A stretch of DNA of 64,000 nt, taken from positions 806,001-870,000 of the forward strand of contig JAIXQR010000007.1 of assembly GCA_027485645.1 (NCBI GenBank), in the 5' to 3' direction. The translations under genes and the position numbers were made by a program. Source of the stretch: a bacterium (lineage in GTDB: Bacteria; Armatimonadota; Fimbriimonadia; Fimbriimonadales; Fimbriimonadaceae). Shown here one piece after another: positions 1-64,000 of this stretch (positions are counted from its first letter, which is position 1; every line of letters begins with the position of its first letter). The notes beneath the pieces are model-generated. The model was not told where the DNA came from, did not search any database, and was given only the letters and a program-made list of their open reading frames with translations.

Positions 1-6
1 GGAAGC

Positions 7-30
7 GTGAAACCGGCAGGGGAGTTTCAC
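7..30 (+). promoter_or_regulatory. Leader hairpin enclosing the hppA Shine-Dalgarno
   Basis: A 7-bp inverted repeat (GTGAAAC at 7-13, GTTTCAC at 24-30) encloses a 10-nt loop holding most of the AGGGGAG ribosome-binding site for the ATG at 35. If it folds it could limit ribosome access. It may also be chance, or part of an upstream terminator cut by the window edge. Confidence 0.25.
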
Positions 31-34
31 CTTT

Positions 35-3000
35 ATGGACTTTAATGAGCTTGCGACCACGTTTTGCCGCCGGGCAAACGGGCGCTTTTCCCGATTTCTC
101 CTACCTGTTCTACTCACCATTCTCCCAACTTTTGCCTTCGCCGCGGAAGGGGACCACGTCAAGCTCAGCTTCTCTAGCGATGTTTTGCCGTACCTGTACG
201 CGTCCATCGGCTTGGGTGTCCTGGCCCTCGTTTACGCCTTTGTTTTAATCAAACAACTGATGGCGGAATCGCCCGGCCCAGACACGATGCAAGTCGTTGG
301 CAAGGCGATCAAAGACGGTGCCATGGCCTACCTGCAAAAGCAGTTCTTCACGATGGGCATCGTGGCGATCTTCCTAGTTGCTGGACTGTTCGCGCTCAAT
401 GCCTCCAGCGGACCTGCGGTAGCGGCTGGCGTTGCTGGCTGTTTTGTCGCGGGTCTCCTAGGCTCCTACGCTGCAGGCTATACCGGCATGGTTATGGCTG
501 TCAATGCGAACATGCGCGTTGCCTTCGCCGCTCTCAATTCTTACAAGAAGTCGCTTGAAATCGCTTTCCGAAGCGGTGCGGTGGCCGGGCTGGTTACGGT
601 CGGCATCGGACTGATCGGCGCGACGCTTATCCTCATCTTTGGCGGCGAACAAGCCGTGAAGTATCTCGTCGGATTTGGCTTCGGTGGTTCCCTTGCGGCG
701 CTCTTCATGCGCGTTGGCGGCGGAATCTTCACGAAGGCTGCCGATGTTGGTGCCGACTTGGTCGGCAAAGTTGAAGCCGGTATTCCTGAAGACGACCCAC
801 GAAACCCAGCGGTTATCGCGGATAACGTCGGCGACAACGTTGGCGACTGCGCCGGTATGGCGGCAGACGTCTTCGAGTCTTACGAAGTCACTCTCATCTC
901 AGCCATCGTTCTCGCGGCGGCCACCGCTTCCGTCTTCGACCGAGACACCTGGACGAAGCTCGTCGTGTTCGCTCTCATCGCCGCTGGCGTGGGAATCTTG
1001 AGCAGCATCATCGGAATCGCTCGGGTTAAAGGAACCGACAACCTCGACCTCGACCCGCTCGTTCCAATCCGAAAGGGCTTCATCACCTCGGTGATCATCA
1101 GCCTCGTCGGTACAAGTGCCGTTGCGTTCATGCTCCTCGGTGGCCAAAAGCCGCTGACCACCGGACGATTGGTTTCTGTCCGAAAGTTTGAAGTCGACGA
1201 AGCGAAGTACCTGCAGAATCTGCGAAAAGAAATCGCATCGCAGAACTACGACAAGGAAGCCATTCGCTCGGCCGCCGACGCAAAGGCAAAGGAACTTAAG
1301 AAGGCCTTCAAGGACCTCACGATCTTTGACCTCTACGGTGACCGTGCCAAGGTCCCGGCTGCCCTAAAGGCAGTTCCACAGGCCGTGACCGCAAGGATCA
1401 TTGCTGACAAGGACACCCCGGTTCTGCCGTACGAAATCACTTCCGCGGACATCCTTCAGTCGCCAAAGGCGATTGCCAAGGGCTACAAAGAAGCGGATGA
1501 AATGGTCATCACCAGCGCGCTCAACGTGAAGCTCGCAGATATGGCTGTCCCGGCCTTCGAAGGCTACACCCGGGTCACGAATCCAGACGACGCAAGCATT
1601 CCGCAGCTGAAGTTTGCCGTCCCGACCCCGATGAACCCGCAGACGAACAGCACTACGCCGTTTACCACCGTTGCGGCCTTCTTCCTCGGAAAGGGCGACG
1701 ACCAACTCGTTCTCAAGAAGCTTCAAATTAAGGCCAACCTTCCCGCCCAGCCCGGCGCGAACGGACAGCCAGGCTCGCCTGCTCGCGACATCGATCAGAT
1801 CCAATGGGTTGGGCCGGTTAAGAAGGGCGAGATTGAGAAGCAAATCACCGACCAACGCGCTCAGATCAAGCAGCAAGGCCTCAAAGCCAGCATCGATGAT
1901 CTGAAGACCGTTCCCGTTGAGCTTTATGCAAACAACCAAGGCAAGCTCGCTTTGGGTGTTCCGGCCGAAGTCGACCGACCGCAGACCCTCCGAGCTGGAG
2001 CCACCACATTCTTCCCAACCGATGTGAAGACCATGGAAGCCAGCCAGCAGCCTTTGGCGGGTATGCCGATGTCGTCTCCGCCTCTGGAGAACGTTGAACT
2101 CGCGGTTGTCCAGAGCTATCAGGTGCCTTGGTACCTCTTCGTCGTCGCCTTCACGGTTGGTCTGATCTTGGCCCTCGTCATCGAAAAGGTGACCGAGTAC
2201 TACGTCAGCACCGGCAAGAAGCCGACTCAGGAAGTTGCGGGCGTTTCGAGCGGCGGTGCGGCTCCGATGATCATTCAAGGCTTTGCTTATGCATGTGAAT
2301 CGGGCGCGTTCATGACGCTCGTTCTCGTAATCGCGCTGCTCTGCCCAATGTTCATTTTCCCCGCCGCGCTCTACGGCGGCTACGAGATGGCAATGTTCGG
2401 AATCGCTTTGGTTGGCCTCGGCCTTCTCAGCACCACCGGATACGTCCTCGCGATGGACACCTTCGGACCGATTTCCGACAACGCACAAGGCGTTTTCGAA
2501 ATGAGCGGCGAGGGCAAGAACAGTCCGGCCGGCATGCAAGCCGTTTCGCGACTTGACGCCGCTGGCAACACCACCAAGGCTCTCACGAAGGGCTTTGCGA
2601 TCGCTACTGCCGTTGTCGCTTCCATCGCGCTGTTCAACAGTTACCGAACGGAAGCCAACCTCCAGAGCATCGGTCTCAAGCTCGATGTGCCGGAAATCTT
2701 CCTCGGTCTCTTGATCGGTGGAGCCGCGCCGTTCCTCTTCTCCGCTTTCGCGATCAACGCGGTTGGACGCTCGTCCTTCCAGCTGATCAACGAAGTTCGA
2801 CGCCAGTTCCGCGAGAAGCCCGGCATCATGACCGGAGCCGACAAGCCCGACTATGCCCGCTGCGTTGACATCGTCACCGCATCGGCCCAGAAGGAACTCC
2901 TCGGTCCTGGAATCCTCGCCATCGCGCTTCCGATCGCCGTTGGCTTCGGATTCAGCATTGGAAAGGAACCAACCGAGATCAACGGCCAGATGTTCAACCT

Positions 3001-3406
3001 GGTCGGTGCTCAGGCACTGGGTGGCTTCCTTGCCGGAGCCATCGTTTCTGGACAGCTGATGGCCGTTCTCCTCGCAAATGCGGGCGGAATGTGGGACAAC
3101 GCGAAGAAGCTGATCGAAGACGGTCAGTTCGGCGGAAAGGGATCGGAGAACCACAAGGCCTCCGTCATCTGCGACACCGTTGGCGATCCGTTCAAGGACA
3201 CGGCCGGACCAGCGCTTAACCCGCTGATCAAGGTTATGAACCTCGTTGCGCTCCTCCTCGCTGGCGTCGTCACGATGCCGCTGGAGAACAGCGTACGGAT
3301 CATCGTTACTGCCGTTTGCGTGCTAGCCCTGGGCTACGCGGTCTATTCCACAAAGCAAGGATCATTCGCGGATGATCTCAACAATGTAGGAAAATCTGAA
3401 AATTAA
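35..3406 (+). CDS. hppA: Membrane-bound K+-independent H+-translocating pyrophosphatase with large periplasmic insertion
   Basis: Hydrolyses PPi to 2 Pi and pumps H+ across the membrane. The catalytic motif DNVGDNVGDCAG begins at residue 263, and a C-terminal motif ICDTVGDPFKDTAGP is also present. The ion-specificity segment reads GNTTKALTKG (844-853); Lys848 and Thr851 at these positions mark the K+-independent, H+-pumping subfamily. An N-terminal signal-like segment (1-36) ends in AFA. At 1123 aa it is far longer than the usual 670-800 aa, because about 320 residues (371-692) lie between the predicted TM8 (ending FMLLGG) and TM9 (starting near PWYLFVV). By family topology that loop is extracytoplasmic. 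The insert is hydrophilic, Lys/Pro/Gln-rich, and I recognise no domain in it. An AGGGGAG sequence ends 10 nt before the ATG. A long hairpin follows the gene. Confidence 0.97.
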   Translation: MDFNELATTFCRRANGRFSRFLLPVLLTILPTFAFAAEGDHVKLSFSSDVLPYLYASIGLGVLALVYAFVLIKQLMAESPGPDTMQVVGKAIKDGAMAYLQKQFFTMGIVAIFLVAGLFALNASSGPAVAAGVAGCFVAGLLGSYAAGYTGMVMAVNANMRVAFAALNSYKKSLEIAFRSGAVAGLVTVGIGLIGATLILIFGGEQAVKYLVGFGFGGSLAALFMRVGGGIFTKAADVGADLVGKVEAGIPEDDPRNPAVIADNVGDNVGDCAGMAADVFESYEVTLISAIVLAAATASVFDRDTWTKLVVFALIAAGVGILSSIIGIARVKGTDNLDLDPLVPIRKGFITSVIISLVGTSAVAFMLLGGQKPLTTGRLVSVRKFEVDEAKYLQNLRKEIASQNYDKEAIRSAADAKAKELKKAFKDLTIFDLYGDRAKVPAALKAVPQAVTARIIADKDTPVLPYEITSADILQSPKAIAKGYKEADEMVITSALNVKLADMAVPAFEGYTRVTNPDDASIPQLKFAVPTPMNPQTNSTTPFTTVAAFFLGKGDDQLVLKKLQIKANLPAQPGANGQPGSPARDIDQIQWVGPVKKGEIEKQITDQRAQIKQQGLKASIDDLKTVPVELYANNQGKLALGVPAEVDRPQTLRAGATTFFPTDVKTMEASQQPLAGMPMSSPPLENVELAVVQSYQVPWYLFVVAFTVGLILALVIEKVTEYYVSTGKKPTQEVAGVSSGGAAPMIIQGFAYACESGAFMTLVLVIALLCPMFIFPAALYGGYEMAMFGIALVGLGLLSTTGYVLAMDTFGPISDNAQGVFEMSGEGKNSPAGMQAVSRLDAAGNTTKALTKGFAIATAVVASIALFNSYRTEANLQSIGLKLDVPEIFLGLLIGGAAPFLFSAFAINAVGRSSFQLINEVRRQFREKPGIMTGADKPDYARCVDIVTASAQKELLGPGILAIALPIAVGFGFSIGKEPTEINGQMFNLVGAQALGGFLAGAIVSGQLMAVLLANAGGMWDNAKKLIEDGQFGGKGSENHKASVICDTVGDPFKDTAGPALNPLIKVMNLVALLLAGVVTMPLENSVRIIVTAVCVLALGYAVYSTKQGSFADDLNNVGKSEN

Positions 3407-3440
3407 CGACAGATAAGCACCGTTATCGGTTACCACTCCT

Positions 3441-3485
3441 GAAACTTCGCGCTGGGCCATTGTGCCCAGCGCGAAGTTTCATTTT
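3441..3485 (+). terminator. Rho-independent-type terminator after hppA
   Basis: Perfect 17-bp stem (3441-3457 with 3464-3480), 6-nt loop, followed by ATTTT. Directly downstream of the hppA stop. Confidence 0.85.
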
Positions 3486-3518
3486 GGAGGGGGTGATTAA
3501 CTGAGTCTGTGAGCTCCC

Positions 3519-3758
3519 ATGCGAAGTGAAAGCGATACCAGAGGGCTCAAACTAGCCCGCAGTGAATTCAGTCGACGCGGCCTAGATATCTCCCGAGCGG
3601 ATTTTCGCTTAACTCGAGGTGTCCTTCAGGTTCAAGGAATCTTAGGCGTCGGCCACAGTTCCAACTCCGACGTGAAGAGCGCGGTAGAAATCATCTTCAA
3701 AGTCCTGAAGTCCAAACCAGAGATCAAGGACATCGTCATCACCGCGATGTTCCGCTAA
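3519..3758 (+). CDS. Small hypothetical protein, BON-like
   Basis: 79-residue protein with no signal peptide. The pattern of a beta hairpin (RGVLQVQGILGV), a helix (DVKSAVEIIFKVLKS) and a final strand (IKDIVITAMF) resembles a single BON-type alpha/beta unit, but I cannot confirm the family. Stop codons upstream in frame make the ATG at 3519 the likely start. A strong GGAGGGGGTGAT (3485-3496) lies too far upstream (22 nt) to serve this ATG normally. The stop overlaps the folC stop on the other strand by 4 nt. Confidence 0.55.
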   Translation: MRSESDTRGLKLARSEFSRRGLDISRADFRLTRGVLQVQGILGVGHSSNSDVKSAVEIIFKVLKSKPEIKDIVITAMFR

Positions 3759-5017
3759 GCCACGAACTGGTTAATCGCGTCGCCGACGAGATAGAAGCTA
3801 CCGGTCACGACAACCAGATCCTCCGGTCCAGCTAGGGCAGAAGCCATGGCTCGCTCAAGACTGTCGTGAGGTGTCGCCGAAATCCCGAGATTCTCTATCT
3901 CGGCGGCGATCTCCTCGGTGGCACGTGCCCGGGGATTGTCAAGCGGCGCGACTTCTGCTCGCGTACAAGGTCCAATGAACGATTCGTAGAACGGCTGCGC
4001 CTCGTGCCCGCGAAGCATGCTCGTGACGATTGCGTACTTCCGATCTCCAAAACGAGCATCGAGCGATTGTCGCAGCACCAGAGCCGAATCGACGTTGTGG
4101 GCGCCATCGAAGACCACCGTCTTGCCCTGAATCGTTGCTGTCTGGAATCTTCCGGGAGCGAACGCCGTCGCGATGCCATTCAGCACTGCCTGCGTCGTGG
4201 CAACACCGGCGAGCTGAAGCGCAGAAATCGCAAGCGCGGCGTTGTGCGGTTGCTTTGCGCCAAACAGTCCGGGCCGAACTGGCCCGAATGTTCCTGCGGG
4301 CGTGACCAAGGTTTCGCCCTCCAGCCGAATCTCATGGCCAAACTCCCAGACTTCGGCACTGTTCTCGCGAGCCACTTCAAGGATTGCCGCGCGCGCCTCT
4401 GGTGGCGTCTCGCCGAGCACGAGCGGACGGCCGGGCTTGATGATTCCCGCCTTCTCCCGAGCGATCAGTTCGAGGGTGTCGCCGAGAATGTGCATGTGGT
4501 CCATCCCGATGCTCACGATAATCGCGCAGGCCGGATCAACCACATTCGTGGAATCTAGCCTTCCTCCGAGTCCCACCTCCAGCGAGACCAGCTCGCACTG
4601 CCGTTCCTTCCAGTACCAAAATCCGATCGCCGTTTTGAGCTCAAACTCGGTAACCCCACCGGAATCCGTGGTGTCCATTTCTTCGACCGTCGTTTTGAGC
4701 AAAGTCGTGATGCGCGCGAACTCATCCTTCGGGATCAGCTCCAATCCAAACTGCACGCGCTCTCTCGGATCAACCACGAATGGGCTGAAGAACGCCCCGG
4801 TTCGTAAACCAGCGGCATGGGCGGCGTGTTGAACGTAAGCCGTTGTGGAGCCCTTGCCGTTGGTTCCGGCGATGTGGATGTACTTCGGTCGGTCTTCTCC
4901 GCGCAAGAAAGGCACCAACCCAAGGCGCTTCATGAACTCGGCCGTTCGCTCCATTCCGAGCTTCCAACCCCGACTTTCTAGACTGGAAATGTACTTAAGA
5001 GCCTGTTCGTATGTCAT
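3755..5017 (-). CDS. folC: Bifunctional folylpolyglutamate / dihydrofolate synthase
   Basis: Adds glutamate to folates (and to dihydropteroate in bifunctional members) using ATP. The Mur-ligase-type P-loop GTNGKGST is at residues 51-58, followed by the family pattern LEVGLGGRLDSTN, and later FDGAHN in the C-terminal domain. The frame is open to 5098, but the start at 5017 (MTYEQALKYI) fits the family N-terminus and gives 420 aa, a normal length. The longer form would add 27 residues with no family match and run into the region between the divergent genes. It is divergent from the gene at 5066 (48 nt apart) and convergent with 3519-3758. Confidence 0.93.
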   Translation of the reverse strand: MTYEQALKYISSLESRGWKLGMERTAEFMKRLGLVPFLRGEDRPKYIHIAGTNGKGSTTAYVQHAAHAAGLRTGAFFSPFVVDPRERVQFGLELIPKDEFARITTLLKTTVEEMDTTDSGGVTEFELKTAIGFWYWKERQCELVSLEVGLGGRLDSTNVVDPACAIIVSIGMDHMHILGDTLELIAREKAGIIKPGRPLVLGETPPEARAAILEVARENSAEVWEFGHEIRLEGETLVTPAGTFGPVRPGLFGAKQPHNAALAISALQLAGVATTQAVLNGIATAFAPGRFQTATIQGKTVVFDGAHNVDSALVLRQSLDARFGDRKYAIVTSMLRGHEAQPFYESFIGPCTRAEVAPLDNPRARATEEIAAEIENLGISATPHDSLERAMASALAGPEDLVVVTGSFYLVGDAINQFVA

Positions 5018-5065
5018 TTCGCATCTTTTTGCAACGCACCTACGTTCTCTAGTTGAGACAACCTC

Positions 5066-5959
5066 ATGAACCAAACTCAATTGGCTCTCTGGAACCAACT
5101 CGAAGCCTTTAATATCGGCACTGGCTCGGAACCATTCTCATTCACCAAACGGCTCGCCGCGGAAAACGGTTGGAGTGTGGCGTACGCGGAGCGCGTTTTG
5201 CAGGAGTACCGGAAATTCCTCTTCCTCTGCATGGAGTCCGGCCATGTGTGCACGCCGTCCGTCCAAGTTGACGAAGCCTGGCACCTGCACCTCACCTACA
5301 CCCGAAGCTACTGGAACGAGCTTTGCGCCAATGTCCTTCCTCGACCACTCCATCACGACCCAACCACGGGCGGAAACCAACAAGCTTCCTACTTCCGAGA
5401 ACGCTATCAAGAAACACTGGAGTCTTACCAGAGCTTCTTCGGTTCGCCAGCGCCAACCGACATTTGGCCCAGCGTTGCCGCAAGATTCAGCCCGACCGCG
5501 GAAGCCAAAAAGGTCTTTCCAAACGAATACTGGCTGATTCCGAAAGCTGGCTTCAAAAAGCGGCTCTCCTTCGCAGCGATGGCGCTTTTGGCGAGTTTGG
5601 GAGTGGTTGGTTGCGGAACAGCGGTTGCCGCAATTGGCCCATCGAACACTCTCATCCTCTTTGGTGCCCTGATTCTGATCCTGGTGGTCATGCTGGTGGT
5701 CTTCGTCCGACGAAACCGCGAACGCTACGGAGACTCATCTTCGGATAGCACGAGCTTCCACGACGCTAGCAGCGCGCCCTTCTGGAGCGGGTTCCACGGC
5801 GGCTCTTACGACTCACGCAACTCCTCGGATAGCTCCTCGGGCGATAGCTCATCTAGCGGTGGCGACTCCTCCGGCAGCGATGGCGGAGGAGGCGGAGGGA
5901 GCGACGGTGGTGGCGGCGGCTGCGGTGGAGGCTGCGGCGGCGGATGTGGCGGAGGCTAG
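5066..5959 (+). CDS. Membrane protein with glycine-rich-domain-protein-like N-domain and Ser/Gly/Cys tail
   Basis: 297 aa. Residues 1-145 resemble the conserved domain of glycine-rich domain-containing (GRDP/DUF1399-like) proteins, with the hallmark VDEAWHLHLTYTRSYW at 68-83. Two hydrophobic segments follow (about 167-190 and 194-215). The tail from about 222 is low-complexity: first Ser/Asp-rich, then Gly-rich, ending in repeated CGGG units with Cys every four residues. This layout (domain, TM pair, Cys/Gly tail) recalls TIGR04222-type proteins. Function unknown. Possible roles are a membrane-anchored sticky or metal-binding tail, but nothing in the neighbourhood helps to decide. Confidence 0.8.
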   Translation: MNQTQLALWNQLEAFNIGTGSEPFSFTKRLAAENGWSVAYAERVLQEYRKFLFLCMESGHVCTPSVQVDEAWHLHLTYTRSYWNELCANVLPRPLHHDPTTGGNQQASYFRERYQETLESYQSFFGSPAPTDIWPSVAARFSPTAEAKKVFPNEYWLIPKAGFKKRLSFAAMALLASLGVVGCGTAVAAIGPSNTLILFGALILILVVMLVVFVRRNRERYGDSSSDSTSFHDASSAPFWSGFHGGSYDSRNSSDSSSGDSSSSGGDSSGSDGGGGGGSDGGGGGCGGGCGGGCGGG

Positions 5960-5963
5960 CCGA

Positions 5964-6617
5964 TCACGGCTTGCGTCGGAACTGGAACTTCGCCGGGTTG
6001 ACTAACTCATAGGCATAAGGCACCGCGTTCTCGGGGTGCTTTTTGCCGTAAGTCGTCTTGCCTTCCAACATTTCCATCAGCACGCCGCCCGCGCCAGAGT
6101 GGCCAACGATCAGAACCGAACCATAGCTCGGGCCAAATTCGCTGGCCAATCGGGTAGCTCCCTGCCGAACTTGCATGACGCCATCCGAGAACGTCTGGCT
6201 GACGATCAGCTTTTCGTGACGCGTTTCAATTCGGAACAACGGGGCGATGTCCGACGGGATGGCGAACTTCGCGCCGTAACGAATCTTCCCGTTACCGTCC
6301 ATCCGCTTGTTCCGCCCGGTGCAGCACTCGTAAAGCTCGGGCCAAACCGTCGCCTTCTGCCCGGTAGCTTTGAGAAACGGCGCAACGGTGCGTAGCGCAC
6401 GCTCGGATGGACTCACGATGATCGCATCGAACCGACGGTTGCCCAGTTGTCTTGTCAGTTGGGCAACTTGGGCCTTACCTTTGTCCGAAAAGGTGTTGAT
6501 CGTCTTTGAGTTATAGCGGCCGGAGGCGTTGGCGAGCGTCTCGCCGTGCCTAACGATGACAAGGCTGGTTTGCTCGGCCGGAGCCAAGACCACGGAGGCA
6601 AGAAGGGCCAGCATCAT
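5964..6617 (-). CDS. Secreted histidine phosphatase family protein
   Basis: 217 aa with an N-terminal hydrophobic signal segment (MMLALLASVVLAP). The catalytic RHGE motif is at 23-26 and a second catalytic His lies in VLIVGHSGAGG. This is the branch-2-like phosphoglycerate-mutase fold, which makes a phosphohistidine intermediate; the substrate cannot be told. The start ATG overlaps the TGA of the upstream glycosidase gene, so the two are probably translationally coupled in one minus-strand operon. A CC pair (ELYECCTGR) sits in the insertion. Confidence 0.87.
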   Translation of the reverse strand: MMLALLASVVLAPAEQTSLVIVRHGETLANASGRYNSKTINTFSDKGKAQVAQLTRQLGNRRFDAIIVSPSERALRTVAPFLKATGQKATVWPELYECCTGRNKRMDGNGKIRYGAKFAIPSDIAPLFRIETRHEKLIVSQTFSDGVMQVRQGATRLASEFGPSYGSVLIVGHSGAGGVLMEMLEGKTTYGKKHPENAVPYAYELVNPAKFQFRRKP

Positions 6618-8155
6618 AAGGCGGCTGGTCGCTCCTTCGCCTTGTCAGATTCCGCTACTACGCTTCGCATTTCTTCTTTCGCCGCCGACATCTCTTCGAT
6701 CGACTTCGTGTGGATTCGAGCCGCACCCGCGTACTCCTTCGTCGGCACGTTCGAAGTTGCAAGCCGTTCCTTTGCCGCTGGAATAGCATCCGTGTACTGC
6801 GGAAGCCATTCGGCCAACGCCACCAGCATCTCATCCGCCATTTGCCAGACTTCCGGCGGGTTGCAGACCGCCGCGGTGAGCGGATCCAGAAGCATCGCCT
6901 GTTTGAGCATCGTCACATCCCCACTCACGGCCGCTTCGACCGCAAGTCGCTGAACAGAGATCGAGGCATTGCAGACTGCGGCGCAACCGAGCGGCAAATC
7001 TCCGACTTCCGGCATCGAAATTCCGTTGGCGTCCACGTAGCCCGGTGCCTCGATGATGCAGTCCGGGGGCAGATTCGCGATGATCGAATCGTTGACCACG
7101 TTAAAGTGCCCACGGTACACCCGGCCAGTCTCAAGCCCCTCGATGATGTAGCTAGCGTGCTCTTCTCCACGCTTCTCGGGCTCAAAAGTCAGCGGATCGG
7201 CGGTCATCCAATTTGGGAAATCATGCTCAAACCATCGTCTGCCTTCGGTGCAGACCCGCAGGTAGCCGCCCGTTTCGCCGTTGATCCAAGATCCCAAGTC
7301 GATCCAATCCATGATCTCAGAAGCTCGCTTTCGGTACCAAGGCAGATACTCGCTAAGGTGACCGTTCGACTCAGTGCTGTAATAGCCGAAACGGCGCAAC
7401 ACATCGATGCGGACCTTTTCGGTTTTGCGGAAGTCCTCGACCAGTTCGAACGCTTCGAGCAAGTGCGGCACCATATCCTGTCCACGCCAACGGACCTGGA
7501 TGTACCAAGTTTGGTGATTGATGCCCGCGCAGATGATGTGGACATCCTTTTTGGTCACCGTCTCGTCGGGTCCGATGAGCTCATGCGCCTTGGCCCAGGC
7601 CTCGATGGCCCGCGAAATCTGCCAATGCCCGCCTTGCACTCCATGGCAAAGGCCAATCGTGTTGACGCCGCCGTACTGGTTGCAGGCCCACGTCAGCATC
7701 GCCATCGGGTTCGAGTAATTCAAGAACAGGCAGTCGTCTGCCGCGACCTCTCGGATGTCCTTACAAAAATCGAGCAGCACCGGAATTCCGCGCTGGGCAT
7801 ACATGATGCCACCGGGTCCAAGGGTGTCGCCGACGCACTGGTCAACGCCGTATTTCAGCGGAATATCAATGTCGTGCTGGAACGCTTCCAGCCCACCAAC
7901 CCGCACAAAAGACAGCACGTAGTCGGCGCCCTCCAGGGCCTCGCGGCGGTCCACCGTGCTTGAAACCGTGGCCGGCATGTTGCTCGAAGTTAAGTCGCGC
8001 GTGACCAACTGCGTGACCATGTCCAAGTTGTGCTGGTTCAGATCGGTGAAGTGAAACCGCGTGTCTCGCAACTCCGGAACGGTCAGAATGTCCCGGCAAA
8101 CGTTTCGAGTAAAGCCGACGCTCCCCGCACCGATGACAGCTACTTTGATACTCAT
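6614..8155 (-). CDS. Glycoside hydrolase family 4 (alpha-galactosidase/alpha-glucosidase-like, NAD+ and Mn2+ dependent)
   Basis: 513 aa. A Rossmann motif VAVIGAGSVGF (5-15) binds NAD+. NYSNPMAM (147-154), CHGVQGG with Cys170/His171, and GINHQTW with His214 match the GH4 cofactor and metal sites (Cys and His as Mn2+ ligands). GH4 enzymes cleave glycosides by oxidation at C3 and elimination. MelA-type alpha-galactosidase is the nearest fit by motif, but LplD-like alpha-galacturonidase is possible. It is somewhat longer than the usual 430-480 aa. No signal peptide, so cytoplasmic. It is downstream of a secreted propeller gene (15 nt) and overlaps the histidine phosphatase start by 4 nt. Confidence 0.9.
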   Translation of the reverse strand: MSIKVAVIGAGSVGFTRNVCRDILTVPELRDTRFHFTDLNQHNLDMVTQLVTRDLTSSNMPATVSSTVDRREALEGADYVLSFVRVGGLEAFQHDIDIPLKYGVDQCVGDTLGPGGIMYAQRGIPVLLDFCKDIREVAADDCLFLNYSNPMAMLTWACNQYGGVNTIGLCHGVQGGHWQISRAIEAWAKAHELIGPDETVTKKDVHIICAGINHQTWYIQVRWRGQDMVPHLLEAFELVEDFRKTEKVRIDVLRRFGYYSTESNGHLSEYLPWYRKRASEIMDWIDLGSWINGETGGYLRVCTEGRRWFEHDFPNWMTADPLTFEPEKRGEEHASYIIEGLETGRVYRGHFNVVNDSIIANLPPDCIIEAPGYVDANGISMPEVGDLPLGCAAVCNASISVQRLAVEAAVSGDVTMLKQAMLLDPLTAAVCNPPEVWQMADEMLVALAEWLPQYTDAIPAAKERLATSNVPTKEYAGAARIHTKSIEEMSAAKEEMRSVVAESDKAKERPAAL

Positions 8156-8170
8156 AAGTCTAGGCGTATC

Positions 8171-10249
8171 TTATCCGTTCGGAACCCATTTCCAGATTCC
8201 GTAACAACTGGTCGCAACCCAGATTTCGCCGGTTTTCGGGTGAATTCGAACGCAGAAAGCTTCCCTTCCTCCGTCAAGTTGCTTCTCGTCGAGCCGGTCA
8301 GATTCAATTGGTTTCTGCCTCGTGAGGATCGACCAGGTCTTGCCGGAATCTCGCGAAATCACCACCGACGTCGATGAAGAATGGATGTTTCCGGCGCTTG
8401 CGACGACCACCGTCTGAGGTTGGCGCGGATCAATCGCAATTCCCCTGGCGTCGTACCAGCCGAACTGATTTTTCGGAATCTCCAGCGGAACCCACGCGCC
8501 TTCGACCAGCACGTGCGGGCGCTCGTTCAACACGGCGTACAAACGGTCGCCTGCGTGGTCATAGGCGAGATCTCGAATCTCGCCTTCAAAGGTTGCCAGT
8601 TCGCGCCAAGTTTTCCCCGAATCTGTCGAAGCGACCACCGCCGCCTTCGCCCCGCGCTTGATCCCGAACAGCCGACCATCCGGCCCGGCCGATGCCGTGA
8701 TTACTCCGCTGCAGCCGTCCATCTTCGCCCAAGTCTTTCCTCCGTCCTCGCTCCGAAGGTTGGAGGCAAAGATGACTTCTGGCCTTCGGGGATCGCCGAA
8801 TGCCGCGTCCTCTCCTTCGTACTGATGAGGCTGCTCGGACCAGGTCTTTCCACCGTCGAATGAGGTCTTAAGTTTTCGCGGTGCGCCCCAACCTGCGGCG
8901 TTTCCAACTACGAGGGTCTGCGCCGAAGCCGCATACCCTCCGTAACAGAAGCCACCCCAGCCGTTCCCGCTCGGGTTCAAGTACGTCCACGTTTTGCCGC
9001 GATCCTTCGTAATCGCTCCGTTGTAATCCTGCGAGCCGAAGAACATTACGTCCGGGTTTTGCAAGTTGAAGTTGAACTTGCCGCCGACGAGTACCCCGTT
9101 GTTGCCTTGGTTCGACCATTTGAAGGTCGCCCCACCATCGGTGCTCTTAGTCGCCAGATCGCCGCCGATGCTGTACAACACCTTCTCATCCGTCGGACTC
9201 CAGGCAAAGATTCCTTGGCGCGTGTTCGAAGGCAGAAAAGCCTGCGGCACTTCGATCTTTGATTGACGCCACGTTTGCCCGCCGTCATCGGAGTAGTACC
9301 GCCGCCAATCCCAAGCGTTCGGCTCTTGGTCGCGCCAAAGCACCATCCGATCCGAGTTGACCGGGCTAACTTTGATGTTGCGAAGGATGTGGCCGGTCAA
9401 TGCGAGTTCTCGGCTATTCAGCGGTCGCCAAGTCTTCCCTCGGTCTTCGCTACGAAGAACCTCGGTCGGCGTTGTCATCCAAATGCTCAAGGGATCCTTC
9501 GGCGAAACATCGAGTCCGGTGACTTGGTCTTTGGTGAGCTGCTCAAAACTCTTTCCTTTGTCCTTCGAAACATACAGCCCGGTCGAGTTCCCGGCAATCA
9601 GCCAGCCGGATTCTGGCAAGCACCGCAAAATGCTTCCCCCAAGCGCGGCGGTGTTCGGGAGTTCTTGCCAAGTGTCGCCGCCGTCCTCGGAACGATAAAT
9701 CGCCGGATGTTCTTCGGGTTTGCCCCAGCCTGCGGTGTCACCCTTCACTCGGCTCCAGAAGACCCGCATCGTCTTCCGCGCGCCTGCAGCGTAGCTCGTT
9801 GGATCAAAAGCGATTTGCTCCCGGATTTCCCCGATCCCCGCCATCTGGAGCGGCAGAACGTTTCGCCACGATCCGCCGCGATTGGTTGACAGGTAGATCC
9901 CGTGATGCCCGCCGGGGGACGTGTTCCCCCCGATTGCGATCACCCGCAAAGGATTGTTCGGGTCGAAGGCAATGGCCGCGGCTCCACGCGGCGAATAGCC
10001 AACGTTCGCGGGTTCCCAACGATTTCCAGCATCAAGCGAGCGATAGATGCCGCCCACGTCGATCCCAAGAAGGACGGTTTTGCCCGTGGAATCAACCGCC
10101 AGACTTCGGGGCCACTGCGCCCCTTCTCCCCCAATCTGGCCGGGTTTTCGATGCTCTGCGGCGACCAGCGGCACGGGTTCCCAGTGACCAGATACTTTTG
10201 TCTGACCCACAGAAGCCAGCCCAAGCGCGCAAAAAAGCATGATCATCAT
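8171..10249 (-). CDS. Secreted BNR/Asp-box beta-propeller protein (GH74/sialidase-like fold)
   Basis: 692 aa with a signal segment (MMIMLFCALGLASVG). About a dozen Asp-box repeats are visible (YRSLDAGNRW, YLSTNRGGSW, YRSEDGGDTW, LRSEDRGKTW, YYSDDGGQTW, LRSEDGGKTW, ISRDSGKTW and others), as in two-domain GH74 xyloglucanases and VPS10-type propellers. The FDP/NP spacing between boxes supports a seven-bladed arrangement. The GH4 gene lies 15 nt downstream, which suggests a glycan-degradation role, but I cannot identify the catalytic Asp pair with confidence. There are three in-frame ATGs (10249, 10246, 10240). A GAGGCG lies a little upstream. Confidence 0.85.
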   Translation of the reverse strand: MMIMLFCALGLASVGQTKVSGHWEPVPLVAAEHRKPGQIGGEGAQWPRSLAVDSTGKTVLLGIDVGGIYRSLDAGNRWEPANVGYSPRGAAAIAFDPNNPLRVIAIGGNTSPGGHHGIYLSTNRGGSWRNVLPLQMAGIGEIREQIAFDPTSYAAGARKTMRVFWSRVKGDTAGWGKPEEHPAIYRSEDGGDTWQELPNTAALGGSILRCLPESGWLIAGNSTGLYVSKDKGKSFEQLTKDQVTGLDVSPKDPLSIWMTTPTEVLRSEDRGKTWRPLNSRELALTGHILRNIKVSPVNSDRMVLWRDQEPNAWDWRRYYSDDGGQTWRQSKIEVPQAFLPSNTRQGIFAWSPTDEKVLYSIGGDLATKSTDGGATFKWSNQGNNGVLVGGKFNFNLQNPDVMFFGSQDYNGAITKDRGKTWTYLNPSGNGWGGFCYGGYAASAQTLVVGNAAGWGAPRKLKTSFDGGKTWSEQPHQYEGEDAAFGDPRRPEVIFASNLRSEDGGKTWAKMDGCSGVITASAGPDGRLFGIKRGAKAAVVASTDSGKTWRELATFEGEIRDLAYDHAGDRLYAVLNERPHVLVEGAWVPLEIPKNQFGWYDARGIAIDPRQPQTVVVASAGNIHSSSTSVVISRDSGKTWSILTRQKPIESDRLDEKQLDGGREAFCVRIHPKTGEIWVATSCYGIWKWVPNG

Positions 10250-10352
10250 TGTTCCGACGCCTCGCTACTCGCCTCCATTCTATGCCGTTTGTGAACCGAA
10301 AGCGTAGCGTTCTAGGCTGCACAAATTCCCAAGGCCCCTCGCTGGCTCATGG

Positions 10353-10358
10353 TATGGT
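10353..10358 (+). promoter_or_regulatory. -10 element of a leaderless rpiB transcript
   Basis: TATGGT followed by exactly 6 nt and then the rpiB ATG (10365). No Shine-Dalgarno is present and no good -35. It fits the TANNNT-N6-ATG pattern seen at many gene starts in this window. Confidence 0.55.
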
Positions 10359-10364
10359 CTAGCC

Positions 10365-10826
10365 ATGATTGTTGGAGTAGGAGGAGATCATGCTGGCTTC
10401 GAACTTAAGGAGCGGCTGCGGGGCGAGATTGAAGCCATGGGGCATCAAGTCATCGACCTTGGCGCGACCGAATACGACGCGCTAGACGACTATCCCGATT
10501 TCGCCTACGCGGTTGCCCACGCCGTGGCCCTGAAGAAAGTCGAGCGAGGAATCGTCGTATGCGGAAGCGGCGTCGGTGCCAGCATCGCCGCGAACAAGGT
10601 TAAAGGCGTCCGCGCAAGTATTGCGACCGACACTTACTCCGCCCGCCAAGGCGTCGAGCACGATGACATGAACGTGCTCGCCATCGGCGCGCGAATCACC
10701 GGAATCGAAGTCGTTCGGGAAATTGTAAAATCATTCCTCGGAGCAGAGTTCTCCGGCGAAGAGCGACACGTTCGACGCCTGAACAAAGTTCTTGAAATTG
10801 AAGCGAACCCAGGCAACGGCGCCTAA
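10365..10826 (+). CDS. rpiB: Ribose-5-phosphate isomerase B
   Basis: Interconverts ribulose-5-phosphate and ribose-5-phosphate. 153 aa, the normal size. Asp8/His9 (GGDHAGFELK), catalytic Cys66 (VVCGSGVG) and His99 (GVEHDDMNVL) fall at the same positions as in E. coli RpiB. It heads a five-gene pentose-phosphate operon: pgi starts 14 nt downstream. The translation start has a -10-like TATGGT 6 nt upstream rather than a ribosome-binding site. Confidence 0.96.
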   Translation: MIVGVGGDHAGFELKERLRGEIEAMGHQVIDLGATEYDALDDYPDFAYAVAHAVALKKVERGIVVCGSGVGASIAANKVKGVRASIATDTYSARQGVEHDDMNVLAIGARITGIEVVREIVKSFLGAEFSGEERHVRRLNKVLEIEANPGNGA

Positions 10827-10840
10827 ACCCACACACTGCC

Positions 10841-12379
10841 ATGCCAGAACAAGCGCTCTATCTCGACCCTTTGCCTGACCCACTGATCGCGCTACCCGAC
10901 GATTTTCGATCGCGATTCTGGCAAAAGGATCCGTCCCTCTGGCCCGCAGGCTCAGCGGCAGATGTGGCCGGAATGCTCGGTTGGGTCGATGTGCTCGGAA
11001 AGGTTGGAGCGCACTTTGACGACATCGATGCTTTCGTCGAAGGCGTAATCGCCGATGGCTTCACGAAGGTCGTGCTCTGCGGGATGGGTGGAAGTTCCCT
11101 TGCCCCTTATGTCCTTCGCGAAGTCTTTGGTCAGTTGCCGGGCGGACTTCCGCTGACGGTTCTAGATTCCACTCACCCTGGATCGATTCAGGCCATTCTA
11201 GATTCTGGAATCGAGAATACGCTCTTCATCGTAGCCTCAAAATCAGGCTCAACTGCTGAACCAACGACGTTCGATAAGTTCTTCTTCGATCGAGTTGGCA
11301 ACCCGAACGCTTTCGTCGCGATCACCGACCCCGGCAGTCCGTTCCATCGCGACGCCGAAGCGCGCGGATTCCGAAAGATCTTCCTGAACTACGCCGACAT
11401 CGGCGGTCGCTTCTCTGCGCTCAGCCTCTTCGGTCTCGTGCCCGCGGCTCTGCTAGGTGTGGACATCCGGAAATTCCTGCAAGCCGCTCAAGATTACGCC
11501 GCCGCCCTGCAAATCGACGAATCAGATGCGTTCGATCTCGGTCAGGCACTCGGCTCGTATGCGAAGCTGGGGCGAAACAAGCTCACCATCCTCACCGACG
11601 ATCGACTTGCCAGCTTCGGCCTTTGGTTAGAACAATTGGTAGCCGAAAGCACCGGCAAGTTCGGGACGGGCATTTTGCCCATCGCGGGAGAAGCCGTCGG
11701 CGCAGTGGAAGTGTATGGCCCGGATCGATTCTTCGCCGCATACAACGTGCTTCCGGTAGCAAACCCATCGTTCCACGTTCACTTCGAAGATCCCTACCAA
11801 CTCGCGGTGGAGTTTCTTCGCTGGGAAGTCGCCACAGCAACCGCCGGAGCGATCCTTGAAATCAACCCGTTCGATCAGCCGAACGTGCAGGAGTCGAAGG
11901 ACGTCACCAAGCGCATTTTGGCTGCCGTGGAAGCCGAAGGCGAACTGCCCGAAACCGACAAGATTTTCCCGGCATCGAACGAGCAGCTCTCCGAGTTCCT
12001 TGGCGATGTTGCCCCAGGCGACTACATCTGCATTCAGGCTTATCTCCACGAAACCGCCGAACTTGACGTCCAACTCAAGACCCTGCAGGCAAATTTGCGC
12101 GACCAATACAAGGTGCCGGTCACCATGGGTTACGGACCTCGGTTCTTGCATAGCACGGGTCAGTTCCATAAGGGCGGACCAAACGTCGGGCACTTCATCC
12201 AGCTGCTAGATGACCCGCAAGACACAATCTCGATCCCCGGCCAGCGCGCAGATTGGACGCGCTTCGTCCTCGCCCAAGCCCGCGGGGACTATGAGGCCCT
12301 CGCCGAAAAGGGACGACGAATCGTTGCCCTGAACCTCGGTGCCGAACCGGCGCAAGCCCTCCAGACTTTGATCTCCTAA
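10841..12379 (+). CDS. pgi: Glucose-6-phosphate isomerase (transaldolase/PGI-fusion type PGI half)
   Basis: 512 aa. Two SIS-type sugar phosphate sites: GMGGSSLAP at 81-89 and SKSGSTAEP at 133-141, followed by GGRFS at 188-192. The sequence resembles the isomerase half of bifunctional Tal-Pgi proteins rather than classical Pgi. No transaldolase domain is present here and none lies nearby. It interconverts glucose-6-phosphate and fructose-6-phosphate, linking glycolysis to the oxidative pathway encoded directly downstream. Gap to gnd is 8 nt. Confidence 0.9.
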   Translation: MPEQALYLDPLPDPLIALPDDFRSRFWQKDPSLWPAGSAADVAGMLGWVDVLGKVGAHFDDIDAFVEGVIADGFTKVVLCGMGGSSLAPYVLREVFGQLPGGLPLTVLDSTHPGSIQAILDSGIENTLFIVASKSGSTAEPTTFDKFFFDRVGNPNAFVAITDPGSPFHRDAEARGFRKIFLNYADIGGRFSALSLFGLVPAALLGVDIRKFLQAAQDYAAALQIDESDAFDLGQALGSYAKLGRNKLTILTDDRLASFGLWLEQLVAESTGKFGTGILPIAGEAVGAVEVYGPDRFFAAYNVLPVANPSFHVHFEDPYQLAVEFLRWEVATATAGAILEINPFDQPNVQESKDVTKRILAAVEAEGELPETDKIFPASNEQLSEFLGDVAPGDYICIQAYLHETAELDVQLKTLQANLRDQYKVPVTMGYGPRFLHSTGQFHKGGPNVGHFIQLLDDPQDTISIPGQRADWTRFVLAQARGDYEALAEKGRRIVALNLGAEPAQALQTLIS

Positions 12380-12387
12380 GACATCTC

Positions 12388-13779
12388 ATGAGCGACGCAA
12401 ATTACGATTTCGGCCTGATTGGCCTCGGCACTATGGGGCACGCGCTCCTTTTGAACATGCTCGACAACGGCAACACCGTCGTCGGTTACAACCGAACACC
12501 GAGCAAGGCGGCGGAGATTGAAGCCATGAGCGAAGGTCGTCTTAAGGTCTATTCCGACCTTGAAGCATTCGTGAAGAGCATCCGCAAGCCCCGCGCCATC
12601 ATGCTGCTGGTCACCGCGGGCAAAGCCGTGGACGATGTCATTGCGGGCATGTTGCCGTATCTTGAGCCGGACGACTTCATCATCGACGGCGGCAACAGCC
12701 ACTTCCGCGACACCGATCGACGAATCGGCTACATGACCGAAAAGGGCTTCGGCTTTATGGGCATGGGCGTGAGCGGAGGCGAGGACGGTGCCCGATTCGG
12801 CCCAAGCATGATGCCCGGTGGAACCCCGGCGCAGTACGATCGCGTCGGCAAGGTTTTCGAAAGCGTCGCCGCGAAGGTTGACGGCGTTCCATGCGTGGCT
12901 CTGATGGGCAACGGCTCCGCCGGCCACTACGTCAAGATGGTCCACAACGGCATTGAGTACGGAATCATGCAGGCCATCGCGGAGGTCTACGACGTCCTGC
13001 GACGCGGTGCCGGTAAAGACATGCCCTACGCTGCAAACCTGTTCCACACCTGGAATCAGGGCGAACTGGCAAGCTTCCTCATTGAAATCACCGCAACCGT
13101 CCTGAAGAAGGAAGATGAACTGGCCGAAGGTTGGCTCGTGGACAAGATCAGCGACAAGGCACGCGCGAAGGGCACCGGAAAGTGGACGAGCCAAGACGCT
13201 ATGGACCTCGGGATTCCCGTACCAGCCATCGACGCCGCAGTGTCCGCCCGTGAGCTCAGCGAATCCAAGCCGCTGCGCCAGCAGGCCGAAGCGATTTACG
13301 GCTCGGCTGGAACGCTGGAAGTGACCGATCAAGACTTGCACGATGCACTCCTGGCCACGATGCTGCTGAGCTACGCCATGGGGCTTACCCAAATTCGTGC
13401 CGCATCGGCCGAATATGGCTACGAATCGAACCTGGAAACGGTCGCGACCGTCTGGCGCGCGGGATGCATCATTCGTAGCGTTCAGCTCGAACCGATCCGG
13501 GCTGCTTTCGCAAAGAATCCAGACCTACCATCCCTCTTGCTTGACGACGCCTATGCCGCAAAGCTCAAAGGAACCATCTCGGGCCTTCGAAACGTGGTTA
13601 CAGCTGCTCAGGAAGCGGGTATTCCGGTGCCGGTCCTCTCGGCAAGCCTCGCCTACTTCGATGGCATTCGCTCCGGTCGTCTCCCGGCAAACGTTATTCA
13701 GGCGCAGCGGGACTACTTCGGCGCGCACACCTACGAACGACTGGACCAGGAAGGTTCGTTCCACTCTAAGTGGGCCTAA
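12388..13779 (+). CDS. gnd: 6-phosphogluconate dehydrogenase, decarboxylating
   Basis: 463 aa. Nucleotide-binding GLGTMG at 12-17, substrate and catalytic segments GNSHFRDTDRR, GMGVSGGEDGARFGPSMMPG and GHYVKMVHNGIEYG (Lys and His catalytic region), and the C-terminal IQAQRDYFGAHTYERLD. Converts 6-phosphogluconate to ribulose-5-phosphate, CO2 and NAD(P)H. The dinucleotide motif reads GLGTMG instead of the common GLAVMG. Placed between pgi and zwf, 8 and 3 nt away. Confidence 0.96.
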   Translation: MSDANYDFGLIGLGTMGHALLLNMLDNGNTVVGYNRTPSKAAEIEAMSEGRLKVYSDLEAFVKSIRKPRAIMLLVTAGKAVDDVIAGMLPYLEPDDFIIDGGNSHFRDTDRRIGYMTEKGFGFMGMGVSGGEDGARFGPSMMPGGTPAQYDRVGKVFESVAAKVDGVPCVALMGNGSAGHYVKMVHNGIEYGIMQAIAEVYDVLRRGAGKDMPYAANLFHTWNQGELASFLIEITATVLKKEDELAEGWLVDKISDKARAKGTGKWTSQDAMDLGIPVPAIDAAVSARELSESKPLRQQAEAIYGSAGTLEVTDQDLHDALLATMLLSYAMGLTQIRAASAEYGYESNLETVATVWRAGCIIRSVQLEPIRAAFAKNPDLPSLLLDDAYAAKLKGTISGLRNVVTAAQEAGIPVPVLSASLAYFDGIRSGRLPANVIQAQRDYFGAHTYERLDQEGSFHSKWA

Positions 13780-13782
13780 GAA

Positions 13783-15285
13783 ATGCCAAACCCCATTGCT
13801 CCAACCGTGGTCGCCATTTTTGGCGCAACCGGCGATCTGACGCAACGGAAACTGATCCCGGCGCTGTTTAACCTCTTTCTGGATCAGGAGCTGCCAAGGC
13901 AGTTCACGATCATCGGCGTTGGTCGTCGCGGCGATCTGGAGAACTTCCGCGAGTCCATGCGCCTAGCACTGGCAAAGTACTCCCGGCGCGGAGAGCCGAA
14001 CGAGGAGAAGTGGGCCGAGTTCGCGGGGCGAATCCGCTACATCGCCGAAGACTTCCAAAGTGTTGAGCTTTACGAAAAGCTCAAAGCCGAAGTTGACGCC
14101 AGCGAAGCGGAGTTTGGCCAACCTGCCAGCCGCGTGTACTACCTCAGCGTTCCACCGGACATCTTCGGTCGAGTCGCCGAAGGCCTCGGCAACGCCGGTT
14201 TGAGCGCCGCAAAGGACCGGGACCGAATTGTCATCGAAAAGCCGTTTGGCCGAGATCTCGAGTCTGCCGAAGTACTGAACCGAAAGCTCATTGAGCACTT
14301 TGATGAGCAGCAGATCTACCGAATTGATCACTACCTAGGCAAAGAAACCGTCCAGAACATCCTGGCCCTTCGGTTTGGAAATGCCCTGTACGAGCCGATT
14401 TGGAATCGCCGGTACGTCGACAATGTCCAGATCACGGTCGCTGAAGAAGTTGGCGTCGAGAAGCGCGGCGGTTACTACGAAACTTCCGGCGCACTCCGAG
14501 ACATGGTTCAGAACCACCTTCTGCAGCTCATGTGCCTCGTTGCCATGGAGCCGCTTGTCAGCTTCGATGCCGATGAGGTTCGAAACAAGAAGGTCGACGT
14601 ACTAAAGGCGGTTCGCCCAATGGAGGCTAAGTCGCGGCACCTGTACTCGGTCCGAGGACAGTACGGACCTGGCTATTCTGGCGGAATGCCCGTGCCGGCC
14701 TACCGAAAAGAAGTCGGGGTTGATCCTCACTCCGGTACCGAAACGTACGTCGCGTTGAAGCTCTACGTCGATAACTGGCGCTGGCACAACGTTCCGTTCT
14801 ATCTTCGAACTGGAAAGCGCATGGCCCGTAAGGTCTCGCAGGTCGTCATCAACTTCTGTCCGGTGCCGCACCAGATGTTCCCTGCCTCCAGCACGGACGA
14901 CTTTGAACCAAACCGGATGATCATCAACATCCAACCGGAAGAGGGAATTTCGGTCCAGTTCCAAGCGAAAGAGCCGGGCGCCGGTATGCGTTTGCGAACG
15001 GTTTCGATGGACTTCAACTACGAAAGGGCGTTCCAGTCCGAAAGTCGAGAGGCTTACGAAACTCTTCTGCAAGAAGTGATCGAGGGCAACACGACCCTCT
15101 TCATGCGCGCCGACCAGGAGCACTTGGCTTGGGAACTGCTCATGCCCTTGCTGACCGCGTTCGAAAATAGTCCACCGGCGAACTTCCCGAACTACGTGGC
15201 CGGAACCTGGGGACCGGAAACTAGCGACCTACTTTTGGCAAAAGACGGTCACCGCTGGTACAACCCACCCGTCCTTCCTCAGTAA
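13783..15285 (+). CDS. zwf: Glucose-6-phosphate dehydrogenase
   Basis: 500 aa. N-terminal NADP+ motif [13 protein letters not shown] (12-24) and the active-site signature RIDHYLGKE at 180-188 with the catalytic His. It oxidises glucose-6-phosphate to 6-phosphoglucono-lactone, the committed step. Only 3 nt separate it from gnd and 5 nt from pgl, so all are presumably co-transcribed. Confidence 0.97.
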
Positions 15286-15290
15286 CCACC

Positions 15291-16004
15291 ATGACTTTGT
15301 ACGTTCTTTCCGATCCGATCGCGGTCGCGCAGAAGGGGGCATCCTTCTTCAAAGAACAGTACGAAGTCGCGGTACAGGATCGGGGCAGATTCATTGTCGG
15401 TCTCAGCGGCGGATCCACTCCGCTGCTGATGTACCGCGAGCTTTTGTTGGATACGGAGATCGACTGGAAAAAGGTCTGGGTGACCTTTACCGACGATCGC
15501 TTTGTGCCGCTAGATGATCCGCAGAGTAACGAGAGGGCCGCGCGAGATGGCCTTCTGAACCACGTTCGGATACCGGCGACCCAAATTATCAGCCTGGTTC
15601 GCACCGAGAACCCAGACCTCTCCGCCCGCTTAGTCGAAACGGACTTGAAAAAAGAGTTTGGGGACGAGCCGGTGTTAGACCTAGCTTTCCTAGGGCTCGG
15701 TGAAGACGGTCACACGGCTTCGCTGTTCCCAGGCGACCCGTCGGTCCACGTTTACGATCACGACATCGTGGTGAGCCACGCGCCGGTCAACGCTCCCATC
15801 CGAATCACGATGACGCCGCCCATTCTTAACCGGGCTCGCCGCACGGTTTTCTTGGTGACCGGGGTTGGAAAAGCAGATGCCGCTTGGCGCTGCCTCGAAG
15901 GCCCCGCGAATGTCGACGAAACGCCGAGCCAAGCCATCGCACGCTTTGCGTGGCGGGCCGAAATGGCAATTGATGAAGCCGGCGCCAGTCGGCTGAACCA
16001 CTAA
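15291..16004 (+). CDS. pgl: 6-phosphogluconolactonase (DevB/SolB type)
   Basis: 237 aa. Sugar-phosphate loop LSGGSTP at 38-44 and signature GLGEDGHTASLFPG at 135-148. Hydrolyses the lactone made by Zwf to 6-phosphogluconate, the substrate of Gnd. Last gene of the rpiB-pgi-gnd-zwf-pgl operon. A weak T-looped hairpin (TTGAGG/CCTCAA) follows near 16018-16036. Confidence 0.93.
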   Translation: MTLYVLSDPIAVAQKGASFFKEQYEVAVQDRGRFIVGLSGGSTPLLMYRELLLDTEIDWKKVWVTFTDDRFVPLDDPQSNERAARDGLLNHVRIPATQIISLVRTENPDLSARLVETDLKKEFGDEPVLDLAFLGLGEDGHTASLFPGDPSVHVYDHDIVVSHAPVNAPIRITMTPPILNRARRTVFLVTGVGKADAAWRCLEGPANVDETPSQAIARFAWRAEMAIDEAGASRLNH

Positions 16005-16078
16005 TCCTTGCTCTCTTTGAGGATTTTTTGCCTCAAGTACCGAAACACTCGGTAAATTGCTCACATGACAACATGTTC

Positions 16079-16087
16079 TGATACTAT
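16079..16087 (+). promoter_or_regulatory. Extended -10 promoter for the ferritin-like gene
   Basis: TGATACTAT is an extended -10 (TGn plus TACTAT). A TTGCTC 19 nt upstream is a weak -35. A short palindrome ACATG-ACAA-CATGT (16063-16076) lies in the spacer and could bind a regulator. Confidence 0.5.
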
Positions 16088-16135
16088 TGTCCTCGTCACA
16101 CAAAAGTGGCATGTTTTGCTCTCAGGGGCGCAATT

Positions 16136-16900
16136 ATGGACAATATTAAGAACCCATTTTCGGATGTTGAAATCGACCGACGCGGCCTAATCAAGGGTGC
16201 CGGTGCGGCAACTCTGTCTCTTGCTTTCGGTGGTCTTCTGACCAGTTCCTCCAAAGCCGGTACGGCCGCGGATGTCGACATTCTTGGCGTGGCGAAGATC
16301 GCGGAAGCGCTCGCAACCACCATGTACACGGGAATCATCAACGAGTCGCCCTTCTTCGCCGCGCTCGATCCCGACGACCAGGACTACTTCCGCGCGGCGC
16401 GAGACGAAGAGAAGTTCCACTACGACCTCATCAAGTCGGCAACCGGCAACGTTGATGCTGGCACCACCTACTTCTTCCCGGCCGCGATGTTCACCAGCAC
16501 AAAGACCACGCTCAACACGTTGATCAAGCTGGAAGACATTTTCATCGCCGCTTATCAGCTCGGCGTTTACTTCTTCTCGTCGAACGAGCTGAAGCTGCTT
16601 TCCGCGCAGATCCTCGGCGTCGAGAGCGCCCACCGAACCCTAGGACGACTGATCGCGGCCGAACTCGGTCGAACCGAAGTCGCCGGTGCGAGCGGGTTAG
16701 AACCTTCGAGCCCACCGAACAATAACGTTTACGAGCGGCTCCACGGCATCAACACGCTGGACCGGGCAGTGAACCAAGTTCTCGGCTACATCAATCCAAC
16801 GGAAGCCGCGCGAAAGGGATATACGACGGTCCGAACCTTCGATCCATCTTACGTTCCTGCCTTCCCTGGCCTGCGCGGTAACCCACCAGAAACGGTCTGA
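16136..16900 (+). CDS. Tat-exported ferritin-like (Ferritin_2) domain protein
   Basis: 254 aa. The N-terminus has a twin-Arg type signal (DRRGLIKGAGAATLSLAFGG). Helices follow with Glu/His pairs typical of ferritin-like four-helix bundles (ARDEEKFHYDLI, KLEDIFIAAYQ, VESAHRTLGRLI). Resembles the PF13668 group that includes desiccation-related secreted proteins; the biochemical role is unproven. I prefer ATG 16136, preceded by CAGGGGCG. An in-frame ATG at 16106 would add 10 residues. Followed by a terminator. Confidence 0.87.
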   Translation: MDNIKNPFSDVEIDRRGLIKGAGAATLSLAFGGLLTSSSKAGTAADVDILGVAKIAEALATTMYTGIINESPFFAALDPDDQDYFRAARDEEKFHYDLIKSATGNVDAGTTYFFPAAMFTSTKTTLNTLIKLEDIFIAAYQLGVYFFSSNELKLLSAQILGVESAHRTLGRLIAAELGRTEVAGASGLEPSSPPNNNVYERLHGINTLDRAVNQVLGYINPTEAARKGYTTVRTFDPSYVPAFPGLRGNPPETV

Positions 16901-16928
16901 CCGGTCGCCCAAGTCTGTTGCTTGCTTT

Positions 16929-16956
16929 GCCCCGCCGAATTCGGCGGGGCTTTTTT
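16929..16956 (+). terminator. Rho-independent terminator of the ferritin-like gene
   Basis: GC-rich perfect palindrome (16929-16950) followed by TTTTTT. It ends 2 nt before the convergent glyA stop. Confidence 0.93.
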
Positions 16957-16957
16957 C

Positions 16958-18268
16958 TTAGTGGACTTTGAACTGGCTGGTCAGCGCGATGACATCCTTC
17001 TTCACGGCCGCAAGGTTCTCCGCGTTCGTAAGGTCACTGAGCGCCCGATCGATCAATTCCGCGACCATTTCCATTTCGGCTTCCTTCATGCCACGCGTGG
17101 TGATGGCCGGTGTTCCGAGGCGGATTCCGCTGGTGATGAGCGGCGACTTATCGTCGAAAGGAACCGCGTTCTTGTTGCAGGTGATGCTCGCAAGGTCAAG
17201 CGCGGCCTGAGCAGCTTTGCCGGTGAGACCCTTGTTGCGAAGGTCCACAAGCATCAAGTGGTTGTCGGTGCCCTTCGAGATGATGTGGTAACCCCGGTGC
17301 ATCAGCGCGCCAGCCAGAGCCTTTGCGTTTCGAATGACTTGCTTCGTGTACTCCGTAAACTCGGGTCGAAGGTTCTCGCCAAAGCCGACCGCTTTCGCTG
17401 CGACCACATGCATCAAGGCACCACCCTGGACGCCAGGAATGACCATGCTGTCCAAGAGCTCGCTCATCATCTTGGTTCGACCACTCTTCGCCGCTACCGC
17501 ACCAAATGGGTTCTCGAAGTCTTTGCCCATCATGATGATTCCGCCTCGAGGACCGCGCAGGGTCTTGTGCGTGGTCGATGTCACGACGTGGGCATACGGA
17601 ACCGGCGACGGCAGCTGTCCGGTTGCGATCAGTCCAGCCGGGTGCGCGATATCTGCAAACAGAAACGCCCCGACGGAGTCGGCAATTTCACGGAACGCTT
17701 TGAAGTCAATCGGCCGCGAGTATGCCGATGCTCCAACCGTGATCATCTTGGGCCGAATCTTCTTGGCTTGATCGGCAACGTGATCGTAATCCAGCAACTC
17801 GGTTTCACGGTCAATACCGTACGCCTCGAACTTGTACAGTTGTCCGCTGAAGTTGACGGGCGAGCCGTGAGTGAGGTGGCCACCGTGCGACAGGTCCATG
17901 CCCATCACGGTATCGCCGGGCTTGAGGAAGGTGAAATAGACCGCCGTGTTGGCCTGCGAGCCGCTGTGTGGCTGAACGTTGGTGTATTCCGCACCAAACA
18001 GGGTCTTCAGTCGATCTCGGGCGATGTTTTCGACTTCGTCGACCACTTCGCAACCACCGTAATATCGCGCGCCGGGATACCCTTCGGCGTACTTGTCGGT
18101 GAGCACCGAGCTCATCGCGTCTCGGACGGCTTTACTGGCGATGTTTTCGCTCGCAATCAGTTCTAGATTTTCTTCCTGTCGCTGCTCCTCGCGGTGAATG
18201 AGGTTCGAAATGACAGGATCAGACTCGCCCAAGGAAACTCGATGGAACGAGGCAAAGTCGGAAGGCAT
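16958..18268 (-). CDS. glyA: Serine hydroxymethyltransferase
   Basis: 436 aa PLP enzyme converting serine and tetrahydrofolate to glycine and methylene-THF. The N-terminal [11 protein letters not shown] is present, and the PLP-lysine motif [13 protein letters not shown] is at 231-243 with Lys235. Normal length (410-440 aa). Its folate link fits folC elsewhere in the window, though the genes are not adjacent. A CATAAT lies 5 nt before the ATG with AAGGG between them, so the start signal is ambiguous between a leaderless and a weak-RBS arrangement. Confidence 0.97.
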
Positions 18269-18300
18269 CCCTTATTATGGCGGTTAGGAACCGCCTGAAA

Positions 18301-19194
18301 TTACTTTGCGCGAGGATACAAATCGATCACATCGGGGTGATCGTAGTTGATGAAAATGACGCTGTAGTCGTTTGGCTCGCCCCGCCGTCGCTCTACGGCT
18401 ATCGCTCCACAGTCGGTCAAATTGGTAATGAGAGCCTTTCGCTCGAACTCCGCCAACAGGGGCATTTCGAATCTGAGTTTATGCAGGTACGGGGTCACCC
18501 AGACCTCGCGCTTGTCTCCGAAGTACTTGAGCATGATTTCAAGCGCCGTGCGCTCGTTTTCATCCTCAAGCTTCATCCACTTTTCAAACTTGACCGGCGA
18601 GTTCGTGGTCGGAGCCGGCATCAATTCGGACTGCGCGCGGACGCCGACGGACGTTCGGGAATCTTGAACTTCCTTCATCCGCACCGTAGCGGGCAGAAGC
18701 TCTTTGGCCTCCAAGAAGTTGTCGCGGCTCACGATCTGCAGCAAATCGCCTGAGACGTTTTCGCTAAAGGCAACCACCAAAACGCGGCGACCGTGCTTTT
18801 GAAGGTGCTGGATGAGAGGAATGTAGTCTCGATCTCCGGCAACGAACACAAACGTTGTAATCTCGCTTCGGGTGTAAAAGACTTCGAGCGCATCGATCGA
18901 GAGCCGCATGTCGGCGGCATTCTTGTGATCGGTGCCCATCACGAAGTGAGGCTCGATACCCATCAGGTAGAGCGGGCTTTGGCTATTTTCCTCGATCCGC
19001 TCGAAGTCTGCATAGGCATGCATGACGATCGGCTGAATGCGGAGCTCTTTGGTTAGGCGCTCGCGAAGCGCTCGGAGAAGATCGATGCAACGATCATTCG
19101 CTTCGCTCGGGTTAGCCAAGCGTTGCTTAAAGAAGTAATAAACATTCTCGAAGTCGACAAACAGGGAGCCGCGGGAGAGAGAGGAAGGTTGCAC
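18301..19194 (-). CDS. NYN (PIN-like) nuclease-domain protein
   Basis: 297 aa, GTG start. LFVDFENVYYFF gives the first acidic site. FVFVAGDRDYIPLIQHLQKHG and VVAFSENVSGDLLQIVSRDNF match the LabA/DUF88 NYN fold, a probable metal-dependent RNase. The C-terminal 90 residues (from EIMLKYFGDKREVW) look like a winged-helix or OST-HTH-like module. Situated between glyA and the L31 gene on the same strand (32 nt and 51 nt gaps), so possibly co-transcribed with a ribosomal protein gene. RNA target unknown. Confidence 0.85.
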   Translation of the reverse strand: MQPSSLSRGSLFVDFENVYYFFKQRLANPSEANDRCIDLLRALRERLTKELRIQPIVMHAYADFERIEENSQSPLYLMGIEPHFVMGTDHKNAADMRLSIDALEVFYTRSEITTFVFVAGDRDYIPLIQHLQKHGRRVLVVAFSENVSGDLLQIVSRDNFLEAKELLPATVRMKEVQDSRTSVGVRAQSELMPAPTTNSPVKFEKWMKLEDENERTALEIMLKYFGDKREVWVTPYLHKLRFEMPLLAEFERKALITNLTDCGAIAVERRRGEPNDYSVIFINYDHPDVIDLYPRAK

Positions 19195-19245
19195 CCAGTT
19201 GGTCCAGACAAGAATGGGGTCGGAGCCGCGCTTTCGCGCGGCAAA

Positions 19246-19500
19246 TTATTTTCGAGCGGTGGCAGGCTGATTGCCGTAGCGTCGCATGAATTTCTCAACG
19301 CGACCTGCGGTGTCAACGAGCTTCTTCTGGCCGGTATAGAACGGGTGGCTGTACGCGCTGATTTCAACGCTGATCACTCCGTACTCCACGCCATCAACCA
19401 CTCGGGTCTGAGATGGTTTGAGAGTCGAGGTGCCGGTCCACTCGTGCTCACCGTCCACAAAGATCACCGGATAGTTATTCGGATGTAGTCCTTGCTTCAT
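19246..19500 (-). CDS. rpmE2: 50S ribosomal protein L31, type B (zinc-independent)
   Basis: 84 aa from [16 protein letters not shown]. Typical L31 core, including [14 protein letters not shown] and a C-terminal [10 protein letters not shown]. It contains no cysteine, so it lacks the zinc ribbon of type A L31. That form is used alone by some lineages, and under zinc limitation in others. The frame is open upstream to 19620, but the family start is at 19500. Upstream is an AT-rich divergent region shared with the lipoprotein gene. Confidence 0.95.
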
Positions 19501-19666
19501 GGTTCGAATCACAGAGGGTACCGGAAAGCCCTCGCGAGATGCAATGTTCCGTTTCGAATCTCCGAACCCGAATAAATAATTACGAGCTTTTGAATACAAA
19601 CCTGAATAAATCTTGCACAACCTGCGAGCAACGTACTAAAGTGGTCAGTGGGACATCGTTCCCAAA

Positions 19667-20461
19667 ATGGTCATGAAAATTTCACCCTTCTATAGCCTCA
19701 TCGGCATTTTTGCGCTCACTGCTCTGGCCTGCACCGGCGGCGGTGGCGGCGGTGGCACGGCTTCCGATCCGTTCCAGAACCGCAGCTACCGCGTTTGGAA
19801 CGCCATGTACGATGGCGTGGGCGCGATTGACGTTTTCCGCGACAACGAAGCTCTGCAAACCTCAAGCGCTGTTGTTGTCTCTAACGACGTTCCGCAGAAC
19901 ACCCCGTCGGCCCGAAGCCAGTTCTACAACGGTCAAACGGAAATGGCCATCCGCGTCACCAATGCCGCTGGTTCCTCGACTTTCTTCAACGACTCGGTTA
20001 TCCAACTTTCGTCCGACCGACACATCATCACGCCGTACGGCCCTGGCAACGCAAACGCAAAGGTCGTCGTGCTTCCGTTCGAAACGAGCCGAGTCGATCA
20101 GGCCAAGAAGAACCAAATCGTTTGTGCCCACACGCTGAACCCAACTGACTTGAGCGGCTTCCCTAGCCAACTTGACGTCCACGTCTCCACGACGATGACG
20201 CCAAGCGCGACTACGAAGATCATGTCGCTCCTCACCTACAACCCGAGCCGACCGGCCGACCAGGTGAAGCTGGAGAACACCGACTTCGAAGGAACGCGGA
20301 ATGTCCTGTTCACCCAGGCGGGAACCCTCAACGTCGTCGCTTCCATCTCGGGAGTGAACTTCATCAACGGTAACCACTACTTCTTCGTGCTCTCGAAGAC
20401 CACGACCAACACTCCACGCGTGTTCACGTGGAACGAAACCTACGGCGCTCCGGCTCCTTAG
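19667..20461 (+). CDS. DUF4397-like lipoprotein
   Basis: 264 aa. A signal peptide with lipobox (LTALAC) is followed directly by a poly-Gly linker, the same layout as the lipoprotein at 55589. The body is beta-rich (YRVWNAMYDGVGAIDVFRDNE), resembling DUF4397-type repeats found in secreted proteins. A second in-frame ATG at 19673 could be the real start. Followed by a strong hairpin. Function unknown; likely exposed on the cell envelope. Confidence 0.75.
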   Translation: MVMKISPFYSLIGIFALTALACTGGGGGGGTASDPFQNRSYRVWNAMYDGVGAIDVFRDNEALQTSSAVVVSNDVPQNTPSARSQFYNGQTEMAIRVTNAAGSSTFFNDSVIQLSSDRHIITPYGPGNANAKVVVLPFETSRVDQAKKNQIVCAHTLNPTDLSGFPSQLDVHVSTTMTPSATTKIMSLLTYNPSRPADQVKLENTDFEGTRNVLFTQAGTLNVVASISGVNFINGNHYFFVLSKTTTNTPRVFTWNETYGAPAP

Positions 20462-20491
20462 TCTTTCAGACGGTCACGAAATCTCCAAAAA

Positions 20492-20520
20492 CGTTCCGCC
20501 AAAGATTCTTTGGCGGAACG
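20492..20520 (+). terminator. Hairpin after the lipoprotein gene
   Basis: Perfect 14-bp inverted repeat around a single base (effective loop larger). The T-run after it is poor (TGCTGTTTAT), so it is a terminator-like or 3'-stabilising hairpin. Confidence 0.6.
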
Positions 20521-20618
20521 TGCTGTTTATGCCTCACGGGTATCCTCTCCCGGGACGTTGAGCCGCGACAATGTCGTTGCGAGTTGGCCTCCATTCAAGT
20601 TCGGAGAACAAAAAAAAT

Positions 20619-23285
20619 ATGGCAAACAAGCGCGTTTATCTATTCCGCGAGGGCGACCGAAGCCAGCGTGATCTCCTCGGAGGCAAGGGAGCAAACCTTG
20701 CCGAGATGACCAACATCGGTCTTCCCGTCCCTCCCGGATTCACCATCACCACCGAAGTCTGCACCGAATACTACGCAACCGGAAAAACCCTTCCAGAAGC
20801 GCTGTTCGCGGAAATGGAAACCGCACTTGCGGACGTTGAAGCAGCCCAGAACAAGAAGCTCGGCGACCCATCCAACCCACTGCTCCTCTCCGTCCGATCC
20901 GGTGCGAAATTCTCGATGCCCGGAATGATGGACACCGTCCTCAACCTCGGTCTGAATGACGAAGTCGCGGCCGCCATGGTCGCCGCCGGTGCCGATAAGC
21001 GATTCGTTTACGACAGCTACCGACGACTCATCATGATGCTCTCCGACGTGGCCTTCTCCGAGGGAGATCACCACATCAGCAAGCACGGATTCGAGAAGCT
21101 CTTCTACGACCTGAAGGCGAAGCTCGGAGTAACCGACGACCTCCAGGTTAGCGGCGACGATCTTGAGCAGCTCTGCAAAGACTACGACGCTCACCTTTTC
21201 GCACACGCTGGACGACGCTTCCCACAGGACAGCCGAGAACAGCTTAAAGAAGCCGTCGAAGCCGTCTTCCGAAGCTGGAACAACGACCGAGCCATCGTTT
21301 ACCGACGCAAAGAAAAGATCGACGATGCCATCGGAACCGCCGTCAACGTTCAGGCCATGGTCTTCGGAAACATGGGCGACGACTGCGGAACCGGCGTTGC
21401 CTTCACCCGAAACGCGTCTACCGGTGAGAACGTCGTCTTCGGCGAGTACCTCATCAACGCTCAGGGCGAAGACGTGGTTGCTGGTGTGCGAACTCCGTTC
21501 CCAATCAGCGAGCTCGACAAGGTCAACCCAGAAATTTATGCCGAATTCGTAAAGACCTGCCAGATCCTTGAAGATCACTACAAGGACATGCAGGACATCG
21601 AGTTCACGATCGAGCGAAACAAGCTGTACATCCTGCAGTGCCGATCTGGAAAGCGAACCGGAACCGCAGCGGTCCGAATCGCCGTCGAGATGGTCAACGA
21701 AGGCCGAATCGACAAGAAGGAAGCCGTCACCCGAGTGGCCCCAGACCTTCTTAACCAGGTTCTTCTCCCGGTTATCGCTCCTGGAACCAAGTACAACGTC
21801 ATCGCTAAGGGTCTCCCAGCGGGTCCTGGCGCTGCAACCGGTATCGCCGTCTTCGACGCAAGCCGCGCAGCGGCAATGGGCAAGGGTGGCGAAGGCCAGC
21901 GAGTCATCCTCGTTCGCGCCGACACCTCGCCAGACGACCTCGCCGGAATGCTCGCCGCTCAGGGCGTTCTCACCGAGCGCGGTGGCATGACCAGCCACGC
22001 GGCCCTCGTTGCCCGAGGCTTTGGAATCCCAACCGTTGCTGGTTGCGGCGAAATCAAGGTTGACGCTGAGAACCGACAGTTCACCTACGCCGGCGGCGTG
22101 ATCAAAGAAGGCGACTTCATCTCGCTTAACGGCGGAATGGGCGAAGTCATCGAAGGTCAGGTACCGGTTGAAGACGCTAAGATGACCGGCGACTTCGGCA
22201 CCTTCATGGGCTGGGCCGACGAGTTCCGAACCCTCAAGGTTCGAACCAATGCCGACGCTCCTGCCGACGTTCAGAAGGCGATCAACCTCGGCGCAGAAGG
22301 CATCGGTCTCACCCGGACCGAGCACATGTTCTTCGAAGAAGATCGACGACCGATCGTCGTGGACATGATCCTCGACATCGATAACGCCGAGACCCGAAAG
22401 GTTGCCCTCGCTAAGTTGCTCGAATTCCAGCGACAGGACTTCAAGGAAATCTTCGAAGTTCTCAACGGACTTCCAGCGACGATTCGACTCATCGACCCAC
22501 CGCTGCACGAGTTCCTTCCCCACCTCACCGAGTTGGTTGCGGAAGTCGCTACCCTTCGCGCTAAGGGCGAACCTCTCGGCGACAAGGAGCGAATCCTGAA
22601 GGCTGCCGAATCGATGCACGAGATCAACCCGATGCTCGGACTTCGCGGTGTGCGACTCTCGATCGTCTACCCAGAGATCGTGGAAATGCAGACCCGGGCT
22701 ATCTTGGAAGGCGCAGCGGCGGTCATCAAGGCCGGCGGAAAGGCCGTTCCTGAAATCATGATTCCGCTCGTCGGACACGTGAACGAGCTCCGCGTCGTCA
22801 AGGCCGCTCTCGAAGCGACCGCAAAGGCGGTTGTCGAGGAGCAGGGCGTCGAGATTCCGTACAGCTTCGGCACGATGATCGAAGTTCCACGCGGTGCCCT
22901 CACCGCTGACGAGATCGCGGTGGAAGCCGAGTTCTTCAGCTTCGGAACCAACGACTTGACCCAGATGACCTTCGGCTTCAGCCGAGACGACTCGGACAAG
23001 TTCCTCAAGCCATACGTCGAGCAGAAGATCCTGCCCGGCGATCCATTCGACAGCATCGACCAGAGCGGCGTTGGCCAGCTCATGCAGATCGCCATCGAAA
23101 AGGCCAAGCGAGTTCGACCAAACATCAAACTCGGCATCTGCGGCGAGCACGGCGGAGAACCAGAATCCGTCAAGTTCTGCCACAACATCGGCCTCGACTA
23201 CGTGAGCTGCTCCCCGTTCCGAGTCCCGGTAGCCCGCCTCGCCGCCGCCCAGGCTGCGATCGGTAAAGGCGCCGCCGACAAATAA
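20619..23285 (+). CDS. ppdK: Pyruvate, phosphate dikinase
   Basis: 888 aa. Converts pyruvate, ATP and Pi to PEP, AMP and PPi, or the reverse. The nucleotide-binding domain opens with NIGLPVPPGFTITTEVC. The swivelling phosphohistidine domain has GGMTSHAALVARGFGIPTVAG with His460. The C-terminal PEP domain ends in GICGEHGGEPESV with Cys841 as acid/base. The start at 20619 (MANKRVYLF) has GGAG about 14 nt upstream; the open frame to 20571 is not supported by the family. Arg is encoded by CGA roughly two times in three. PPi made here could feed the membrane pyrophosphatase at 35. Confidence 0.97.
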   Translation: MANKRVYLFREGDRSQRDLLGGKGANLAEMTNIGLPVPPGFTITTEVCTEYYATGKTLPEALFAEMETALADVEAAQNKKLGDPSNPLLLSVRSGAKFSMPGMMDTVLNLGLNDEVAAAMVAAGADKRFVYDSYRRLIMMLSDVAFSEGDHHISKHGFEKLFYDLKAKLGVTDDLQVSGDDLEQLCKDYDAHLFAHAGRRFPQDSREQLKEAVEAVFRSWNNDRAIVYRRKEKIDDAIGTAVNVQAMVFGNMGDDCGTGVAFTRNASTGENVVFGEYLINAQGEDVVAGVRTPFPISELDKVNPEIYAEFVKTCQILEDHYKDMQDIEFTIERNKLYILQCRSGKRTGTAAVRIAVEMVNEGRIDKKEAVTRVAPDLLNQVLLPVIAPGTKYNVIAKGLPAGPGAATGIAVFDASRAAAMGKGGEGQRVILVRADTSPDDLAGMLAAQGVLTERGGMTSHAALVARGFGIPTVAGCGEIKVDAENRQFTYAGGVIKEGDFISLNGGMGEVIEGQVPVEDAKMTGDFGTFMGWADEFRTLKVRTNADAPADVQKAINLGAEGIGLTRTEHMFFEEDRRPIVVDMILDIDNAETRKVALAKLLEFQRQDFKEIFEVLNGLPATIRLIDPPLHEFLPHLTELVAEVATLRAKGEPLGDKERILKAAESMHEINPMLGLRGVRLSIVYPEIVEMQTRAILEGAAAVIKAGGKAVPEIMIPLVGHVNELRVVKAALEATAKAVVEEQGVEIPYSFGTMIEVPRGALTADEIAVEAEFFSFGTNDLTQMTFGFSRDDSDKFLKPYVEQKILPGDPFDSIDQSGVGQLMQIAIEKAKRVRPNIKLGICGEHGGEPESVKFCHNIGLDYVSCSPFRVPVARLAAAQAAIGKGAADK

Positions 23286-23301
23286 GGCTGCGGTCCTTTC
23301 G

Positions 23302-23332
23302 GCCCCGGGTGCATTGCAACCGGGGCTTTTTT
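23302..23332 (+). terminator. Rho-independent terminator of ppdK
   Basis: Stem GCCCCGG/CCGGGGC with an inner TGC/GCA extension, then TTTTTT. Confidence 0.93.
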
Positions 23333-23334
23333 GT

Positions 23335-23721
23335 GCCTGAGCGCCTCGCCCGTGTACGCTGGACGGTTCACAATTCGAAGCTGGATGCCGTTCTAAGTAC
23401 CACTAAACTTAAATCTGTTCCAACGGCACAGTATTTGTTCATAAAATGAATCCGTCACGCAAAAGCGCTACGTTGAGCTAAGACTGCGGCAGGAATAATG
23501 CCCCATGAGATGGTCGGCGCCGAGGCAAGCGTGAGTCTGCGTGCCAAAAATTCGGTTCTGGATCGTGTGAGCCGAACTGCGACTTCACTGAACTCGCTGA
23601 TCCGTGGTCACGCTGAAAAACTCATACGCTGAGGAAGCGCGAACCAAGTGTATTCGGCACAAACAAATCTTGTGACTTTCCCATCGCAATCACCATCCCG
23701 TGGAGATTGGAGCAATTGACA
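23335..23721. other. Intergenic region between ppdK and the PEP-CTERM gene
   Basis: 387 nt. No convincing gene. A 44-codon frame (23498-23632, ATG after AGGA) has no recognisable product and unremarkable codon use. The last bases hold the GGAG ribosome-binding site for the ATG at 23722. No clear promoter is seen. Confidence 0.5.
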
Positions 23722-24294
23722 ATGAACAAACCTCGCCTGGTTCTAGGAACCATCGTCACTCTAGCATCGCTCTCTACAGCACATGCCCAGTTTTTCCCCG
23801 TAAGCTTTAACGTTCACTATCCTGGTTACAACGAAAGTAGCAAATGGAATGGTCCAGTTGGTGAAAAACATCTGATGACCGTTTCCTTCCAGAACTTTAG
23901 CGACACGGCCTACAACGCACTAGATTGGGAGTTTGTCCTACTTGATCGATCCCCGTACAACGATGCTTTCAAAAACCTCGACGTTAAGATCAAGTTGTCA
24001 ACGCGTTTCGGTCGAGATGAAATTATTGCGCCTCTACAGTCTAGAACTGTTTCACTGTACTACAACTATGAAGCACTAACTGCAACTCAGCCGGCTTATG
24101 GCAGCTTTCGTGGGGTCTTCCGACTTCGACACGAAGGGCAGCTGTATGTGAGTCACTACTATTCACACACTATCTCTCCACCGATTGCCCCACCGCCAGT
24201 ACCAGAACCTGCTACGGCATTGCTTTTCATGCCCGCGGCTGCTTGGATTATCCGGAAACGACAGAGTACTCAGCGAACCAAGACAGCAGCCTGA
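23722..24294 (+). CDS. PEP-CTERM sorting-signal protein
   Basis: 190 aa. An N-terminal signal peptide (LASLSTAHAQ) starts a mature beta-rich domain. The C-terminus shows the PEP-CTERM tripartite signal: VPEPATALLF, a hydrophobic stretch, and a basic end (IIRKRQ). Such proteins are cleaved and sorted by an exosortase, usually in EPS-producing bacteria; no exosortase gene lies in this window. Start 23722 is chosen for GGAG 9 nt upstream; a TTG at 23707 is an alternative. Base composition is more AT-rich than its neighbours. Confidence 0.8.
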   Translation: MNKPRLVLGTIVTLASLSTAHAQFFPVSFNVHYPGYNESSKWNGPVGEKHLMTVSFQNFSDTAYNALDWEFVLLDRSPYNDAFKNLDVKIKLSTRFGRDEIIAPLQSRTVSLYYNYEALTATQPAYGSFRGVFRLRHEGQLYVSHYYSHTISPPIAPPPVPEPATALLFMPAAAWIIRKRQSTQRTKTAA

Positions 24295-24385
24295 TCGTTA
24301 GTATCTTGATACTGGCCTTGTAGTCAGCGAAATTCTTCTTGCGCGCGTAGCCCAGTCCCGCACGAATACGCCGCCATCTCACCCT

Positions 24386-24415
24386 AAGTCCCCAGACCTC
24401 AATGTCTGGGGACTT
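24386..24415 (+). terminator. Terminator-like hairpin after the PEP-CTERM gene
   Basis: 12-bp perfect stem (24386-24397 with 24404-24415), 6-nt loop, then TGTTGTCCTT. Confidence 0.75.
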
Positions 24416-24553
24416 TGTTGTCCTTGCCCCGACTCATCACGTAGTCCATTGAACACCGTGATCGCAAAACGGTCGATGACCTGTCTCACCGTAAACCTAA
24501 TAGCCTTAGGTCGGTTACCGAATTCGAACGCAGGTTAGGTCTTCTAGCGGAAA

Positions 24554-24891
24554 ATGTCGATGATCCAGACCTCTCGCAAAGCCGCGCAGTTCGAAGAATC
24601 GGTCATTCGAGAAATGACTCGGCTGTTCCTTGCGCGAGGTGATCGCCCCGGCGTGAACCTGGCCCAAGGGTTCCCCGACTTCCCCGCTCTGGCGGCGATG
24701 AAGGATGCCGCGTGCGAAGCTATTCAGGCTGACGTCAATCAGTACGCCATCACCTGGGGTGCCCCATCGCTCCGAAACGCGATTGCCGACAAGACCGAAC
24801 GCTGGTATGGCCATCGACCGGTTCCCAACCTGAAATCAGCGCGGCTTGCGGCGCAACGGAGGTGATGCACGCCGTGATGTATCCGGGTTAA
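24554..24891 (+). pseudogene. Remnant of a class I/II PLP aminotransferase
   Basis: The first about 92 residues (QTSRKAAQFEESVIREM, NLAQGFPDFPA, YAITWGAPSLRNAI) match the N-terminus of kynurenine or methionine aminotransferases (YbdL-like). After VPN at 24829 the reading continues in another frame as EISAACGATEVMHAVMYPG before a TAA at 24889. CGATE is the expected cofactor-region motif, so a single base has been lost near 24830. The remaining roughly 280 residues are absent. The gene is dead: frameshift plus 3' deletion right beside the toxin-antitoxin cluster. Confidence 0.85.
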
Positions 24892-24910
24892 GTCCCAGAA
24901 TTGGTGCGGT

Positions 24911-24938
24911 GGTAGAAAGAGTGCTGTAAACTTCTACC
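24911..24938 (+). promoter_or_regulatory. Operator/promoter of the orphan vapB (shared motif, copy 1)
   Basis: Inverted repeat GGTAGAA (24911-24917), 14-nt spacer, TTCTACC (24932-24938), ending exactly at the ATG. A -10-like TAAACT (24927-24932) lies in the spacer and 6 nt before the ATG. The identical arms and spacing recur before the next vapB. Confidence 0.75.
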
Positions 24939-25178
24939 ATGATTCTGAGCATCGAAGATCAGGGGGTCCACGCGCTGGCGACCAAGCTAGCGCGTGATAA
25001 CGGCAAAACCGTGAGCGACATCGTACGCGAAGCCCTGATGCTCTATCAAGAGCATCAAGAGAAACTGAGTCGCGCGAAAGTCATTGCCGAGCTTCGAGGG
25101 TCTGCCAAGGCCGGAGCGAATCCGAACTTCACAGACAACGACTTCCTGTACGACCCAATCTACGGCCTGCCGCAATAG
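24939..25178 (+). CDS. Orphan VapB-family antitoxin
   Basis: 79 aa. The N-terminal DNA-binding half (IEDQGVHALATKLARDNGKTVSDIVREAL) is of the Rv0623/PSK-like VapB type. The C-terminal toxin-binding tail ends in LYDPIYGLPQ, the family's YD-GLP ending. No PIN toxin follows: the next gene is another VapB 45 nt on. The start abuts the operator, so the mRNA is probably leaderless. It may be a solitary antitoxin left after toxin loss, or may neutralise or co-regulate the adjacent VapC. Confidence 0.87.
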   Translation: MILSIEDQGVHALATKLARDNGKTVSDIVREALMLYQEHQEKLSRAKVIAELRGSAKAGANPNFTDNDFLYDPIYGLPQ

Positions 25179-25194
25179 AAACGGATGCAGAGAA

Positions 25195-25222
25195 GGTAGA
25201 AACATTGGCGTATACTTCTACC
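25195..25222 (+). promoter_or_regulatory. Operator/promoter of vapBC (shared motif, copy 2)
   Basis: GGTAGAA (25195-25201), 14 nt, TTCTACC (25216-25222), touching the ATG at 25223. TATACT (25211-25216) is a good -10, again 6 nt before the start. Same architecture as copy 1. Confidence 0.8.
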
Positions 25223-25474
25223 ATGACCATGAATATCAAGGACGAAGAGGTTCATCGCCTTGCTCGTGAGCTTGCCGACCGAACCGGGCAAAGCATGACC
25301 CAGGTCGTGCGAGAGGCTCTGGCAGAGTACGACGCGAAGCTTAAAAATGCGGACAGTGAAGAACGGTTCGTCCGAGCGCTGCGAGCTCTAGAGGGATCCG
25401 GCGCAAAGTCTGGACTTACAAATCAGGAAGCAGACACCATGCTCTACGACTCTGAAACAGGAATGCCAATTTGA
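25223..25474 (+). CDS. vapB: VapB antitoxin
   Basis: 83 aa from MTMNIKDEEVHRLARELADRTG, the same family as the gene at 24939, ending LYDSETGMPI. It represses its own promoter and sequesters VapC in known systems. The stop (TGA at 25472) overlaps the TTG start of the toxin (TTGA), a typical coupled TA arrangement. The in-frame upstream codons to 25205 lie inside the operator, so ATG 25223 is preferred. Confidence 0.9.
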   Translation: MTMNIKDEEVHRLARELADRTGQSMTQVVREALAEYDAKLKNADSEERFVRALRALEGSGAKSGLTNQEADTMLYDSETGMPI

Positions 25475-25857
25475 TCGTTGACACGTCTGCGCTGATCTCA
25501 ATTACCACCGGCGAATCAGATGCCAGCCTTCTGAGATCGAAGTTAGAGCTTGCAAGGGTGAGGCAGATCGCCGCGCCGACCGTTCTTGAGACATACATAG
25601 TGCTTGATCGACGGAACCTCAAGGACTCGGCAGAGCTCGTCGACCTCCTGCTGGTCGAGCGACTAGAGGTGATCACGTTCGACCATGACCTCGCCTTGCT
25701 GGCCCGTGAAGCCTATCGGCAATTTGGCAAAGGAACCGGGCATCCCGCGCAGCTCAACTTTGGCGACTGCTTCAGCTACGCCCTGTCGAAGCGCACCGGC
25801 TATCCGCTACTTTGCGCAGGTAACGATTTTCGTCAGACGGACATTAGAATCGCTTAA
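25471..25857 (+). CDS. vapC: VapC toxin (PIN-domain ribonuclease)
   Basis: 128 aa, TTG start. PIN acidic residues: Asp4 in MIVDTSAL, Glu in VLETYIVLDRR, and Asp in NFGDCFSYALSK, with a further Asp near the end (GNDFRQTDI). VapC toxins usually cut tRNA or the sarcin-ricin loop; the target here cannot be told. Overlaps vapB by 4 nt. Confidence 0.92.
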   Translation: MIVDTSALISITTGESDASLLRSKLELARVRQIAAPTVLETYIVLDRRNLKDSAELVDLLLVERLEVITFDHDLALLAREAYRQFGKGTGHPAQLNFGDCFSYALSKRTGYPLLCAGNDFRQTDIRIA

Positions 25858-25883
25858 AGAACCTAAATGACCAGTTCTTGTGG

Positions 25884-25889
25884 TACTTT
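25884..25889 (+). promoter_or_regulatory. -10 element of a leaderless phd-type transcript
   Basis: TACTTT followed by 6 nt and the ATG at 25896. No Shine-Dalgarno. Confidence 0.5.
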
Positions 25890-25895
25890 AAAACA

Positions 25896-26246
25896 ATGGA
25901 GGTTTCCGCAACCGAGTTTAAGATCCACTGCCTCAATCTTTTAGATCGAGTCCAGGAGACTGGTCAGGTTCTGCGCATCACGAAGCGAGGCAAAGTTGTG
26001 GCAGAGTTACACCCTCCAAGCAACCCGGCACCGGCTGTTCCGGCTGGCTTTGGGCTACTGGCCTCCACCGGCAAAATCCACGGTGACATCATCTCCCCCA
26101 TCGAAGACGTCCCCTGGGAAAACCCGGCCGAGGTGTCTTCGGCCATGCAATACGGCCTCGAGACCACGCGCATAAACGCGCAGTTTGTCGCCGAAGAGAG
26201 CCGGGCCTTTGATGTCAGCCCAGAGCCTATACGAGACCAGAAATGA
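25896..26246 (+). CDS. Phd/YefM-family antitoxin
   Basis: 116 aa. MEVSATEFKIHCLNLLDRV and LRITKRGKVVAELHPP are the Phd/YefM DNA-binding fold. Residues from about 45 on are a Pro-rich linker and a toxin-binding region. It is longer than most (75-90 aa); the last 25 residues (ending EPIRDQK) are not typical. The TGA overlaps the ATG of the next gene (ATGA), so it pairs with the PIN toxin. Start ATG 25896 fits both the family N-terminus and the -10 spacing. Confidence 0.87.
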   Translation: MEVSATEFKIHCLNLLDRVQETGQVLRITKRGKVVAELHPPSNPAPAVPAGFGLLASTGKIHGDIISPIEDVPWENPAEVSSAMQYGLETTRINAQFVAEESRAFDVSPEPIRDQK

Positions 26247-26620
26247 TCGTTCTCGACACCCACATCCTGATTTGGTACGCCCTCGGCAGTCCGCAACTCT
26301 CCCCCTCGCGCTTGCAGCAGATCCAAGCTGCAAGCCCGAGGGTTTTTGTCTCGGCCATCACCCTTTGGGAAGTCGAGATGCTGCTGGAACGTGGTCGTGT
26401 CAGCGGCTTTAGCGTAAGTGATCTCCGCAAAGTCATCGCCGTTTCCGGATTTCAGGAAGCCGTTCTTTCTGGAGACATGGCAGTGCTAAGCCGACGCCTA
26501 GCCCTGCCCCATCACGACCCTGCCGACCGGTTCATTGCCGCAACTGCGATGACGATGCACGCGACGCTCGTCACCAACGACGTAAATCTACTCGGCCACA
26601 CGTGGTTGCCGACTATTTAG
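26243..26620 (+). CDS. PIN-domain toxin paired with the Phd-type antitoxin
   Basis: 125 aa. MIVLDTHILIWYALG carries the first catalytic Asp, SAITLWEVEMLLERG the Glu, and DPADRFIAATAMTMHATLVTNDVNLL the last Asp pair. This is the PIN subgroup (VapC/MazF-unrelated) that commonly partners Phd/YefM antitoxins. The start overlaps the antitoxin stop by 4 nt. Third antitoxin-type gene in 1.7 kb. Confidence 0.93.
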   Translation: MIVLDTHILIWYALGSPQLSPSRLQQIQAASPRVFVSAITLWEVEMLLERGRVSGFSVSDLRKVIAVSGFQEAVLSGDMAVLSRRLALPHHDPADRFIAATAMTMHATLVTNDVNLLGHTWLPTI

Positions 26621-26644
26621 TTTCAAACATTCTGCTAGCGCCCA

Positions 26645-27214
26645 TCAGTAGGTTTCAGCGGACAATTCATCTACTTGAGCCCAAGACTCGATCCGACTGT
26701 GACCATCTAGCATCAATGCTCCAAATTTCGGTACTGCGCCACCGGTATGAAACCTAAATCCATCCCGAAGCAGAAGAGTCCTTGAGGGATCCCTATTATC
26801 CAGCACCACCCTTTTCGACTCAAAGGGATAATAGTAACTACTTCCGAAAGCAGAATAGTAGCTAGCATTTTGCGGCGATTCAAAGGGCGGTTTGCTATCC
26901 AGAGGGCATCTCAGTAAAACCGCCGACGAACCGTATGGCCGCAGTAAGTCCCATATGATGGGTGAAACCGCATTCGTGCCAGTCTGCTGAGCTCGAGAAG
27001 ATATAGCCTGCGGGTAAGTATCCTGATGATCTGCTACGTATAGCGCAACTGACACCCCGAGCTGGCGTAAGTTTTGCACGCATTGATGATCTTTCGCCTT
27101 TACTTTGCTGGAAAACAATGCCGGCAAAATCAACCCAACCAACAATGCGCATATAACGATCAAGCACATCAACTCAATAAGGGTGAAGGCAGAGACGTTA
27201 GAGGTTCGCCGCAT
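26645..27214 (-). CDS. Type II secretion-like pseudopilin (DUF1559-type)
   Basis: 189 aa. The prepilin N-terminus AFTLIELMCLIVICALLVGLILP has the peptidase-cleavage pattern with Glu5 after processing. Then comes a pilin-like body with CVQNLRQLGVSVALYVADHQDTYP, typical of DUF1559/SBP_bac_10 pseudopilins common in Planctomycetes and Armatimonadota. A second unusual feature is the Met/Cys in the hydrophobic helix. The start overlaps the end of the upstream gene by 17 nt. Confidence 0.87.
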   Translation of the reverse strand: MRRTSNVSAFTLIELMCLIVICALLVGLILPALFSSKVKAKDHQCVQNLRQLGVSVALYVADHQDTYPQAISSRAQQTGTNAVSPIIWDLLRPYGSSAVLLRCPLDSKPPFESPQNASYYSAFGSSYYYPFESKRVVLDNRDPSRTLLLRDGFRFHTGGAVPKFGALMLDGHSRIESWAQVDELSAETY

Positions 27215-27701
27215 ATGATTGGACCTCTTTATCTGGATGTTTGAGTAACTCCTGTTTGATTTGTGCCAGATCTGGAGCCTCGAGCCTCTTCAACGCCAAA
27301 GCCGCTGACTTCACGTGCCACGGATCTTTCGCGGTCAAGGACTTCCTCGCCAAATCAGTTGCTTCAGCTTGAAAAGGCGTTCCTCGGAACTTAGCCAGCA
27401 AGCCCAAGTTACGCATCACCATTTCTGGGTTCTTACTCGCCAGTAACCCTCTTAGTTCATCGAATTCTCTTTTGCTGATCTGCTTGGCTTGAAGGGGATT
27501 TTCACCCACCAAGCGCTCGTCAAGAGATTTTGACAACTCGTATTCTCCTACGTCATATCCAGCCTCAGCAGCGATTCGCTGAAGTTCAGCATTGGGGCGA
27601 GGAATGAATAGATAGAATGCAATAGCAAGTGCAATTCCTCCAATCAGCGGCAGAAACCAAACGTGCTTTGTAATCTTCTGCAGCAAAGTATTAACATTCA
27701 T
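27198..27701 (-). CDS. Hypothetical single-pass membrane protein with HEAT-like C-terminus
   Basis: 167 aa. One transmembrane segment (FLPLIGGIALAIAFYLFIP, about 17-35), then a soluble domain with helical repeats (LLAKFRGTPFQAEATDLARK and LALKRLEAPDLAQIKQELL) that look HEAT-like. Starts at the ATG 27701 (MNVNTLL); the frame is open to 27731. Overlaps the pseudopilin gene by 17 nt, so the two are probably co-expressed. No family recognised. Confidence 0.7.
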   Translation of the reverse strand: MNVNTLLQKITKHVWFLPLIGGIALAIAFYLFIPRPNAELQRIAAEAGYDVGEYELSKSLDERLVGENPLQAKQISKREFDELRGLLASKNPEMVMRNLGLLAKFRGTPFQAEATDLARKSLTAKDPWHVKSAALALKRLEAPDLAQIKQELLKHPDKEVQSYAANL

Positions 27702-27790
27702 GGCCAACGCTCGTCGCAAGCCAGATAGCACTGGCTCTTGGAAGATCCGCTACATCTAATATCACATGCAGCTTTGCAACTTCCCTTGCC

Positions 27791-27925
27791 TTATGCGTTT
27801 GCGCAAAAGTTCGGGCCCTGATTTGCGCAACACACCGGAAACGGCGTAATCGGAATTCCATCGTCTGCCAAGGACAAGGTTGTAAAGGTCAAAATAAACG
27901 CGCCAACGAAAATCAATGGCTTCAT
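27791..27925 (-). CDS. Small secreted cysteine peptide (44 aa)
   Basis: A 44-codon frame encoding a basic start (MKP), a hydrophobic core (LIFVGAFILTFTTLSLA) and a short mature part (DDGIPITPFPVCCANQGPNF plus CANA) with three Cys. The N-terminus is a good signal peptide. It sits 9 nt downstream of a consensus promoter (TTGACA-N17-TAAACT), so it should be transcribed almost without a leader. The other frame over the same bases starts upstream of the -10 and is not plausible. It is followed by two minus-strand genes, possibly in the same transcript. Function unknown. Confidence 0.5.
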   Translation of the reverse strand: MKPLIFVGAFILTFTTLSLADDGIPITPFPVCCANQGPNFCANA

Positions 27926-27934
27926 CAGGAAGCG

Positions 27935-27963
27935 AGTTTACGAGAGAGCGGCGCATTTGTCAA
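27935..27963 (-). promoter_or_regulatory. Consensus sigma-70-type promoter
   Basis: On the minus strand: TTGACA (27963-27958), exactly 17 nt, TAAACT (27940-27935). Drives the small secreted peptide (ATG 27925) and possibly the two genes after it. Confidence 0.8.
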
Positions 27964-28073
27964 CCACCAAAGATTAAAAATTTTCTCAAGCCAACCATTA
28001 TAATGCAATTCAAATGAAATTAATAGCTTCAAAGCTCTTTTGTGGATTGAGCCTCACTTTTTTCATCAACCCC

Positions 28074-28919
28074 TTAAGACCGCTCGTTTGCCGGATCGAG
28101 CAGCGGATTGCCGTCATAAAACGCGGGCTTGTCCAGCTTCATTCGTCCCAGTTCCCTTCGGACCGCGCCGATCTGCGCCTCAACCTCAGCAAACTCGTTC
28201 TTGCCCGTGTGATGCTCAACTCCGAGCGCGCCGGTGTAGCCCGCCGCTTGCAGAATCTCAAGCGCTGCCCGGAGCCGCGTCTCGCAGTTCTTCTGGTCGA
28301 TGTGGGTGTGCATCGCGATTGGCGCGAGCGCCTGGTCGTACTCGTCTTGGGTCTTCCAAATGTCTTTCCCAACGTGCAGCAGCACGCCAAAGTGCGGCGA
28401 GTCAACGGCTTCGCTCAGGCGCAAAAGGTTGTCAGGATAGTTGCCCGCGCCCCAGTGGGTTTCCGGCCCAACTCTAAATCCTTCCTTCGCCGCAAACTCG
28501 CAAAACTCTCGGTAGCTCTGTGCAATGATCTCAAACTCCGCGTCTTCCCAGTGCCGATTACCTCCGCCTGGATCGATCCGGACCGTTTGCGCGCCAAGAA
28601 TCGCGGCCGCTTCAAGGTGTCGATCTGCCAATTCTCGGTGTCGAGCCCGGACTTCCGCGTCAGGCTCGTACGGATGGCACCCATCGGCGTGGTAGTTCAC
28701 ACAAACCAACCCGCGGTCGTCCATCGCGGTTCGAACCTTGCGGAGGCGCGCCGTATTGAGCTGAGCATCAGCATCTGGCCCAAGCAAACCGTTCCAAATG
28801 TCTGCGGAATCAAGGTGGTACCGGAACCGGCAGGTTTCCAGGTAAGCGAATATGTCCATGGTCCCTTCGGCAACCATGCCGTGGAACGAAAACGAAGCAA
28901 CACTGATCGGCCCGAACAT
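28074..28919 (-). CDS. Sugar phosphate isomerase/epimerase-like TIM barrel
   Basis: 281 aa, xylose-isomerase-like fold (AP endonuclease 2 family). Conserved features include SVASFSFHG, a central VRIDPGGGNRHWED, GVLLHVGKD, HTHIDQKN and GVEHHTGK, which supply the metal-binding Glu/His/Asp positions. Members isomerise or epimerise sugars or inositols; the substrate is not predictable. No signal peptide. Divergent from the SDR gene (62 nt), which might act in the same catabolic step. The -10-like TAAAGT is 6 nt before the ATG. Confidence 0.85.
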   Translation of the reverse strand: MFGPISVASFSFHGMVAEGTMDIFAYLETCRFRYHLDSADIWNGLLGPDADAQLNTARLRKVRTAMDDRGLVCVNYHADGCHPYEPDAEVRARHRELADRHLEAAAILGAQTVRIDPGGGNRHWEDAEFEIIAQSYREFCEFAAKEGFRVGPETHWGAGNYPDNLLRLSEAVDSPHFGVLLHVGKDIWKTQDEYDQALAPIAMHTHIDQKNCETRLRAALEILQAAGYTGALGVEHHTGKNEFAEVEAQIGAVRRELGRMKLDKPAFYDGNPLLDPANERS

Positions 28920-28925
28920 ATCGGT

Positions 28926-28931
28926 ACTTTA
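28926..28931 (-). promoter_or_regulatory. -10 element of a leaderless transcript
   Basis: TAAAGT (minus strand) with 6 nt to the ATG at 28919; no Shine-Dalgarno. Confidence 0.5.
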
Positions 28932-28981
28932 ACCGATTCTGCGGTGATCTCGAAGTAGGCGGGACTAGACTTGCTGGTGAA

Positions 28982-29677
28982 GTGTCAAACGCGCACGAAA
29001 CAAAGAAAACGGTGCTCATCACCGGCTCCGAAGGACTCATCGGCCGCGCCATGGTCGCCGCATTCCGAACGGCAGGGTACGAAACCGTTGGCATAGACAT
29101 CGTCCCTTCCGCCGACGTACGAATTGACCTTGCCGAGCCAGCGGAGATTGAGGCGCTTGTCCGCGGATTAGATCGCCCCGTTCACGCCCTCATCAACAAT
29201 GCCGCCATGGCGAATTGGGACAAGCCGATCGAAGAAACGACAACGGAAGACTGGGACCGCGTGCTGAACGTCAACCTCCGCGCCCCTTGGCTCCTAACCA
29301 AGCACTTGCTCCCCCACTTCGCGCCCAAAGCGAGCATTGTGAATATCGCCAGCATTCGAAACCAAATGACCGACGCCCGAAACGAGCCATATTCAGCATC
29401 AAAAGGTGGGCTCGTTGGACTCACGCAAGCCCTGGCGGTTGAACTCGGGCATCGGTACGGCATTCGGGTTAATGCGATCTCGCCGGGCTACATTGCAGAC
29501 GAACACGAAAAGCTAGCGCCGATCGAGCACGCGGCGCACCCGGCACAACGCGTCGGAAAGCCAGAAGACATCGCGCATGCCGCGGTCTATTTGTGCTCAG
29601 ATCAAGCCGAGTTTGTGACCGGGGCGGAATGGATCGTTGACGGCGGGATGTCCCGGGTCTTTGCCTATCCCGTTTAG
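28982..29677 (+). CDS. Short-chain dehydrogenase/reductase
   Basis: 231 aa, GTG start. Rossmann motif TGSEGLIG (variant of TGxxxGxG), NNAAM, catalytic Ser in NIASI and YSASKGG (Tyr and Lys). The Ser residue is shifted to a short NIASIRNQM loop. An ISPGYI proline loop follows. Substrate unknown. Upstream, TAGACT lies 10 nt before the GTG and a GGTGAA sits between, so initiation is of the ordinary type. Confidence 0.88.
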   Translation: MSNAHETKKTVLITGSEGLIGRAMVAAFRTAGYETVGIDIVPSADVRIDLAEPAEIEALVRGLDRPVHALINNAAMANWDKPIEETTTEDWDRVLNVNLRAPWLLTKHLLPHFAPKASIVNIASIRNQMTDARNEPYSASKGGLVGLTQALAVELGHRYGIRVNAISPGYIADEHEKLAPIEHAAHPAQRVGKPEDIAHAAVYLCSDQAEFVTGAEWIVDGGMSRVFAYPV

Positions 29678-29745
29678 ATGGCGACAGGGCTGAAATCGCC
29701 GATTTTTTGGAACGCGCAGGACCGTTTCAAGGGTAAAAGCATCAC

Positions 29746-30204
29746 ATGCCTGTTGATCTCAAAGCCCACGTCACGATGCAACTTAATCAGACTCTTGCTC
29801 TCTACAAAAAGGATATCGCTGCCTGTACGGATGAGCAGCTTGGAACCCCGTTTAACGAGACCACGCGAACGGCCTACGATTTCCTTTACGAATGTGAGTA
29901 CGTTAATCGACGCATGACTCAGCGCATCAAGGGTGAAGAGCCAACACCTGCACCTTGGACCGGTTGGGCGGTTGCCCCAGAAGAATGGCGAAACCGAGAA
30001 ACCGCCATCGCTAAGTTCGAAGCTTCGGTAAACGACCTGCTTGCAGCAGCGCTTGAAGATCCGGAAAAGGAGATCGTTTTGCCCGACGAAGTCACAACGC
30101 CATACGCATTGGCCCTCTTCGCCGATATGCACTCCATGTATCACCTGGGTCAGATTGATTACATTCAGACCCTGCACGGCGATACAAAAATGCACTGGAT
30201 GTAA
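29746..30204 (+). CDS. DinB-like helical-bundle protein
   Basis: 152 aa. A four-helix bundle is suggested, with a C-terminal ADMHSMYHLGQIDYIQ motif (metal-type His pair) as in the DinB/YfiT/bacillithiol-transferase superfamily. A first-helix His (LKAHV) is near the N-terminus. Enzymatic role not assignable. It lies alone between the SDR gene and the MmgE/PrpD gene. TAAAAG, a near-match to the -10 pattern, lies 6 nt before the ATG. Confidence 0.7.
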   Translation: MPVDLKAHVTMQLNQTLALYKKDIAACTDEQLGTPFNETTRTAYDFLYECEYVNRRMTQRIKGEEPTPAPWTGWAVAPEEWRNRETAIAKFEASVNDLLAAALEDPEKEIVLPDEVTTPYALALFADMHSMYHLGQIDYIQTLHGDTKMHWM

Positions 30205-30212
30205 GCAACCGG

Positions 30213-30218
30213 TACCCT
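30213..30218 (+). promoter_or_regulatory. -10 element of a leaderless MmgE/PrpD transcript
   Basis: TACCCT with 6 nt to the ATG at 30225; no ribosome-binding site. Confidence 0.5.
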
Positions 30219-30224
30219 AGCCGC

Positions 30225-31718
30225 ATGGGATCCAACTCGGTCAGTCTCGACCGAAACACAAATCAAGCGCTCGGCATCGGGCAATTCGCGGTTGACTTTA
30301 TGAACGGCTCGCTCGGTCCTGGACCGAGCGAAGCCGTTTTGAACCGAACTCGGGATTTTCACACCGATGCCGTCCTGTGCGGCCTGTCCGCTTTGGCGCT
30401 AAAAACCAACGCGCCCACCATTCTCCGCGCCGAAGCGCTGACCTATCCTGACGCGGCCGGGGCAACCGTCTTCAATTCCCACGTCCGCGTGAAGCCAGAG
30501 AAGGCGATCGTCGCCAACTCTGCGGCTGTCAGAGAGTGGGATAGCAACGGCACGAACTTTGGCTACAACCCATCGCTCGGCCACGTTGCCGGCGAGTTTG
30601 GCCACAACGACTTCTATCCGGTCGCCATTGCGGCTTGTCAGGTTGCCGGAAAAGATGGCGCGACCGCGCTCAAGGCCATGGTTCTGCTCGACGAGATTCG
30701 AGGTCGGCTTGCCGAGGTCTTCTCGCTGAAAACCTACAAGATTGATCACGTCGTGCACGGAGCCATTGCCTCCGCCGCGACTTACGGCGCGGTTCTGGGC
30801 GCAACTCCCGAGCAGATTGAGAGCGCGATCGGCATGTTCGTCGCCCACTACATTCCATGGCGCGCGATTCGTGCGGGCAAGCAACTGAGCGATTCAAAAG
30901 GTGCCAGCGCTGCAATCTCCACCGAGGCCGCCGTGCTGTGTATGCAGCGATCGATGAACGGTTTTGTCGGGCCCAAAGACATTTTCCGCAATCCAGAATC
31001 GATGTTCCGGCAGTTCGAAAAGACGGACGGCGACTCGCCCTTTGATCTGGTTCTCAACCATTCTGGGGACGACTTTGCGGTGATGGGAATGCACTTCAAG
31101 CTCGGACTCTACGAGCACCAGTCCGCGGGCGCAATTCACGGAATTCTTGAATTGCTTCTTGCAAACCCAGAGCTTCGCCAGCCCGGAGCCATCAAAGGGA
31201 TCACGGTGAAAGCCTACGAACCCGCGTTCGGCATTATTGGAGACCCTGCAAAGCGAGATCCGAAGACCCGGCAATCCGCTGACCACAGCATGGTGTTCAT
31301 CATCGCTCGCATTCTCAAGAACGCCATGGCCGCTGGTTCGGTGAACTCGCTCGAGGACATCTGGGAAGCCACGATGCTCATGCCGACCGACTACGACGAT
31401 GAGGCCCTGGCAGACCCGCAAACGCGCGAACTGATGGCCCTGATCGGCTTTGAGCACGGCGGATCATCGTACGATTCGGCTTATCCCGAGGGAATTCCCA
31501 CCTCCGTCCATCTGCAAACCACAAACGGCACGGTGGAAACCGACATGGTCATGTTCCCAATTGGCCATGCCCGCAATGCCGGCAACGACCTAGAGAGAAT
31601 GCTGACGGCAAAGTGGCATCGGCTCGCCAGCCTGTCTGGCGCGAACGACCCTGCCGAAACCGTTCAAACCCTATCGGCCCTACCAAACGCCTCTGCAGAT
31701 CAGCTTCTCAGCTTCTGA
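30225..31718 (+). CDS. MmgE/PrpD family protein (2-methylcitrate dehydratase-like)
   Basis: 497 aa, the normal family length. Typical features: VREWDSNGTNFG with an acidic loop, GEFGHNDFYPVAIAACQVAG, YKIDHVVHGAIASAATYGAVLG, SKGASAAISTEAAVLC and QSADHSMVFIIARIL. The family dehydrates 2-methylcitrate or related tricarboxylates in propionate catabolism, or has decarboxylase relatives (CAD). No methylcitrate synthase or 2-methylisocitrate lyase is nearby, so the substrate is uncertain. Terminated by a bidirectional hairpin. Confidence 0.9.
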   Translation: MGSNSVSLDRNTNQALGIGQFAVDFMNGSLGPGPSEAVLNRTRDFHTDAVLCGLSALALKTNAPTILRAEALTYPDAAGATVFNSHVRVKPEKAIVANSAAVREWDSNGTNFGYNPSLGHVAGEFGHNDFYPVAIAACQVAGKDGATALKAMVLLDEIRGRLAEVFSLKTYKIDHVVHGAIASAATYGAVLGATPEQIESAIGMFVAHYIPWRAIRAGKQLSDSKGASAAISTEAAVLCMQRSMNGFVGPKDIFRNPESMFRQFEKTDGDSPFDLVLNHSGDDFAVMGMHFKLGLYEHQSAGAIHGILELLLANPELRQPGAIKGITVKAYEPAFGIIGDPAKRDPKTRQSADHSMVFIIARILKNAMAAGSVNSLEDIWEATMLMPTDYDDEALADPQTRELMALIGFEHGGSSYDSAYPEGIPTSVHLQTTNGTVETDMVMFPIGHARNAGNDLERMLTAKWHRLASLSGANDPAETVQTLSALPNASADQLLSF

Positions 31719-31727
31719 GGAAAACAA

Positions 31728-31761
31728 AAAAAGTCCCGTCGCATTTGCGACGGGACTTTTT
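31728..31761. terminator. Bidirectional rho-independent terminator
   Basis: 15-bp stem with 4-nt ATTT loop and flanked by an A-run and a T-run, so it can end transcription both from the MmgE/PrpD gene (+) and from the SBBP gene (-). Confidence 0.93.
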
Positions 31762-31782
31762 GTTTGGCCTAAGGGCCAGATC

Positions 31783-34290
31783 TTACGGGTTGATCGTGTA
31801 CGAGCCCGAAACGGTGGTGCCGCTCGAGAGCGCCGAAACCGTTACAACCGTCGGCGAAACGACCTGCTTGCTGAAGACCTTCTCCGAGATTCGCTGGCTT
31901 CCCTGTGGAATCGTCAGCGTGATCGTGTTGGTTCCGTTCGAGAATCGAGCGGCGGTGGTTGGCGTGAGCGTCAGGACGACACTCTGTCCGGCCACGTCTT
32001 GGACGGGAGCATTCAACTCAACCGCAACGAAGTTGGTCTGCGTATCCGAAATGCTGTTGCGGCTAAACGAAACGCCGGTTGGGTCCGTGTAGAAGCCGAG
32101 CACGTTGATGAAGCCAGAGCTATCTGGATTGGTGTTCTGGAAGCCACCGGTCGAGACCTGCATCGAGAAGGAAGCGGTTTGCCCGACGACGACTGCGTTG
32201 TTCCACGTTCCGAAGAGCGCGATGCCGTAAGGCGTATCAATACCGGTATCCGTGACCACGCTGCCACCAAGAAGGCTGGCACCAATGAGGCCCATGCCGT
32301 TCGAGAATCGAGCGTGGAAGCCCTGAGTGTTGGTCGTCGCGGCGGCAGTTGCCGTCATGTTCGTTCCGCCCGCTGCATTAAGCGGCAGAAGCGCCGAGGT
32401 CGTAGTTCCAACAACTTGGACCGTTCCATTTGACTGGAGCGCGATGTCGGTTGGCTGGTCGTTACCAGCGTCTCCATAGTAAGTCATGATCGCCTGATTC
32501 AGGTCCTGGCTAAACGATGCCACGATGACATCATTACCGGCACTGTGCGTGCTGTCGAATCCGAATTTCACCGGAATGGTCGTACCGAAACCAGTCGAGT
32601 TGACCTCACCGGAGATCAGAGCAGTGATGTATGGTCGGTCGTTGACCATATCCATTTCCATGCCGCGGAAGGTGTCTGCGCCTGCAGAAGCACCGAATGC
32701 CGTGCTGAACTGAACGGCTGCCGTCTTCACAGCAAATCGCGCAAGGAAGAGGTCTCGGTTCGCACCGACTGCACCGTTGGTGAAGGTCAAATCGGCCGTC
32801 GACTGAACCTGTCCGCCCAGAACGAGGGTGTTGTATCCCTTTCCGAAATTGACGGTCTTGCCGGTATCCGTGGAACTTCCACCGAAGAAGGTGCCCATCT
32901 TGACCGTCGCAAGCGTCTTGTCAAGAACCAGTACGAATGCGTCGGCGGAAGTTCCGCTCTTCGTCGTATCTGCGCTTGACCCAGCGGTCAGCGGGCCTCG
33001 GGTGGCAACGGTGGCGGAGAAGTCGGCCGAGCCGTTCTGCATCGCAAGTGCCACTTCGCCGTTCGCTGGGTTAACGTCCATGTCCCAGATCCAGTCCGTA
33101 CCAGATCCACCGACGTAGGTCGAGAACATTCGGCTTCCGCCGTTTGCACGAAGTCGAAGAACGTATCCGTCGTTGCCGCCACCGTTTCCGGTCTGCACGC
33201 CGCCGGTTGCTGGCAAGTTCGTGCTGTTACCGTTCGCTGCGAACACGATGTCCTGGTTATCCAATACGCGGACCTTCATGCCTTGCGTACTTCCAGCCCA
33301 GCCGACTTCCGTGCCAGTGCCCGAAACATAAGTGCTGAAGACATCAACGTCGGTGAGGTCAGATCGCAAGTGCGAAATGAACCAGTCAGCGCCCGTGCTG
33401 TCGGTATTGTAAGGTCCGACGCTCGTTGGGAAGTCAGCACCTGCGGCCAATCCAGCAACGACAATCGCGCCGCTCGGCGAAACGTCAACTGCGCCAACTT
33501 CGTCAACGCCCGTTCCCCCGATGAAAGTACCGGAGAGGAAAATCTGAGGGTCGATCACAACCGGCTTGGTGGCGTCGTAGCCCGAAAGCTTGAAGCCAAC
33601 CTGGCCGTTGTTGATCGTGAACTTGGCCGAAACTTCCTTCTTGGCACCGTTCACCATCTGGTAAACGAAGAGGTTCTGTTCTCGAACCGTGCCAAGCGAG
33701 ATGTCGTACTGGAGCGAACCGTCAGCGCCCACGCGAAGGTTCTTGGCACCTTCGTAGTTCAGCTTGACCGACTCAGGCTTTGCGCCAGCCGAGAGAATAA
33801 CGTCATAGCGTGGTGCGCCGCCGTCGAGATAGTAGCGGGCGGTGACGCCAGGAAGAACGTTAACAAGCTTGGCTTCTTGGAACGATGCCGCTCCGTTGAA
33901 CTCCTGCCCTGCAACGATGAAGTTGGTTTGACTCTTCTTCTTCGAAACTCCGACTGGGACCACCGAGTTGGATGCGCCAACGAAGTTCACTCGAACGACG
34001 TCGCCGGTCGTCGAAATCTGCTTTCCGGTGATCTCTCCATCGACCTGAACGGTCTTCGAAATGTGCTTGTAATAGTCAATAACGGCACCGGAATCGGTGA
34101 CCCAAAGGTTTGCGCCTGGCGACTTCATCAAGAATCGAGCCGCGGAATTCCACTGGCCTTTGTTCTCGATGAATGCGCCTTGCGAAAGGGCAGTGTTGCC
34201 CATTGATGGACTGGCTGCGGAAGCAACCGTTGCAAGGACTAAAATTCCAATCATCAAGAAGGAGTATGCCGATGGATTTATCCACTTCAC
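31783..34290 (-). CDS. SBBP-repeat surface protein, copy 1 (DUF7948-type N-domain)
   Basis: 835 aa. Signal peptide (LMIGILVLATVASAA), N-domain with FIENKGQWNSAARFLMKSPG, then beta-propeller (SBBP) repeats with STYVSGTG/STYVGGSG-like strands, and a C-terminal Ig-like domain of about 95 aa. A GTG start at 34290 follows AAGGGTGAT. It is a tandem paralogue of the 829-aa gene at 34459-36948. The first about 60 residues and the leader are nearly identical at DNA level while the rest diverges. Likely secreted or surface-attached; ligand unknown. Confidence 0.87.
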   Translation of the reverse strand: MKWINPSAYSFLMIGILVLATVASAASPSMGNTALSQGAFIENKGQWNSAARFLMKSPGANLWVTDSGAVIDYYKHISKTVQVDGEITGKQISTTGDVVRVNFVGASNSVVPVGVSKKKSQTNFIVAGQEFNGAASFQEAKLVNVLPGVTARYYLDGGAPRYDVILSAGAKPESVKLNYEGAKNLRVGADGSLQYDISLGTVREQNLFVYQMVNGAKKEVSAKFTINNGQVGFKLSGYDATKPVVIDPQIFLSGTFIGGTGVDEVGAVDVSPSGAIVVAGLAAGADFPTSVGPYNTDSTGADWFISHLRSDLTDVDVFSTYVSGTGTEVGWAGSTQGMKVRVLDNQDIVFAANGNSTNLPATGGVQTGNGGGNDGYVLRLRANGGSRMFSTYVGGSGTDWIWDMDVNPANGEVALAMQNGSADFSATVATRGPLTAGSSADTTKSGTSADAFVLVLDKTLATVKMGTFFGGSSTDTGKTVNFGKGYNTLVLGGQVQSTADLTFTNGAVGANRDLFLARFAVKTAAVQFSTAFGASAGADTFRGMEMDMVNDRPYITALISGEVNSTGFGTTIPVKFGFDSTHSAGNDVIVASFSQDLNQAIMTYYGDAGNDQPTDIALQSNGTVQVVGTTTSALLPLNAAGGTNMTATAAATTNTQGFHARFSNGMGLIGASLLGGSVVTDTGIDTPYGIALFGTWNNAVVVGQTASFSMQVSTGGFQNTNPDSSGFINVLGFYTDPTGVSFSRNSISDTQTNFVAVELNAPVQDVAGQSVVLTLTPTTAARFSNGTNTITLTIPQGSQRISEKVFSKQVVSPTVVTVSALSSGTTVSGSYTINP

Positions 34291-34336
34291 ATCACCCTTA
34301 ACAAATTCTTAACTTTAGTCAGCCGAACTAGCAAAT
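34084..34336 (-). repeat. Duplicated leader and signal-peptide region, copy 1
   Basis: Near-identical to 36762-37012. It covers the first about 60 codons plus about 45 nt of the untranslated leader. Identity drops sharply further into the genes and beyond the leader end (GAACTAGCAAAT). Confidence 0.85.
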
Positions 34337-34395
34337 ATACTAGTGACGATTGGAACATTCCCAGCCAGCTAGATTCAATTTTGAATGGGCTCGGA

Positions 34396-34438
34396 AGAAA
34401 AAAGTGGCTATCCACCGCCAACGCGGTGGATAGCCACT
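34396..34438 (-). terminator. Rho-independent terminator of SBBP gene copy 2
   Basis: 16-bp perfect stem, 4-nt loop and a T-run on the minus strand, just after the stop at 34459. Confidence 0.93.
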
Positions 34439-34458
34439 GACCTCAAACAAGCGTGAGC

Positions 34459-36948
34459 TTAAGGGTTAATCGTGTACGAGCCCGAAACGGTGGTACCGCT
34501 CGAGAGCGCCGTGACCGTAACGAGGGTTGGGGAAACAACCTGGTTGCTGAAGATCTTCGCCGATACTCGCTGACTTCCTTGTGGGATGTTGAGAGTAATC
34601 GTAGCCGTGCCGTTAGAGAACCGAGCTGCTGTGGATGGCGAGAGCGTCAAGACGACGTTCTGGCCGGCTACATTTTGCACAGGTGCGTTGAGCTCGACCG
34701 CAACGAAGTTCGACTGGGTGTCGGAAATGCTGTTGCTGGTGAACGAAACGCCGGTTGGATCGGTGTAGAAAGCGAGGACGTTAACAAAGCCAGAGCTATC
34801 TGGGTTCGTGGACTGGTATCCGTTAGCCGAAACCTGGAGAGTTGGCGAAGCAGTCTGACCGACCACAACCGCGTTGTTCCAAGTGCCGAACAATGCGATG
34901 CCGTATGGCGTGTCCAATCCAGTGTCCCCAGCGTTGTTTCCGCCAAGAAGGCTGGCGCCGGTAAGTCGCATACCGTTCGAGAAGCGAGCGTGGAAGCCTT
35001 GAATGTTGCCGGACGAGGCGGCGATTGCCGTCATGTTCGTTCCACCCGCATTGTTGAGCGGGAGAGCTGCCGAAGCGGTCGTTCCAACGATCTGGACCGA
35101 ACCGTTTGACTGAAGAGCAATGGCGTTAGGCTCATCTGCGCCGGAACCACCGTAATACGTAGCGGTTGCCTGGTTCAGGTCTTGGCTGAATACTGCAACA
35201 AAGCCGTCGTTGCCAGTGTTAAACGTGCTATCCTCGCCGAACTGAACTGGAATCGTCGTTCCAAAGCCAGCGCTGTTTATGGTTCCAGCAACCATGGCCG
35301 TGAGATAAGGTCGGTCATTAACCTGGCTAACTACCAATCCTCGGAAAGTGTCGTTGCTTGAAGAGCCGAAAACGGTGCTGAACTGAACCGCTGCGTTCTT
35401 CACTGTAAATCGCGCCAAGAACAACTCACGGTTCGTGGTTGAACTAACGGAACCATTAGTGAACGTTAGACCAGTTGTCGAAGTGGTCTGTCCGCCGACA
35501 ACAACCGTGTTATAGCCGCGGCCAAAGCCAATCGTCTTAGCAGTATCCGTGTTGGCACCACCGAAGTAGGTTCCCATCTTCACCGTAGCTAGGTTCTTAG
35601 AAAGAACGCCAACGTAGGCTTCTGCGGAGGTCCCGTTTCGGGCACCGTCAGCGGAGGAGCCCGCAATGAGAGATCCTCGAACGCTGGCGATCGTGTTATC
35701 AAAGGCGGAGTTCGCCTGGACCGCAACTGCAACTTCGCCGTTGGCTCGGTTCACATCCATGTCCCAGAGCCAGTCCGTACTGGTTCCGCCAAGGTAGGTC
35801 GAGAACATTCGGCTACCACCATTCGCTCGAAGTCGAATGACATAACCGTCTGCGCCGCCCGCATTCGCGGTCTGAACGCCGCCCGTGGCCGGCAGGTTGG
35901 TGCTTTGGGTGTTCGTTGCAAAAACGATGTCTTGGTTGTCAAGAACGCGAACTTTCAGACCTTGAGTGGATCCCCAACCAAATTCTGCGGCACCACCCGA
36001 GATGTAGGTGCTAAAGGTAGCGATACCCGTCAGGTCAGCGCGAAGGTTTGTGATGAAGTTGTCGTTACCAACATCGTCACCGTCGTATGCGCCGCTCGTA
36101 GTTGGGAAGTCCGCGCCGGCGGCAAGGCCAGCAACAACGAACGTTCCGTTCGGGGACACATCAACCGAGCTGACTTCGTCGATGCCCGATCCGCCGAGGA
36201 ACGTGCCGGCGAGGAAGATCTGTGGGTCGATGACCACTGGCTTTGAGGCATCGTAACCAGCAAGCTTAAATCCAACTTCGCCGTTGCTGATGCTGAACTT
36301 GGCTGGAACTTCCTTCTTCTCACCGTTGATCATCTGGTAGACGAAGAGATTCTGCTCTCGAACGGTGCCGAGCGAGATGTCGTACTGCAGCGAGCCGTCT
36401 GCGCCAACGCGAAGGTTCTTCGCGCCTTCGTACTTCAGCTTGACCGATTCTGGCTTTGCGCCGGCAGCGAGGATAACGTCGTATCGTGGCGAGCCGCCAT
36501 CAACGTAGTATCGAGCCGTTACGCCTGGGAGAACGTTGACGAGCTTGGCTTCCTTGAAGGAGCCTGCACCGTTGACTTCGAGGCCTGGCTTGATGAAGTT
36601 GACGACATCAGCGTTCTTCGAAACACCGACCGGAACAACCGATTTGCTCGCGCCAACGAAGTTGACTCGAACAACATCGCCGCTTGCCTTGAGGTAGCGG
36701 CCAGTGGCTTCGTCGGTCAGTTGGACCGTGCGCGAGCTCAGCTTGTAGTAGTCAATAACGGCACCCGAATCGGTGACCCAAAGATTAGCGCCTGGCGACT
36801 TCATCAAGAATCGAGCCGCGGAATTCCACTGGCCTTTGTTCTCGATGAATGCGCCTTGCGAAAGGGCGGTGCTGCCCATTGATGGACTGGCTGCGGATGC
36901 AACCGTAGCAAGGACTAAAATTCCAATCATCGAAAGCAAGTATGTCAA
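34459..36948 (-). CDS. SBBP-repeat surface protein, copy 2 (DUF7948-type N-domain)
   Basis: 829 aa, the same domain layout as its neighbour: signal peptide, DUF7948-like N-domain, propeller repeats and C-terminal Ig-like domain ending SGSYTINP in both. The codon that is GTG (start) in copy 1 is GTC here (36966-36964). This copy must therefore begin at TTG 36948 or, more simply, at ATG 36930 (MIGILVL). ATG would give a short signal peptide lacking the basic N-part. The separate terminator suggests independent transcription. Function likely the same as copy 1. Confidence 0.85.
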   Translation of the reverse strand: MTYLLSMIGILVLATVASAASPSMGSTALSQGAFIENKGQWNSAARFLMKSPGANLWVTDSGAVIDYYKLSSRTVQLTDEATGRYLKASGDVVRVNFVGASKSVVPVGVSKNADVVNFIKPGLEVNGAGSFKEAKLVNVLPGVTARYYVDGGSPRYDVILAAGAKPESVKLKYEGAKNLRVGADGSLQYDISLGTVREQNLFVYQMINGEKKEVPAKFSISNGEVGFKLAGYDASKPVVIDPQIFLAGTFLGGSGIDEVSSVDVSPNGTFVVAGLAAGADFPTTSGAYDGDDVGNDNFITNLRADLTGIATFSTYISGGAAEFGWGSTQGLKVRVLDNQDIVFATNTQSTNLPATGGVQTANAGGADGYVIRLRANGGSRMFSTYLGGTSTDWLWDMDVNRANGEVAVAVQANSAFDNTIASVRGSLIAGSSADGARNGTSAEAYVGVLSKNLATVKMGTYFGGANTDTAKTIGFGRGYNTVVVGGQTTSTTGLTFTNGSVSSTTNRELFLARFTVKNAAVQFSTVFGSSSNDTFRGLVVSQVNDRPYLTAMVAGTINSAGFGTTIPVQFGEDSTFNTGNDGFVAVFSQDLNQATATYYGGSGADEPNAIALQSNGSVQIVGTTASAALPLNNAGGTNMTAIAASSGNIQGFHARFSNGMRLTGASLLGGNNAGDTGLDTPYGIALFGTWNNAVVVGQTASPTLQVSANGYQSTNPDSSGFVNVLAFYTDPTGVSFTSNSISDTQSNFVAVELNAPVQNVAGQNVVLTLSPSTAARFSNGTATITLNIPQGSQRVSAKIFSNQVVSPTLVTVTALSSGTTVSGSYTINP

Positions 36949-37012
36949 CGGATTTATCCACTTGACATCACCCTTAACAAACTCTTAACTTTAGCCTTTC
37001 GAACTAGCAAAT
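36762..37012 (-). repeat. Duplicated leader and signal-peptide region, copy 2
   Basis: Partner of 34084-34336. Includes the TAAGGGTGAT ribosome-binding-like element and GAACTAGCAAAT. Confidence 0.85.
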
Positions 37013-37164
37013 GTCACAGGTGTTGCGACCAGCATCGCAATTTGTGATATGTCAGATTTGCGCAGATAGTTCACACATTTCCTAAGTCAAAACCGTTTGG
37101 CACGCGCCCGCTGTCATACTTACCGCGTCGTGGTTGGCCTCCCGAACCAGCCGAGGTGATGTAA

Positions 37165-38415
37165 ATGGAAACGCTCAAGATCTCCCCCACGCGGTTGTCC
37201 GGAACAGTTGAAGTCTCTGGGGCAAAGAACAGTGCCCTCAAGTTGCTCGTGGCAACGCTGCTCTCTTCCGACCCGATTCGAATTGAGAATCACCCCAACG
37301 GGCTTCTGGACATCCAGATTCAAGCCGACATGCTGAAGGCCGTCGGCAAGGAATACGTGATGGAGAACAATGCCATCACCGTAACTGAGCCCGGCGATCT
37401 GAACACCACCCTCAACTGGGAACCGGAAAAGTCCATTCGCAACACGCTGCTCATGCTCGGCGCGATGGTTTCCCGCTTTGGCCACGCCCGCGTGCCGTAC
37501 CCAGGCGGTTGCAAGCTCGGTGAGCGCAAGTGGGATCTCCACGAGCAGCTTCTCACCCAGATGGGTGCTCGAATTTGGACCGAAGGCGACATCATCTGCG
37601 CCGAAGCTCCTAACGGCCTCACCGGCACCGATATTCATCTCTCCTTCCGCTCTACCGGTGCAACTGACAACGCCATCCTTGCTAGCGTTCTTGCCAAGGG
37701 AACCACGCGAATCTTCAACCCGCACGTTCGTCCTGAGTGCCTGCGCCTCATCCGCATGCTCAACAAAATGGGCGCTCAGATCGAGGTCCACTCGCAGGAG
37801 CGCGTGGATGTTCACGGCGTAGAGCGACTTCGAGGAACCACCGAGACTTCCCTTGCCGACAATGTCGAAGCTCTCACGTGGCTCGTTGGCGCGGTCATCA
37901 CGGACGGCGATGTTGAAATCCGAAACTTCCCCTTCGAGGACCTCGAAGTGCCCCTCATCTTCCTACGCGACAGCGGTGCCAAGTTCTTTGTGAACGGCGA
38001 CAGCATGATCGTTCGTGGCGGACGCCCTCACCCGGTCGACATCTGCACGGGCCCTTACCCCGGCATCAACTCAGACATGCAGCCACTCTTCGGCGCATTT
38101 GGAGCTTTCGCGAACGGTGAGACCCGAATCATCGACTTGCGCTTCCACGGCCGGTACGGCTATGCGGACGAATTCGCAAAGATGGGCGTCCAGAGCAAGG
38201 TTGAAGACGCCTACCTCAAGATCATGGGCGGCAGCAAGATTCATGGAGCCGACGTCACGGCGATTGACCTTCGAGCTGGCGCGGCATTGATGCTTTGTGC
38301 ACTCGCCGCCGAAGGCGAAACGACGATCCACAAGGCCTGGATGATCACCCGCGGCTACGAGAACGTCGCCGAGAAGTTGGCCGGCCTCGGCGCAACCGTT
38401 CAGATCGGCGACTAA
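37165..38415 (+). CDS. murA: UDP-N-acetylglucosamine 1-carboxyvinyltransferase
   Basis: 416 aa. Transfers enolpyruvate from PEP to UDP-GlcNAc in the first committed step of peptidoglycan synthesis. Lys/Asn of GAKNSALK (19-26), catalytic loop PGGCKLGERK with Cys116 (fosfomycin target Cys), and HGRYGYADEF near the C-terminus. GAGGTGAT lies upstream of the ATG. The stop overlaps that of the convergent acyltransferase by 4 nt. PEP supplied by ppdK could feed it, but that is only metabolic context. Confidence 0.96.
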   Translation: METLKISPTRLSGTVEVSGAKNSALKLLVATLLSSDPIRIENHPNGLLDIQIQADMLKAVGKEYVMENNAITVTEPGDLNTTLNWEPEKSIRNTLLMLGAMVSRFGHARVPYPGGCKLGERKWDLHEQLLTQMGARIWTEGDIICAEAPNGLTGTDIHLSFRSTGATDNAILASVLAKGTTRIFNPHVRPECLRLIRMLNKMGAQIEVHSQERVDVHGVERLRGTTETSLADNVEALTWLVGAVITDGDVEIRNFPFEDLEVPLIFLRDSGAKFFVNGDSMIVRGGRPHPVDICTGPYPGINSDMQPLFGAFGAFANGETRIIDLRFHGRYGYADEFAKMGVQSKVEDAYLKIMGGSKIHGADVTAIDLRAGAALMLCALAAEGETTIHKAWMITRGYENVAEKLAGLGATVQIGD

Positions 38416-38966
38416 GCCTTCGGAGCCTTCATTTGAGCAGGAATCCCGACGGCGATGTAGCCGTCGGGAACATCCTTTAGAACGACTGCATTGGCACCAA
38501 CCTTCGCGCCTTTGCCAACTCGAACGTTGCCGATGATTTTCGCGCCGGCATAGATGGCGACGCCTTCGCAGATGACCGGATAAGCGTCTTCCTCCGTCCC
38601 AGAGCCCAAGTGACCTAGGGTCACGTTCTGCAGGATGGTCACGTTATCCTCGATTGTCACGCCCTGTCCGATGATAATCCCCGTAGGGTGCGGCAACAGC
38701 ACGCCACGACCGATGATCGCGCGAGGGGACACTTCACAGCCGCACAGTCGGTACTGGCGCATCCGCAAGTAAGGCAGAAACATTTTCATGCCCTTCACAC
38801 CGGAAAGGAACCGTGCAACGCGATAGAGGAATAGCAGCCGAAAGCGGACGCTTGTCCAGATGGTCAAGAACCAGAGCTTCGGCCGTCGTCGACTGTCTAC
38901 TGCGATATCCGCTTTGACGTCTGCCTTGAACTGACCAAAACCGTACTTTGCCATCGCACGCATCAT
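38412..38966 (-). CDS. Hexapeptide-repeat acyltransferase (serine acetyltransferase-like)
   Basis: 184 aa. Left-handed beta-helix repeats run from about residue 78 (AIIGRGVLLPHPTGIIIGQG, IEDNVTILQNVTLG, CEGVAIYAGAKIIGNVRVG, AKVGANAVVLKDVP). The N-terminal 75 residues are hydrophobic and basic (LWFLTIWTSVRFRLLFLYRV). Similar to CysE-like O-acetyltransferases found in polysaccharide clusters; serine or a sugar may be the acceptor. Last of four minus-strand genes; the gap to the esterase gene is 18 nt. The second ATG at 38954 may be the start. Confidence 0.82.
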   Translation of the reverse strand: MMRAMAKYGFGQFKADVKADIAVDSRRRPKLWFLTIWTSVRFRLLFLYRVARFLSGVKGMKMFLPYLRMRQYRLCGCEVSPRAIIGRGVLLPHPTGIIIGQGVTIEDNVTILQNVTLGHLGSGTEEDAYPVICEGVAIYAGAKIIGNVRVGKGAKVGANAVVLKDVPDGYIAVGIPAQMKAPKA

Positions 38967-38984
38967 ACCGAAGACCCGTGATCC

Positions 38985-40364
38985 TTAACGATCCCAGATT
39001 GGTAGCGGCTTGTCGGAACGGAACGGCGCAGCCGGATTGCCGGCCCCATTGAACAGGTTTCCGACGTAAGCATCGGCCCAACCGTACCGAACGTGAACCG
39101 GCTTTTGCACGAGGTCGTTCCAAACCGTCACGGCCCCGCGCTCAATGATGGCCTGCGCTGGTCTCCAAACCCCATCGTCGCCGGCGATTTCGAAGGCCGT
39201 CAGGGCGGTGGCGGTCGAAGTCAAACCTCCGTTGTCATGCTTGTAATAGACCCGCAGCTTGTTCCCTTCCCGAGCGTGGCTCATGTAGAGCGGGCTCGCT
39301 CCCACCACGCCGGATCGTTTGTACGTCGCGCCGAGTGCATATCGGAGAAGGCGGTTTGCGACGCCCTGCTTGTTCACGGGATGGATGTCGTTCAGATCAT
39401 CCACCAAATCGGACACGACGACCATGCCGGTGTTCCCGAGGGTCAGCGAGTTCTCTTGGCCTTCCCGAGAGACCGGCGCACCGCCCTTTCGCGCTCCCGA
39501 ATAGTTGTAAGTCGGCAGTTGTACAAAGTACGCCGGCATTGCGCCTTGGTTCCAACTTAGCCTTAGGGTCGTGAGCCACGTTCTCCAGATCCGCCCAAAC
39601 TCATTCGGACGAGAGACATTCCCTTCCCCGGTCCAAATGATCACACCATCTACCGGAAAATCCGTCATTGGTGCGATCATGCCGTTGTAGTACGTAGTCG
39701 TCGGCAAAACGCTGGATCCCGACTCCGCAAAGGCCGAGTTAGGCATCCATTCCTCAATCGTCGTTCCTCCCTTAACCGCGGCGATCATGCCAACCGGTTT
39801 GGCGAGTTCGATCGATAGGTCTCGCCCGAAGAAATAGCCAACCCCAGAAAAGCTCGGAACGGTTTGGCTCGTACAGACTTCCCAAGTTCCAGCGATAGAA
39901 GCTGCCGGTTCTGCTGCCTTTGTCCGCGCTAATCGGAGCAAACGAAGGTTTGGATAGTTCGCGTTGGCAATCTCTTGTTCGGCGTTCAAGATCGAGCGTA
40001 GGCCCGGCGTAGCCGCCAAGGTGTGCTCCATATTGCTCTGGCCGATACAGACCCAAACGGCACCCGCCGCAACATTAGAAAGTGCAATTCGGTTCGTCCC
40101 AACCACCTCAATACTCAGGCCGGTTGTGCAGTTAGGCGTCAGTACGGTGGTACGCCACTTCCCGCTCTCATCGACCGTTGCCCCGGCCACCGCTCCCCAA
40201 CTGCCCATGATGACCAAGGACTCGCCGGGAGTTCCGGTGCCCCAAATCGGCATGACGGCCTTATCCGGAATCACCATGTTCGATTGGAACATCGCGTTCA
40301 ATCGAACTTCGGCCGAACCGACGCAAACAAGACCCAGCAATCCGAGAGCAACAAAACAACGCAC
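38985..40364 (-). CDS. Sialate O-acetylesterase-like SGNH esterase
   Basis: 459 aa with signal peptide (LGLLGLVCVGSA). Nucleophile in IGQSNMEHTL. The block after it, normally a WYQGE-type motif, reads IIWTGEGN here. The catalytic Asp/His pair is in LNDIHPVNKQG. Removes O-acetyl groups from sugars, outside the cytoplasm. Paired with an acyltransferase gene in the same operon, so an acetylated surface glycan or an acetylated extracellular substrate is likely. Confidence 0.87.
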   Translation of the reverse strand: MRCFVALGLLGLVCVGSAEVRLNAMFQSNMVIPDKAVMPIWGTGTPGESLVIMGSWGAVAGATVDESGKWRTTVLTPNCTTGLSIEVVGTNRIALSNVAAGAVWVCIGQSNMEHTLAATPGLRSILNAEQEIANANYPNLRLLRLARTKAAEPAASIAGTWEVCTSQTVPSFSGVGYFFGRDLSIELAKPVGMIAAVKGGTTIEEWMPNSAFAESGSSVLPTTTYYNGMIAPMTDFPVDGVIIWTGEGNVSRPNEFGRIWRTWLTTLRLSWNQGAMPAYFVQLPTYNYSGARKGGAPVSREGQENSLTLGNTGMVVVSDLVDDLNDIHPVNKQGVANRLLRYALGATYKRSGVVGASPLYMSHAREGNKLRVYYKHDNGGLTSTATALTAFEIAGDDGVWRPAQAIIERGAVTVWNDLVQKPVHVRYGWADAYVGNLFNGAGNPAAPFRSDKPLPIWDR

Positions 40365-40392
40365 AACTTATTTTGACGTGCGTATCTCCGTT

Positions 40393-41760
40393 TCAGATGG
40401 GGCGAATTCGGTTTTGTGCTCCGAGGATATCGGGGCGCACGTCGCGATGCTTTCGATACCAGATCGTTGACTGCGGTGCCACCGAGCGACAGAACGTACT
40501 TCCGCTGTCGTAGCTGATCCCGAGCGCCCAACCTTGACTTGCATCGGACGCCCCCTGGCCGATGCGGAGGTCAACAGAAGTGGAGCCGGTAGCTCCGGAT
40601 TGCCCGATCGTGGAGCCGAACAACAACAGCGAGCTGTTTCCGGTCGCCGTGACATTTGGACCAAAGTTTGAGCGGTAGATTCCGTTGACAACGATGCCGG
40701 TTGTGGCGTCAAACGCTGCGATGCCCGAGTTCTCGGTCCCTCCCGAGATGCCGTTCGACACGGCAACGTTAGCGACGTCCATGTACTTCACCCCGCGCCG
40801 GTAATCGAACCCATCGTCTCGATTTCCGACGGACCAACTAAAGAATGAACTGACTTGCCCCGGGCCAGACACGGCGAGACCGTCCCCGGAAGCAGCGTAT
40901 TTGAACCAACAATCAACGAAAGTAAGCTGGGAGTCTTCGGTCAGCGTCGCCGTGAACGCGTTTGGGCCGCCGAGAAAAATGCATTTCCGCAGCCAGATCT
41001 TTCCGCCCTGAACAACGCCGTTTGTTGTGCCCGCGAACAACAACAATTGACCATCAGGAGCCGAACCATTCAGGCGATTCACCCAAACTCGTTTCGATTC
41101 GGCGTAGAACGATCCCGGCGTTCCTCTCACCGCAGAAACGCTGGCCACCCGAACGAGTTTCGAGCCTGCCCCATAAAGATCGCTCAATGCTTCATCAACG
41201 ACCTGTGCCGTCGTTGTGGAAGTCACCGAGGTGAAGATTCCGTCGTCTGGCTGCCAGCTCAAGTTGTCCATCTGGGAACTGCTGATGACATATCCAGTTT
41301 CGTCCCAAGGTTCAATCACGATGTTTCCGACCGGAGACGCACCACCCCAAGAGGTTCGAAAGTCGAACACACCCGGGCGACAAAGGATCCACTTATTCCC
41401 GGGACGGGAGAGCGCAAACGACAATTTTCGAAATGCAGAAAGTTTGGTCGTGCCCGGATTTTGATCGCTTCCAGTGAGCGGATCAACGTAATAGAGCGTG
41501 AAATTGTGGGCATCCGCTGGGCGAAGACTGATCGGATTAAGATCGGTTGTGAAGGCACCCGAGCCGGTTTCAAAAACCTTGAAGTCACCCCAAAATCCGG
41601 TCCAGTTTGGCGGAGCCAAGTACGTCGTGCGTGTCGAAACTCCCTTCGGCTCGTACAACAAATCCGCGATCGCCTTTGTCAAAACGGTATTCGGATCGTA
41701 CTGAGCACCCGCCGACGCCGAAGCAACGATCGCCACAAAAATAACAAACTTGCGCATCAT
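40393..41760 (-). CDS. Secreted right-handed beta-helix protein, copy 2
   Basis: 455 aa from MMRKFVIFVAIVASASAGAQ, a clear signal peptide. The open frame to 41895 crosses the upstream gene and is not a likely start. Early YYVDPLTGSDQNPGT (a Pectate_lyase_3/DUF1565-like entry strand), then WILCRPGVFDF and NRDDGFDYRRG, characteristic of parallel beta-helix polysaccharide-active or tail-fibre-like proteins. Its ATG overlaps the TGA of the paralogue upstream (ATGA). Ends in IRPI like its partner. No catalytic triad identified. Confidence 0.8.
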   Translation of the reverse strand: MMRKFVIFVAIVASASAGAQYDPNTVLTKAIADLLYEPKGVSTRTTYLAPPNWTGFWGDFKVFETGSGAFTTDLNPISLRPADAHNFTLYYVDPLTGSDQNPGTTKLSAFRKLSFALSRPGNKWILCRPGVFDFRTSWGGASPVGNIVIEPWDETGYVISSSQMDNLSWQPDDGIFTSVTSTTTAQVVDEALSDLYGAGSKLVRVASVSAVRGTPGSFYAESKRVWVNRLNGSAPDGQLLLFAGTTNGVVQGGKIWLRKCIFLGGPNAFTATLTEDSQLTFVDCWFKYAASGDGLAVSGPGQVSSFFSWSVGNRDDGFDYRRGVKYMDVANVAVSNGISGGTENSGIAAFDATTGIVVNGIYRSNFGPNVTATGNSSLLLFGSTIGQSGATGSTSVDLRIGQGASDASQGWALGISYDSGSTFCRSVAPQSTIWYRKHRDVRPDILGAQNRIRPI

Positions 41761-43154
41761 ATGGGCCGAATCGTTCCTAGTGTTTCGGTCAAGTCGATAG
41801 CATCGGAAACGTGGTTCCGGTACCAAATTTTCGAAGCCGACGAAGTGGATCGGGCAATGGGCGACCCGTGCAAGTAACGAATTCCGAGTGCCCAAATCTC
41901 CGATCTGTCTGGCGTTCCGGTGGTACTAGCCCCAGAGCAAATGTCCGCATTTGACGCTTCGATCCCGCGAGATTGACCGACGGTTGCTCCCAGCAGCAAA
42001 CGCTTACTATCAAAAACGTCGTGAATGTTCCGGCCCTTGTTTTGCGTGTACAAGCCCCCAACCGTGATTCCAACCGAGCCGAAGTGCGCCGTGGTCCCGT
42101 TGTCCAGATACAAGTTGCCAAGTCCATTGCTTACACCCGCGCAATCAACCTCAACGAACTGCCTCCCGTGCCGGTAGTCAAATCCGTCACTGTGATTACC
42201 GGTTGCCACGCATCGAACGGCAATCGACATCCCCGGCCCCTCCATTGCGAATCCATCCGAATCGGTTAACGAGTACTGGAACTTGCAATCAACAAACGCC
42301 ACCGTCTGTCCCGGCACCAGCGCCGTACTCTGAAACGGCTTAAAGCCACCTTTAAAGATGAAATTTTTTACGAACAGGGTGCCGTTTGAATCGAATCGCC
42401 CGTTCGACTGGTTGCAGAACACCAGCAGGCTCTCCGTAGGGCTCAAGCCATCTCTGGTTCGAAGGGTCAATTGCTTTCCAGAAACGTGAAAACTGCCCGG
42501 AACCTCGAACACATCATCGCGGGAGTCCAATTCCCGAAATCGAACGCCATTCCCCCAACTGTCCAAGGTGGTCTCATCCACGACTTCATGGGGGTAGGTA
42601 CTGCATCGCGCCGTGTAGACGCCGTTTCCAACCGAAGACCAGTTGATGTTCGAGATCTGGGCTGAACTGATAACGGGTCCAGAGTCATCCCACGGCATGA
42701 TGACGACGTTTCCGGTGGGCCCATACCCACGCCAACTCGTTAGGAAGTCAAAAACACCTGGCCGGCACAGAATTCGCTTGTTGCCCGGCATCGAGAGCGC
42801 CTTGGAAATCGTACGGAAAGCACGGTCTTTGCCAGAGCCGCTTTTTGAATCGGCGCCGAACTGCGGGTCCACATAATAAACCGGGTACGCGTCATAACCC
42901 GGCGGCAGTAGAACACTTTCTCCGAGGTCGGCAAAGTACTTGCCTTCTGGATTCTCAAAAATCTGAAATGCGGGAGCAAAGCCTGGCCAATTTCGCGGCA
43001 GCGCAAAATTCATCCACTGAGTGGTCAAACGGGTGGGATACAGGCTATCTGCCTGCGCCTTCGTCAGTGGAGACTGTCCCGAGCCACTTGCGGCTAGCAG
43101 GCAGCAAGCAACAATCGGCATTGCGCAGACAAGTCTTGTGAAGCCCTTTCGCAT
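41757..43154 (-). CDS. Secreted right-handed beta-helix protein, copy 1
   Basis: 465 aa if starting at ATG 43154 (MRKGFTRLVCAMPIVACCLLA, a good signal peptide). ATG 43166 and TTG 43175 are alternatives. Shares with the next gene YYVDPQFGADS, PGNKRILCRPGVFDFLTSW, HSDGFDYRHG and the ending IRPI, so they are tandem paralogues. The first gene of the operon that continues with its paralogue, the acetylesterase and the acyltransferase. Confidence 0.8.
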   Translation of the reverse strand: MRKGFTRLVCAMPIVACCLLAASGSGQSPLTKAQADSLYPTRLTTQWMNFALPRNWPGFAPAFQIFENPEGKYFADLGESVLLPPGYDAYPVYYVDPQFGADSKSGSGKDRAFRTISKALSMPGNKRILCRPGVFDFLTSWRGYGPTGNVVIMPWDDSGPVISSAQISNINWSSVGNGVYTARCSTYPHEVVDETTLDSWGNGVRFRELDSRDDVFEVPGSFHVSGKQLTLRTRDGLSPTESLLVFCNQSNGRFDSNGTLFVKNFIFKGGFKPFQSTALVPGQTVAFVDCKFQYSLTDSDGFAMEGPGMSIAVRCVATGNHSDGFDYRHGRQFVEVDCAGVSNGLGNLYLDNGTTAHFGSVGITVGGLYTQNKGRNIHDVFDSKRLLLGATVGQSRGIEASNADICSGASTTGTPDRSEIWALGIRYLHGSPIARSTSSASKIWYRNHVSDAIDLTETLGTIRPI

Positions 43155-43338
43155 TTCTAAAAGCATGTTTTGCAAACTGCAGACAAATCCTATGAAATGG
43201 CTAAATTAGAGCCAAAGAGGTGCAATGCGCATATAACCTGTAAAGTAAGTACGACTCAGGCCCCCAATTCGACGCACGTTTTCGTCCTGAACGCAAACCT
43301 TAACAATGAAAACCTGGGCCTTTCGGTAGTCCGCTTGC

Positions 43339-43344
43339 TAGACT
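43339..43344 (+). promoter_or_regulatory. -10 element of a leaderless transcript
   Basis: TAGACT with 6 nt to the GTG at 43351; no Shine-Dalgarno. Confidence 0.5.
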
Positions 43345-43350
43345 TGCATC

Positions 43351-45885
43351 GTGCAATCGAATCGTCTCCGTAGCGTCAGCATGTTGGCCCTGGCAATCGT
43401 CGGCATCAGCACCGGCCTCGCCCTCACATTCCAGTCGATCAACAAAGTTGGCGATCTCACCGGAAAGGGGATCCTCGTCAATACCGGACAGTGGATCAAG
43501 CCAGACGGCCAGCTCTCCGTCTTTGCCGACCGACCGGTCGATGTTCAACTGACCGCAAACGGAAAGACCGCCTACGTTAAGGAATCGAACGGACTCACCA
43601 TCATCGACGTTCCGACCGGAAAGATCCTTCAACGACTGAAGATCACCGGGGCCTCTTCTCACACTGGCCTCGCCCTTTCGACCGACGAGTCGAAGCTGTA
43701 CTACAGCAATGCCAACAACGGCATCATCGAAATTAACGTGGCCGCGACGCCTGCCACGGTCGCACGCACCATTACGATGCCGCGACCATCCGTCGGCGGC
43801 GCACCATACCCTTGTGACCTCGTCCTGCACGGCGGAAAGCTGTACGCCGCCCTCAGCCGATCTAACCAAGTTGCCGAGATCAACCTGGAATCTGGCAAGG
43901 TCGAACGAACGATTGACGTTGCCCCCGCACCATTCGGACTGGCGGTCGACTCCGAAACGAACACTCTTTGGGTTTCGAGTTGGGGACGCACACCTCAAGC
44001 CGGGCAGCAAAAATCAAACGCATCCGGCACCCCGGTAGCGGTAGACCGACGCGGAATCGCGACCGGCGGAACCGTTTCGCAAATCTCGCTAGCAAGCGGA
44101 AAGGTTGCCAAGGCCGTCGAGGTCGGCCGCCAGCCATGCGAATTGGTCGTGCGCGACGGCCAGATCTACGTTGCTGTGGCAAACGACGATGAAGTCATCG
44201 CAATCAATGCGAATTCTGGCAAGTGGGTCCCGCTCTGGAAGTCAACCGTCGGGGCCGCTCCTTCCGCGCTCACGGCCCTTCCCAACGGCCAAATGGCCGT
44301 CGCTTGCGGCGGAAGCAACGAAGTCATTGTTCTCTCCGCCGGTGAATTTGCGCCGGTCGAAACCTACCGATCCGGTTGGTACCCAACCGCCGTCCGTGCG
44401 TTCGAGAACAACCTCGTCGTCGTGAGCGCCAAGGGGCTTGGCGGCCGACGAAACGAGCTTCGCAATGGCAAATTTGACTCCTTTGCCGTCACCGAAAAAC
44501 TCGGCACTCCGCTCTCGGTAGCCGACGAAAAGTCCCGCGGCGTCTATCAATTCACCGGCACTCTGAGCGTGATCCCTCGAACCGAGACCACCCTTAAGCC
44601 AGAGACCGTAGCTGCCGTCCTACCGGCTCGCAAGAACATCGCTCCAAAGCCCGTACCAGAGCGGCCCGGCGAACCAAGCGTTTTCAAGCACGTGATCTAC
44701 GTTCTGAAAGAGAACCGAACGTATGACCAGGTATTCGGCGACATCCCCGGTGCCGATGGCGATCCAAGCCTCTGCATTTATGGCGATGACGTCACGCCAA
44801 ACCACCACGCCCTCGCGAAGGAATTTGTCCTCCTGGACAACTACTACTGCAACGGCGTCCTCAGTGCCGATGGTCACTCGTGGAGCACCGAAGGCAATGC
44901 CACGACGTACTTCGAGCGATCCTTCGGCGGCTGGACCCGTAGCTACCCGTTCGGCGACGATCCACTAGCAATCTCGTCCACCGGACACATCTGGGATGCC
45001 GTGCTGGATAAGGGGCTGACCTTCCGAAACTACGGCGAGTACGACTACGCTGCCCCAAGCAAAGGCGAGAATCACACGGCAGTTCTGAAGGACTTCCAAT
45101 CCGGGGCGCGCAAGGTCAAATTCAGCCACAAGATCGAAATTGAGCGGCTCAAAAAGTACAGCCACCCCGAATGTCCGGGCTGGAACATGGAAATCCCCGA
45201 CATCGTCCGCGCGAGCTACTTCCTGAAGGATCTCAAAACGGCCGAACAAACCGGGAAGCTTCCGAACTTCAACTTCGTCTACCTTCCGCAAGACCACACG
45301 TCTGGCACCGGCGCGGGCGCACCGGCCCCAACCGCCCACATGGCGGATAACGACCTTGCCCTCGGCCAAATCGTCGACGCCGTCAGCAAATCGAAGTTCT
45401 GGAAGAACACCGTCATCTTCGTGATCGAAGACGACCCTCAGGCTGGCTTCGACCACGTGGACGGACATCGATCAATCTGCCTGGTCGTGAGCCCATACAC
45501 TCGCCGGGGCGCGGTTGTGTCGAAGTTCTACAACCAAGGCGCCGTCCTCAAGACGGTTCGTCACGTCCTCGGCCTAAAGCCGGCGACCCGGTTTGAGATT
45601 CAGGCGAACCTGATGTCGGATTGTTTCCAAGCCAAGCCAAACCTGAAGCCGTTTAACGTTCGCCCGAACCGCGTGGCTCTCGATCTGATGAACCCGAGCC
45701 GCAGCACATTCCGAAAGCTGGACATGACGCGACCAGACACGGTGGATGAGAACGAGTTCAATCGGCAACTCTGGGCGGCTGCGAAAGGTAACGTTCCCTA
45801 TCCGGCTAGTCTCGCCGGAGCCCACGGAACCGGCCTAGCGGCAAAAGGGCTCAAGATCGATCAGAACGTGACCGAACAAGACTAG
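43351..45885 (+). CDS. YncE-like propeller fused to an alkaline-phosphatase-superfamily phosphoesterase
   Basis: 844 aa with GTG start and a signal-like N-terminus. Residues about 40-410 are a YncE/YVTN-type propeller (SNANNGIIEIN, AALSRSNQVAEINL). From about 445 a phosphoesterase domain begins: HVIYVLKENRTYDQVFGDIPG, DGHSWSTEGN, MADNDLALGQIVDAVSKSKF and VIEDDPQAGFDHVDGHRS, with metal ligands like those of phospholipase C/acid phosphatase AcpA. A known fused family (bifunctional YncE/alkaline phosphatase family). Substrate unknown. Only 24 nt upstream of hrcA. Confidence 0.88.
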   Translation: MQSNRLRSVSMLALAIVGISTGLALTFQSINKVGDLTGKGILVNTGQWIKPDGQLSVFADRPVDVQLTANGKTAYVKESNGLTIIDVPTGKILQRLKITGASSHTGLALSTDESKLYYSNANNGIIEINVAATPATVARTITMPRPSVGGAPYPCDLVLHGGKLYAALSRSNQVAEINLESGKVERTIDVAPAPFGLAVDSETNTLWVSSWGRTPQAGQQKSNASGTPVAVDRRGIATGGTVSQISLASGKVAKAVEVGRQPCELVVRDGQIYVAVANDDEVIAINANSGKWVPLWKSTVGAAPSALTALPNGQMAVACGGSNEVIVLSAGEFAPVETYRSGWYPTAVRAFENNLVVVSAKGLGGRRNELRNGKFDSFAVTEKLGTPLSVADEKSRGVYQFTGTLSVIPRTETTLKPETVAAVLPARKNIAPKPVPERPGEPSVFKHVIYVLKENRTYDQVFGDIPGADGDPSLCIYGDDVTPNHHALAKEFVLLDNYYCNGVLSADGHSWSTEGNATTYFERSFGGWTRSYPFGDDPLAISSTGHIWDAVLDKGLTFRNYGEYDYAAPSKGENHTAVLKDFQSGARKVKFSHKIEIERLKKYSHPECPGWNMEIPDIVRASYFLKDLKTAEQTGKLPNFNFVYLPQDHTSGTGAGAPAPTAHMADNDLALGQIVDAVSKSKFWKNTVIFVIEDDPQAGFDHVDGHRSICLVVSPYTRRGAVVSKFYNQGAVLKTVRHVLGLKPATRFEIQANLMSDCFQAKPNLKPFNVRPNRVALDLMNPSRSTFRKLDMTRPDTVDENEFNRQLWAAAKGNVPYPASLAGAHGTGLAAKGLKIDQNVTEQD

Positions 45886-45897
45886 GCCGCTCGCCCG

Positions 45898-45903
45898 TAC
45901 AAT
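45898..45903 (+). promoter_or_regulatory. -10 element of a leaderless hrcA transcript
   Basis: TACAAT with 6 nt to the ATG at 45910; no good -35 and no Shine-Dalgarno. Confidence 0.6.
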
Positions 45904-45909
45904 ATAGGG

Positions 45910-46935
45910 ATGGCAGAAATTGACGGTCGTAAGAAGACAATTCTGCACGCGATCATCGTGGAGTACGTGCTCACGGCAGAACCCGTGGGCAGCGAATCCC
46001 TTGTCGCGAAATACCCCCTTGGCGTAAAGTCCGCGACCGTTCGCAACGAGATGGCGGAGTTGCTCGATCTAGGATTGATCGAGCAACCCCACACCAGCGC
46101 GGGTCGAATTCCAAGCGATCTCGGCTACCGGTATTACGTCGACAAACTTGTGATCTCGAAAGAGATCGAGCTCAGCATCCAAGATCGGCTCAAGTCGGCT
46201 ACCGGAGACGGCGAAGCCCTGCAAACCGTGCTTCGCGATGCCACCCGAATGCTCAGCCGTCTGACGCACCTGCTCGGAGTTGCCGCCACCATCCGAGAAC
46301 CGAACCTGTCGATCAAGACCGCCATCCTGTCTGCCCTCGGGCCGAACCAAGTTCTTTTGGTCATTGCGCTCAGTAACGGCCAAATTGAGAACCGAATGAT
46401 CGAAGTCCCGGCCGACCTCACCTTAGAGCAAGTCGGAGCGGCAAACGAATTTCTTACGGCGAACCTGCTAGGGGTCGGACTCCGAACGGCGGCGCAGATG
46501 AAGCCACCGGTTTCTGCGAACCCTGCTGTGGATCGGCTCATCAGTGTCAGCTGGACGCAACTCAAGGCGATTGCCAAGCTGTACTCTCGTGGCTCGCTCA
46601 TCACCGAAGGAGAGGAGTATCTGGTGACGCAGCCAGAATTCCGCCGCGACCTCGATACCTACACGCAACTGATTCAGGAGCTAAACGACTCCGAAGCGCT
46701 GTACCAGAGCGTCGCTAAAGGTGACTCCAACCAGGTGGTCACCATCGGTCGCGAGAACCGCCGAGACGAGCTCAAACAGTTCTCAATCGTGCGCCAAAGT
46801 TTCTATGTGGGAGAAACCGAAACCGGAGTGATCGCCGTTGTCGGCCCAACGCGAATGCGGTACGACGACAGCATCCCCTTGGTGAACTTCACCGCCCAAA
46901 CGCTAAGCGAGTCGCTCACCAAGTACTTCGGCTAA
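45910..46935 (+). CDS. hrcA: Heat-inducible transcription repressor HrcA
   Basis: 341 aa. N-terminal winged helix (RKKTILHAIIVEYVLTAEPVGSESLV; SATVRNEMAELLDLGLIEQPHTSAGRIP), then the GAF-like dimer core and a C-terminal MRYDDSIPLVNFTAQTLSESL. It represses chaperone genes via CIRCE elements. No grpE, dnaK or dnaJ follows (the next gene is on the minus strand), and I see no CIRCE in the window. Confidence 0.95.
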   Translation: MAEIDGRKKTILHAIIVEYVLTAEPVGSESLVAKYPLGVKSATVRNEMAELLDLGLIEQPHTSAGRIPSDLGYRYYVDKLVISKEIELSIQDRLKSATGDGEALQTVLRDATRMLSRLTHLLGVAATIREPNLSIKTAILSALGPNQVLLVIALSNGQIENRMIEVPADLTLEQVGAANEFLTANLLGVGLRTAAQMKPPVSANPAVDRLISVSWTQLKAIAKLYSRGSLITEGEEYLVTQPEFRRDLDTYTQLIQELNDSEALYQSVAKGDSNQVVTIGRENRRDELKQFSIVRQSFYVGETETGVIAVVGPTRMRYDDSIPLVNFTAQTLSESLTKYFG

Positions 46936-46938
46936 CTG

Positions 46939-47649
46939 TCACTTCATCAAGAAGAGGTTGTCGCCGAGGCCGGTGTTTACCTTCACGCTCTCGTACCGGG
47001 TGACGCCAGCAACGACGTTATTCACGTTCTTAACCGAGACCTGCGTCGGAATCCAAACACCACCGAACGACTTGGGATTCTCGTAGATGAACGTCGCGAG
47101 TTGTCGGCCGGGCTGGTTGTACCACTCCCGCTTGTTCGTGACCCCTTTCTCAACGTCAACCCAAATGCGGTGCCGACTGGTGTCATCGGTGTTTTGGTAA
47201 GTGAGATCAAAAACGGCGTCGCCGGTCGCTCGGTCCATGCGCACAAACTTTGCCTGGAACAAGTCCTTGAACAGCGCGGGCGTCAGCACACCAAAATCCA
47301 GCGGCGTTTGGCGACGGCCTGGCGATCGAGCAAGGTCTTGCTTCGTATTCACCCGCAGGCGCGGGACTTTGATCATCTGCTGAGGACCATCAATGATGTA
47401 GACCGCCGAGGTCTCGTCGACTTGGGCCTCCAGGCGCAGCTTAAGGGGTTCCTTGTACTGAAACTGGATTCGATCGAATCGGTAGGTGGTACCAAAATCG
47501 TCGTTAATCTCACGCAAGTCTTTCTGAGAAGCTTTAACCTTCTTTGCAACGAACGTCGCGTCACGAAGGCCTTTTTGGGTGTAGTCTTGAATCTCTGGAG
47601 CAAGGGAGCCGGACCCAAGGACTACCGCCATCAATAATTCGGTCATCAT
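46939..47649 (-). CDS. Outer-membrane lipoprotein-sorting-like protein (DUF1571-type)
   Basis: 236 aa with N-terminal hydrophobic segment (MMTELLMAVVLGSGS). The beta-rich body has MIKVPRLRVN, QPGRQLATFIYENP and GVWIPTQVSVKNV, reminiscent of the LolA/LolB fold and of DUF1571. The family assignment is tentative. TATCCT lies 7 nt before the ATG, again without Shine-Dalgarno. The converging end is 3 nt from the hrcA stop. Confidence 0.65.
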   Translation of the reverse strand: MMTELLMAVVLGSGSLAPEIQDYTQKGLRDATFVAKKVKASQKDLREINDDFGTTYRFDRIQFQYKEPLKLRLEAQVDETSAVYIIDGPQQMIKVPRLRVNTKQDLARSPGRRQTPLDFGVLTPALFKDLFQAKFVRMDRATGDAVFDLTYQNTDDTSRHRIWVDVEKGVTNKREWYNQPGRQLATFIYENPKSFGGVWIPTQVSVKNVNNVVAGVTRYESVKVNTGLGDNLFLMK

Positions 47650-47656
47650 TTTTCAA

Positions 47657-47662
47657 AGGATA
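47657..47662 (-). promoter_or_regulatory. -10 element of a probably leaderless transcript
   Basis: TATCCT (minus strand) with 7 nt to the ATG at 47649. Confidence 0.4.
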
Positions 47663-47688
47663 TCTCCCCGCAGGGAAAACCATTAGGC

Positions 47689-48729
47689 ATGACGTCTGAC
47701 CCTATCGAGCGTTATCTCCGGAGGTCCGCTCGTCTCGATCGGCGACAGCGGATTAGAGTCATGTCGTCCTCTGAGGTGACCGATACCGGTCTCGCCGCCC
47801 TGCAAGCGATCGGCCGCCGGATCATTCCCGGCAGCGCGGTCGGATTACTTTTCTGCTCCATCGGGCTCACCTTCCTTGGGCGCTATGTCGTTCCGGCCCT
47901 GAGCGAGACCACCAACCCAGATCGGATCGAAGTCCAAATTGCCGAATTCATCGGCACGCTATCGCTTGGACTGTTCGTCGCGATCCCGCTGATGATGTTC
48001 GGCATCGCCCTCATCGTCCCGCGAGCAACCAAACTGACCGCTCAATGGATGCTCGGCGAACCGCTAGACGACTCTGACCAAGTCTTTGGCGGCGCCGCAT
48101 TTCGAGATGCCGCCAAGATCATCTTCACCATCGTGGCCCGCAGTGCTCGCTTCCTTATAGCCTCGTGCGCGTTGCTGATCGTTAGTGGCCTGCTGAGCCA
48201 AGTCCAATCGAACTTTCGGTTCCTCATTGCCCTGATTGCGATCTTTGCCCTAAACGCCGTTGGGCTGAGCCTTTTGGCGTTCATCGGCACGGCGGCAAAG
48301 TACTCCCTTGCCCTACCAGCGATGCTCGTCGAAAAGATCGACGCGAAAGCGGCGCTAGATCGATCGCGACAGTTGATGGCCACGGAGCGTCGAATCCAAA
48401 GCGGCTACATCACGGTTTGGTTCCAGTTCGGCTTCTTCATCATCCTTTTCGGACTGCTGACGTTAGGTTTTAGCGTCGCTGTCAGCTACATCGCGGGCTT
48501 GCTACAGCTGGAGTCCTTTGCCCAAACTCGCACTTACGGCCCCATGATGATGGAAGTCGTATCTCAGATTGGCCCGTACATTTCGTTACTTTTGGTCGTC
48601 CCAGCGTTTGCAACCGTGACCACCGTGATCTACTTTGAACGCCGCACTCGATTGGAGGGATATGACATTGCGCAGTTGGCACAAGAAACTCGTGTTACTC
48701 GTCGTAGTCGTTTCGACGTTACTGAGTAG
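47689..48729 (+). CDS. Multipass membrane protein of a DUF4129 operon
   Basis: 346 aa with about six hydrophobic segments (starting near AIGRRIIPGSAVGLLFCSIG and ending PYISLLLVVPAFATVTTV). The segment LALPAMLVEKIDAKAALDRS resembles that of glycerophosphodiester-phosphodiesterase membrane-domain proteins, which often precede DUF4129 genes. The C-terminal 22 codons overlap the next gene by 68 nt, unusually long. Function unknown. Confidence 0.75.
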   Translation: MTSDPIERYLRRSARLDRRQRIRVMSSSEVTDTGLAALQAIGRRIIPGSAVGLLFCSIGLTFLGRYVVPALSETTNPDRIEVQIAEFIGTLSLGLFVAIPLMMFGIALIVPRATKLTAQWMLGEPLDDSDQVFGGAAFRDAAKIIFTIVARSARFLIASCALLIVSGLLSQVQSNFRFLIALIAIFALNAVGLSLLAFIGTAAKYSLALPAMLVEKIDAKAALDRSRQLMATERRIQSGYITVWFQFGFFIILFGLLTLGFSVAVSYIAGLLQLESFAQTRTYGPMMMEVVSQIGPYISLLLVVPAFATVTTVIYFERRTRLEGYDIAQLAQETRVTRRSRFDVTE

Positions 48730-49576
48730 CGCTTTCGCCGAAACCTACGGTGAACTCCAAAACCGAATCGCTAACGCAAAACCGGCGGAAGTTGTTGCGG
48801 CAGTGCGAGAATCGTCGCTGGTCAAATCCGACGCGCAATTGCGAAGCCTCTTGCAGTCAAAAGAGCCGATTGCCAAACGCGCATCAAGCATGCGAGATTG
48901 GGTCGGCACGCGCGCCTGGGCAGCCACAATCGAGCCCAAGCGCGACGGCAAAGCCATTGCGGTGACCGCAAAGCGCTCACGGCTTTACATTGACCAAACC
49001 GAAAAGGCAAAGAGTAACTGGCTCGAAAATGCCTTCAAAGGCTTGCAGTTCAATTTTCCGCAGCCGAGGTTTTCCTCGAACCAAAGTCCGTTCGATGGCC
49101 TATTCGGAGGGCCTTTGCTGGTTCAAATCATGTGGGGGCTGCTGGCGCTCGCTGGCATTGCACTGGCGTGGTTCGCCATCCAACACATCCGCACCGTCCA
49201 AAGCCGCAAGCGCGTCGCCACGGCGATTTTGGAGGAAGACGAACCCGAACGAACCGTCGATGAATGGCTCGCCCAGGCCGATGCCCTCGCGGCAGAAGGT
49301 CGCTACCGAGAAAGTGTCCGTTGCCTTTATCTCGCGACCCTACTGCGCATCGATGAAGCTGGAGTCGCAAAGTTTGAGCGTAGCGAGACCAACTGGGAGC
49401 ACTTAGCCCGAATTGAGGCGAGCAACAAACTGCCCTCCGAAATCGAATTCCGAACGCCGACCAAGGCTTTTGACCGCATTTGGTACGGGTTCATTGTCCG
49501 GGGGCAAGTTGATGTCGACGAGTTTCGCGCCATCTATCAAAACATTCGCCAGTCGCTTCAAGGAGCCAGGCGTTGA
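48662..49576 (+). CDS. DUF4129 domain membrane protein
   Basis: 304 aa from the ATG at 48662 with GGAGGG directly upstream. Signal peptide (LVLLVVVVSTLLSSAFA), an extracytoplasmic region, one TM segment (IMWGLLALAGIALAWFAI), then a cytoplasmic DUF4129-like domain (VDEWLAQADALAAEGRYRESVRCLYLATLLRI; IWYGFIVRGQVDVDEF). Usually encoded with MoxR ATPase and DUF58 proteins, which are absent here. The TGA overlaps the TTG start of the next gene (TTGA). Confidence 0.87.
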   Translation: MTLRSWHKKLVLLVVVVSTLLSSAFAETYGELQNRIANAKPAEVVAAVRESSLVKSDAQLRSLLQSKEPIAKRASSMRDWVGTRAWAATIEPKRDGKAIAVTAKRSRLYIDQTEKAKSNWLENAFKGLQFNFPQPRFSSNQSPFDGLFGGPLLVQIMWGLLALAGIALAWFAIQHIRTVQSRKRVATAILEEDEPERTVDEWLAQADALAAEGRYRESVRCLYLATLLRIDEAGVAKFERSETNWEHLARIEASNKLPSEIEFRTPTKAFDRIWYGFIVRGQVDVDEFRAIYQNIRQSLQGARR

Positions 49577-50691
49577 AGACCAAGTGGATCGCCGTCACCG
49601 CATGGCTTCTGGTCGGCGTCCTCCTCGTCAGTGGAGCTAGCCTCTGGATTGGCAAGCGATCTAGTGAGACGTTCCCTTCGGCAAATTCGGTTGATCCGTC
49701 TGGCCTCCAGGCGTTCCAAGACGCGTTAAAAACAACCGGAGCCCCGATCGTTGTTGACCGGCGTGGAAAGCCGCAGATCCAGCCCACAGACTTGGTGATT
49801 GTCTCGGCGATCGGTGGCGCTGACTTCAGCTTGGTTGCCTCGGCCGAGCCAAAACCGTCCCCGGCATCCAACTTCAACGTGCGTGAGCATGTTCGGAACG
49901 GAGGAACGGCAGTACTGCTCTCCTATCCTCCGAACTTTAAAGACCGGACCGCCCTTTCAAAGTCCGAACCGGAAGTTGTAACGCTGGCCAGTGGAGTCAA
50001 AAAACGAATCACCCCTGGGGGTGAAGACTTCTCCAAGGAGTTTGACGACGCCGTTCCTTCCCCGTACCTCGAGATCGCAAAGGGTGAATCATGGCTCGCG
50101 GTGGGCCGAGTCTTCGGGAAAGGAAAGGTGCTGGCAATCAACGATGCAACCTTAATCACGAATCGCTTTATCGCCGCCCATGATAATGCAGAGGTCGTCC
50201 TCGGCTTAGTTCAAAACCTCGTGCAGCCGGACCGAAGGATCGTCTTTATCGAGCGAGACTTCAATCGCCGTGATCCCTCCCTTCTCGACGTTCTCGGGCC
50301 GGAAACAACAACCGCGTTCTACCAATGCCTCTTCGTTCTTTTCGTGATCGCTTGGAGCCTAGGCAAACGCTTTGGGGAACCAGATGCTGAGCGTGTCGCG
50401 CAACGAGGAAACCGAGACTTGCTGCTCGCGATCCGGGACACCTACGCTAGGGCGCAGCGGCACGATGCGGCGATTCAAACCAGCATCGATCGCGCTGAGG
50501 CTGTGATTCGGAAACGAACTCGCTCCGACATTTCGCTCCTGAACTACGCCAAGGGCCATCCGGCCCTCGACGCCGAGTATCGCCGGCTCCTTCATTTCCA
50601 GATCCTTGGCGCTCCTCCCGAGGCAGATTGGCTCGAAGCCATACAAACTTTTGAGACGGAAGTGGAAGAAACCTTCAAAACACCCGTTTAG
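49573..50691 (+). CDS. DUF4350 domain membrane protein
   Basis: 372 aa, TTG start. N-terminal TM (WIAVTAWLLVGVLLVSGASLWI), a DUF4350 domain (SGLQAFQDALKTTGAPIV, a Rossmann-like region to GGTAVLLSYP), a second TM near YQCLFVLFVIAWSLG and a cytoplasmic tail. Commonly next to DUF4129 and MoxR in what may be a membrane-remodelling or exopolysaccharide-linked system. Overlaps the previous gene by 4 nt. Confidence 0.87.
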   Translation: MKTKWIAVTAWLLVGVLLVSGASLWIGKRSSETFPSANSVDPSGLQAFQDALKTTGAPIVVDRRGKPQIQPTDLVIVSAIGGADFSLVASAEPKPSPASNFNVREHVRNGGTAVLLSYPPNFKDRTALSKSEPEVVTLASGVKKRITPGGEDFSKEFDDAVPSPYLEIAKGESWLAVGRVFGKGKVLAINDATLITNRFIAAHDNAEVVLGLVQNLVQPDRRIVFIERDFNRRDPSLLDVLGPETTTAFYQCLFVLFVIAWSLGKRFGEPDAERVAQRGNRDLLLAIRDTYARAQRHDAAIQTSIDRAEAVIRKRTRSDISLLNYAKGHPALDAEYRRLLHFQILGAPPEADWLEAIQTFETEVEETFKTPV

Positions 50692-50729
50692 TGGACTCAC
50701 GGTCTTCGTCAGGTGTGGATACTTAGAGC

Positions 50730-51107
50730 ATGCGTGCAATGACTGTTTCGATCGCGGTGCTCCTAGCTGCCGCAGCCATGGCTCAGACCGCCGCCCCGAA
50801 GAACGAAAAGCCGGCTCCACTCCCGGCGTCGCTCGTGCCGCTTGAAAAAAATTACAAGTCGACCAAGGCCGTTTTCGCCAAGAAGCCGAAGGACAAGGCC
50901 GCCCGCGAGGCGTTCATCAAGGCCACCACGATCTTCGGCCACGAAACGATGATTCACCCAGAACTGCCCGCACGGACCAAGTACCGAGATGCGCTCCGGC
51001 TTTACCGAGAAGTTCTGAAACTCGAACCAAAGCACCCGGTCGCCAAGAAAGAGCACGACCTCATCGTTTCCATCTATGAACAGATGGGTCGACCAGTTCC
51101 GAAGTAA
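50730..51107 (+). CDS. Small secreted protein, TPR-like
   Basis: 125 aa with signal peptide (MTVSIAVLLAAAAMAQ). The rest is Lys-rich with helical repeats (ALRLYREVLKLEPKHPVAKKEHD) of TPR type. Upstream, GATACT sits 6 nt before the ATG (a near-match to the -10 pattern). It follows the DUF4350 gene by 38 nt and precedes the GT-C-like gene by 12 nt. No function assigned. Confidence 0.72.
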   Translation: MRAMTVSIAVLLAAAAMAQTAAPKNEKPAPLPASLVPLEKNYKSTKAVFAKKPKDKAAREAFIKATTIFGHETMIHPELPARTKYRDALRLYREVLKLEPKHPVAKKEHDLIVSIYEQMGRPVPK

Positions 51108-51119
51108 TTTTCCATCCAT

Positions 51120-52973
51120 ATGACCGAGGTTTCGCCGGAAGAAAGGCGCGAGATAGAGAGCAAATTTGTTCGCAATCTAGCCATTGCCGCGGCAATTCTG
51201 GCCGGATTGCCGGCGCTGATTGCCTGGCAATCCGGGCCTATTGGCGGCGTGTACCTCGGTCACCAGTTCGCTACCGACGACCACATGGTCTACGCCGCTT
51301 GGATGCGGCAAGCCATGGATGGCCGCTTCTTATTCGACAACCGGTTCACGACCGACGCGCAACCCGGTCTGACGATCCACCTGTACTTCCTGGTCATGGG
51401 GTGGATCGCAAAGTTCCTCGGTATTCCGATCACCACCCTCATTGCCCGAATGGGCTTTTCGGCTGGCTTCGTTTACCTGCTGCACCGCCTCGTTCGGCGA
51501 ATGGACTGGACCATCCACGCCACTAAGCTCAGCTTGCTGTTTTCCGTGCTTGGAGGAGGCATCGGCTTCGCGCTCTGGCATGACTTTGGCGTTGCCATTG
51601 TCAAATCGGCACCGGACTTTTTGAACCAAATCCTGATGGGCCGACTGCCCATCGACACCTGGCAGCCCGAGGGCTTCGTGCTCTCCTCCATGCTCACCAA
51701 CGGCCTGTTCATGGTGAGTCTGTGCCTCATCCTCTTCATCTTTGACTGCTTCTTAGAAGCCGAGCAAAGCTGGAAACCGGTGCTTCCCGGAGCGATCGCC
51801 TTCGGCGTGCTGATGAACATCCATAGCTACGATGTTCTGCTCATCGGCATGGTCATGTTCGGATTCTTGGTGATGGCCTGGGCGCGCGATAAGGCGACGA
51901 AAGCCTGGATCATTCGCTCGCTTGCCATCTCCGCCGGCATCATTCCAGCGGCGCTGTGGTTCGTGTATGTCCTTCGCGAGGATCCCGTTTTCCAAGCCCG
52001 CGCGGCGACGGAGACGTTCTCCCCGAACTTCCGACAGGTTCTGTTTGGCTACTTCTTCCTGATCCTGCTTGCGGTTCCAACCTTGTTCGCCTCACGCGAT
52101 GGCAAGAAACGACCGTACTTTGCGTCGGGGCTGTACGTCGCGGTGCTCCTATTGCTCGCCGTACTGGCCCAGAACCACACCGATGGCTACTTCATTCCGA
52201 TGGTGGTCTGGGTTCTGCTCTACGGGTTCACCGTGTTCCTGCTTTACAGCGTGGCCAACCTGAATTCCGCCCGGAACTTGTTCGTGTCCTGGGCACTTGT
52301 CGGAACCATCGCGATCTACTTCCCGATGCTCTTCCAACGGAAACTCGGCATGGGTTTGGTGATTCCTTGGGCCGTCTTAGCTGCTGGCGGAGCGGCGATC
52401 ATCCTCGCCAAGCAAGAGCGCTCCGCGCGTAACTTGGCCACCGCGCTTGCGATCATCATCATCGGCGCGAGTAGCTTCCGCTGGGTCTTCCGAGAAATCA
52501 CCCTCGCCCAGACGAACGTCGCAAACACCATTGTCCATCCTGTCTACTTGTCGGCCGATGCCAACAAGGTGATCACCGCGCTCAACCAGATCTCCGAGAA
52601 AAAGGTCGTGGTGGCTCCGCCGGGCATTCCGGCGCGTGCCGTCGATTCGGCCGGGCAAACCATCCCGGACACTTTCCTCACCCCGATCATGCCGGACTTG
52701 AATCCGATTGCTAGTGGACTTTCTGGCGCGTACACGTATGCCGGCCACTGGAGCGAAACGCCTAAGTACAACGAACGACGCGGCGAACTCGAGCGGTTCT
52801 TCTATCGCCCTGGCCTGCCAGAAGATAAGAAAGCTTGGCTGAACGAGATTGGCGCGACCCACGTGATTGTCCCGTCACCGGAAGCCTTCCCACAGATGGA
52901 ACTACCGGACCTCAGCAGCCTCGGTGAAGTCGTGGTTCAAGGAACGCAGTTCAGCTTGATCAAAGTGAACTAG
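51120..52973 (+). CDS. Polytopic membrane protein, GT-C glycosyltransferase-like
   Basis: 617 aa with roughly a dozen TM segments. The first extracytoplasmic loop has acidic residues (ATDDHMVYAAWMRQAMDGRF), placed as in the catalytic loop of GT-C glycosyltransferases (dolichyl/undecaprenyl-phosphate sugar users). The C-terminal 120 residues are a soluble domain (NEIGATHVIVPSPEAF). No family can be named firmly. It converges with the VanW gene, overlapping by 14 nt. Confidence 0.7.
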   Translation: MTEVSPEERREIESKFVRNLAIAAAILAGLPALIAWQSGPIGGVYLGHQFATDDHMVYAAWMRQAMDGRFLFDNRFTTDAQPGLTIHLYFLVMGWIAKFLGIPITTLIARMGFSAGFVYLLHRLVRRMDWTIHATKLSLLFSVLGGGIGFALWHDFGVAIVKSAPDFLNQILMGRLPIDTWQPEGFVLSSMLTNGLFMVSLCLILFIFDCFLEAEQSWKPVLPGAIAFGVLMNIHSYDVLLIGMVMFGFLVMAWARDKATKAWIIRSLAISAGIIPAALWFVYVLREDPVFQARAATETFSPNFRQVLFGYFFLILLAVPTLFASRDGKKRPYFASGLYVAVLLLLAVLAQNHTDGYFIPMVVWVLLYGFTVFLLYSVANLNSARNLFVSWALVGTIAIYFPMLFQRKLGMGLVIPWAVLAAGGAAIILAKQERSARNLATALAIIIIGASSFRWVFREITLAQTNVANTIVHPVYLSADANKVITALNQISEKKVVVAPPGIPARAVDSAGQTIPDTFLTPIMPDLNPIASGLSGAYTYAGHWSETPKYNERRGELERFFYRPGLPEDKKAWLNEIGATHVIVPSPEAFPQMELPDLSSLGEVVVQGTQFSLIKVN

Positions 52974-54282
52974 GGCCAGACCGGGCGCCTACCGCGACGA
53001 CGCGGGGACTACCGCCATAGTAGCTGGTCCCCAGGTTCTCGCTCTTGACCACCTGCCCGTTCACGCGAACTGTGCGGAAAGCCGAAACAACCCGAGCTGG
53101 CGCTCCACCTTCGAGAACCCGTCTTGCGCCCGCTGGGAGATTGCGATCAACCACCGTTCGGACTCCGCGGGTCCGCGTGGATACGCGACCCTGCGTGACA
53201 ACAACTTGCTGTCCAGGCACCTTCTGCCCGAGAATGCGGAACGTCAATGCTCCGGGCGTGTAAGTCGAAACAACCGCAATTGGCGCATCGGTCGTGTTTT
53301 GCAGAACCAAGTCGATATTGCCGAAATCAACCGTCGCATCCCGGCCAAGCGGAACGTATGGAACCGGTAGCGAGTGGCTCTGGCGCTGGCGAATGCCGAG
53401 GTTTGCGAACAGCGCCGCGTTGTAAAGGGTCGTGCTGACCTGGCAGATGCCACCACCGACTCCGGTGTCGTGCTTTCCGTTGATATACACGCCAGCAACC
53501 TTGAACCCACGCTTAAGGGTTCGGCGGCCGACCGTATCGTTGTAGCTCAACTTGTCGCCCGGCATCAGCACCTGGCCATTGAAGAAACTTGCGGCAAGGG
53601 CGATGTTGCTGCTTCGGGGTCGATTGCCGGCGGAGAACCGAGTCGTGTACTCGCTGACGACATCGCGAACCTTTGCGAGATCCTCGTCCGGAACCCGCTT
53701 CTTGCCTTCAATCACCGGCACCACCGTCGGATCAAACTTTGGCAACATTTCAAGAACCGCCTGCTGAAGCTTCGCGGCATCAAGAACGAGACTGGCCCGT
53801 TCTTTTCGAACCAAAATCGCGCCCTTACTGTAGGTCACACGTGCTGGTTCCGGCTCTGGGCTAGCCTTGAGAACCGCATCGTAAAGCGCCTGATCAACCT
53901 TGCCTTCGGCCTTAAAGAGGAGCTTAGCGTCAACTCGATCCTCCGGAATCTGGCCCGCAAGCGCCTTCGCATCCGTCATCAAATCGCTTAGCGGAAGCGG
54001 CGCAATCGTCGCCTCATCATCGAGCACAATCCCAAACTTGCTCGGGGTCAGTTCTGGCAGATTAGAAACGATGTCACTCGTAAGCGGTACCGGCTTAAGT
54101 CGCTCCGTTTCCCACCAAGATCGCAGTCGGAATCGGGCTTGTTCTGTCGTAAGACCACCAACACTAACCTGCCCCACGTAGGTGTTGGGCCGAATCGTGG
54201 CTGGCTTTTGCAGCATGGCAACGGGAAGGCCAATCACTGCGCAACCCAGCGCAGAAAAGGTGATCGTCTTCGCGTGTTTCAT
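52960..54282 (-). CDS. VanW family protein with PG-binding-like N-domain
   Basis: 440 aa with N-terminal TM/signal (ITFSALGCAVIGLPVAML). N-half (about 30-210) resembles peptidoglycan-binding PG_binding_4 domains. The VanW core follows: FSAGNRPRSSNIALAASFFN, YNDTVGRRTLKRGFKVAGVY and GVGGGICQVSTTLYNAALFA. Likely cell-envelope located. Its role in the wall is not known, and van gene context for resistance is absent. Confidence 0.9.
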   Translation of the reverse strand: MKHAKTITFSALGCAVIGLPVAMLQKPATIRPNTYVGQVSVGGLTTEQARFRLRSWWETERLKPVPLTSDIVSNLPELTPSKFGIVLDDEATIAPLPLSDLMTDAKALAGQIPEDRVDAKLLFKAEGKVDQALYDAVLKASPEPEPARVTYSKGAILVRKERASLVLDAAKLQQAVLEMLPKFDPTVVPVIEGKKRVPDEDLAKVRDVVSEYTTRFSAGNRPRSSNIALAASFFNGQVLMPGDKLSYNDTVGRRTLKRGFKVAGVYINGKHDTGVGGGICQVSTTLYNAALFANLGIRQRQSHSLPVPYVPLGRDATVDFGNIDLVLQNTTDAPIAVVSTYTPGALTFRILGQKVPGQQVVVTQGRVSTRTRGVRTVVDRNLPAGARRVLEGGAPARVVSAFRTVRVNGQVVKSENLGTSYYGGSPRVVAVGARSGPSSL

Positions 54283-54394
54283 CGTTGTCTAATGACTTGA
54301 GTTAAGTCTCTTGGTTCCATTATGGATGTTCAGGAAATCGCTTTACACGTTCTTGACAATTTGCGCGCCCCTCATCCCGAAAAGACGAAGCAAG

Positions 54395-54400
54395 TACACT
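54395..54400 (+). promoter_or_regulatory. -10 element of a leaderless ilvE transcript
   Basis: TACACT followed by 6 nt and the ATG at 54407; no Shine-Dalgarno. Confidence 0.6.
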
Positions 54401-54406
54401 CGAAAG

Positions 54407-55279
54407 ATGCCAAAGGTCGTCTGGTTCAACGGAACCGTCACTCCATTTGAGTCCGCTGTCGTGCCCGCGATGGATCACGCTCACCTCTACGGCGACGGAA
54501 TTTTTGAAGGAATCCGCATCTACGATCGAAAGGTCTTCAAGCTAGACGAGCACCTTGAGCGGTTCTATCACGGCATCAACTACATGGGCTTTGATATGCC
54601 CTACGACTACGCCACCTTGCACGCGGCGATTCTTGACACGTGCCGCGCCGCAGACATCGACAACGGCTACATTCGCCTAAACGTCACGCGAGGAACCGGC
54701 CTTGGATTGGACCCCAAGAAGTTGGAAAGTCGAGCCAACGTGATGATCGGTATCTCGACCCTCGCGCTGTATCCGGCTGAGTCGTACGAAACCGGCCTCC
54801 ACGTCGTAACGGCCCCAATTCGCGTCATTTCCCCCGACGCCCTCGACCCACGTCTGAAGTGCATCGGTCGCTACGCTGGCAACATCATGGCAAAGCAGTT
54901 TGCCAACCGAGCCGGAGCCGGCGAAGCACTCATGCTCAACGCCCAAGGCAACATCGCGGAGTGCACCGGCGACAACATCTTCTTGATCCAGAACGGAATC
55001 GTGCGCACGCCGCACTCTTCTAGCGGAATCCTCAAGGGCATCACCCGGGACACCGTTTTGATGCTGGCAAAGGACGCCGGAATCCCGACGGAAGAAACGA
55101 CCCTCACCCCGTTCGACCTCAGCGCTTCGTCGGAAGCCTTCCTCACCGGAACCGCCGCTGAAGTGATTCCGATGGTCAGCATTGATGAGCGCGTTATCGG
55201 CGACGGCAAGCCCGGCCCGATCACTCAGCAACTCATTGCCCTCTTCCGAGCGCATACGAAAATCGGCACCGCCTTTTGA
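54407..55279 (+). CDS. ilvE: Branched-chain amino acid aminotransferase
   Basis: 290 aa class IV PLP aminotransferase. VWFNGTVTPFESAVVPAMDH, LYGDGIFEGIRIY, candidate PLP-Lys151 in RLKCIGRYAG, GEALMLNAQGNIAECTGDNIF with Glu185, and SGILKGITRDTV. Transfers the amino group between branched-chain 2-oxo acids and glutamate. D-amino-acid or 4-amino-4-deoxychorismate relatives share the fold, so the substrate is not certain. Start 54407 fits the family; the frame is open to 54311. The TGA overlaps the TTG start of the next gene (TTGA). Confidence 0.9.
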   Translation: MPKVVWFNGTVTPFESAVVPAMDHAHLYGDGIFEGIRIYDRKVFKLDEHLERFYHGINYMGFDMPYDYATLHAAILDTCRAADIDNGYIRLNVTRGTGLGLDPKKLESRANVMIGISTLALYPAESYETGLHVVTAPIRVISPDALDPRLKCIGRYAGNIMAKQFANRAGAGEALMLNAQGNIAECTGDNIFLIQNGIVRTPHSSSGILKGITRDTVLMLAKDAGIPTEETTLTPFDLSASSEAFLTGTAAEVIPMVSIDERVIGDGKPGPITQQLIALFRAHTKIGTAF

Positions 55280-55563
55280 ACCTGACTTGCTCCGTTTGCG
55301 GATCCTCTGCCGTCCTTTCCATTACGGAAAACGGCGAGACCGACGCTGTGTGCGATGCTTGCGTTCGCAAGCGAGCGCCGTATTCGGGCTTTCCCGACTT
55401 CATCGGTGGTTTCAAAAAGGCGGCCCGGCCAACCAAGGTCTGCCCGTACTGTGAAATCACCGAGGAGAAGGTCGTCGCTACCGGATTGGTCGGATGTCCG
55501 CTTTGTTACGTCGCATTAGAATCTGCCGTGGAGTTAGTCCTCAAGTCCGTTGCCGCGGACTAG
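55276..55563 (+). CDS. McsA-like four-CxxC zinc protein
   Basis: 95 aa, TTG start overlapping the ilvE stop. Four CxxC pairs (Cys5/8, 26/29, 56/59, 74/77) with the McsA-like spacing and a VCPYCEITEEKV...GCPLCY core. In Firmicutes McsA activates the McsB arginine kinase and has a UVR motif; that motif is missing here, and no mcsB or clpC is adjacent. Probably a zinc-binding accessory protein. Confidence 0.78.
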   Translation: MNLTCSVCGSSAVLSITENGETDAVCDACVRKRAPYSGFPDFIGGFKKAARPTKVCPYCEITEEKVVATGLVGCPLCYVALESAVELVLKSVAAD

Positions 55564-55588
55564 TCAACCAAACCCGCTCGGAGAACCC

Positions 55589-56311
55589 ATGAAATTCAGA
55601 ACTCTCAATGCATTCGTGCTCACGTTAGCCACCGTATTTCTGCTGGCTGGCTGTGGAGGCGGCGGTGGCGGGACGACGCCAAGATCGACCGTGAAGGTCA
55701 TCAACGCGATCCCTGATCTCGGAACGAGCCTGGAAACGCAGATTAACGGCCTTGCCGCCGGAACCACCGCGACTTACCTTGCGGATAATGCGTTCTTCTC
55801 GATCGAGCCAGCCGACGTCGATTTGGCGATCAAGGAGACCGGAGCCGTCGAGGACCTCGACATCATCGCCAACGTTTTCAACTCCGATGCTTCCTACATC
55901 GTCGCAGGAATGGGCATCAAGAACTTCGGCACCGAGTTCGAAAAGCGGCCCCGAATTGGCCTTTTTGAAGTGAACCGCGCCGAGCCAAACGGCAGCAAAG
56001 CGCGCGTATTCGTCCTGAACGCGCTTACCGGCCCCACCGAGTTTCCGAGCCCTACCCTCGACTTCCAAGACGGAGACCTCCCCCGTTTCCCGTTCACCGA
56101 CATCGAGTTCTCAAAAGCGAAAGTGCTGACCGTGGATACCGGCACCTACACCTACGAGGCCAGAGCGAACGATTCTGAATTGGTCTACGCTTCCTCTTCC
56201 CTCACCTTCGAAAGCGGCAAGGTCTACTTTGCCGTTGTGAGCGGAATCGTGAACGGATCGGGCGCGTCTGCCCCGACAATTCGGGTGTTCGAACTCCCCG
56301 TAGTTGACTGA
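55589..56311 (+). CDS. DUF4397-like lipoprotein, second copy
   Basis: 240 aa. Signal peptide with lipobox (VFLLAGC) and poly-Gly linker, the same plan as the gene at 19667. The beta-rich body has VKVINAIPDLGTSLETQING and ARVFVLNALTGPTEF. GGAG lies 6 nt before the ATG at 55589. The end overlaps the -35 of the next gene. Confidence 0.77.
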   Translation: MKFRTLNAFVLTLATVFLLAGCGGGGGGTTPRSTVKVINAIPDLGTSLETQINGLAAGTTATYLADNAFFSIEPADVDLAIKETGAVEDLDIIANVFNSDASYIVAGMGIKNFGTEFEKRPRIGLFEVNRAEPNGSKARVFVLNALTGPTEFPSPTLDFQDGDLPRFPFTDIEFSKAKVLTVDTGTYTYEARANDSELVYASSSLTFESGKVYFAVVSGIVNGSGASAPTIRVFELPVVD

Positions 56312-56332
56312 TCTGCCCGCTTGCGGTAACGT
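56304..56332 (+). promoter_or_regulatory. Promoter of the large BNR propeller gene
   Basis: TTGACT (56304-56309), 17 nt, TAACGT (56327-56332), then 6 nt to the ATG at 56339. A full promoter with leaderless-type spacing; the -35 overlaps the upstream stop. Confidence 0.65.
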
Positions 56333-56338
56333 TCCGCG

Positions 56339-59300
56339 ATGGGCGTACCTCGTCACCTCAAGCGAATCCCGGTCCTGGGAATCGTCACCCTCCTAGCTTT
56401 CAGTGCATCGGCCCTAGCTCAAACCGTTCCGCCCGAGGCATACAGTGGCCTCAAGTGGCGAGAAATTGGGCCCTTCCGAGGCGGTCGCTCCCTTGCCGTC
56501 GCCGGTAGCACCCAGCGCCCAAATGAGTACTTCTTCGGCGCAACCGGCGGGGGCGTTTGGAAGACGATCGATGCAGGAAAGTCTTGGAAGCCGGTATCTG
56601 ACGGATTCTTCACCACCGCTTCCATTGGCGCTCTTGCGGTGGCTCCGTCCAACCCCGACATCATCGTCGCCGGAACCGGCGAGCGCGACATCCGAGGCAA
56701 TATTTCCCACGGTGATGGCGTCTATAAGTCCACCGACGCTGGCAAGACTTGGCAAAAGATCGGCCTCGAAGCCGCCCAGTCCATCGCCCGAGTCGTCATT
56801 CACCCGACAAACCCCGATGTCATTTACGTCGCTGCCCTAGGTCACATCTATGCCCACCCGAAGGTGAAGCCCAGCTACGACCGTGGTGTTTACAAAACCG
56901 TTGATGGCGGCAAAACGTGGACCCACATCCTTCCTGGAGACGCTCGTACCGGCGCGGTGAACATCGTCCTAGATCCGCAAAACCCAGACATCATCCTCGC
57001 CGCCATGTGGGAAGCCTGGCGCAGCCCATACACGATGAACAGCGGCGGCCCCGGCTCGAAACTGATGAAGTCGACCAACGGCGGCAAGTCTTGGACCGAC
57101 CTCAGCCGAAAGAAAGGAATGCCCGAAGGTGTCCACGGCAAAATCGGCATGGCCATTTCGCCCGTCGATTCGAAGCGCTACTACGCCATCGTCGAAGCGC
57201 TTGAAGGCGGAATCCTGAAGTCCGACGACGCAGGCGAAACCTGGGAGAAGGTCAATGACGACCGAAATTGGCGACAACGCGCCTGGTACTACACCCACAT
57301 CTTCGCCGATCCAAAGGAGAAGGAAGGCGTGTACGTCCTCAACGTCGGCGCGGGCAAAAGCACAGACGGCGGCAAGAAATTCGCTGGCCTAAGAACTCCC
57401 CACTCCGACAATCACGATCTTTGGATCGCCCCGGACAATCCGAACCGAATGATCAACGCCAACGATGGTGGCGCAAACGTCAGCGTCGATGGCGGAAAGA
57501 CCTGGACCGAGCAAACCTTCCCTACCGCCCAGTTCTATCACGTCAGCACGGACAACGCCTTCCCCTACCGCATCCTCGGTGCGCAGCAAGACAACAGCAC
57601 TATCCGAATCCCGAGCCGAACCCAAGGCGCCGGCATCGGCCTCACCGACTGGACGAGCACCGCGGGTGGCGAAAGCGGCTATGTCGCGGCGAAGCCGAAC
57701 GACCCCGATTTGGTCTTCGGCGGTAGCTATGGCGGCGACCTCAGTTGGTTTAATCACCGAACCGACCAAAGCGGCAGCGTCGACCCATGGCCCGACAACC
57801 CGATGGGACACGGTGCCATCGACCTCGTCCAACGATTCCAGTGGACCTACCCCATCGTCTTTTCCCCGCACAATCCAAACCTGCTGTACACCTGCTCGCA
57901 GTTTGTTTTGAAGACCACAAACAACGGCCAAAGTTGGACCAAGATCAGCCCTGATCTGACCCGGAATGACCCCAGCACGATGGGACCATCCGGCGGGCCA
58001 ATCACGAAGGACAACACGAGCGTCGAGTACTACGGCACGGTCTTCACCGTTGCCGAATCGCCCAAGAAGCGCGGCACCATTTGGGCCGGATCGGATGATG
58101 GCCTCGTTCACATCACCCACGACGGCGGAAAGTCTTGGACCAAAATCACGCCGAAAGGAGTGCCAGATTGGGCCCTCATCAGCATGGTCGATGCGTCTCC
58201 GCACAAAGCAGGAACCGCCTACCTCGCCGTGGACAACCACGAGAACGACGACCTGCGACCCTACGCCTTCCGAACCGACGACTTCGGCAAAACTTGGACG
58301 TCCATCACCAATGGCCTGCCCAACAATGCCTTCCTCCGCGTGATCCGTGAGGACAAGAAGCGCCCAGGCTTGCTCTACGCCGGCACCGAAGTTGGCATCT
58401 ACGTTAGCTTTGATAACGGATCCAACTGGCAATCGCTGGCCCTAAACATGCCCGTCGTTCCGGTTCACGACCTTGCTTGGAAAGACGATGACCTCATCGC
58501 CGCGACCCACGGCCGATCGTTCTGGGTCCTCGATGACCTTTCCCCGCTGCAGCAACTTGCACCAAGCCAGAAGCTCGACAAACCGATCCTCTTCGCTCCG
58601 CGAGACAGCTACGCCGTCCGCTGGGGCGGCCGCGGAAATGCCGCCACTGGCGCGGGCGCAAACCCGCTGAGCGGAGTGGTCATTAGCTACTACCTGCCCA
58701 AGAAAGCCGAAAAAGTCTCGCTCGAGTTCTCCGGTGCGGACGGCAAAGTCTTCCAGACCGTAGCCGTTGCTCCTAGCGAAGCCGGATTCCAGCGAACCTC
58801 CGCGTTCTTGCAAGAATCATCTTGGAAGTCCGTTCCAGGCATGATCCTTTGGGGCGCGTTCCCAAGCTCGCTGACCATGCCACCGGGCAAGTACACCGTT
58901 CACCTCACCGTTGACGGCGTCAAGCAATCCGCCACCTTCAACTGGAAGCACGATCCGCGCATCCCCGCCACCGAAAAGGACCTGCAAGAGAAGCACATCT
59001 TCTTGAAGCAGATCGCGAAGAGGACCGACGACGCGAATAACGCCGTTCTCGAAATCCGCCGCGTGCGCGATGCGTTCGCCGGAAAGAAGACGGAAGCCAG
59101 TGCGAAGGGCCTCACCGCAATCGTCACCGAGATCGATAACCTTTCCGCGATGCTCACTCGCATCGAAGAAGCGATCTATCAGACCAAGAACCGCAGCGGA
59201 CAAGACCCTCTGAACTACCCAATTCGACTCAACAACCGAATCGGGGCGCTCATGAACGTGGTCCAAAGCGGAGCCGGGCGACCCACCGCCCAGTCGCGCG

Positions 59301-59446
59301 AGGTCTACAAGATGCTCTCCGACCTTCTCGATCTTCAGCTGCGAAACATGTCCAAAATCCTGACCGCGTTCATGGAGACCAACGACAAGCTCAAGCAGAA
59401 CCAGATCGCCGAAGTACCGATCACCCTGCCAAAGTTCGACAAGTAA
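56339..59446 (+). CDS. Secreted BNR-repeat propeller protein (VPS10/sortilin-like, glycosyl-hydrolase-like)
   Basis: 1035 aa. Signal peptide ends ALAQ at residue 28. At least ten Asp-box units (WKTIDAGKSW, YKSTDAGKTW, YKTVDGGKTW, MKSTNGGKSW, LKSDDAGETW, VSVDGGKTW, LKTTNNGQSW, HITHDGGKSW, FRTDDFGKTW, VSFDNGSNW). A C-terminal helical region of about 150 residues follows from near residue 880 (AFNWKH... LQEKHIFLKQIAKR). Members of this class are annotated as glycosyl hydrolase or sialidase-like, but no catalytic residues are clear. Confidence 0.88.
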   Translation: MGVPRHLKRIPVLGIVTLLAFSASALAQTVPPEAYSGLKWREIGPFRGGRSLAVAGSTQRPNEYFFGATGGGVWKTIDAGKSWKPVSDGFFTTASIGALAVAPSNPDIIVAGTGERDIRGNISHGDGVYKSTDAGKTWQKIGLEAAQSIARVVIHPTNPDVIYVAALGHIYAHPKVKPSYDRGVYKTVDGGKTWTHILPGDARTGAVNIVLDPQNPDIILAAMWEAWRSPYTMNSGGPGSKLMKSTNGGKSWTDLSRKKGMPEGVHGKIGMAISPVDSKRYYAIVEALEGGILKSDDAGETWEKVNDDRNWRQRAWYYTHIFADPKEKEGVYVLNVGAGKSTDGGKKFAGLRTPHSDNHDLWIAPDNPNRMINANDGGANVSVDGGKTWTEQTFPTAQFYHVSTDNAFPYRILGAQQDNSTIRIPSRTQGAGIGLTDWTSTAGGESGYVAAKPNDPDLVFGGSYGGDLSWFNHRTDQSGSVDPWPDNPMGHGAIDLVQRFQWTYPIVFSPHNPNLLYTCSQFVLKTTNNGQSWTKISPDLTRNDPSTMGPSGGPITKDNTSVEYYGTVFTVAESPKKRGTIWAGSDDGLVHITHDGGKSWTKITPKGVPDWALISMVDASPHKAGTAYLAVDNHENDDLRPYAFRTDDFGKTWTSITNGLPNNAFLRVIREDKKRPGLLYAGTEVGIYVSFDNGSNWQSLALNMPVVPVHDLAWKDDDLIAATHGRSFWVLDDLSPLQQLAPSQKLDKPILFAPRDSYAVRWGGRGNAATGAGANPLSGVVISYYLPKKAEKVSLEFSGADGKVFQTVAVAPSEAGFQRTSAFLQESSWKSVPGMILWGAFPSSLTMPPGKYTVHLTVDGVKQSATFNWKHDPRIPATEKDLQEKHIFLKQIAKRTDDANNAVLEIRRVRDAFAGKKTEASAKGLTAIVTEIDNLSAMLTRIEEAIYQTKNRSGQDPLNYPIRLNNRIGALMNVVQSGAGRPTAQSREVYKMLSDLLDLQLRNMSKILTAFMETNDKLKQNQIAEVPITLPKFDK

Positions 59447-59466
59447 CGGAAATTGCCGGTATTTGG

Positions 59467-59498
59467 GCCCTGCCGAAGACAACGTGCTTCGGCAGGGC
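59467..59498 (+). terminator. Hairpin after the large BNR gene
   Basis: 12-bp perfect stem with 8-nt loop; no T-run, so it may be a factor-independent pause or stabilising hairpin. Confidence 0.5.
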
Positions 59499-59557
59499 CG
59501 TCATCATGTTAAACTACCAACCCGCGCACCGATCATATCGGAGCGTTCGTCCTTCCT

Positions 59558-60100
59558 ATGCCGAATGACGCACCGCGAGAATCTCTGGCCGAAAAACGAT
59601 TGCTTAAGGCTCTGTCCGAAGGCGATCCGAACGCGCTTGGCCAAATATATGAGATTTATGGTGAGCGAATTTTTCGCTTCACCTACCGCTTTTTGGGCAA
59701 CCGTACCGACGCTGAGGATGCGACGGCGGAAACCTTCCTGCGAGTGTTACGACGTTCGGCAGAGCTTCGAGCTGATGGCGCGTTTAAAACGTGGCTTTTT
59801 CGAATCGCTCGAAACTTATGCATCGATAAGCTGCGGCAACACAAGCTCCTGGAGCTGCCGCCCGACACGCCACTTGAGGGATCAGAAGAGCGAACAACCC
59901 TACGGGTTACCGTTCATGCCGCCCTCAATCAACTCCCGCAGGAGTATCAAGACCCGCTGGTCTTATGCGATCTCGAAGATCTTAGTGCGCAAGAAGCCGC
60001 AAACATCTTAGAGATTAGTGTTCCGGCGCTGAAAAGCCGACTATACAGGGGGAGAAAGGCCCTCCGAGATAAGTTGGGCAGCCTCATGGAAGGTACGTAA
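59558..60100 (+). CDS. ECF-type RNA polymerase sigma factor
   Basis: 180 aa. Region 2 has IYGERIFRFTYRFLGN, DAEDATAETFLRVL and TWLFRIARNLCIDKLRQ; region 4 has LPQEYQDPLVLCDLEDLSAQEA and LEISVPALKSRLYRGRKAL. The stop overlaps the next start by 1 nt. The neighbouring small protein may be its anti-sigma factor. Confidence 0.93.
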   Translation: MPNDAPRESLAEKRLLKALSEGDPNALGQIYEIYGERIFRFTYRFLGNRTDAEDATAETFLRVLRRSAELRADGAFKTWLFRIARNLCIDKLRQHKLLELPPDTPLEGSEERTTLRVTVHAALNQLPQEYQDPLVLCDLEDLSAQEAANILEISVPALKSRLYRGRKALRDKLGSLMEGT

Positions 60101-60387
60101 TGAAAACTGATTTACATAAAAAGCTCGTAGACCTGTACGCAGGGAGGGAACTTCCCTCGGAGTTGAACGAAGACCTAGAAATGGCTGCGTTCAACGATGC
60201 GGAACTTTCGCACGATATGTCGACCCTTCGACAAACCGTGGATCTGTTGAAAAACGATCCAGGTCCGGAGTTCACCGAAGAAAGCTACCAACGCGTGCTC
60301 ATGAAGATTTACGCCCGAGGCGGAAACATCGAACCACGCGCGGCAACGCCGATCCATATGCAGTACCAACTGCCAATGCAAGGCTAA
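60100..60387 (+). CDS. Small protein next to the ECF sigma factor, putative cytosolic anti-sigma factor
   Basis: 95 aa. Helical N-terminus (LVDLYAGRELPSELNEDLE), without a TM segment or the HXXXCXXC zinc motif. The one-base overlap with the sigma gene and the helical content suggest an anti-sigma or co-regulator, but no family match is clear. Confidence 0.6.
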   Translation: MKTDLHKKLVDLYAGRELPSELNEDLEMAAFNDAELSHDMSTLRQTVDLLKNDPGPEFTEESYQRVLMKIYARGGNIEPRAATPIHMQYQLPMQG

Positions 60388-60433
60388 GTAATCTCATGCG
60401 AACCCGGCAGCAAACCAAACAAACCCGACTTCT

Positions 60434-61537
60434 ATGAAGTTTCAATGCCCTCGAAAGGAATTCTTTGAAGCAGTGAGCGCGGCAAACGCCGCGTCCAGCG
60501 CTCGTACCCCCGTCTCGATCCTTCAGCACCTGAAGATCAAGGCCAGCTCATCTGGCATCACCATCACCGGATGTGATGGCGAAATGTGGGTCGTGCGAGA
60601 CGTTGCCTGTTTGGTTGAGGACCCAGGCGAACTCTGCCTGCCGGCGAAAACGCTCACCCAAATCGTCAGCCAACTTCCAGATGGCGATCTCGAGCTGTTC
60701 ACCCTTCCCGACCACGGCGCGATGCTCGTGCAGTCGAAGTCGGAATACCGACTACCGACCCTGGAAGCGGAAGACTTCCCCGACGTACCTGTCTTCATGG
60801 GCGAAGCCGAACTGAAGCTGCCCTTGGGCGAACTTCGACAAGCCGTCGACTCGGTTGCCTATGCGGTTTCCACCGACAACCATCGACAGGTCCTGACCGG
60901 CGTTCTGTTCTCCTACAACGGAGACATCCTTACCCTCGTCGCCACCGACACCCACCGCCTCGCCGTCCGACGGATTTCGAAGCCGGGAATCGGCAGCCAA
61001 GTCACCGCCATCGTTCCAGATAAGGCTCTCCGAGCCATCAAGAACCTGCCGCTGGCCGACGACATCGAGATCACCCTGAGCTTTGATTCCGTCCGCGTTG
61101 GCGTCGAATCGACAGGTGCGACCGTCGTTTCGCAGCTTCTCGCCGGAACCTATCCGAACTGGGAGCGAGTCGTCCCGAGCGAATTCACCCGAACCTGGAG
61201 CGTTGAAAGCGACCAGCTTTATGAAAAGGTTCGCCGAGCCATGATCCTTGCCCAAGACAACGCCAACCGCGTTCGATTCAAGGGCGATGGCGACCAGATC
61301 GTGATTGCTGCTCGAAGCGAAGAAAAGGGCGAAGCCAAGGAAGAAATCCCAATGATTCCTTCGAACGGCGACCTCGAAATCGCCTTCAATGGCAAGTACG
61401 TCACCGACTTCCTGGGCGCCGTAGATGGCCCTGGAGTTCGTGTCGAAATGACCGAAAGTTCACGGCCCGCCGTATTCCGACCGGCCGAAGATGACAGCGA
61501 ATACTTCTGCGTCATCATGCCAATGGCCTTGGCCTAA
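60434..61537 (+). CDS. dnaN: DNA polymerase III subunit beta (sliding clamp)
   Basis: 367 aa, normal for the family. Three clamp folds; central segment FSYNGDILTLVATDTHRLAVR and the C-terminus ending YFCVIMPMALA are typical. It is not next to dnaA, as dnaN often is; an ECF sigma pair lies upstream and a MerC-like gene converges on it. No Shine-Dalgarno near the ATG. Confidence 0.93.
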   Translation: MKFQCPRKEFFEAVSAANAASSARTPVSILQHLKIKASSSGITITGCDGEMWVVRDVACLVEDPGELCLPAKTLTQIVSQLPDGDLELFTLPDHGAMLVQSKSEYRLPTLEAEDFPDVPVFMGEAELKLPLGELRQAVDSVAYAVSTDNHRQVLTGVLFSYNGDILTLVATDTHRLAVRRISKPGIGSQVTAIVPDKALRAIKNLPLADDIEITLSFDSVRVGVESTGATVVSQLLAGTYPNWERVVPSEFTRTWSVESDQLYEKVRRAMILAQDNANRVRFKGDGDQIVIAARSEEKGEAKEEIPMIPSNGDLEIAFNGKYVTDFLGAVDGPGVRVEMTESSRPAVFRPAEDDSEYFCVIMPMALA

Positions 61538-61546
61538 AGACAAAAA

Positions 61547-61963
61547 TTAGTGTTGGTGGGAACAGTGCTTCCCACCGCACTGATGCTGCATCCGCTGGTT
61601 CACCAAGTGAAACGCGACTAGCGCCAGCCCGGCCGTTACGCTGACCACTGTTTTGGCAATTTCTCCGCCTCCAGCGACTTCCGTACCGTCGTGCGAATGT
61701 GGAAACGCAAACTGCCGCACGATGAGCAAACCGATTCCCAGCACGAAGATCCACGCCGGAATCATGCTGTGGTGCCGCCGGTGGCCATGAATCAGCGCCG
61801 CTAGACCGACCGTCACCGCAACCCCAAGAAACACGTACTCGGCGGGCTCCGAAGCGACAAATCCTAGCCCCGCTACGCTGAGCAAACCCAGCGCAAGACC
61901 GGTGAGCAAGCAATGAACCGCACAGACGGTGCTGGCCACCGCCCCCAATTGGTCTAGGTTCAT
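61547..61963 (-). CDS. MerC-like membrane protein
   Basis: 138 aa from ATG 61963 (MNLDQLGAVA). Four TM segments; VCAVHCLLTG carries the Cys pair as in MerC. His-rich ends (HGHRRHHS; HQCGGKHCSHQH) and FPHSHDG point to metal binding or transport. The frame is open to 62008, but the family start is 61963. A CsoR-like palindrome lies just upstream, which supports metal regulation. Mercury is not implied: many relatives have other roles. Confidence 0.85.
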   Translation of the reverse strand: MNLDQLGAVASTVCAVHCLLTGLALGLLSVAGLGFVASEPAEYVFLGVAVTVGLAALIHGHRRHHSMIPAWIFVLGIGLLIVRQFAFPHSHDGTEVAGGGEIAKTVVSVTAGLALVAFHLVNQRMQHQCGGKHCSHQH

Positions 61964-61981
61964 TCGCTTCACAACAGAAAT

Positions 61982-61998
61982 ATACCCTAGCAGGGTAT
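61982..61998. promoter_or_regulatory. CsoR/RcnR-like operator palindrome
   Basis: Perfect palindrome ATACCCTAGCAGGGTAT (7-bp arms, 3-nt centre), close to the TACCC-type operators known for copper-sensing CsoR. It overlaps a TATATT that could be the -10 of the MerC-like gene. Confidence 0.6.
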
Positions 61999-62027
61999 CA
62001 GCCACCAAGCATTTCGGCCCAATCCGT

Positions 62028-62033
62028 TATAGT
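62028..62033 (+). promoter_or_regulatory. -10 element of the SLC13 transcript
   Basis: TATAGT with 7 nt to the ATG at 62041. It overlaps an upstream in-frame GTG (62032) and so argues for the ATG as start. Confidence 0.5.
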
Positions 62034-62040
62034 GAACTCG

Positions 62041-63477
62041 ATGAAGAAATGGCTAGTACCCATCGTTGCGGCCGCGCTGGCATATTGGGCACTGGCAGGT
62101 TTTGGCGGGGAGAAGGCTTCAATCGGCGCTCTCTTTGCCCTCACCGTTTCGCTTTGGATCACCGCGCCGATTCCCATCGCCGCCACCGCTTTGCTTAGCA
62201 CTTCTCTGCTCGTCCTTACTGGCCGAGCGGGCGAGAAAGCCGCCTTTGTCGCCTATGGCGATCCGATCGTGCCCCTCTTCATCGGAAGTTTCATCTTGGC
62301 CAAGGCGATGGAGCTCACCGGGCTTAGCGACCGCTTTGCGTACTACATCCTCGTTCAAAAGTGGGCCAACAAATCTCCCAAGGCCCTCCTCTGGGCCCTC
62401 GCCATCGTGCCTTGTGTGCTGTCGCTGATGGTCAGCAACACCGCCACCACCGCGATGATGCTGCCGATTGGGCTGAGCCTGCTTGCCGCGATCAAGTCCC
62501 GCAACTTAGACAAGCCCTACGCCATCGGCGTGATGCTCATGCTGACCTGGGCCTCGAGCGTCGCCGTCGGCCTTCCCGTAGGAACCCCGCCCAACCTGAT
62601 CGGTCTCGGTCTCATCGAGAAAGCGACCGGAACGCGCATCGGCTTCATCCAGTGGATGGCGTTCGGAATGCCGATCACCATCGTCACCCTAGCCTGCTGC
62701 TGGGGGATTCTTTGGATGCTTTACGGCAAAAACGCTCCGGAAACTTCGGGCGCGGCAGCCGTGGTGAAAGAGGGTCAAGAGTCGATGGGCAAGCTCCAAC
62801 CGAGCGAAAAAGCCGTCCTCGCCGCGTTTTCCGTCGCGCTCATCGGCTGGATGCTGCCCGACATGTTCGAGCTTGCGCTCGGCAAAAAGCACGAGCTCAC
62901 TTCCCTGCTCCAAACCCGCGTCCCGCCATCCGTTCCCGCGTTGCTGGCCGTTGCCTTGCTGTTCGCGATTCCCTGCAAAGATAAGAGCTTTGGCCACGCG
63001 ATCACCTGGAAAGAAGCCGCGACCATCGACTGGGGGACCATTCTCCTCTTCGCTGGCGGAATCGCTATGGGGCAATCCCTCTTCGAAACCGGCCTTGCAA
63101 AAGACCTTGGTCAGCTCGCGGCCACTGCAGCCGGGGCGAAATCGGTGTGGGCGATCACGGCCCTGTGTACCGCCGCCGCCATCGTCTTGAGCGAACTTGC
63201 CTCGAACACCGCCGCCGCGACCACGCTGGTTCCGGTCGCTATCGGCCTTGCGGAAAGTGCTGGGGTAAGCGTCATTCCCCCTGCCCTCGGGGTCGCCATC
63301 GGCGCTTCCTTCGGCTTTATGCTCCCCGTAAGCACCGCGCCGAACGCGATCGTCTACAGCTCCGGCCTGGTGCCTTCAAAAGAAATGGTGAAGGCAGGCC
63401 TGATTCTCGACGTCGTTGCCTTCGTCGTGATCGTCGCCTGCCTCTATTTCATTCTGCCGATGCTCGGCCTCGCCTAA
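62041..63477 (+). CDS. SLC13/DASS-family Na+-coupled anion symporter
   Basis: 478 aa with about 11 TM segments. The two DASS SNT-type motifs are VSNTATTAMM and LASNTAAATTL, and GLPVGTPPNLIGLG fits the family's Pro/Gly turns. Imports di- or tricarboxylates, or sulfate, with Na+. No linked enzyme genes show the substrate. It is divergent from the MerC-like gene across the CsoR-like site. Confidence 0.9.
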   Translation: MKKWLVPIVAAALAYWALAGFGGEKASIGALFALTVSLWITAPIPIAATALLSTSLLVLTGRAGEKAAFVAYGDPIVPLFIGSFILAKAMELTGLSDRFAYYILVQKWANKSPKALLWALAIVPCVLSLMVSNTATTAMMLPIGLSLLAAIKSRNLDKPYAIGVMLMLTWASSVAVGLPVGTPPNLIGLGLIEKATGTRIGFIQWMAFGMPITIVTLACCWGILWMLYGKNAPETSGAAAVVKEGQESMGKLQPSEKAVLAAFSVALIGWMLPDMFELALGKKHELTSLLQTRVPPSVPALLAVALLFAIPCKDKSFGHAITWKEAATIDWGTILLFAGGIAMGQSLFETGLAKDLGQLAATAAGAKSVWAITALCTAAAIVLSELASNTAAATTLVPVAIGLAESAGVSVIPPALGVAIGASFGFMLPVSTAPNAIVYSSGLVPSKEMVKAGLILDVVAFVVIVACLYFILPMLGLA

Positions 63478-63478
63478 C

Positions 63479-64000
63479 TTACGACTTCTTCCAACCCCAT
63501 TCGATGTACTGGGTTTCGAAGGAGCCGTCATCGAACAGGTCGAGCACGCGGTAGCCGGGGTTGAAGCCGCCGTTGGCGCCGTTCCACCACGCGCCACAAA
63601 CCGCGCCGCCGCACATGTAGCTGACGCCGCTGAAGTCAACTCGGTCCACCATGTGGATGTGGCCACTGAGGGCGATCTTAACGTGCTTGTGCTGGCCGAA
63701 CAGGGCCCGCAGGTCGTCGCTGTTCTTCGTCATCAGGTTTCCGCCGACCGTCCAATCGCCCTTCGTTTTGTCGTAGGCACCGGCCAGGGAGGTGATGCTG
63801 AGAATTGGAATGTGGCTGGTGATGACGGTCGGCTTGTTCGTGCTTTGCAGGTCTTGCTTCAGCCATTCCATCTGGTCCGGCTCCACCAGGCCGTTGTAGC
63901 CATCGGGGGTTAGGAGAATGTTGTCGAGCACCACAAAGTGCCAACCACCCTGGTCGAACGAGTAGTACGGCTTTGGAAGCTCGAAGAGGTCGGTGAACCA
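63479..64000 (-). CDS. Metallophosphoesterase, N-terminus outside the window
   Basis: The last 173 residues are present. The metal-binding GHIHMVD motif is in LSGHIHMVD and TSHIPILS is earlier; a C-terminal FNPGYRVLDLFDDGSF follows. It belongs to the calcineurin-like family; the substrate is unknown. Convergent with the SLC13 gene (1 nt gap). Confidence 0.85.
   Translation of the reverse strand, partial: WFTDLFELPKPYYSFDQGGWHFVVLDNILLTPDGYNGLVEPDQMEWLKQDLQSTNKPTVITSHIPILSITSLAGAYDKTKGDWTVGGNLMTKNSDDLRALFGQHKHVKIALSGHIHMVDRVDFSGVSYMCGGAVCGAWWNGANGGFNPGYRVLDLFDDGSFETQYIEWGWKKS

Follow-up and report, generated by a model that had tools for sequence, protein, structure and literature searches.

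Two exact operator copies before a toxin-less and a toxin-linked vapB gene in a Fimbriimonadaceae genome: VapB1 as a candidate spare antitoxin controlled in trans by VapB2-VapC

Toxin-antitoxin modules combining a PSK/Rv0623-like VapB antitoxin with a PIN-domain VapC toxin, such as Mycobacterium tuberculosis VapBC30 (PDB 4xgq), are among the described systems closest to the locus reported here, together with FitAB of Neisseria gonorrhoeae, which forms a DNA-bound hetero-octamer (PMC3384007). Base reading by an antitoxin strand is documented for Escherichia coli RelB, whose strand makes base contacts through S3, N5 and R7 and in which the R7A substitution weakens operator binding (PMC2812701). 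Orphan antitoxins have mostly been regarded as remnants, as regulators of unidentified pairs or as anti-addiction genes (reviewed in PMC7354431), and a leaderless layout is known in which a TANNNT box lies about 12 bp 5' of the start (PMC3160421, PMC12340547). In this work, we analysed a 64,000-nt stretch of a Fimbriimonadaceae genome (hereafter, the window), in which two adjacent PSK-type vapB genes are followed by one vapC gene.

The first gene, vapB1 (24939-25178, plus strand), encodes an orphan PSK-type (PF07704) antitoxin of 79 aa that carries Ser4 and Glu6 in its DNA-reading strand and has kept its C-terminal ..FLYDPIYGLPQ tail; the second, vapB2 (25223-25474, plus strand), encodes a PSK-type antitoxin of 83 aa with a canonical MTMNIK strand; and vapC (25471-25857, plus strand), which begins at a TTG overlapping the vapB2 stop, encodes a PIN-domain toxin of 128 aa (60.5 bits) whose acidic residues in DTSA, LE, NFGDC and GNDF were all found by inspection. 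Both antitoxins pass the curated cut-off of the Pfam family PSK_trans_fac (PF07704; 28.3 bits), with 32.0 bits for VapB1 and 67.6 bits for VapB2, and the alignments and the VapB1 model display the RHH N-terminus and the C-terminal toxin-binding tail (LYDExGLP) by which the family is recognized. The structure predicted for VapB1 retains the RHH fold, with helices at residues 8-21 and 25-59 and a mean pLDDT of more than 90 across residues 11-40; its top fold matches are CopG, Arc, a VapBC and FitAB, all statistically weak. The two proteins are 34% identical, and VapB2 matches M. tuberculosis VapB30 over its full length (E 3e-4).

A PIN toxin gene lies directly 3' of vapB2, as in a type II VapBC module, whereas vapB1 has no cognate toxin and is therefore classed as an orphan antitoxin and not as a module. 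Only 16 nt separate its stop from the operator of vapB2, so there is no room for a toxin gene of its own, and vapC stands behind vapB2 only, in agreement with the preliminary description of this DNA, in which one of the two VapBs had been regarded as toxin-less. Elsewhere in the genome we found no PSK-partner-type VapC without an antitoxin, and thus the VapC of its neighbour is the only partner candidate seen for VapB1. The locus shares with the VapBC30 type the PF07704 membership and the overlap of vapC with the vapB2 stop, but it has two vapBs per vapC and a full operator before each of them, and the VapB1 strand carries an acidic residue. The antitoxin is of the RHH type, as in FitAB, and here too the operator overlaps the promoter and its two half-sites are spaced as a two-headed complex would require; however, the antitoxin belongs to another Pfam family and the operator is different. 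As in the anti-addiction orphans (PMC7354431), vapB1 encodes an intact antitoxin without a toxin gene, yet unlike the orphans described there it lies directly 5' of a complete relative with the same operator, so that control in trans would be built into the arrangement. Directly 3' of vapC, a Phd-type antitoxin/PIN toxin pair is located (25896-26246 and 26243-26620), with a -10 box TACTTT 6 nt 5' of its ATG; this pair also stands beside vapBC in G017, a genome of the same genus.

The motif GGTAGAA-N14-TTCTACC, which had been described as occurring twice, each time ending at the base before an ATG, was found with zero mismatches at 24911-24938 (operator 1, abutting the vapB1 ATG at 24939) and at 25195-25222 (operator 2, abutting the vapB2 ATG at 25223 and orthologous to the G017 operator), both on the plus strand. 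The embedded -10 boxes reported with it were likewise seen, TAAACT at 24927-24932 and TATACT at 25211-25216 (plus strand), each ending 6 nt 5' of the respective ATG. The arms of operator 1 have one further matching base per side (TGGTAGAA/TTCTACCA), an extension that operator 2 lacks. Across the whole 3.19 Mb genome the motif has exactly two copies, both directly 5' of the adjacent PSK-type vapB ATGs, and its reversed control pattern has none; base composition predicts 0.008 copies, with a probability of at least two of about 3e-5. Two exact copies are not a product of chance, and a random recurrence of the motif in the genome, raised earlier as the observation that would count against it, is ruled out. 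When up to three mismatches were allowed, the genome-wide scan returned 58 operator matches versus 153 for the reversed control. The third PSK vapBC of this genome (C3:579645) has no full operator and displays GGTAGAG...ACACC at another spacing.

The two -10 boxes are predicted to drive leaderless promoters of vapB1 and of vapB2-vapC, placing the +1 at the start codon (for vapB1, at the A of its ATG or an adjacent base); a consensus -35 was not detected at operator 1 or operator 2. The -10 position is not a trait specific to this pair, as the same offset recurs genome-wide: in 400 kb of the window's genome (G000 C1:1-400000; L053-L072) with crude gene calls, TANNNT ended 6 or 7 nt 5' of candidate ATGs 26 and 18 times, respectively, versus about 5 times at other offsets, and was located 6-7 nt before the ATG at 44 of the 339 calls. 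In position and sequence, both boxes correspond to the leaderless -10-adjacent promoters described previously (PMC3160421, PMC12340547), although, unlike these, they are predicted to sit within a repressor operator; the promoter would lie inside the operator because it abuts the gene. We detected no terminator separating vapB1 from operator 2, and transcription from promoter 1 may therefore run on into vapB2-vapC.

For a family-wide comparison, the 70 nt 5' of each PSK-type vapB start were collected from 28 genes of the order or phylum and from a sample of 45 genes of another class, reached via the genome of locus L014. GGTAGAA was the top 7-mer of both sets in a motif-blind count (17 of 28 and 15 of 45 genes), and GGTRGAA in either orientation preceded 20 of 28 and 16 of 45 PSK vapB genes, the dinucleotide-shuffle means being 0.75 and 0.57. 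Convergent half-site pairs (n = 28, several cases being interrelated) were offset by 8 bp (6), 12 bp (1), 19-22 bp (18) or 29 bp (3), a quantisation as would be expected for a two-headed repressor. Furthermore, a blind scan of the operator plus ATG over 84,980 genomes yielded 14 places, two of which are PSK vapB-vapC loci (L020, corresponding to G017, and L014 of a Proteobacteria MAG). Among open-access papers, we found none that connects GGTAGAA with VapB operators in its title or abstract. An operator specific to this pair is ruled out, given that the half-site is family-wide in PSK vapB genes; the predicted operators of the window follow the family grammar, and their arms by themselves do not tie vapB1 to vapB2. 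A further orphan PSK vapB with one GGTAGAA half-site was observed in G020 (L045 1501-2799), where it is followed by an FRG-domain protein instead of VapC.

The DNA-reading strand bears on which protein may regulate which gene. Using the pattern of alternating core and exposed residues, we aligned the PSK strand MxLNIK to RelB as x2/N4/K6; Lys occupies position 6 in 62 of 85 aligned PSK VapBs. VapB1, with the strand MILSIE, has Ser4 and Glu6 in place of the family Asn4 and Lys6, and its Glu6 falls at the position of RelB Arg7. An acidic residue 6 occurs in 3 of the 40 half-site-bearing PSK VapBs (VapB1, L045 and G534_a), all without vapC, versus none of the 35 with vapC, an association (Fisher p = 0.001) that is post hoc and based on three cases of partly related sequences. 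As a hallmark of orphans, Glu6 is weakened by the occurrence of an acidic residue 6 in vapC-linked VapBs as well, although these have no GGTRGAA half-site. Lys6 is kept in two of the five toxin-less VapBs with a half-site (G477_a and G533_a), so that loss of the strand is not general among them, and the L014 VapB has Thr at residue 6 in the alignment, yet a perfect operator. The substitutions in VapB1 make control of vapB1 by VapB2-VapC likelier than the reverse, and we infer that vapB1 is more likely the regulated partner, with VapB2-VapC acting on both operators. The cross-regulation suggested in the preliminary description is thus plausible in one favoured form, namely VapB2-VapC over vapB1, although the identical arms and the -10 boxes that had prompted it are family-wide and genome-wide, respectively; its alternative suggestion, an antitoxin that also controls the promoter of its neighbour, would with VapB1 as the regulator run in the less likely direction, given Glu6 and Ser4.

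Comparison within the genus indicates the order of events at the locus. In G017 the corresponding chromosomal position, likewise preceded by the pyruvate phosphate dikinase-like gene found in the window, carries a single operator-vapB-vapC and then the Phd/PIN pair seen in the window as well, and the stretch with operator 2 and the 5' part of vapB2 (25189-25339) is 82% identical between the two. A segment of 1.85 kb with operator 1 and vapB1 (23335-25188, plus strand) occurs neither at the syntenic G017 locus nor in the 19 other genus members compared, being unique to the window genome among 20 members of the genus. Operator 2 is thus the older of the two, and vapB1 was added. No vapB1 orthologue was found, nor were homologues found on plasmids and phages. 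A recent tandem duplication of vapB is ruled out by the 34% identity between VapB1 and VapB2, while VapB2 and the G017 VapB share 59%. Just 5' of operator 1, at 24554-24865, a methionine-type aminotransferase gene is represented by a 5' fragment of 103 aa, and its remainder was not seen nearby. The middle of the module, comprising the 3' part of vapB2 and the 5' part of vapC (about 25340-25677), is strongly diverged from G017, with both flanks conserved. This pattern of a vapBC locus at a fixed site (here window 25340-25677 against L080 of G017), in which operator, vapB 5' part and vapC 3' part are kept and the vapB tail and vapC 5' part are strongly diverged, was also observed in L142/L143 and L137/L138; between L142 and L143, the upstream DNA and the VapB N-termini are nearly identical, but the tails and VapCs differ. 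It looks like an exchange of the toxin-antitoxin interface with the regulatory part staying in place.

Arrays of a comparable layout were identified in three related genomes of another class (G477, L117 1013-2034; G533, L135; G534, L141), in which vapB_a-vapB_b-vapC is arranged with GGTAGAA-N13-TTCTACC before each vapB, and the combination of a toxin-less vapB and a duplicated operator is read from the sequences as having arisen independently there and in the window. The a-type vapB, toxin-less in G477 and G533, is followed by its own vapC in G535, and toxin loss following displacement of a vapBC does seem to occur. Between G477_a and G533_a, dN is 0.033 and dS 0.53, which shows that the toxin-less vapB_a is under purifying selection and is being kept. 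It is possible, and we propose it tentatively, that the window and these three genomes represent a recurring arrangement: a toxin-less VapB placed under a copy of the operator of the neighbouring vapBC, keeping its tail and operator, free to lose the base-reading residues of its strand and governed by the neighbouring VapB-VapC repressor, so that antitoxin supply would rise when the toxin complex is depleted.

The reading that we favour, at somewhat better than an even chance, is that the VapB2-VapC complex shuts both promoters and that VapB1 serves as a spare antitoxin under its control in trans. Each vapB would be read from its own leaderless promoter, with transcription starting at its own ATG, and the -10 and the start would lie within an operator whose two GGTAGAA half-sites are separated by about two turns of DNA; a complex of VapB2 RHH dimers and VapC would bridge the half-sites, cover the -10 and the +1 and block RNA polymerase. 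As half-sites and spacing do not differ between the operators, the same complex most likely represses both, and VapB1, which has an intact operator and tail but a changed DNA-reading strand (Glu6), is more likely regulated than regulator. Loss of VapB2, for instance by the proteolysis that is general for antitoxins of type II systems, would relieve both operators, so that VapB1 and VapB2 would be produced at the same time. The operators and their uniqueness in the genome, the half-site common to the family, the leaderless layout, the extra segment and the altered strand are read directly from sequence, and from them we infer occupancy of both sites by VapB2-VapC, weak DNA binding by VapB1 and any toxin-buffering role; VapB1 could still bind DNA in mixed dimers with VapB2.

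Alternatively, VapB1 and VapB2 could both be functional repressors at their own sites, with an inherited half-site and incidental cross-binding. Since GGTAGAA is family-wide, identical arms require no special relation between the two genes, and VapB1 scores above the family cut-off and is modelled with RHH helices and weak CopG, Arc and FitAB fold matches; nevertheless, we consider such independent autoregulation rather unlikely, owing to Glu6 and Ser4 in the base-reading strand, to the lack of a VapC co-repressor of its own and to the vapC-linked VapBs with an acidic residue 6, which do not use the GGTRGAA half-site. The same Glu6, at the RelB Arg7 position, speaks against VapB1 as a free regulatory antitoxin that represses operator 2 and uncouples vapB2-vapC from its own feedback. 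Despite arms and spacing identical at both operators, this reading is highly improbable, as the PSK score of VapB1 is 32 bits versus 67.6 for VapB2 and no precedent was seen among the examined loci.

A further reading takes vapB1 as a decaying leftover of a displaced vapBC that lost its vapC1 and has no current role, its operator being intact because the event is recent and perhaps still bound by VapB2-VapC. The extra segment, unique among the 20 genus genomes and with the aminotransferase fragment as debris, and the a-type vapB, paired with its own vapC in G535 and toxin-less in G477 and G533, are consistent with it. We hold it to be unlikely, given that the vapB1 reading frame is intact, that its promoter, operator and tail are all present, and that the toxin-less vapB of the independent arrays is under purifying selection.

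Taken together, two unrelated groups point to a predicted family-wide operator element for PSK-type VapBs, GGTRGAA with offsets of 8 and about 19-22 bp. With operator, orphan and intact module within 1 kb, the question of whether an orphan antitoxin is debris or a useful component becomes testable in a single promoter region, and trans control of VapB1 makes a clear-cut prediction, namely that VapB2-VapC binds both operators and VapB1 neither. If true, the locus would represent an antitoxin surplus wired into a repression loop without a toxin of its own.

Follow-up and report, generated by a model that had tools for sequence, protein, structure and literature searches.

Which described systems come closest to a locus where two beta-helix proteins are encoded beside a putative acetylesterase and an acyltransferase? 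Our literature search returned nothing that joins a right-handed beta-helix, an exopolysaccharide, an acetyltransferase and an acetylesterase. The beta-helix domains of PHROG 16653/32409 occur in phage tail fibres, such as Klebsiella phage Henu1 gp43, the tail fibre of Staphylococcus phage 37 and a protein of Microcystis phage Mae-Yong1326-1; this family has no Pfam model, and in the literature examined we found no proof of catalysis for any of its members. RbmB of Vibrio cholerae is described as a right-handed beta-helix lyase of a biofilm cluster that acts on a partly O-acetylated self polymer (PMC11637428), and it is encoded inside its own cluster. The glycoside hydrolase families GH141 (BT_1002) and GH120 (XylC), in which a pair of catalytic acids is found (D523/D564 in BT_1002), are described as including pectin and xylan enzymes. 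Esterases of family CE20, such as XacXaeA and Fl8CE20_II, are known from plant polysaccharide utilisation, and the roles of their motif blocks I and V have been described (PMC12313940).

The locus studied here lies in a 64,000-nucleotide stretch of a Fimbriimonadaceae contig (the window), and its features are as follows.

41757..43154, minus strand: BH1, beta-helix protein assigned to the phage tail-fibre family, conserved site kept (PHROG 16653, model, site residues)
40393..41760, minus strand: BH2, BH1 paralogue, conserved site erased (PHROG 16653, model)
38985..40364, minus strand: EST, apparent CE20-type carbohydrate esterase, GTG start (SASA match, motifs, structure alignments)
38412..38966, minus strand: HEX, CysE/EpsC-like hexapeptide acyltransferase (Hexapep, profile scores, DAYP)
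41757..41760, minus strand: ATGA, BH1 stop overlapping BH2 start
42018..42188, minus strand: BH1 site stretch, residues 323-379, with D323, Y327, E335, N352, T355, H357 and D379 (alignment columns)
40645..40815, minus strand: equivalent BH2 stretch, residues 316-372 (alignment columns)
37165..38415, plus strand: MurA2, UDP-GlcNAc enolpyruvyltransferase-like, second such gene of the genome, converging with HEX, outside the operon
43155..43350: divergent intergenic stretch of 196 bases, presumed site of the operon promoter

According to the open reading frame calls, four minus-strand genes follow one another in the order BH1, BH2, EST and HEX, spanning 43154-38412, with the ATGA overlap between the first two and gaps of 28 bases (BH2-EST) and 18 bases (EST-HEX). 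The initial annotation was therefore right to describe a four-gene operon, with tandem beta-helix genes coupled by ATGA, and the motifs that it listed as common to both proteins were all located: GFDYR lies within DGFDYR at position 323 of BH1 and 316 of BH2, PGVFDF lies at 132 and 129, and IRPI ends both. Its identification of the other two products as an esterase and a hexapeptide acyltransferase agrees with matches to Pfam SASA (E 4.1e-13) and Hexapep (E 1.9e-12). No sigma-70-like site was found in 43155..43350; the promoter scan gave 0 promoter-like sites and 4 terminator-like sites, fewer than in shuffles.

The beta-helix fold proposed earlier for BH1 and BH2 is backed by structure prediction (pLDDT 85.5 and pTM 0.85 for BH1; 85.0 and 0.84 for BH2), and BH2 is predicted to fold as well as BH1 despite the loss of its site. 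What changes is their affiliation: as judged from profile matches, both belong to a known family, the phage tail-fibre beta-helix domains of PHROG 16653 (BH1, E 1.8e-41, profile positions 78-471 of 482; BH2, E 1.2e-28, positions 70-414), with which they share the domain across about 300-400 residues. Pfam gave no match to BH1 and only an insignificant one to BH2 (E 0.057), three profiles run against PDB sequences brought up no match to the full domain, and viral scans with protein queries found no relative; a DNA-motif scan of viral sequences recovered 19 stretches, 11 of them with the domain. In a tree that left out the Moabite row and included ten rows fetched by the DNA motif encoding N352, T355 and H357, the four bacterial copies grouped as a single clade, next to a protein of a Microcystis phage. 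BH1 and BH2 are 39% identical across 459 residues (E 1.3e-98), a similarity that is not due to chance, because the best of 1000 BH2 shuffles reached merely E 2.9. Whereas phage tail fibres have a long N-terminal fibre part, the N-termini of BH1 and BH2 are signal-peptide-like (that of BH1 as judged by eye), and the bacterial genes lie in the host chromosome as a tandem duplicate, one copy of which has its site erased, in an operon shared with EST and HEX. As both are flanked by host-type genes in two genomes, instead of forming part of a phage-encoded virion protein, and have short, signal-like N-termini, we regard BH1 and BH2 as tail-fibre homologues and not as tail fibres.

In structural comparisons, the longest alignment of BH1 was with BT_1002 of GH141 (349 residues, rmsd 2.7 Å), and that with XylC of GH120 covered 338 residues (rmsd 2.3 Å), both at about 14% identity; this is a likeness of fold only, and a shared fold shows no function. 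RbmB matched BH1 with a Z of 22.5 over 256 residues at 2.5 Å, also by fold comparison only, and BH1 may work in a similar way. In contrast to RbmB, the BH1 and BH2 genes lie outside any exopolysaccharide cluster.

Does either protein carry a catalytic signature? None known had been seen in the initial annotation, and textbook motifs are indeed absent, but BH1 keeps a quartet of the family, D323, N352, T355 and H357, three residues of which are lost in BH2. Among 14 phage rows picked by homology alone, 11 have this quartet, and Y327, E335 and D379 each occur in 12. The three rows without the quartet are from Moabitevirus; the HM1 and Malisha rows, like the plasmid relatives described below, deviate at 327, 335 and 379. 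At two positions, H328 (R) and D358 (F), BH1 departs from the majority of the phage rows. In the BH2 stretch, D and Y are kept, and E is replaced by D, N by S, T by A, H by F and D by A; one of the four core residues is thus left, against four of four in BH1. Because BH1 has all seven of the site positions and BH2 two of the seven, the contrast between them stands, and it is found in both species. The site strands (325-328, 354-356 and 377-379) lie on successive coils, on one face of the predicted BH1 helix.

EST has the features of CE20 that are also common to XacXaeA and Fl8CE20_II, namely GQSNM (block I, at 108), DxH (block V, as DIHP at 326) and both SGNH halves, and both EST halves align with 9ega, 9h4u and 7kmm. 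It differs from CE20 members in having no inserted ancillary domain and in its neighbours, which are unlike theirs. EST thus looks to be of the CE20 type, and its de-O-acetylase activity is putative. HEX, compared with transferases of the CysE, EpsC and VpsC types, comes nearest to the EpsC and CysE profiles, and by this measure it is a CysE/EpsC-like hexapeptide acyltransferase. It nevertheless scores under both curated cut-offs (CysE TIGR01172, 126.9 bits against 210.65; EpsC NF041874, 132 against 150) and has DAYP where DRHP stands in all 5 alignments listed. The DRHP stretch of serine acetyltransferases has a role in serine binding. On the TIGR01172 score and this replacement, we rejected the view that HEX is an ordinary serine acetyltransferase.

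The distribution of the operon is narrow. Conserved co-occurrence, which had been named as the check on the proposed system, holds in one sister species (genome G014), where all four genes are found in identical order with identical flanks, but in just 1 of 19 congeners searched. A scan of genome contigs returned the G014 contig as its single locus, and among 113 genomes of the class, 2 carry the beta-helix pair (A1 profile, E <= 1e-10). A BH1 search at E <= 1e-3 gave 3 of 61 genomes, its own included; the match in G004 covers only 73 residues within a different, longer beta-helix-like protein. In the phylum, 8 of 291 genomes matched phrog_16653 at E <= 1e-6, six of them with a partial domain only (1.7e-8 to 6.7e-7). 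At seven loci of the next-best EST relatives that we viewed, no BH or HEX adjoined. BH1 is the least conserved of 12 proteins compared; between the genome and its sister species, synonymous sites are near saturation, and dN/dS is hence unusable.

An association with exopolysaccharide is suggested by MurA2. This protein is 36% identical to the other murA copy of the genome, falls below the TIGR01072 equivalog cut-off (366.3 bits against 392.7) and clears the subfamily model NF006873 (387.3 against 297). Its nearest relative outside G014 is inside an exopolysaccharide cluster of genome G011, in which the cluster and MurA2 are present, and the BH pair and a close HEX or EST are absent. The Wzz/flippase-type clusters of the genome itself (G000) are on contig C3. 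The four operon genes are unlinked to the cluster, which in both genomes lies on a separate contig; linkage with a flippase, Wzz or glycosyltransferase is absent, and the association runs through MurA2 only. On plasmids of Roseivivax and Sulfitobacter, all four relatives of BH1 keep the quartet and adjoin flippase and acyltransferase genes of exopolysaccharide clusters, although these clusters are mutually related and two of the four BH1 matches are weak (E 2e-3 and 8e-3). They differ from BH1 in being single copies of about 25% identity, with no EST in the stretches viewed; BH2 had one weak partial plasmid match, in Rhizobium etli (E 0.06).

How might the four products act? An acetyl-modifying system on an extracellular glycan, as first proposed, is still the best reading because of the EST motifs and the transferase type of HEX; it is altered in that the murA paralogue next to the operon, together with the plasmid relatives, points to an exopolysaccharide of the cell itself as the most likely glycan. 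We see an even chance that the operon remodels the cell's own acetylated exopolysaccharide by de-acetylating and trimming it. As to secretion, all catalysis, the substrate and the joint action of the four products, we infer the following course. HEX would O-acetylate the glycan or a precursor in the cytoplasm, and EST, if secreted and active, would strip acetyl groups outside the cell. BH1 would then bind the exposed chain and cut or otherwise alter it, and BH2, the site-erased twin, would bind the glycan without cutting. The polymer would probably be the product of the C3 cluster, whose Wzz/flippase type also includes the G011 cluster with the MurA2 relative. This reading is favoured by the gene order shared with G014, the tail-fibre affiliation, the site contrast between BH1 and BH2, the EST motifs, the type of HEX and the association with exopolysaccharide; against it stand the lack of linkage to the cluster, the G011 cluster without a BH pair, the EST relatives without BH or HEX neighbours, the two deviating BH1 positions and the missing proof of catalysis for the family.

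Both beta-helices might instead be binders, either adhesins or matrix proteins that bind glycan; EST and HEX would then adjust the acetylation recognised by the two proteins. The BH2 frame is intact in two species despite the lost site, and binders without the site exist in the tail-fibre family, since the three Moabitevirus members also lack the core quartet; the missing proof of catalysis for the family fits as well. However, the quartet of BH1 is kept in both species although BH1 is so poorly conserved, and in structure it aligns over the greatest length with glycoside hydrolases, although a common fold shows no function; we consider this explanation rather unlikely. A nutritional role, in which EST and BH1 would be secreted scavenging enzymes that degrade environmental polysaccharide for food, would suit the plant polysaccharides on which CE20 enzymes are known and the pectin and xylan enzymes among the nearest folds. 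It accounts neither for the intracellular-type acyltransferase in the operon nor for the neighbouring murA copy or the flippase genes next to the plasmid relatives, and the nearby open reading frames, mostly read by eye, showed no sugar transporter; we hold it to be quite improbable.

The phage affinities of these genes allow two further explanations. The operon might guard against phages, the receptor being hidden by acetylation and trimming of the surface polymer or by shed fibre-like proteins, with parts taken from a receptor-modification (lysogenic conversion) cassette. The tail-fibre family itself, with its nearest branch in a Microcystis phage, is consistent with this, as is the match of HEX to PHROG 2154 (E 7.5e-22). 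So is the arrangement beside attP in the temperate Staphylococcus phage IME1323_01, in which about 1.9 kb separate a fibre of the family from a gene annotated as a serine acetyltransferase (38% identity with HEX across 113 residues). This pairing is, however, a single case among 14 phage neighbourhoods viewed, two of them without annotation, and CysE-like transferases are common; a guarding role seems to us very unlikely. We also considered a prophage remnant without present function, to which the tail-fibre homology of two genes would point, and rejected it as having hardly any likelihood: host genes stand on both sides, no further phage gene was noticed, signal-peptide-like N-termini replace the long phage N-terminal parts, and the frames are intact in two species. 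Of the 34 phage-collection records matched by HEX (15 listed), 13 are named 'Bacteriophage sp.'; this name applies to all 11 records matched by EST (10 listed).

Returning to the remodelling of the cell's own exopolysaccharide, we tentatively offer a history for the module, which as a whole is somewhat doubtful. The lineage may have taken the tip of a phage tail fibre, from a family that serves to contact polymers of the cell surface, equipped it with a signal for secretion and, by duplication, gained a site-keeping and a site-erased partner. A de-acetylase and an acetyltransferase may then have joined the pair, perhaps out of a phage cassette of that same kind, as the Staphylococcus phage hints, and the neighbouring murA paralogue would have moved away from the exopolysaccharide cluster. 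If true, this would be a testable example of a bacterium employing a polymer-recognition domain of phages, with the site-erased twin as a built-in control, and the site positions would be candidate active-site residues for the tail-fibre family. The case also raises the question of why a second MurA accompanies an exopolysaccharide cluster: MurA2 and one glycosyltransferase of the cluster mark the identical 3 of 41 genomes, at thresholds chosen here and with kinship ignored.

The four-gene operon described in the initial annotation, with its ATGA-coupled beta-helix pair, was confirmed in the window (G000:C1:806001-870000, in a genome of 3.19 Mb) and runs from 43154 to 38412:

BH1, 465 aa, minus strand, beta-helix protein, first gene of the operon
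BH2, 455 aa, minus strand, beta-helix protein, ATGA overlap with BH1
EST, 459 aa, minus strand, acetylesterase-like protein, 28 bases after BH2
HEX, 184 aa, minus strand, hexapeptide acyltransferase, 18 bases after EST

BH1 and BH2 share 39% identity (E 1.3e-98; best of 1000 shuffles, E 2.9), and BH1, BH2 and EST have, as judged by eye, signal-peptide-like N termini. On one side, the operon is flanked by a convergent murA-like gene, the 3′ end of which overlaps the end of HEX by 4 bases; on the other lies a divergent gene for a beta-propeller/phosphoesterase fusion (43351-45885), which has many paralogues (eight matches in the source genome, up to 11 in congeners).

The conservation of the neighbourhood on which the annotation's proposal depended was found in only one of the 19 congeners searched, the sister genome G014, in which all four genes, their order and both flanks are kept; it did not extend to the other 18. 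At E <= 1e-3, BH1 matched three of 61 genomes, the third being a partial match within a different protein, and a four-sequence profile found the beta-helix pair in two of 113 genomes of the class. HEX and EST each have matches in 28/41 genomes, the next best after G014 being 43% identical over 136 residues for HEX (by E-value) and 44% over 438 residues for EST; no HEX and no beta-helix match was present at the seven loci holding the next-best EST relatives. The four-gene finding itself is real, and as a system the four genes are narrow in distribution and unproven. Between the source genome and G014, amino-acid identity is 99% for the murA-like product (MurA2), 95% for HEX, 77% for EST and BH2, and 64% for BH1, the lowest of 12 pairs compared. 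Because a neighbouring SBBP-like protein is also just 77% identical, the fast change of BH1 is, by itself, unremarkable, and because synonymous sites are near saturation, we make no claim of selection.

Where do the beta-helix proteins come from? No Pfam model covers BH1 or BH2, and DUF1565 matched weakly in three of 15 aligned family members (best E 2.2e-4). Their assignment to a phage tail-fibre family is firm: they match PHROG 16653 ‘hydrolase’ (BH1, E 1.8e-41; BH2, E 1.2e-28), the tail-fibre family PHROG 32409 (1.6e-20 and 2.3e-21) and PHROG 30606. By tblastn, BH1 and BH2 each matched 46 phage records, including, for BH1, Microcystis phage Mae-Yong1326-1 (2e-28), Shewanella phage SppYZU01 (6e-22) and Klebsiella phage Henu1 (2e-21); some records of the phage collection, noted among its HEX and EST matches, look bacterial (Salmonella, >0.5 Mb), and this can mislead counts of phage homology. 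The domain makes up the C-terminal portion of a larger protein in each of the seven phages viewed first, and six of these have a gene annotated as tail, baseplate, holin or terminase no more than three genes away. In a midpoint-rooted maximum-likelihood tree of 22 rows, with the Moabite row left out, the four bacterial proteins form one clade (100/99) adjoining the Microcystis phage (95/99); the stem is long for BH2 (1.14) and short for BH1 (0.30). This topology suggests that transfer may have proceeded from phage to bacterium.

A site conserved in this family is kept in BH1 and erased in BH2. Among 14 phage rows picked by homology, D323, N352, T355 and H357 (BH1 numbering) each occur in 11, the three exceptions being related Moabitevirus fibres. 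This quartet is complete in all four plasmid relatives, in BH1 and in its G014 orthologue, whereas BH2 and its orthologue retain one residue of four. Y327, E335 and D379 occur in 12/14 phage rows and are absent from the plasmid rows; all of them are present in BH1, and just the tyrosine in BH2. Most phage rows have H at 328 and D at 358, positions at which BH1 has R (shared with the Microcystis phage) and F. The quartet-less Moabitevirus fibres (L090, 2179-4245; L130, 1679-3745; L133, 1778-3838) each lie directly behind another tail gene, annotated as tail fibre, bifunctional tail protein or pectin lyase.

The predicted structures are good (BH1, pLDDT 85.5, pTM 0.85; BH2, 85.0 and 0.84). In the BH1 model, E335 falls in a separate strand; the other six of the seven site residues are inside strands 325-328, 354-356 and 377-379 or at most two positions away from them. 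We read these three strands as opening three consecutive coils, and the six residues should therefore stack on one face. The longest structural alignments were with BT_1002 (Z 27.6, 349 residues, 2.7 A) and XylC (Z 20.9, 338 residues, 2.3 A), described as GH141 with D523 and D564 essential (PMC10154630, PMC12786026) and as GH120 (PMC6887791), respectively; the likeness is one of overall predicted fold. Among the other 48 rows (233-284 residues) are pectate lyases, alginate lyases and epimerases, and phage tailspikes. The best seven matches among predicted viral structures had TM 0.66-0.79.

In EST, counterparts of both halves of 9ega, 9h4u and 7kmm can be aligned, and the stretch of roughly 185-200 residues that separates the halves in those proteins is missing. 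Its motifs, GQSNM at 108 and DIHP at 326, match GQSNM of block I and the DxH of block V reported for CE20, a family with members that have no ancillary domain (PMC12313940). HEX is nearest to the EpsC and CysE profiles, yet below both cut-offs. The DRHP stretch of serine acetyltransferases has a role in serine binding. In all five such alignments displayed, DAYP of HEX stands opposite DRHP, and this replacement makes an acceptor other than serine likely. In V. cholerae, VpsC and VpsG, which are related to serine acetyltransferases, are thought to acetylate its exopolysaccharide (PMC3901696), and deletion of vpsC is reported to leave biofilm unaffected (PMC4432689).

We considered that the beta-helix and HEX genes might have originated in a phage receptor-modification cassette. 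An arrangement that fits this occurs in the temperate Staphylococcus phage IME1323_01, in which the gene of a family fibre precedes holin and amidase genes and, some 1.9 kb further along, a ‘serine acetyltransferase’ beside attP:

L129, 3724-5936, family fibre
L134, 1976-2392, CysE-like transferase

This 138-residue transferase shares 38% identity with HEX across 113 residues, likewise lacks DRHP, and is possibly a lysogenic-conversion gene. It is the single case of fibre and HEX-like gene together in the 14 phage neighbourhoods inspected, of which two carry no annotation. The case is a hint that fits such an origin, short of showing it; as a rival account of the operon, the phage cassette is improbable.

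A link to exopolysaccharide was approached through plasmids and MurA2. BH1 relatives occur in four of 72,556 plasmid records (E 5e-9 to 8e-3); all adjoin flippase and acyltransferase genes, and three have annotated glycosyltransferases in the stretch, although the four loci are related Roseobacteraceae clusters and hence not independent. MurA2 (37165-38415, plus strand) is a second MurA, 36% identical to the genome's other copy, that passes a MurA subfamily model and scores under the equivalog cut-off. Its nearest relative outside G014 (60%) lies in genome G011, within a cluster of Wzz, flippase, glycosyltransferase, export and acyltransferase genes, and homologous clusters, seven proteins of which are 90-96% identical between the two, exist in the source genome and G014 on contigs other than the operon's:

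L117, G000:C3:98000-117000, cluster of the source genome
L073, G011:C11:60000-78000, cluster of G011

In G011, the murA paralogue sits between a glycosyltransferase and a second Wzz-like gene; in the other two clusters these genes (the Wzz-like one recognised there by BLAST, with no Pfam match) adjoin with no murA between them, so MurA2 has probably changed place, in either direction. MurA2 (E <= 1e-100) and the cluster glycosyltransferase (E <= 1e-60) occur in the same three of 41 genomes, at thresholds of our choosing and with genomes counted singly regardless of kinship. Against the link, the four operon genes lie outside the cluster, and they are missing from G011, where both the cluster and MurA2 are present.

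Most likely, the four proteins remodel a polymer: HEX would acetylate it inside the cell, EST would strip acetyl groups outside, BH1 would cut or edit the exposed chain and BH2 would hold it, with catalysis, substrate, secretion and joint action all inferred. We found no proof of enzyme activity for any member of the tail-fibre family; a rival reading, with both beta-helices as binders and neither as an enzyme, is less likely. A precedent for how BH1 might work is RbmB of V. cholerae, described as a beta-helix lyase whose gene belongs to a biofilm cluster and whose substrate, which it cuts, is a partly O-acetylated self polymer (PMC11637428); RbmB shares the general fold (Z 22.5).

Elsewhere in the window, two tandem secreted-looking proteins (31783-34290 and 34459-36948) are 76% identical, the second with a DUF7948 domain; stretch L006 holds a single copy, and its end may cut off a second. 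At 24554-26620, a 103-aa aminotransferase-like N-terminal fragment leads directly into several genes that, judged by eye, resemble toxin-antitoxin genes of PIN and antitoxin type, and the aminotransferase-like gene looks broken at this junction.
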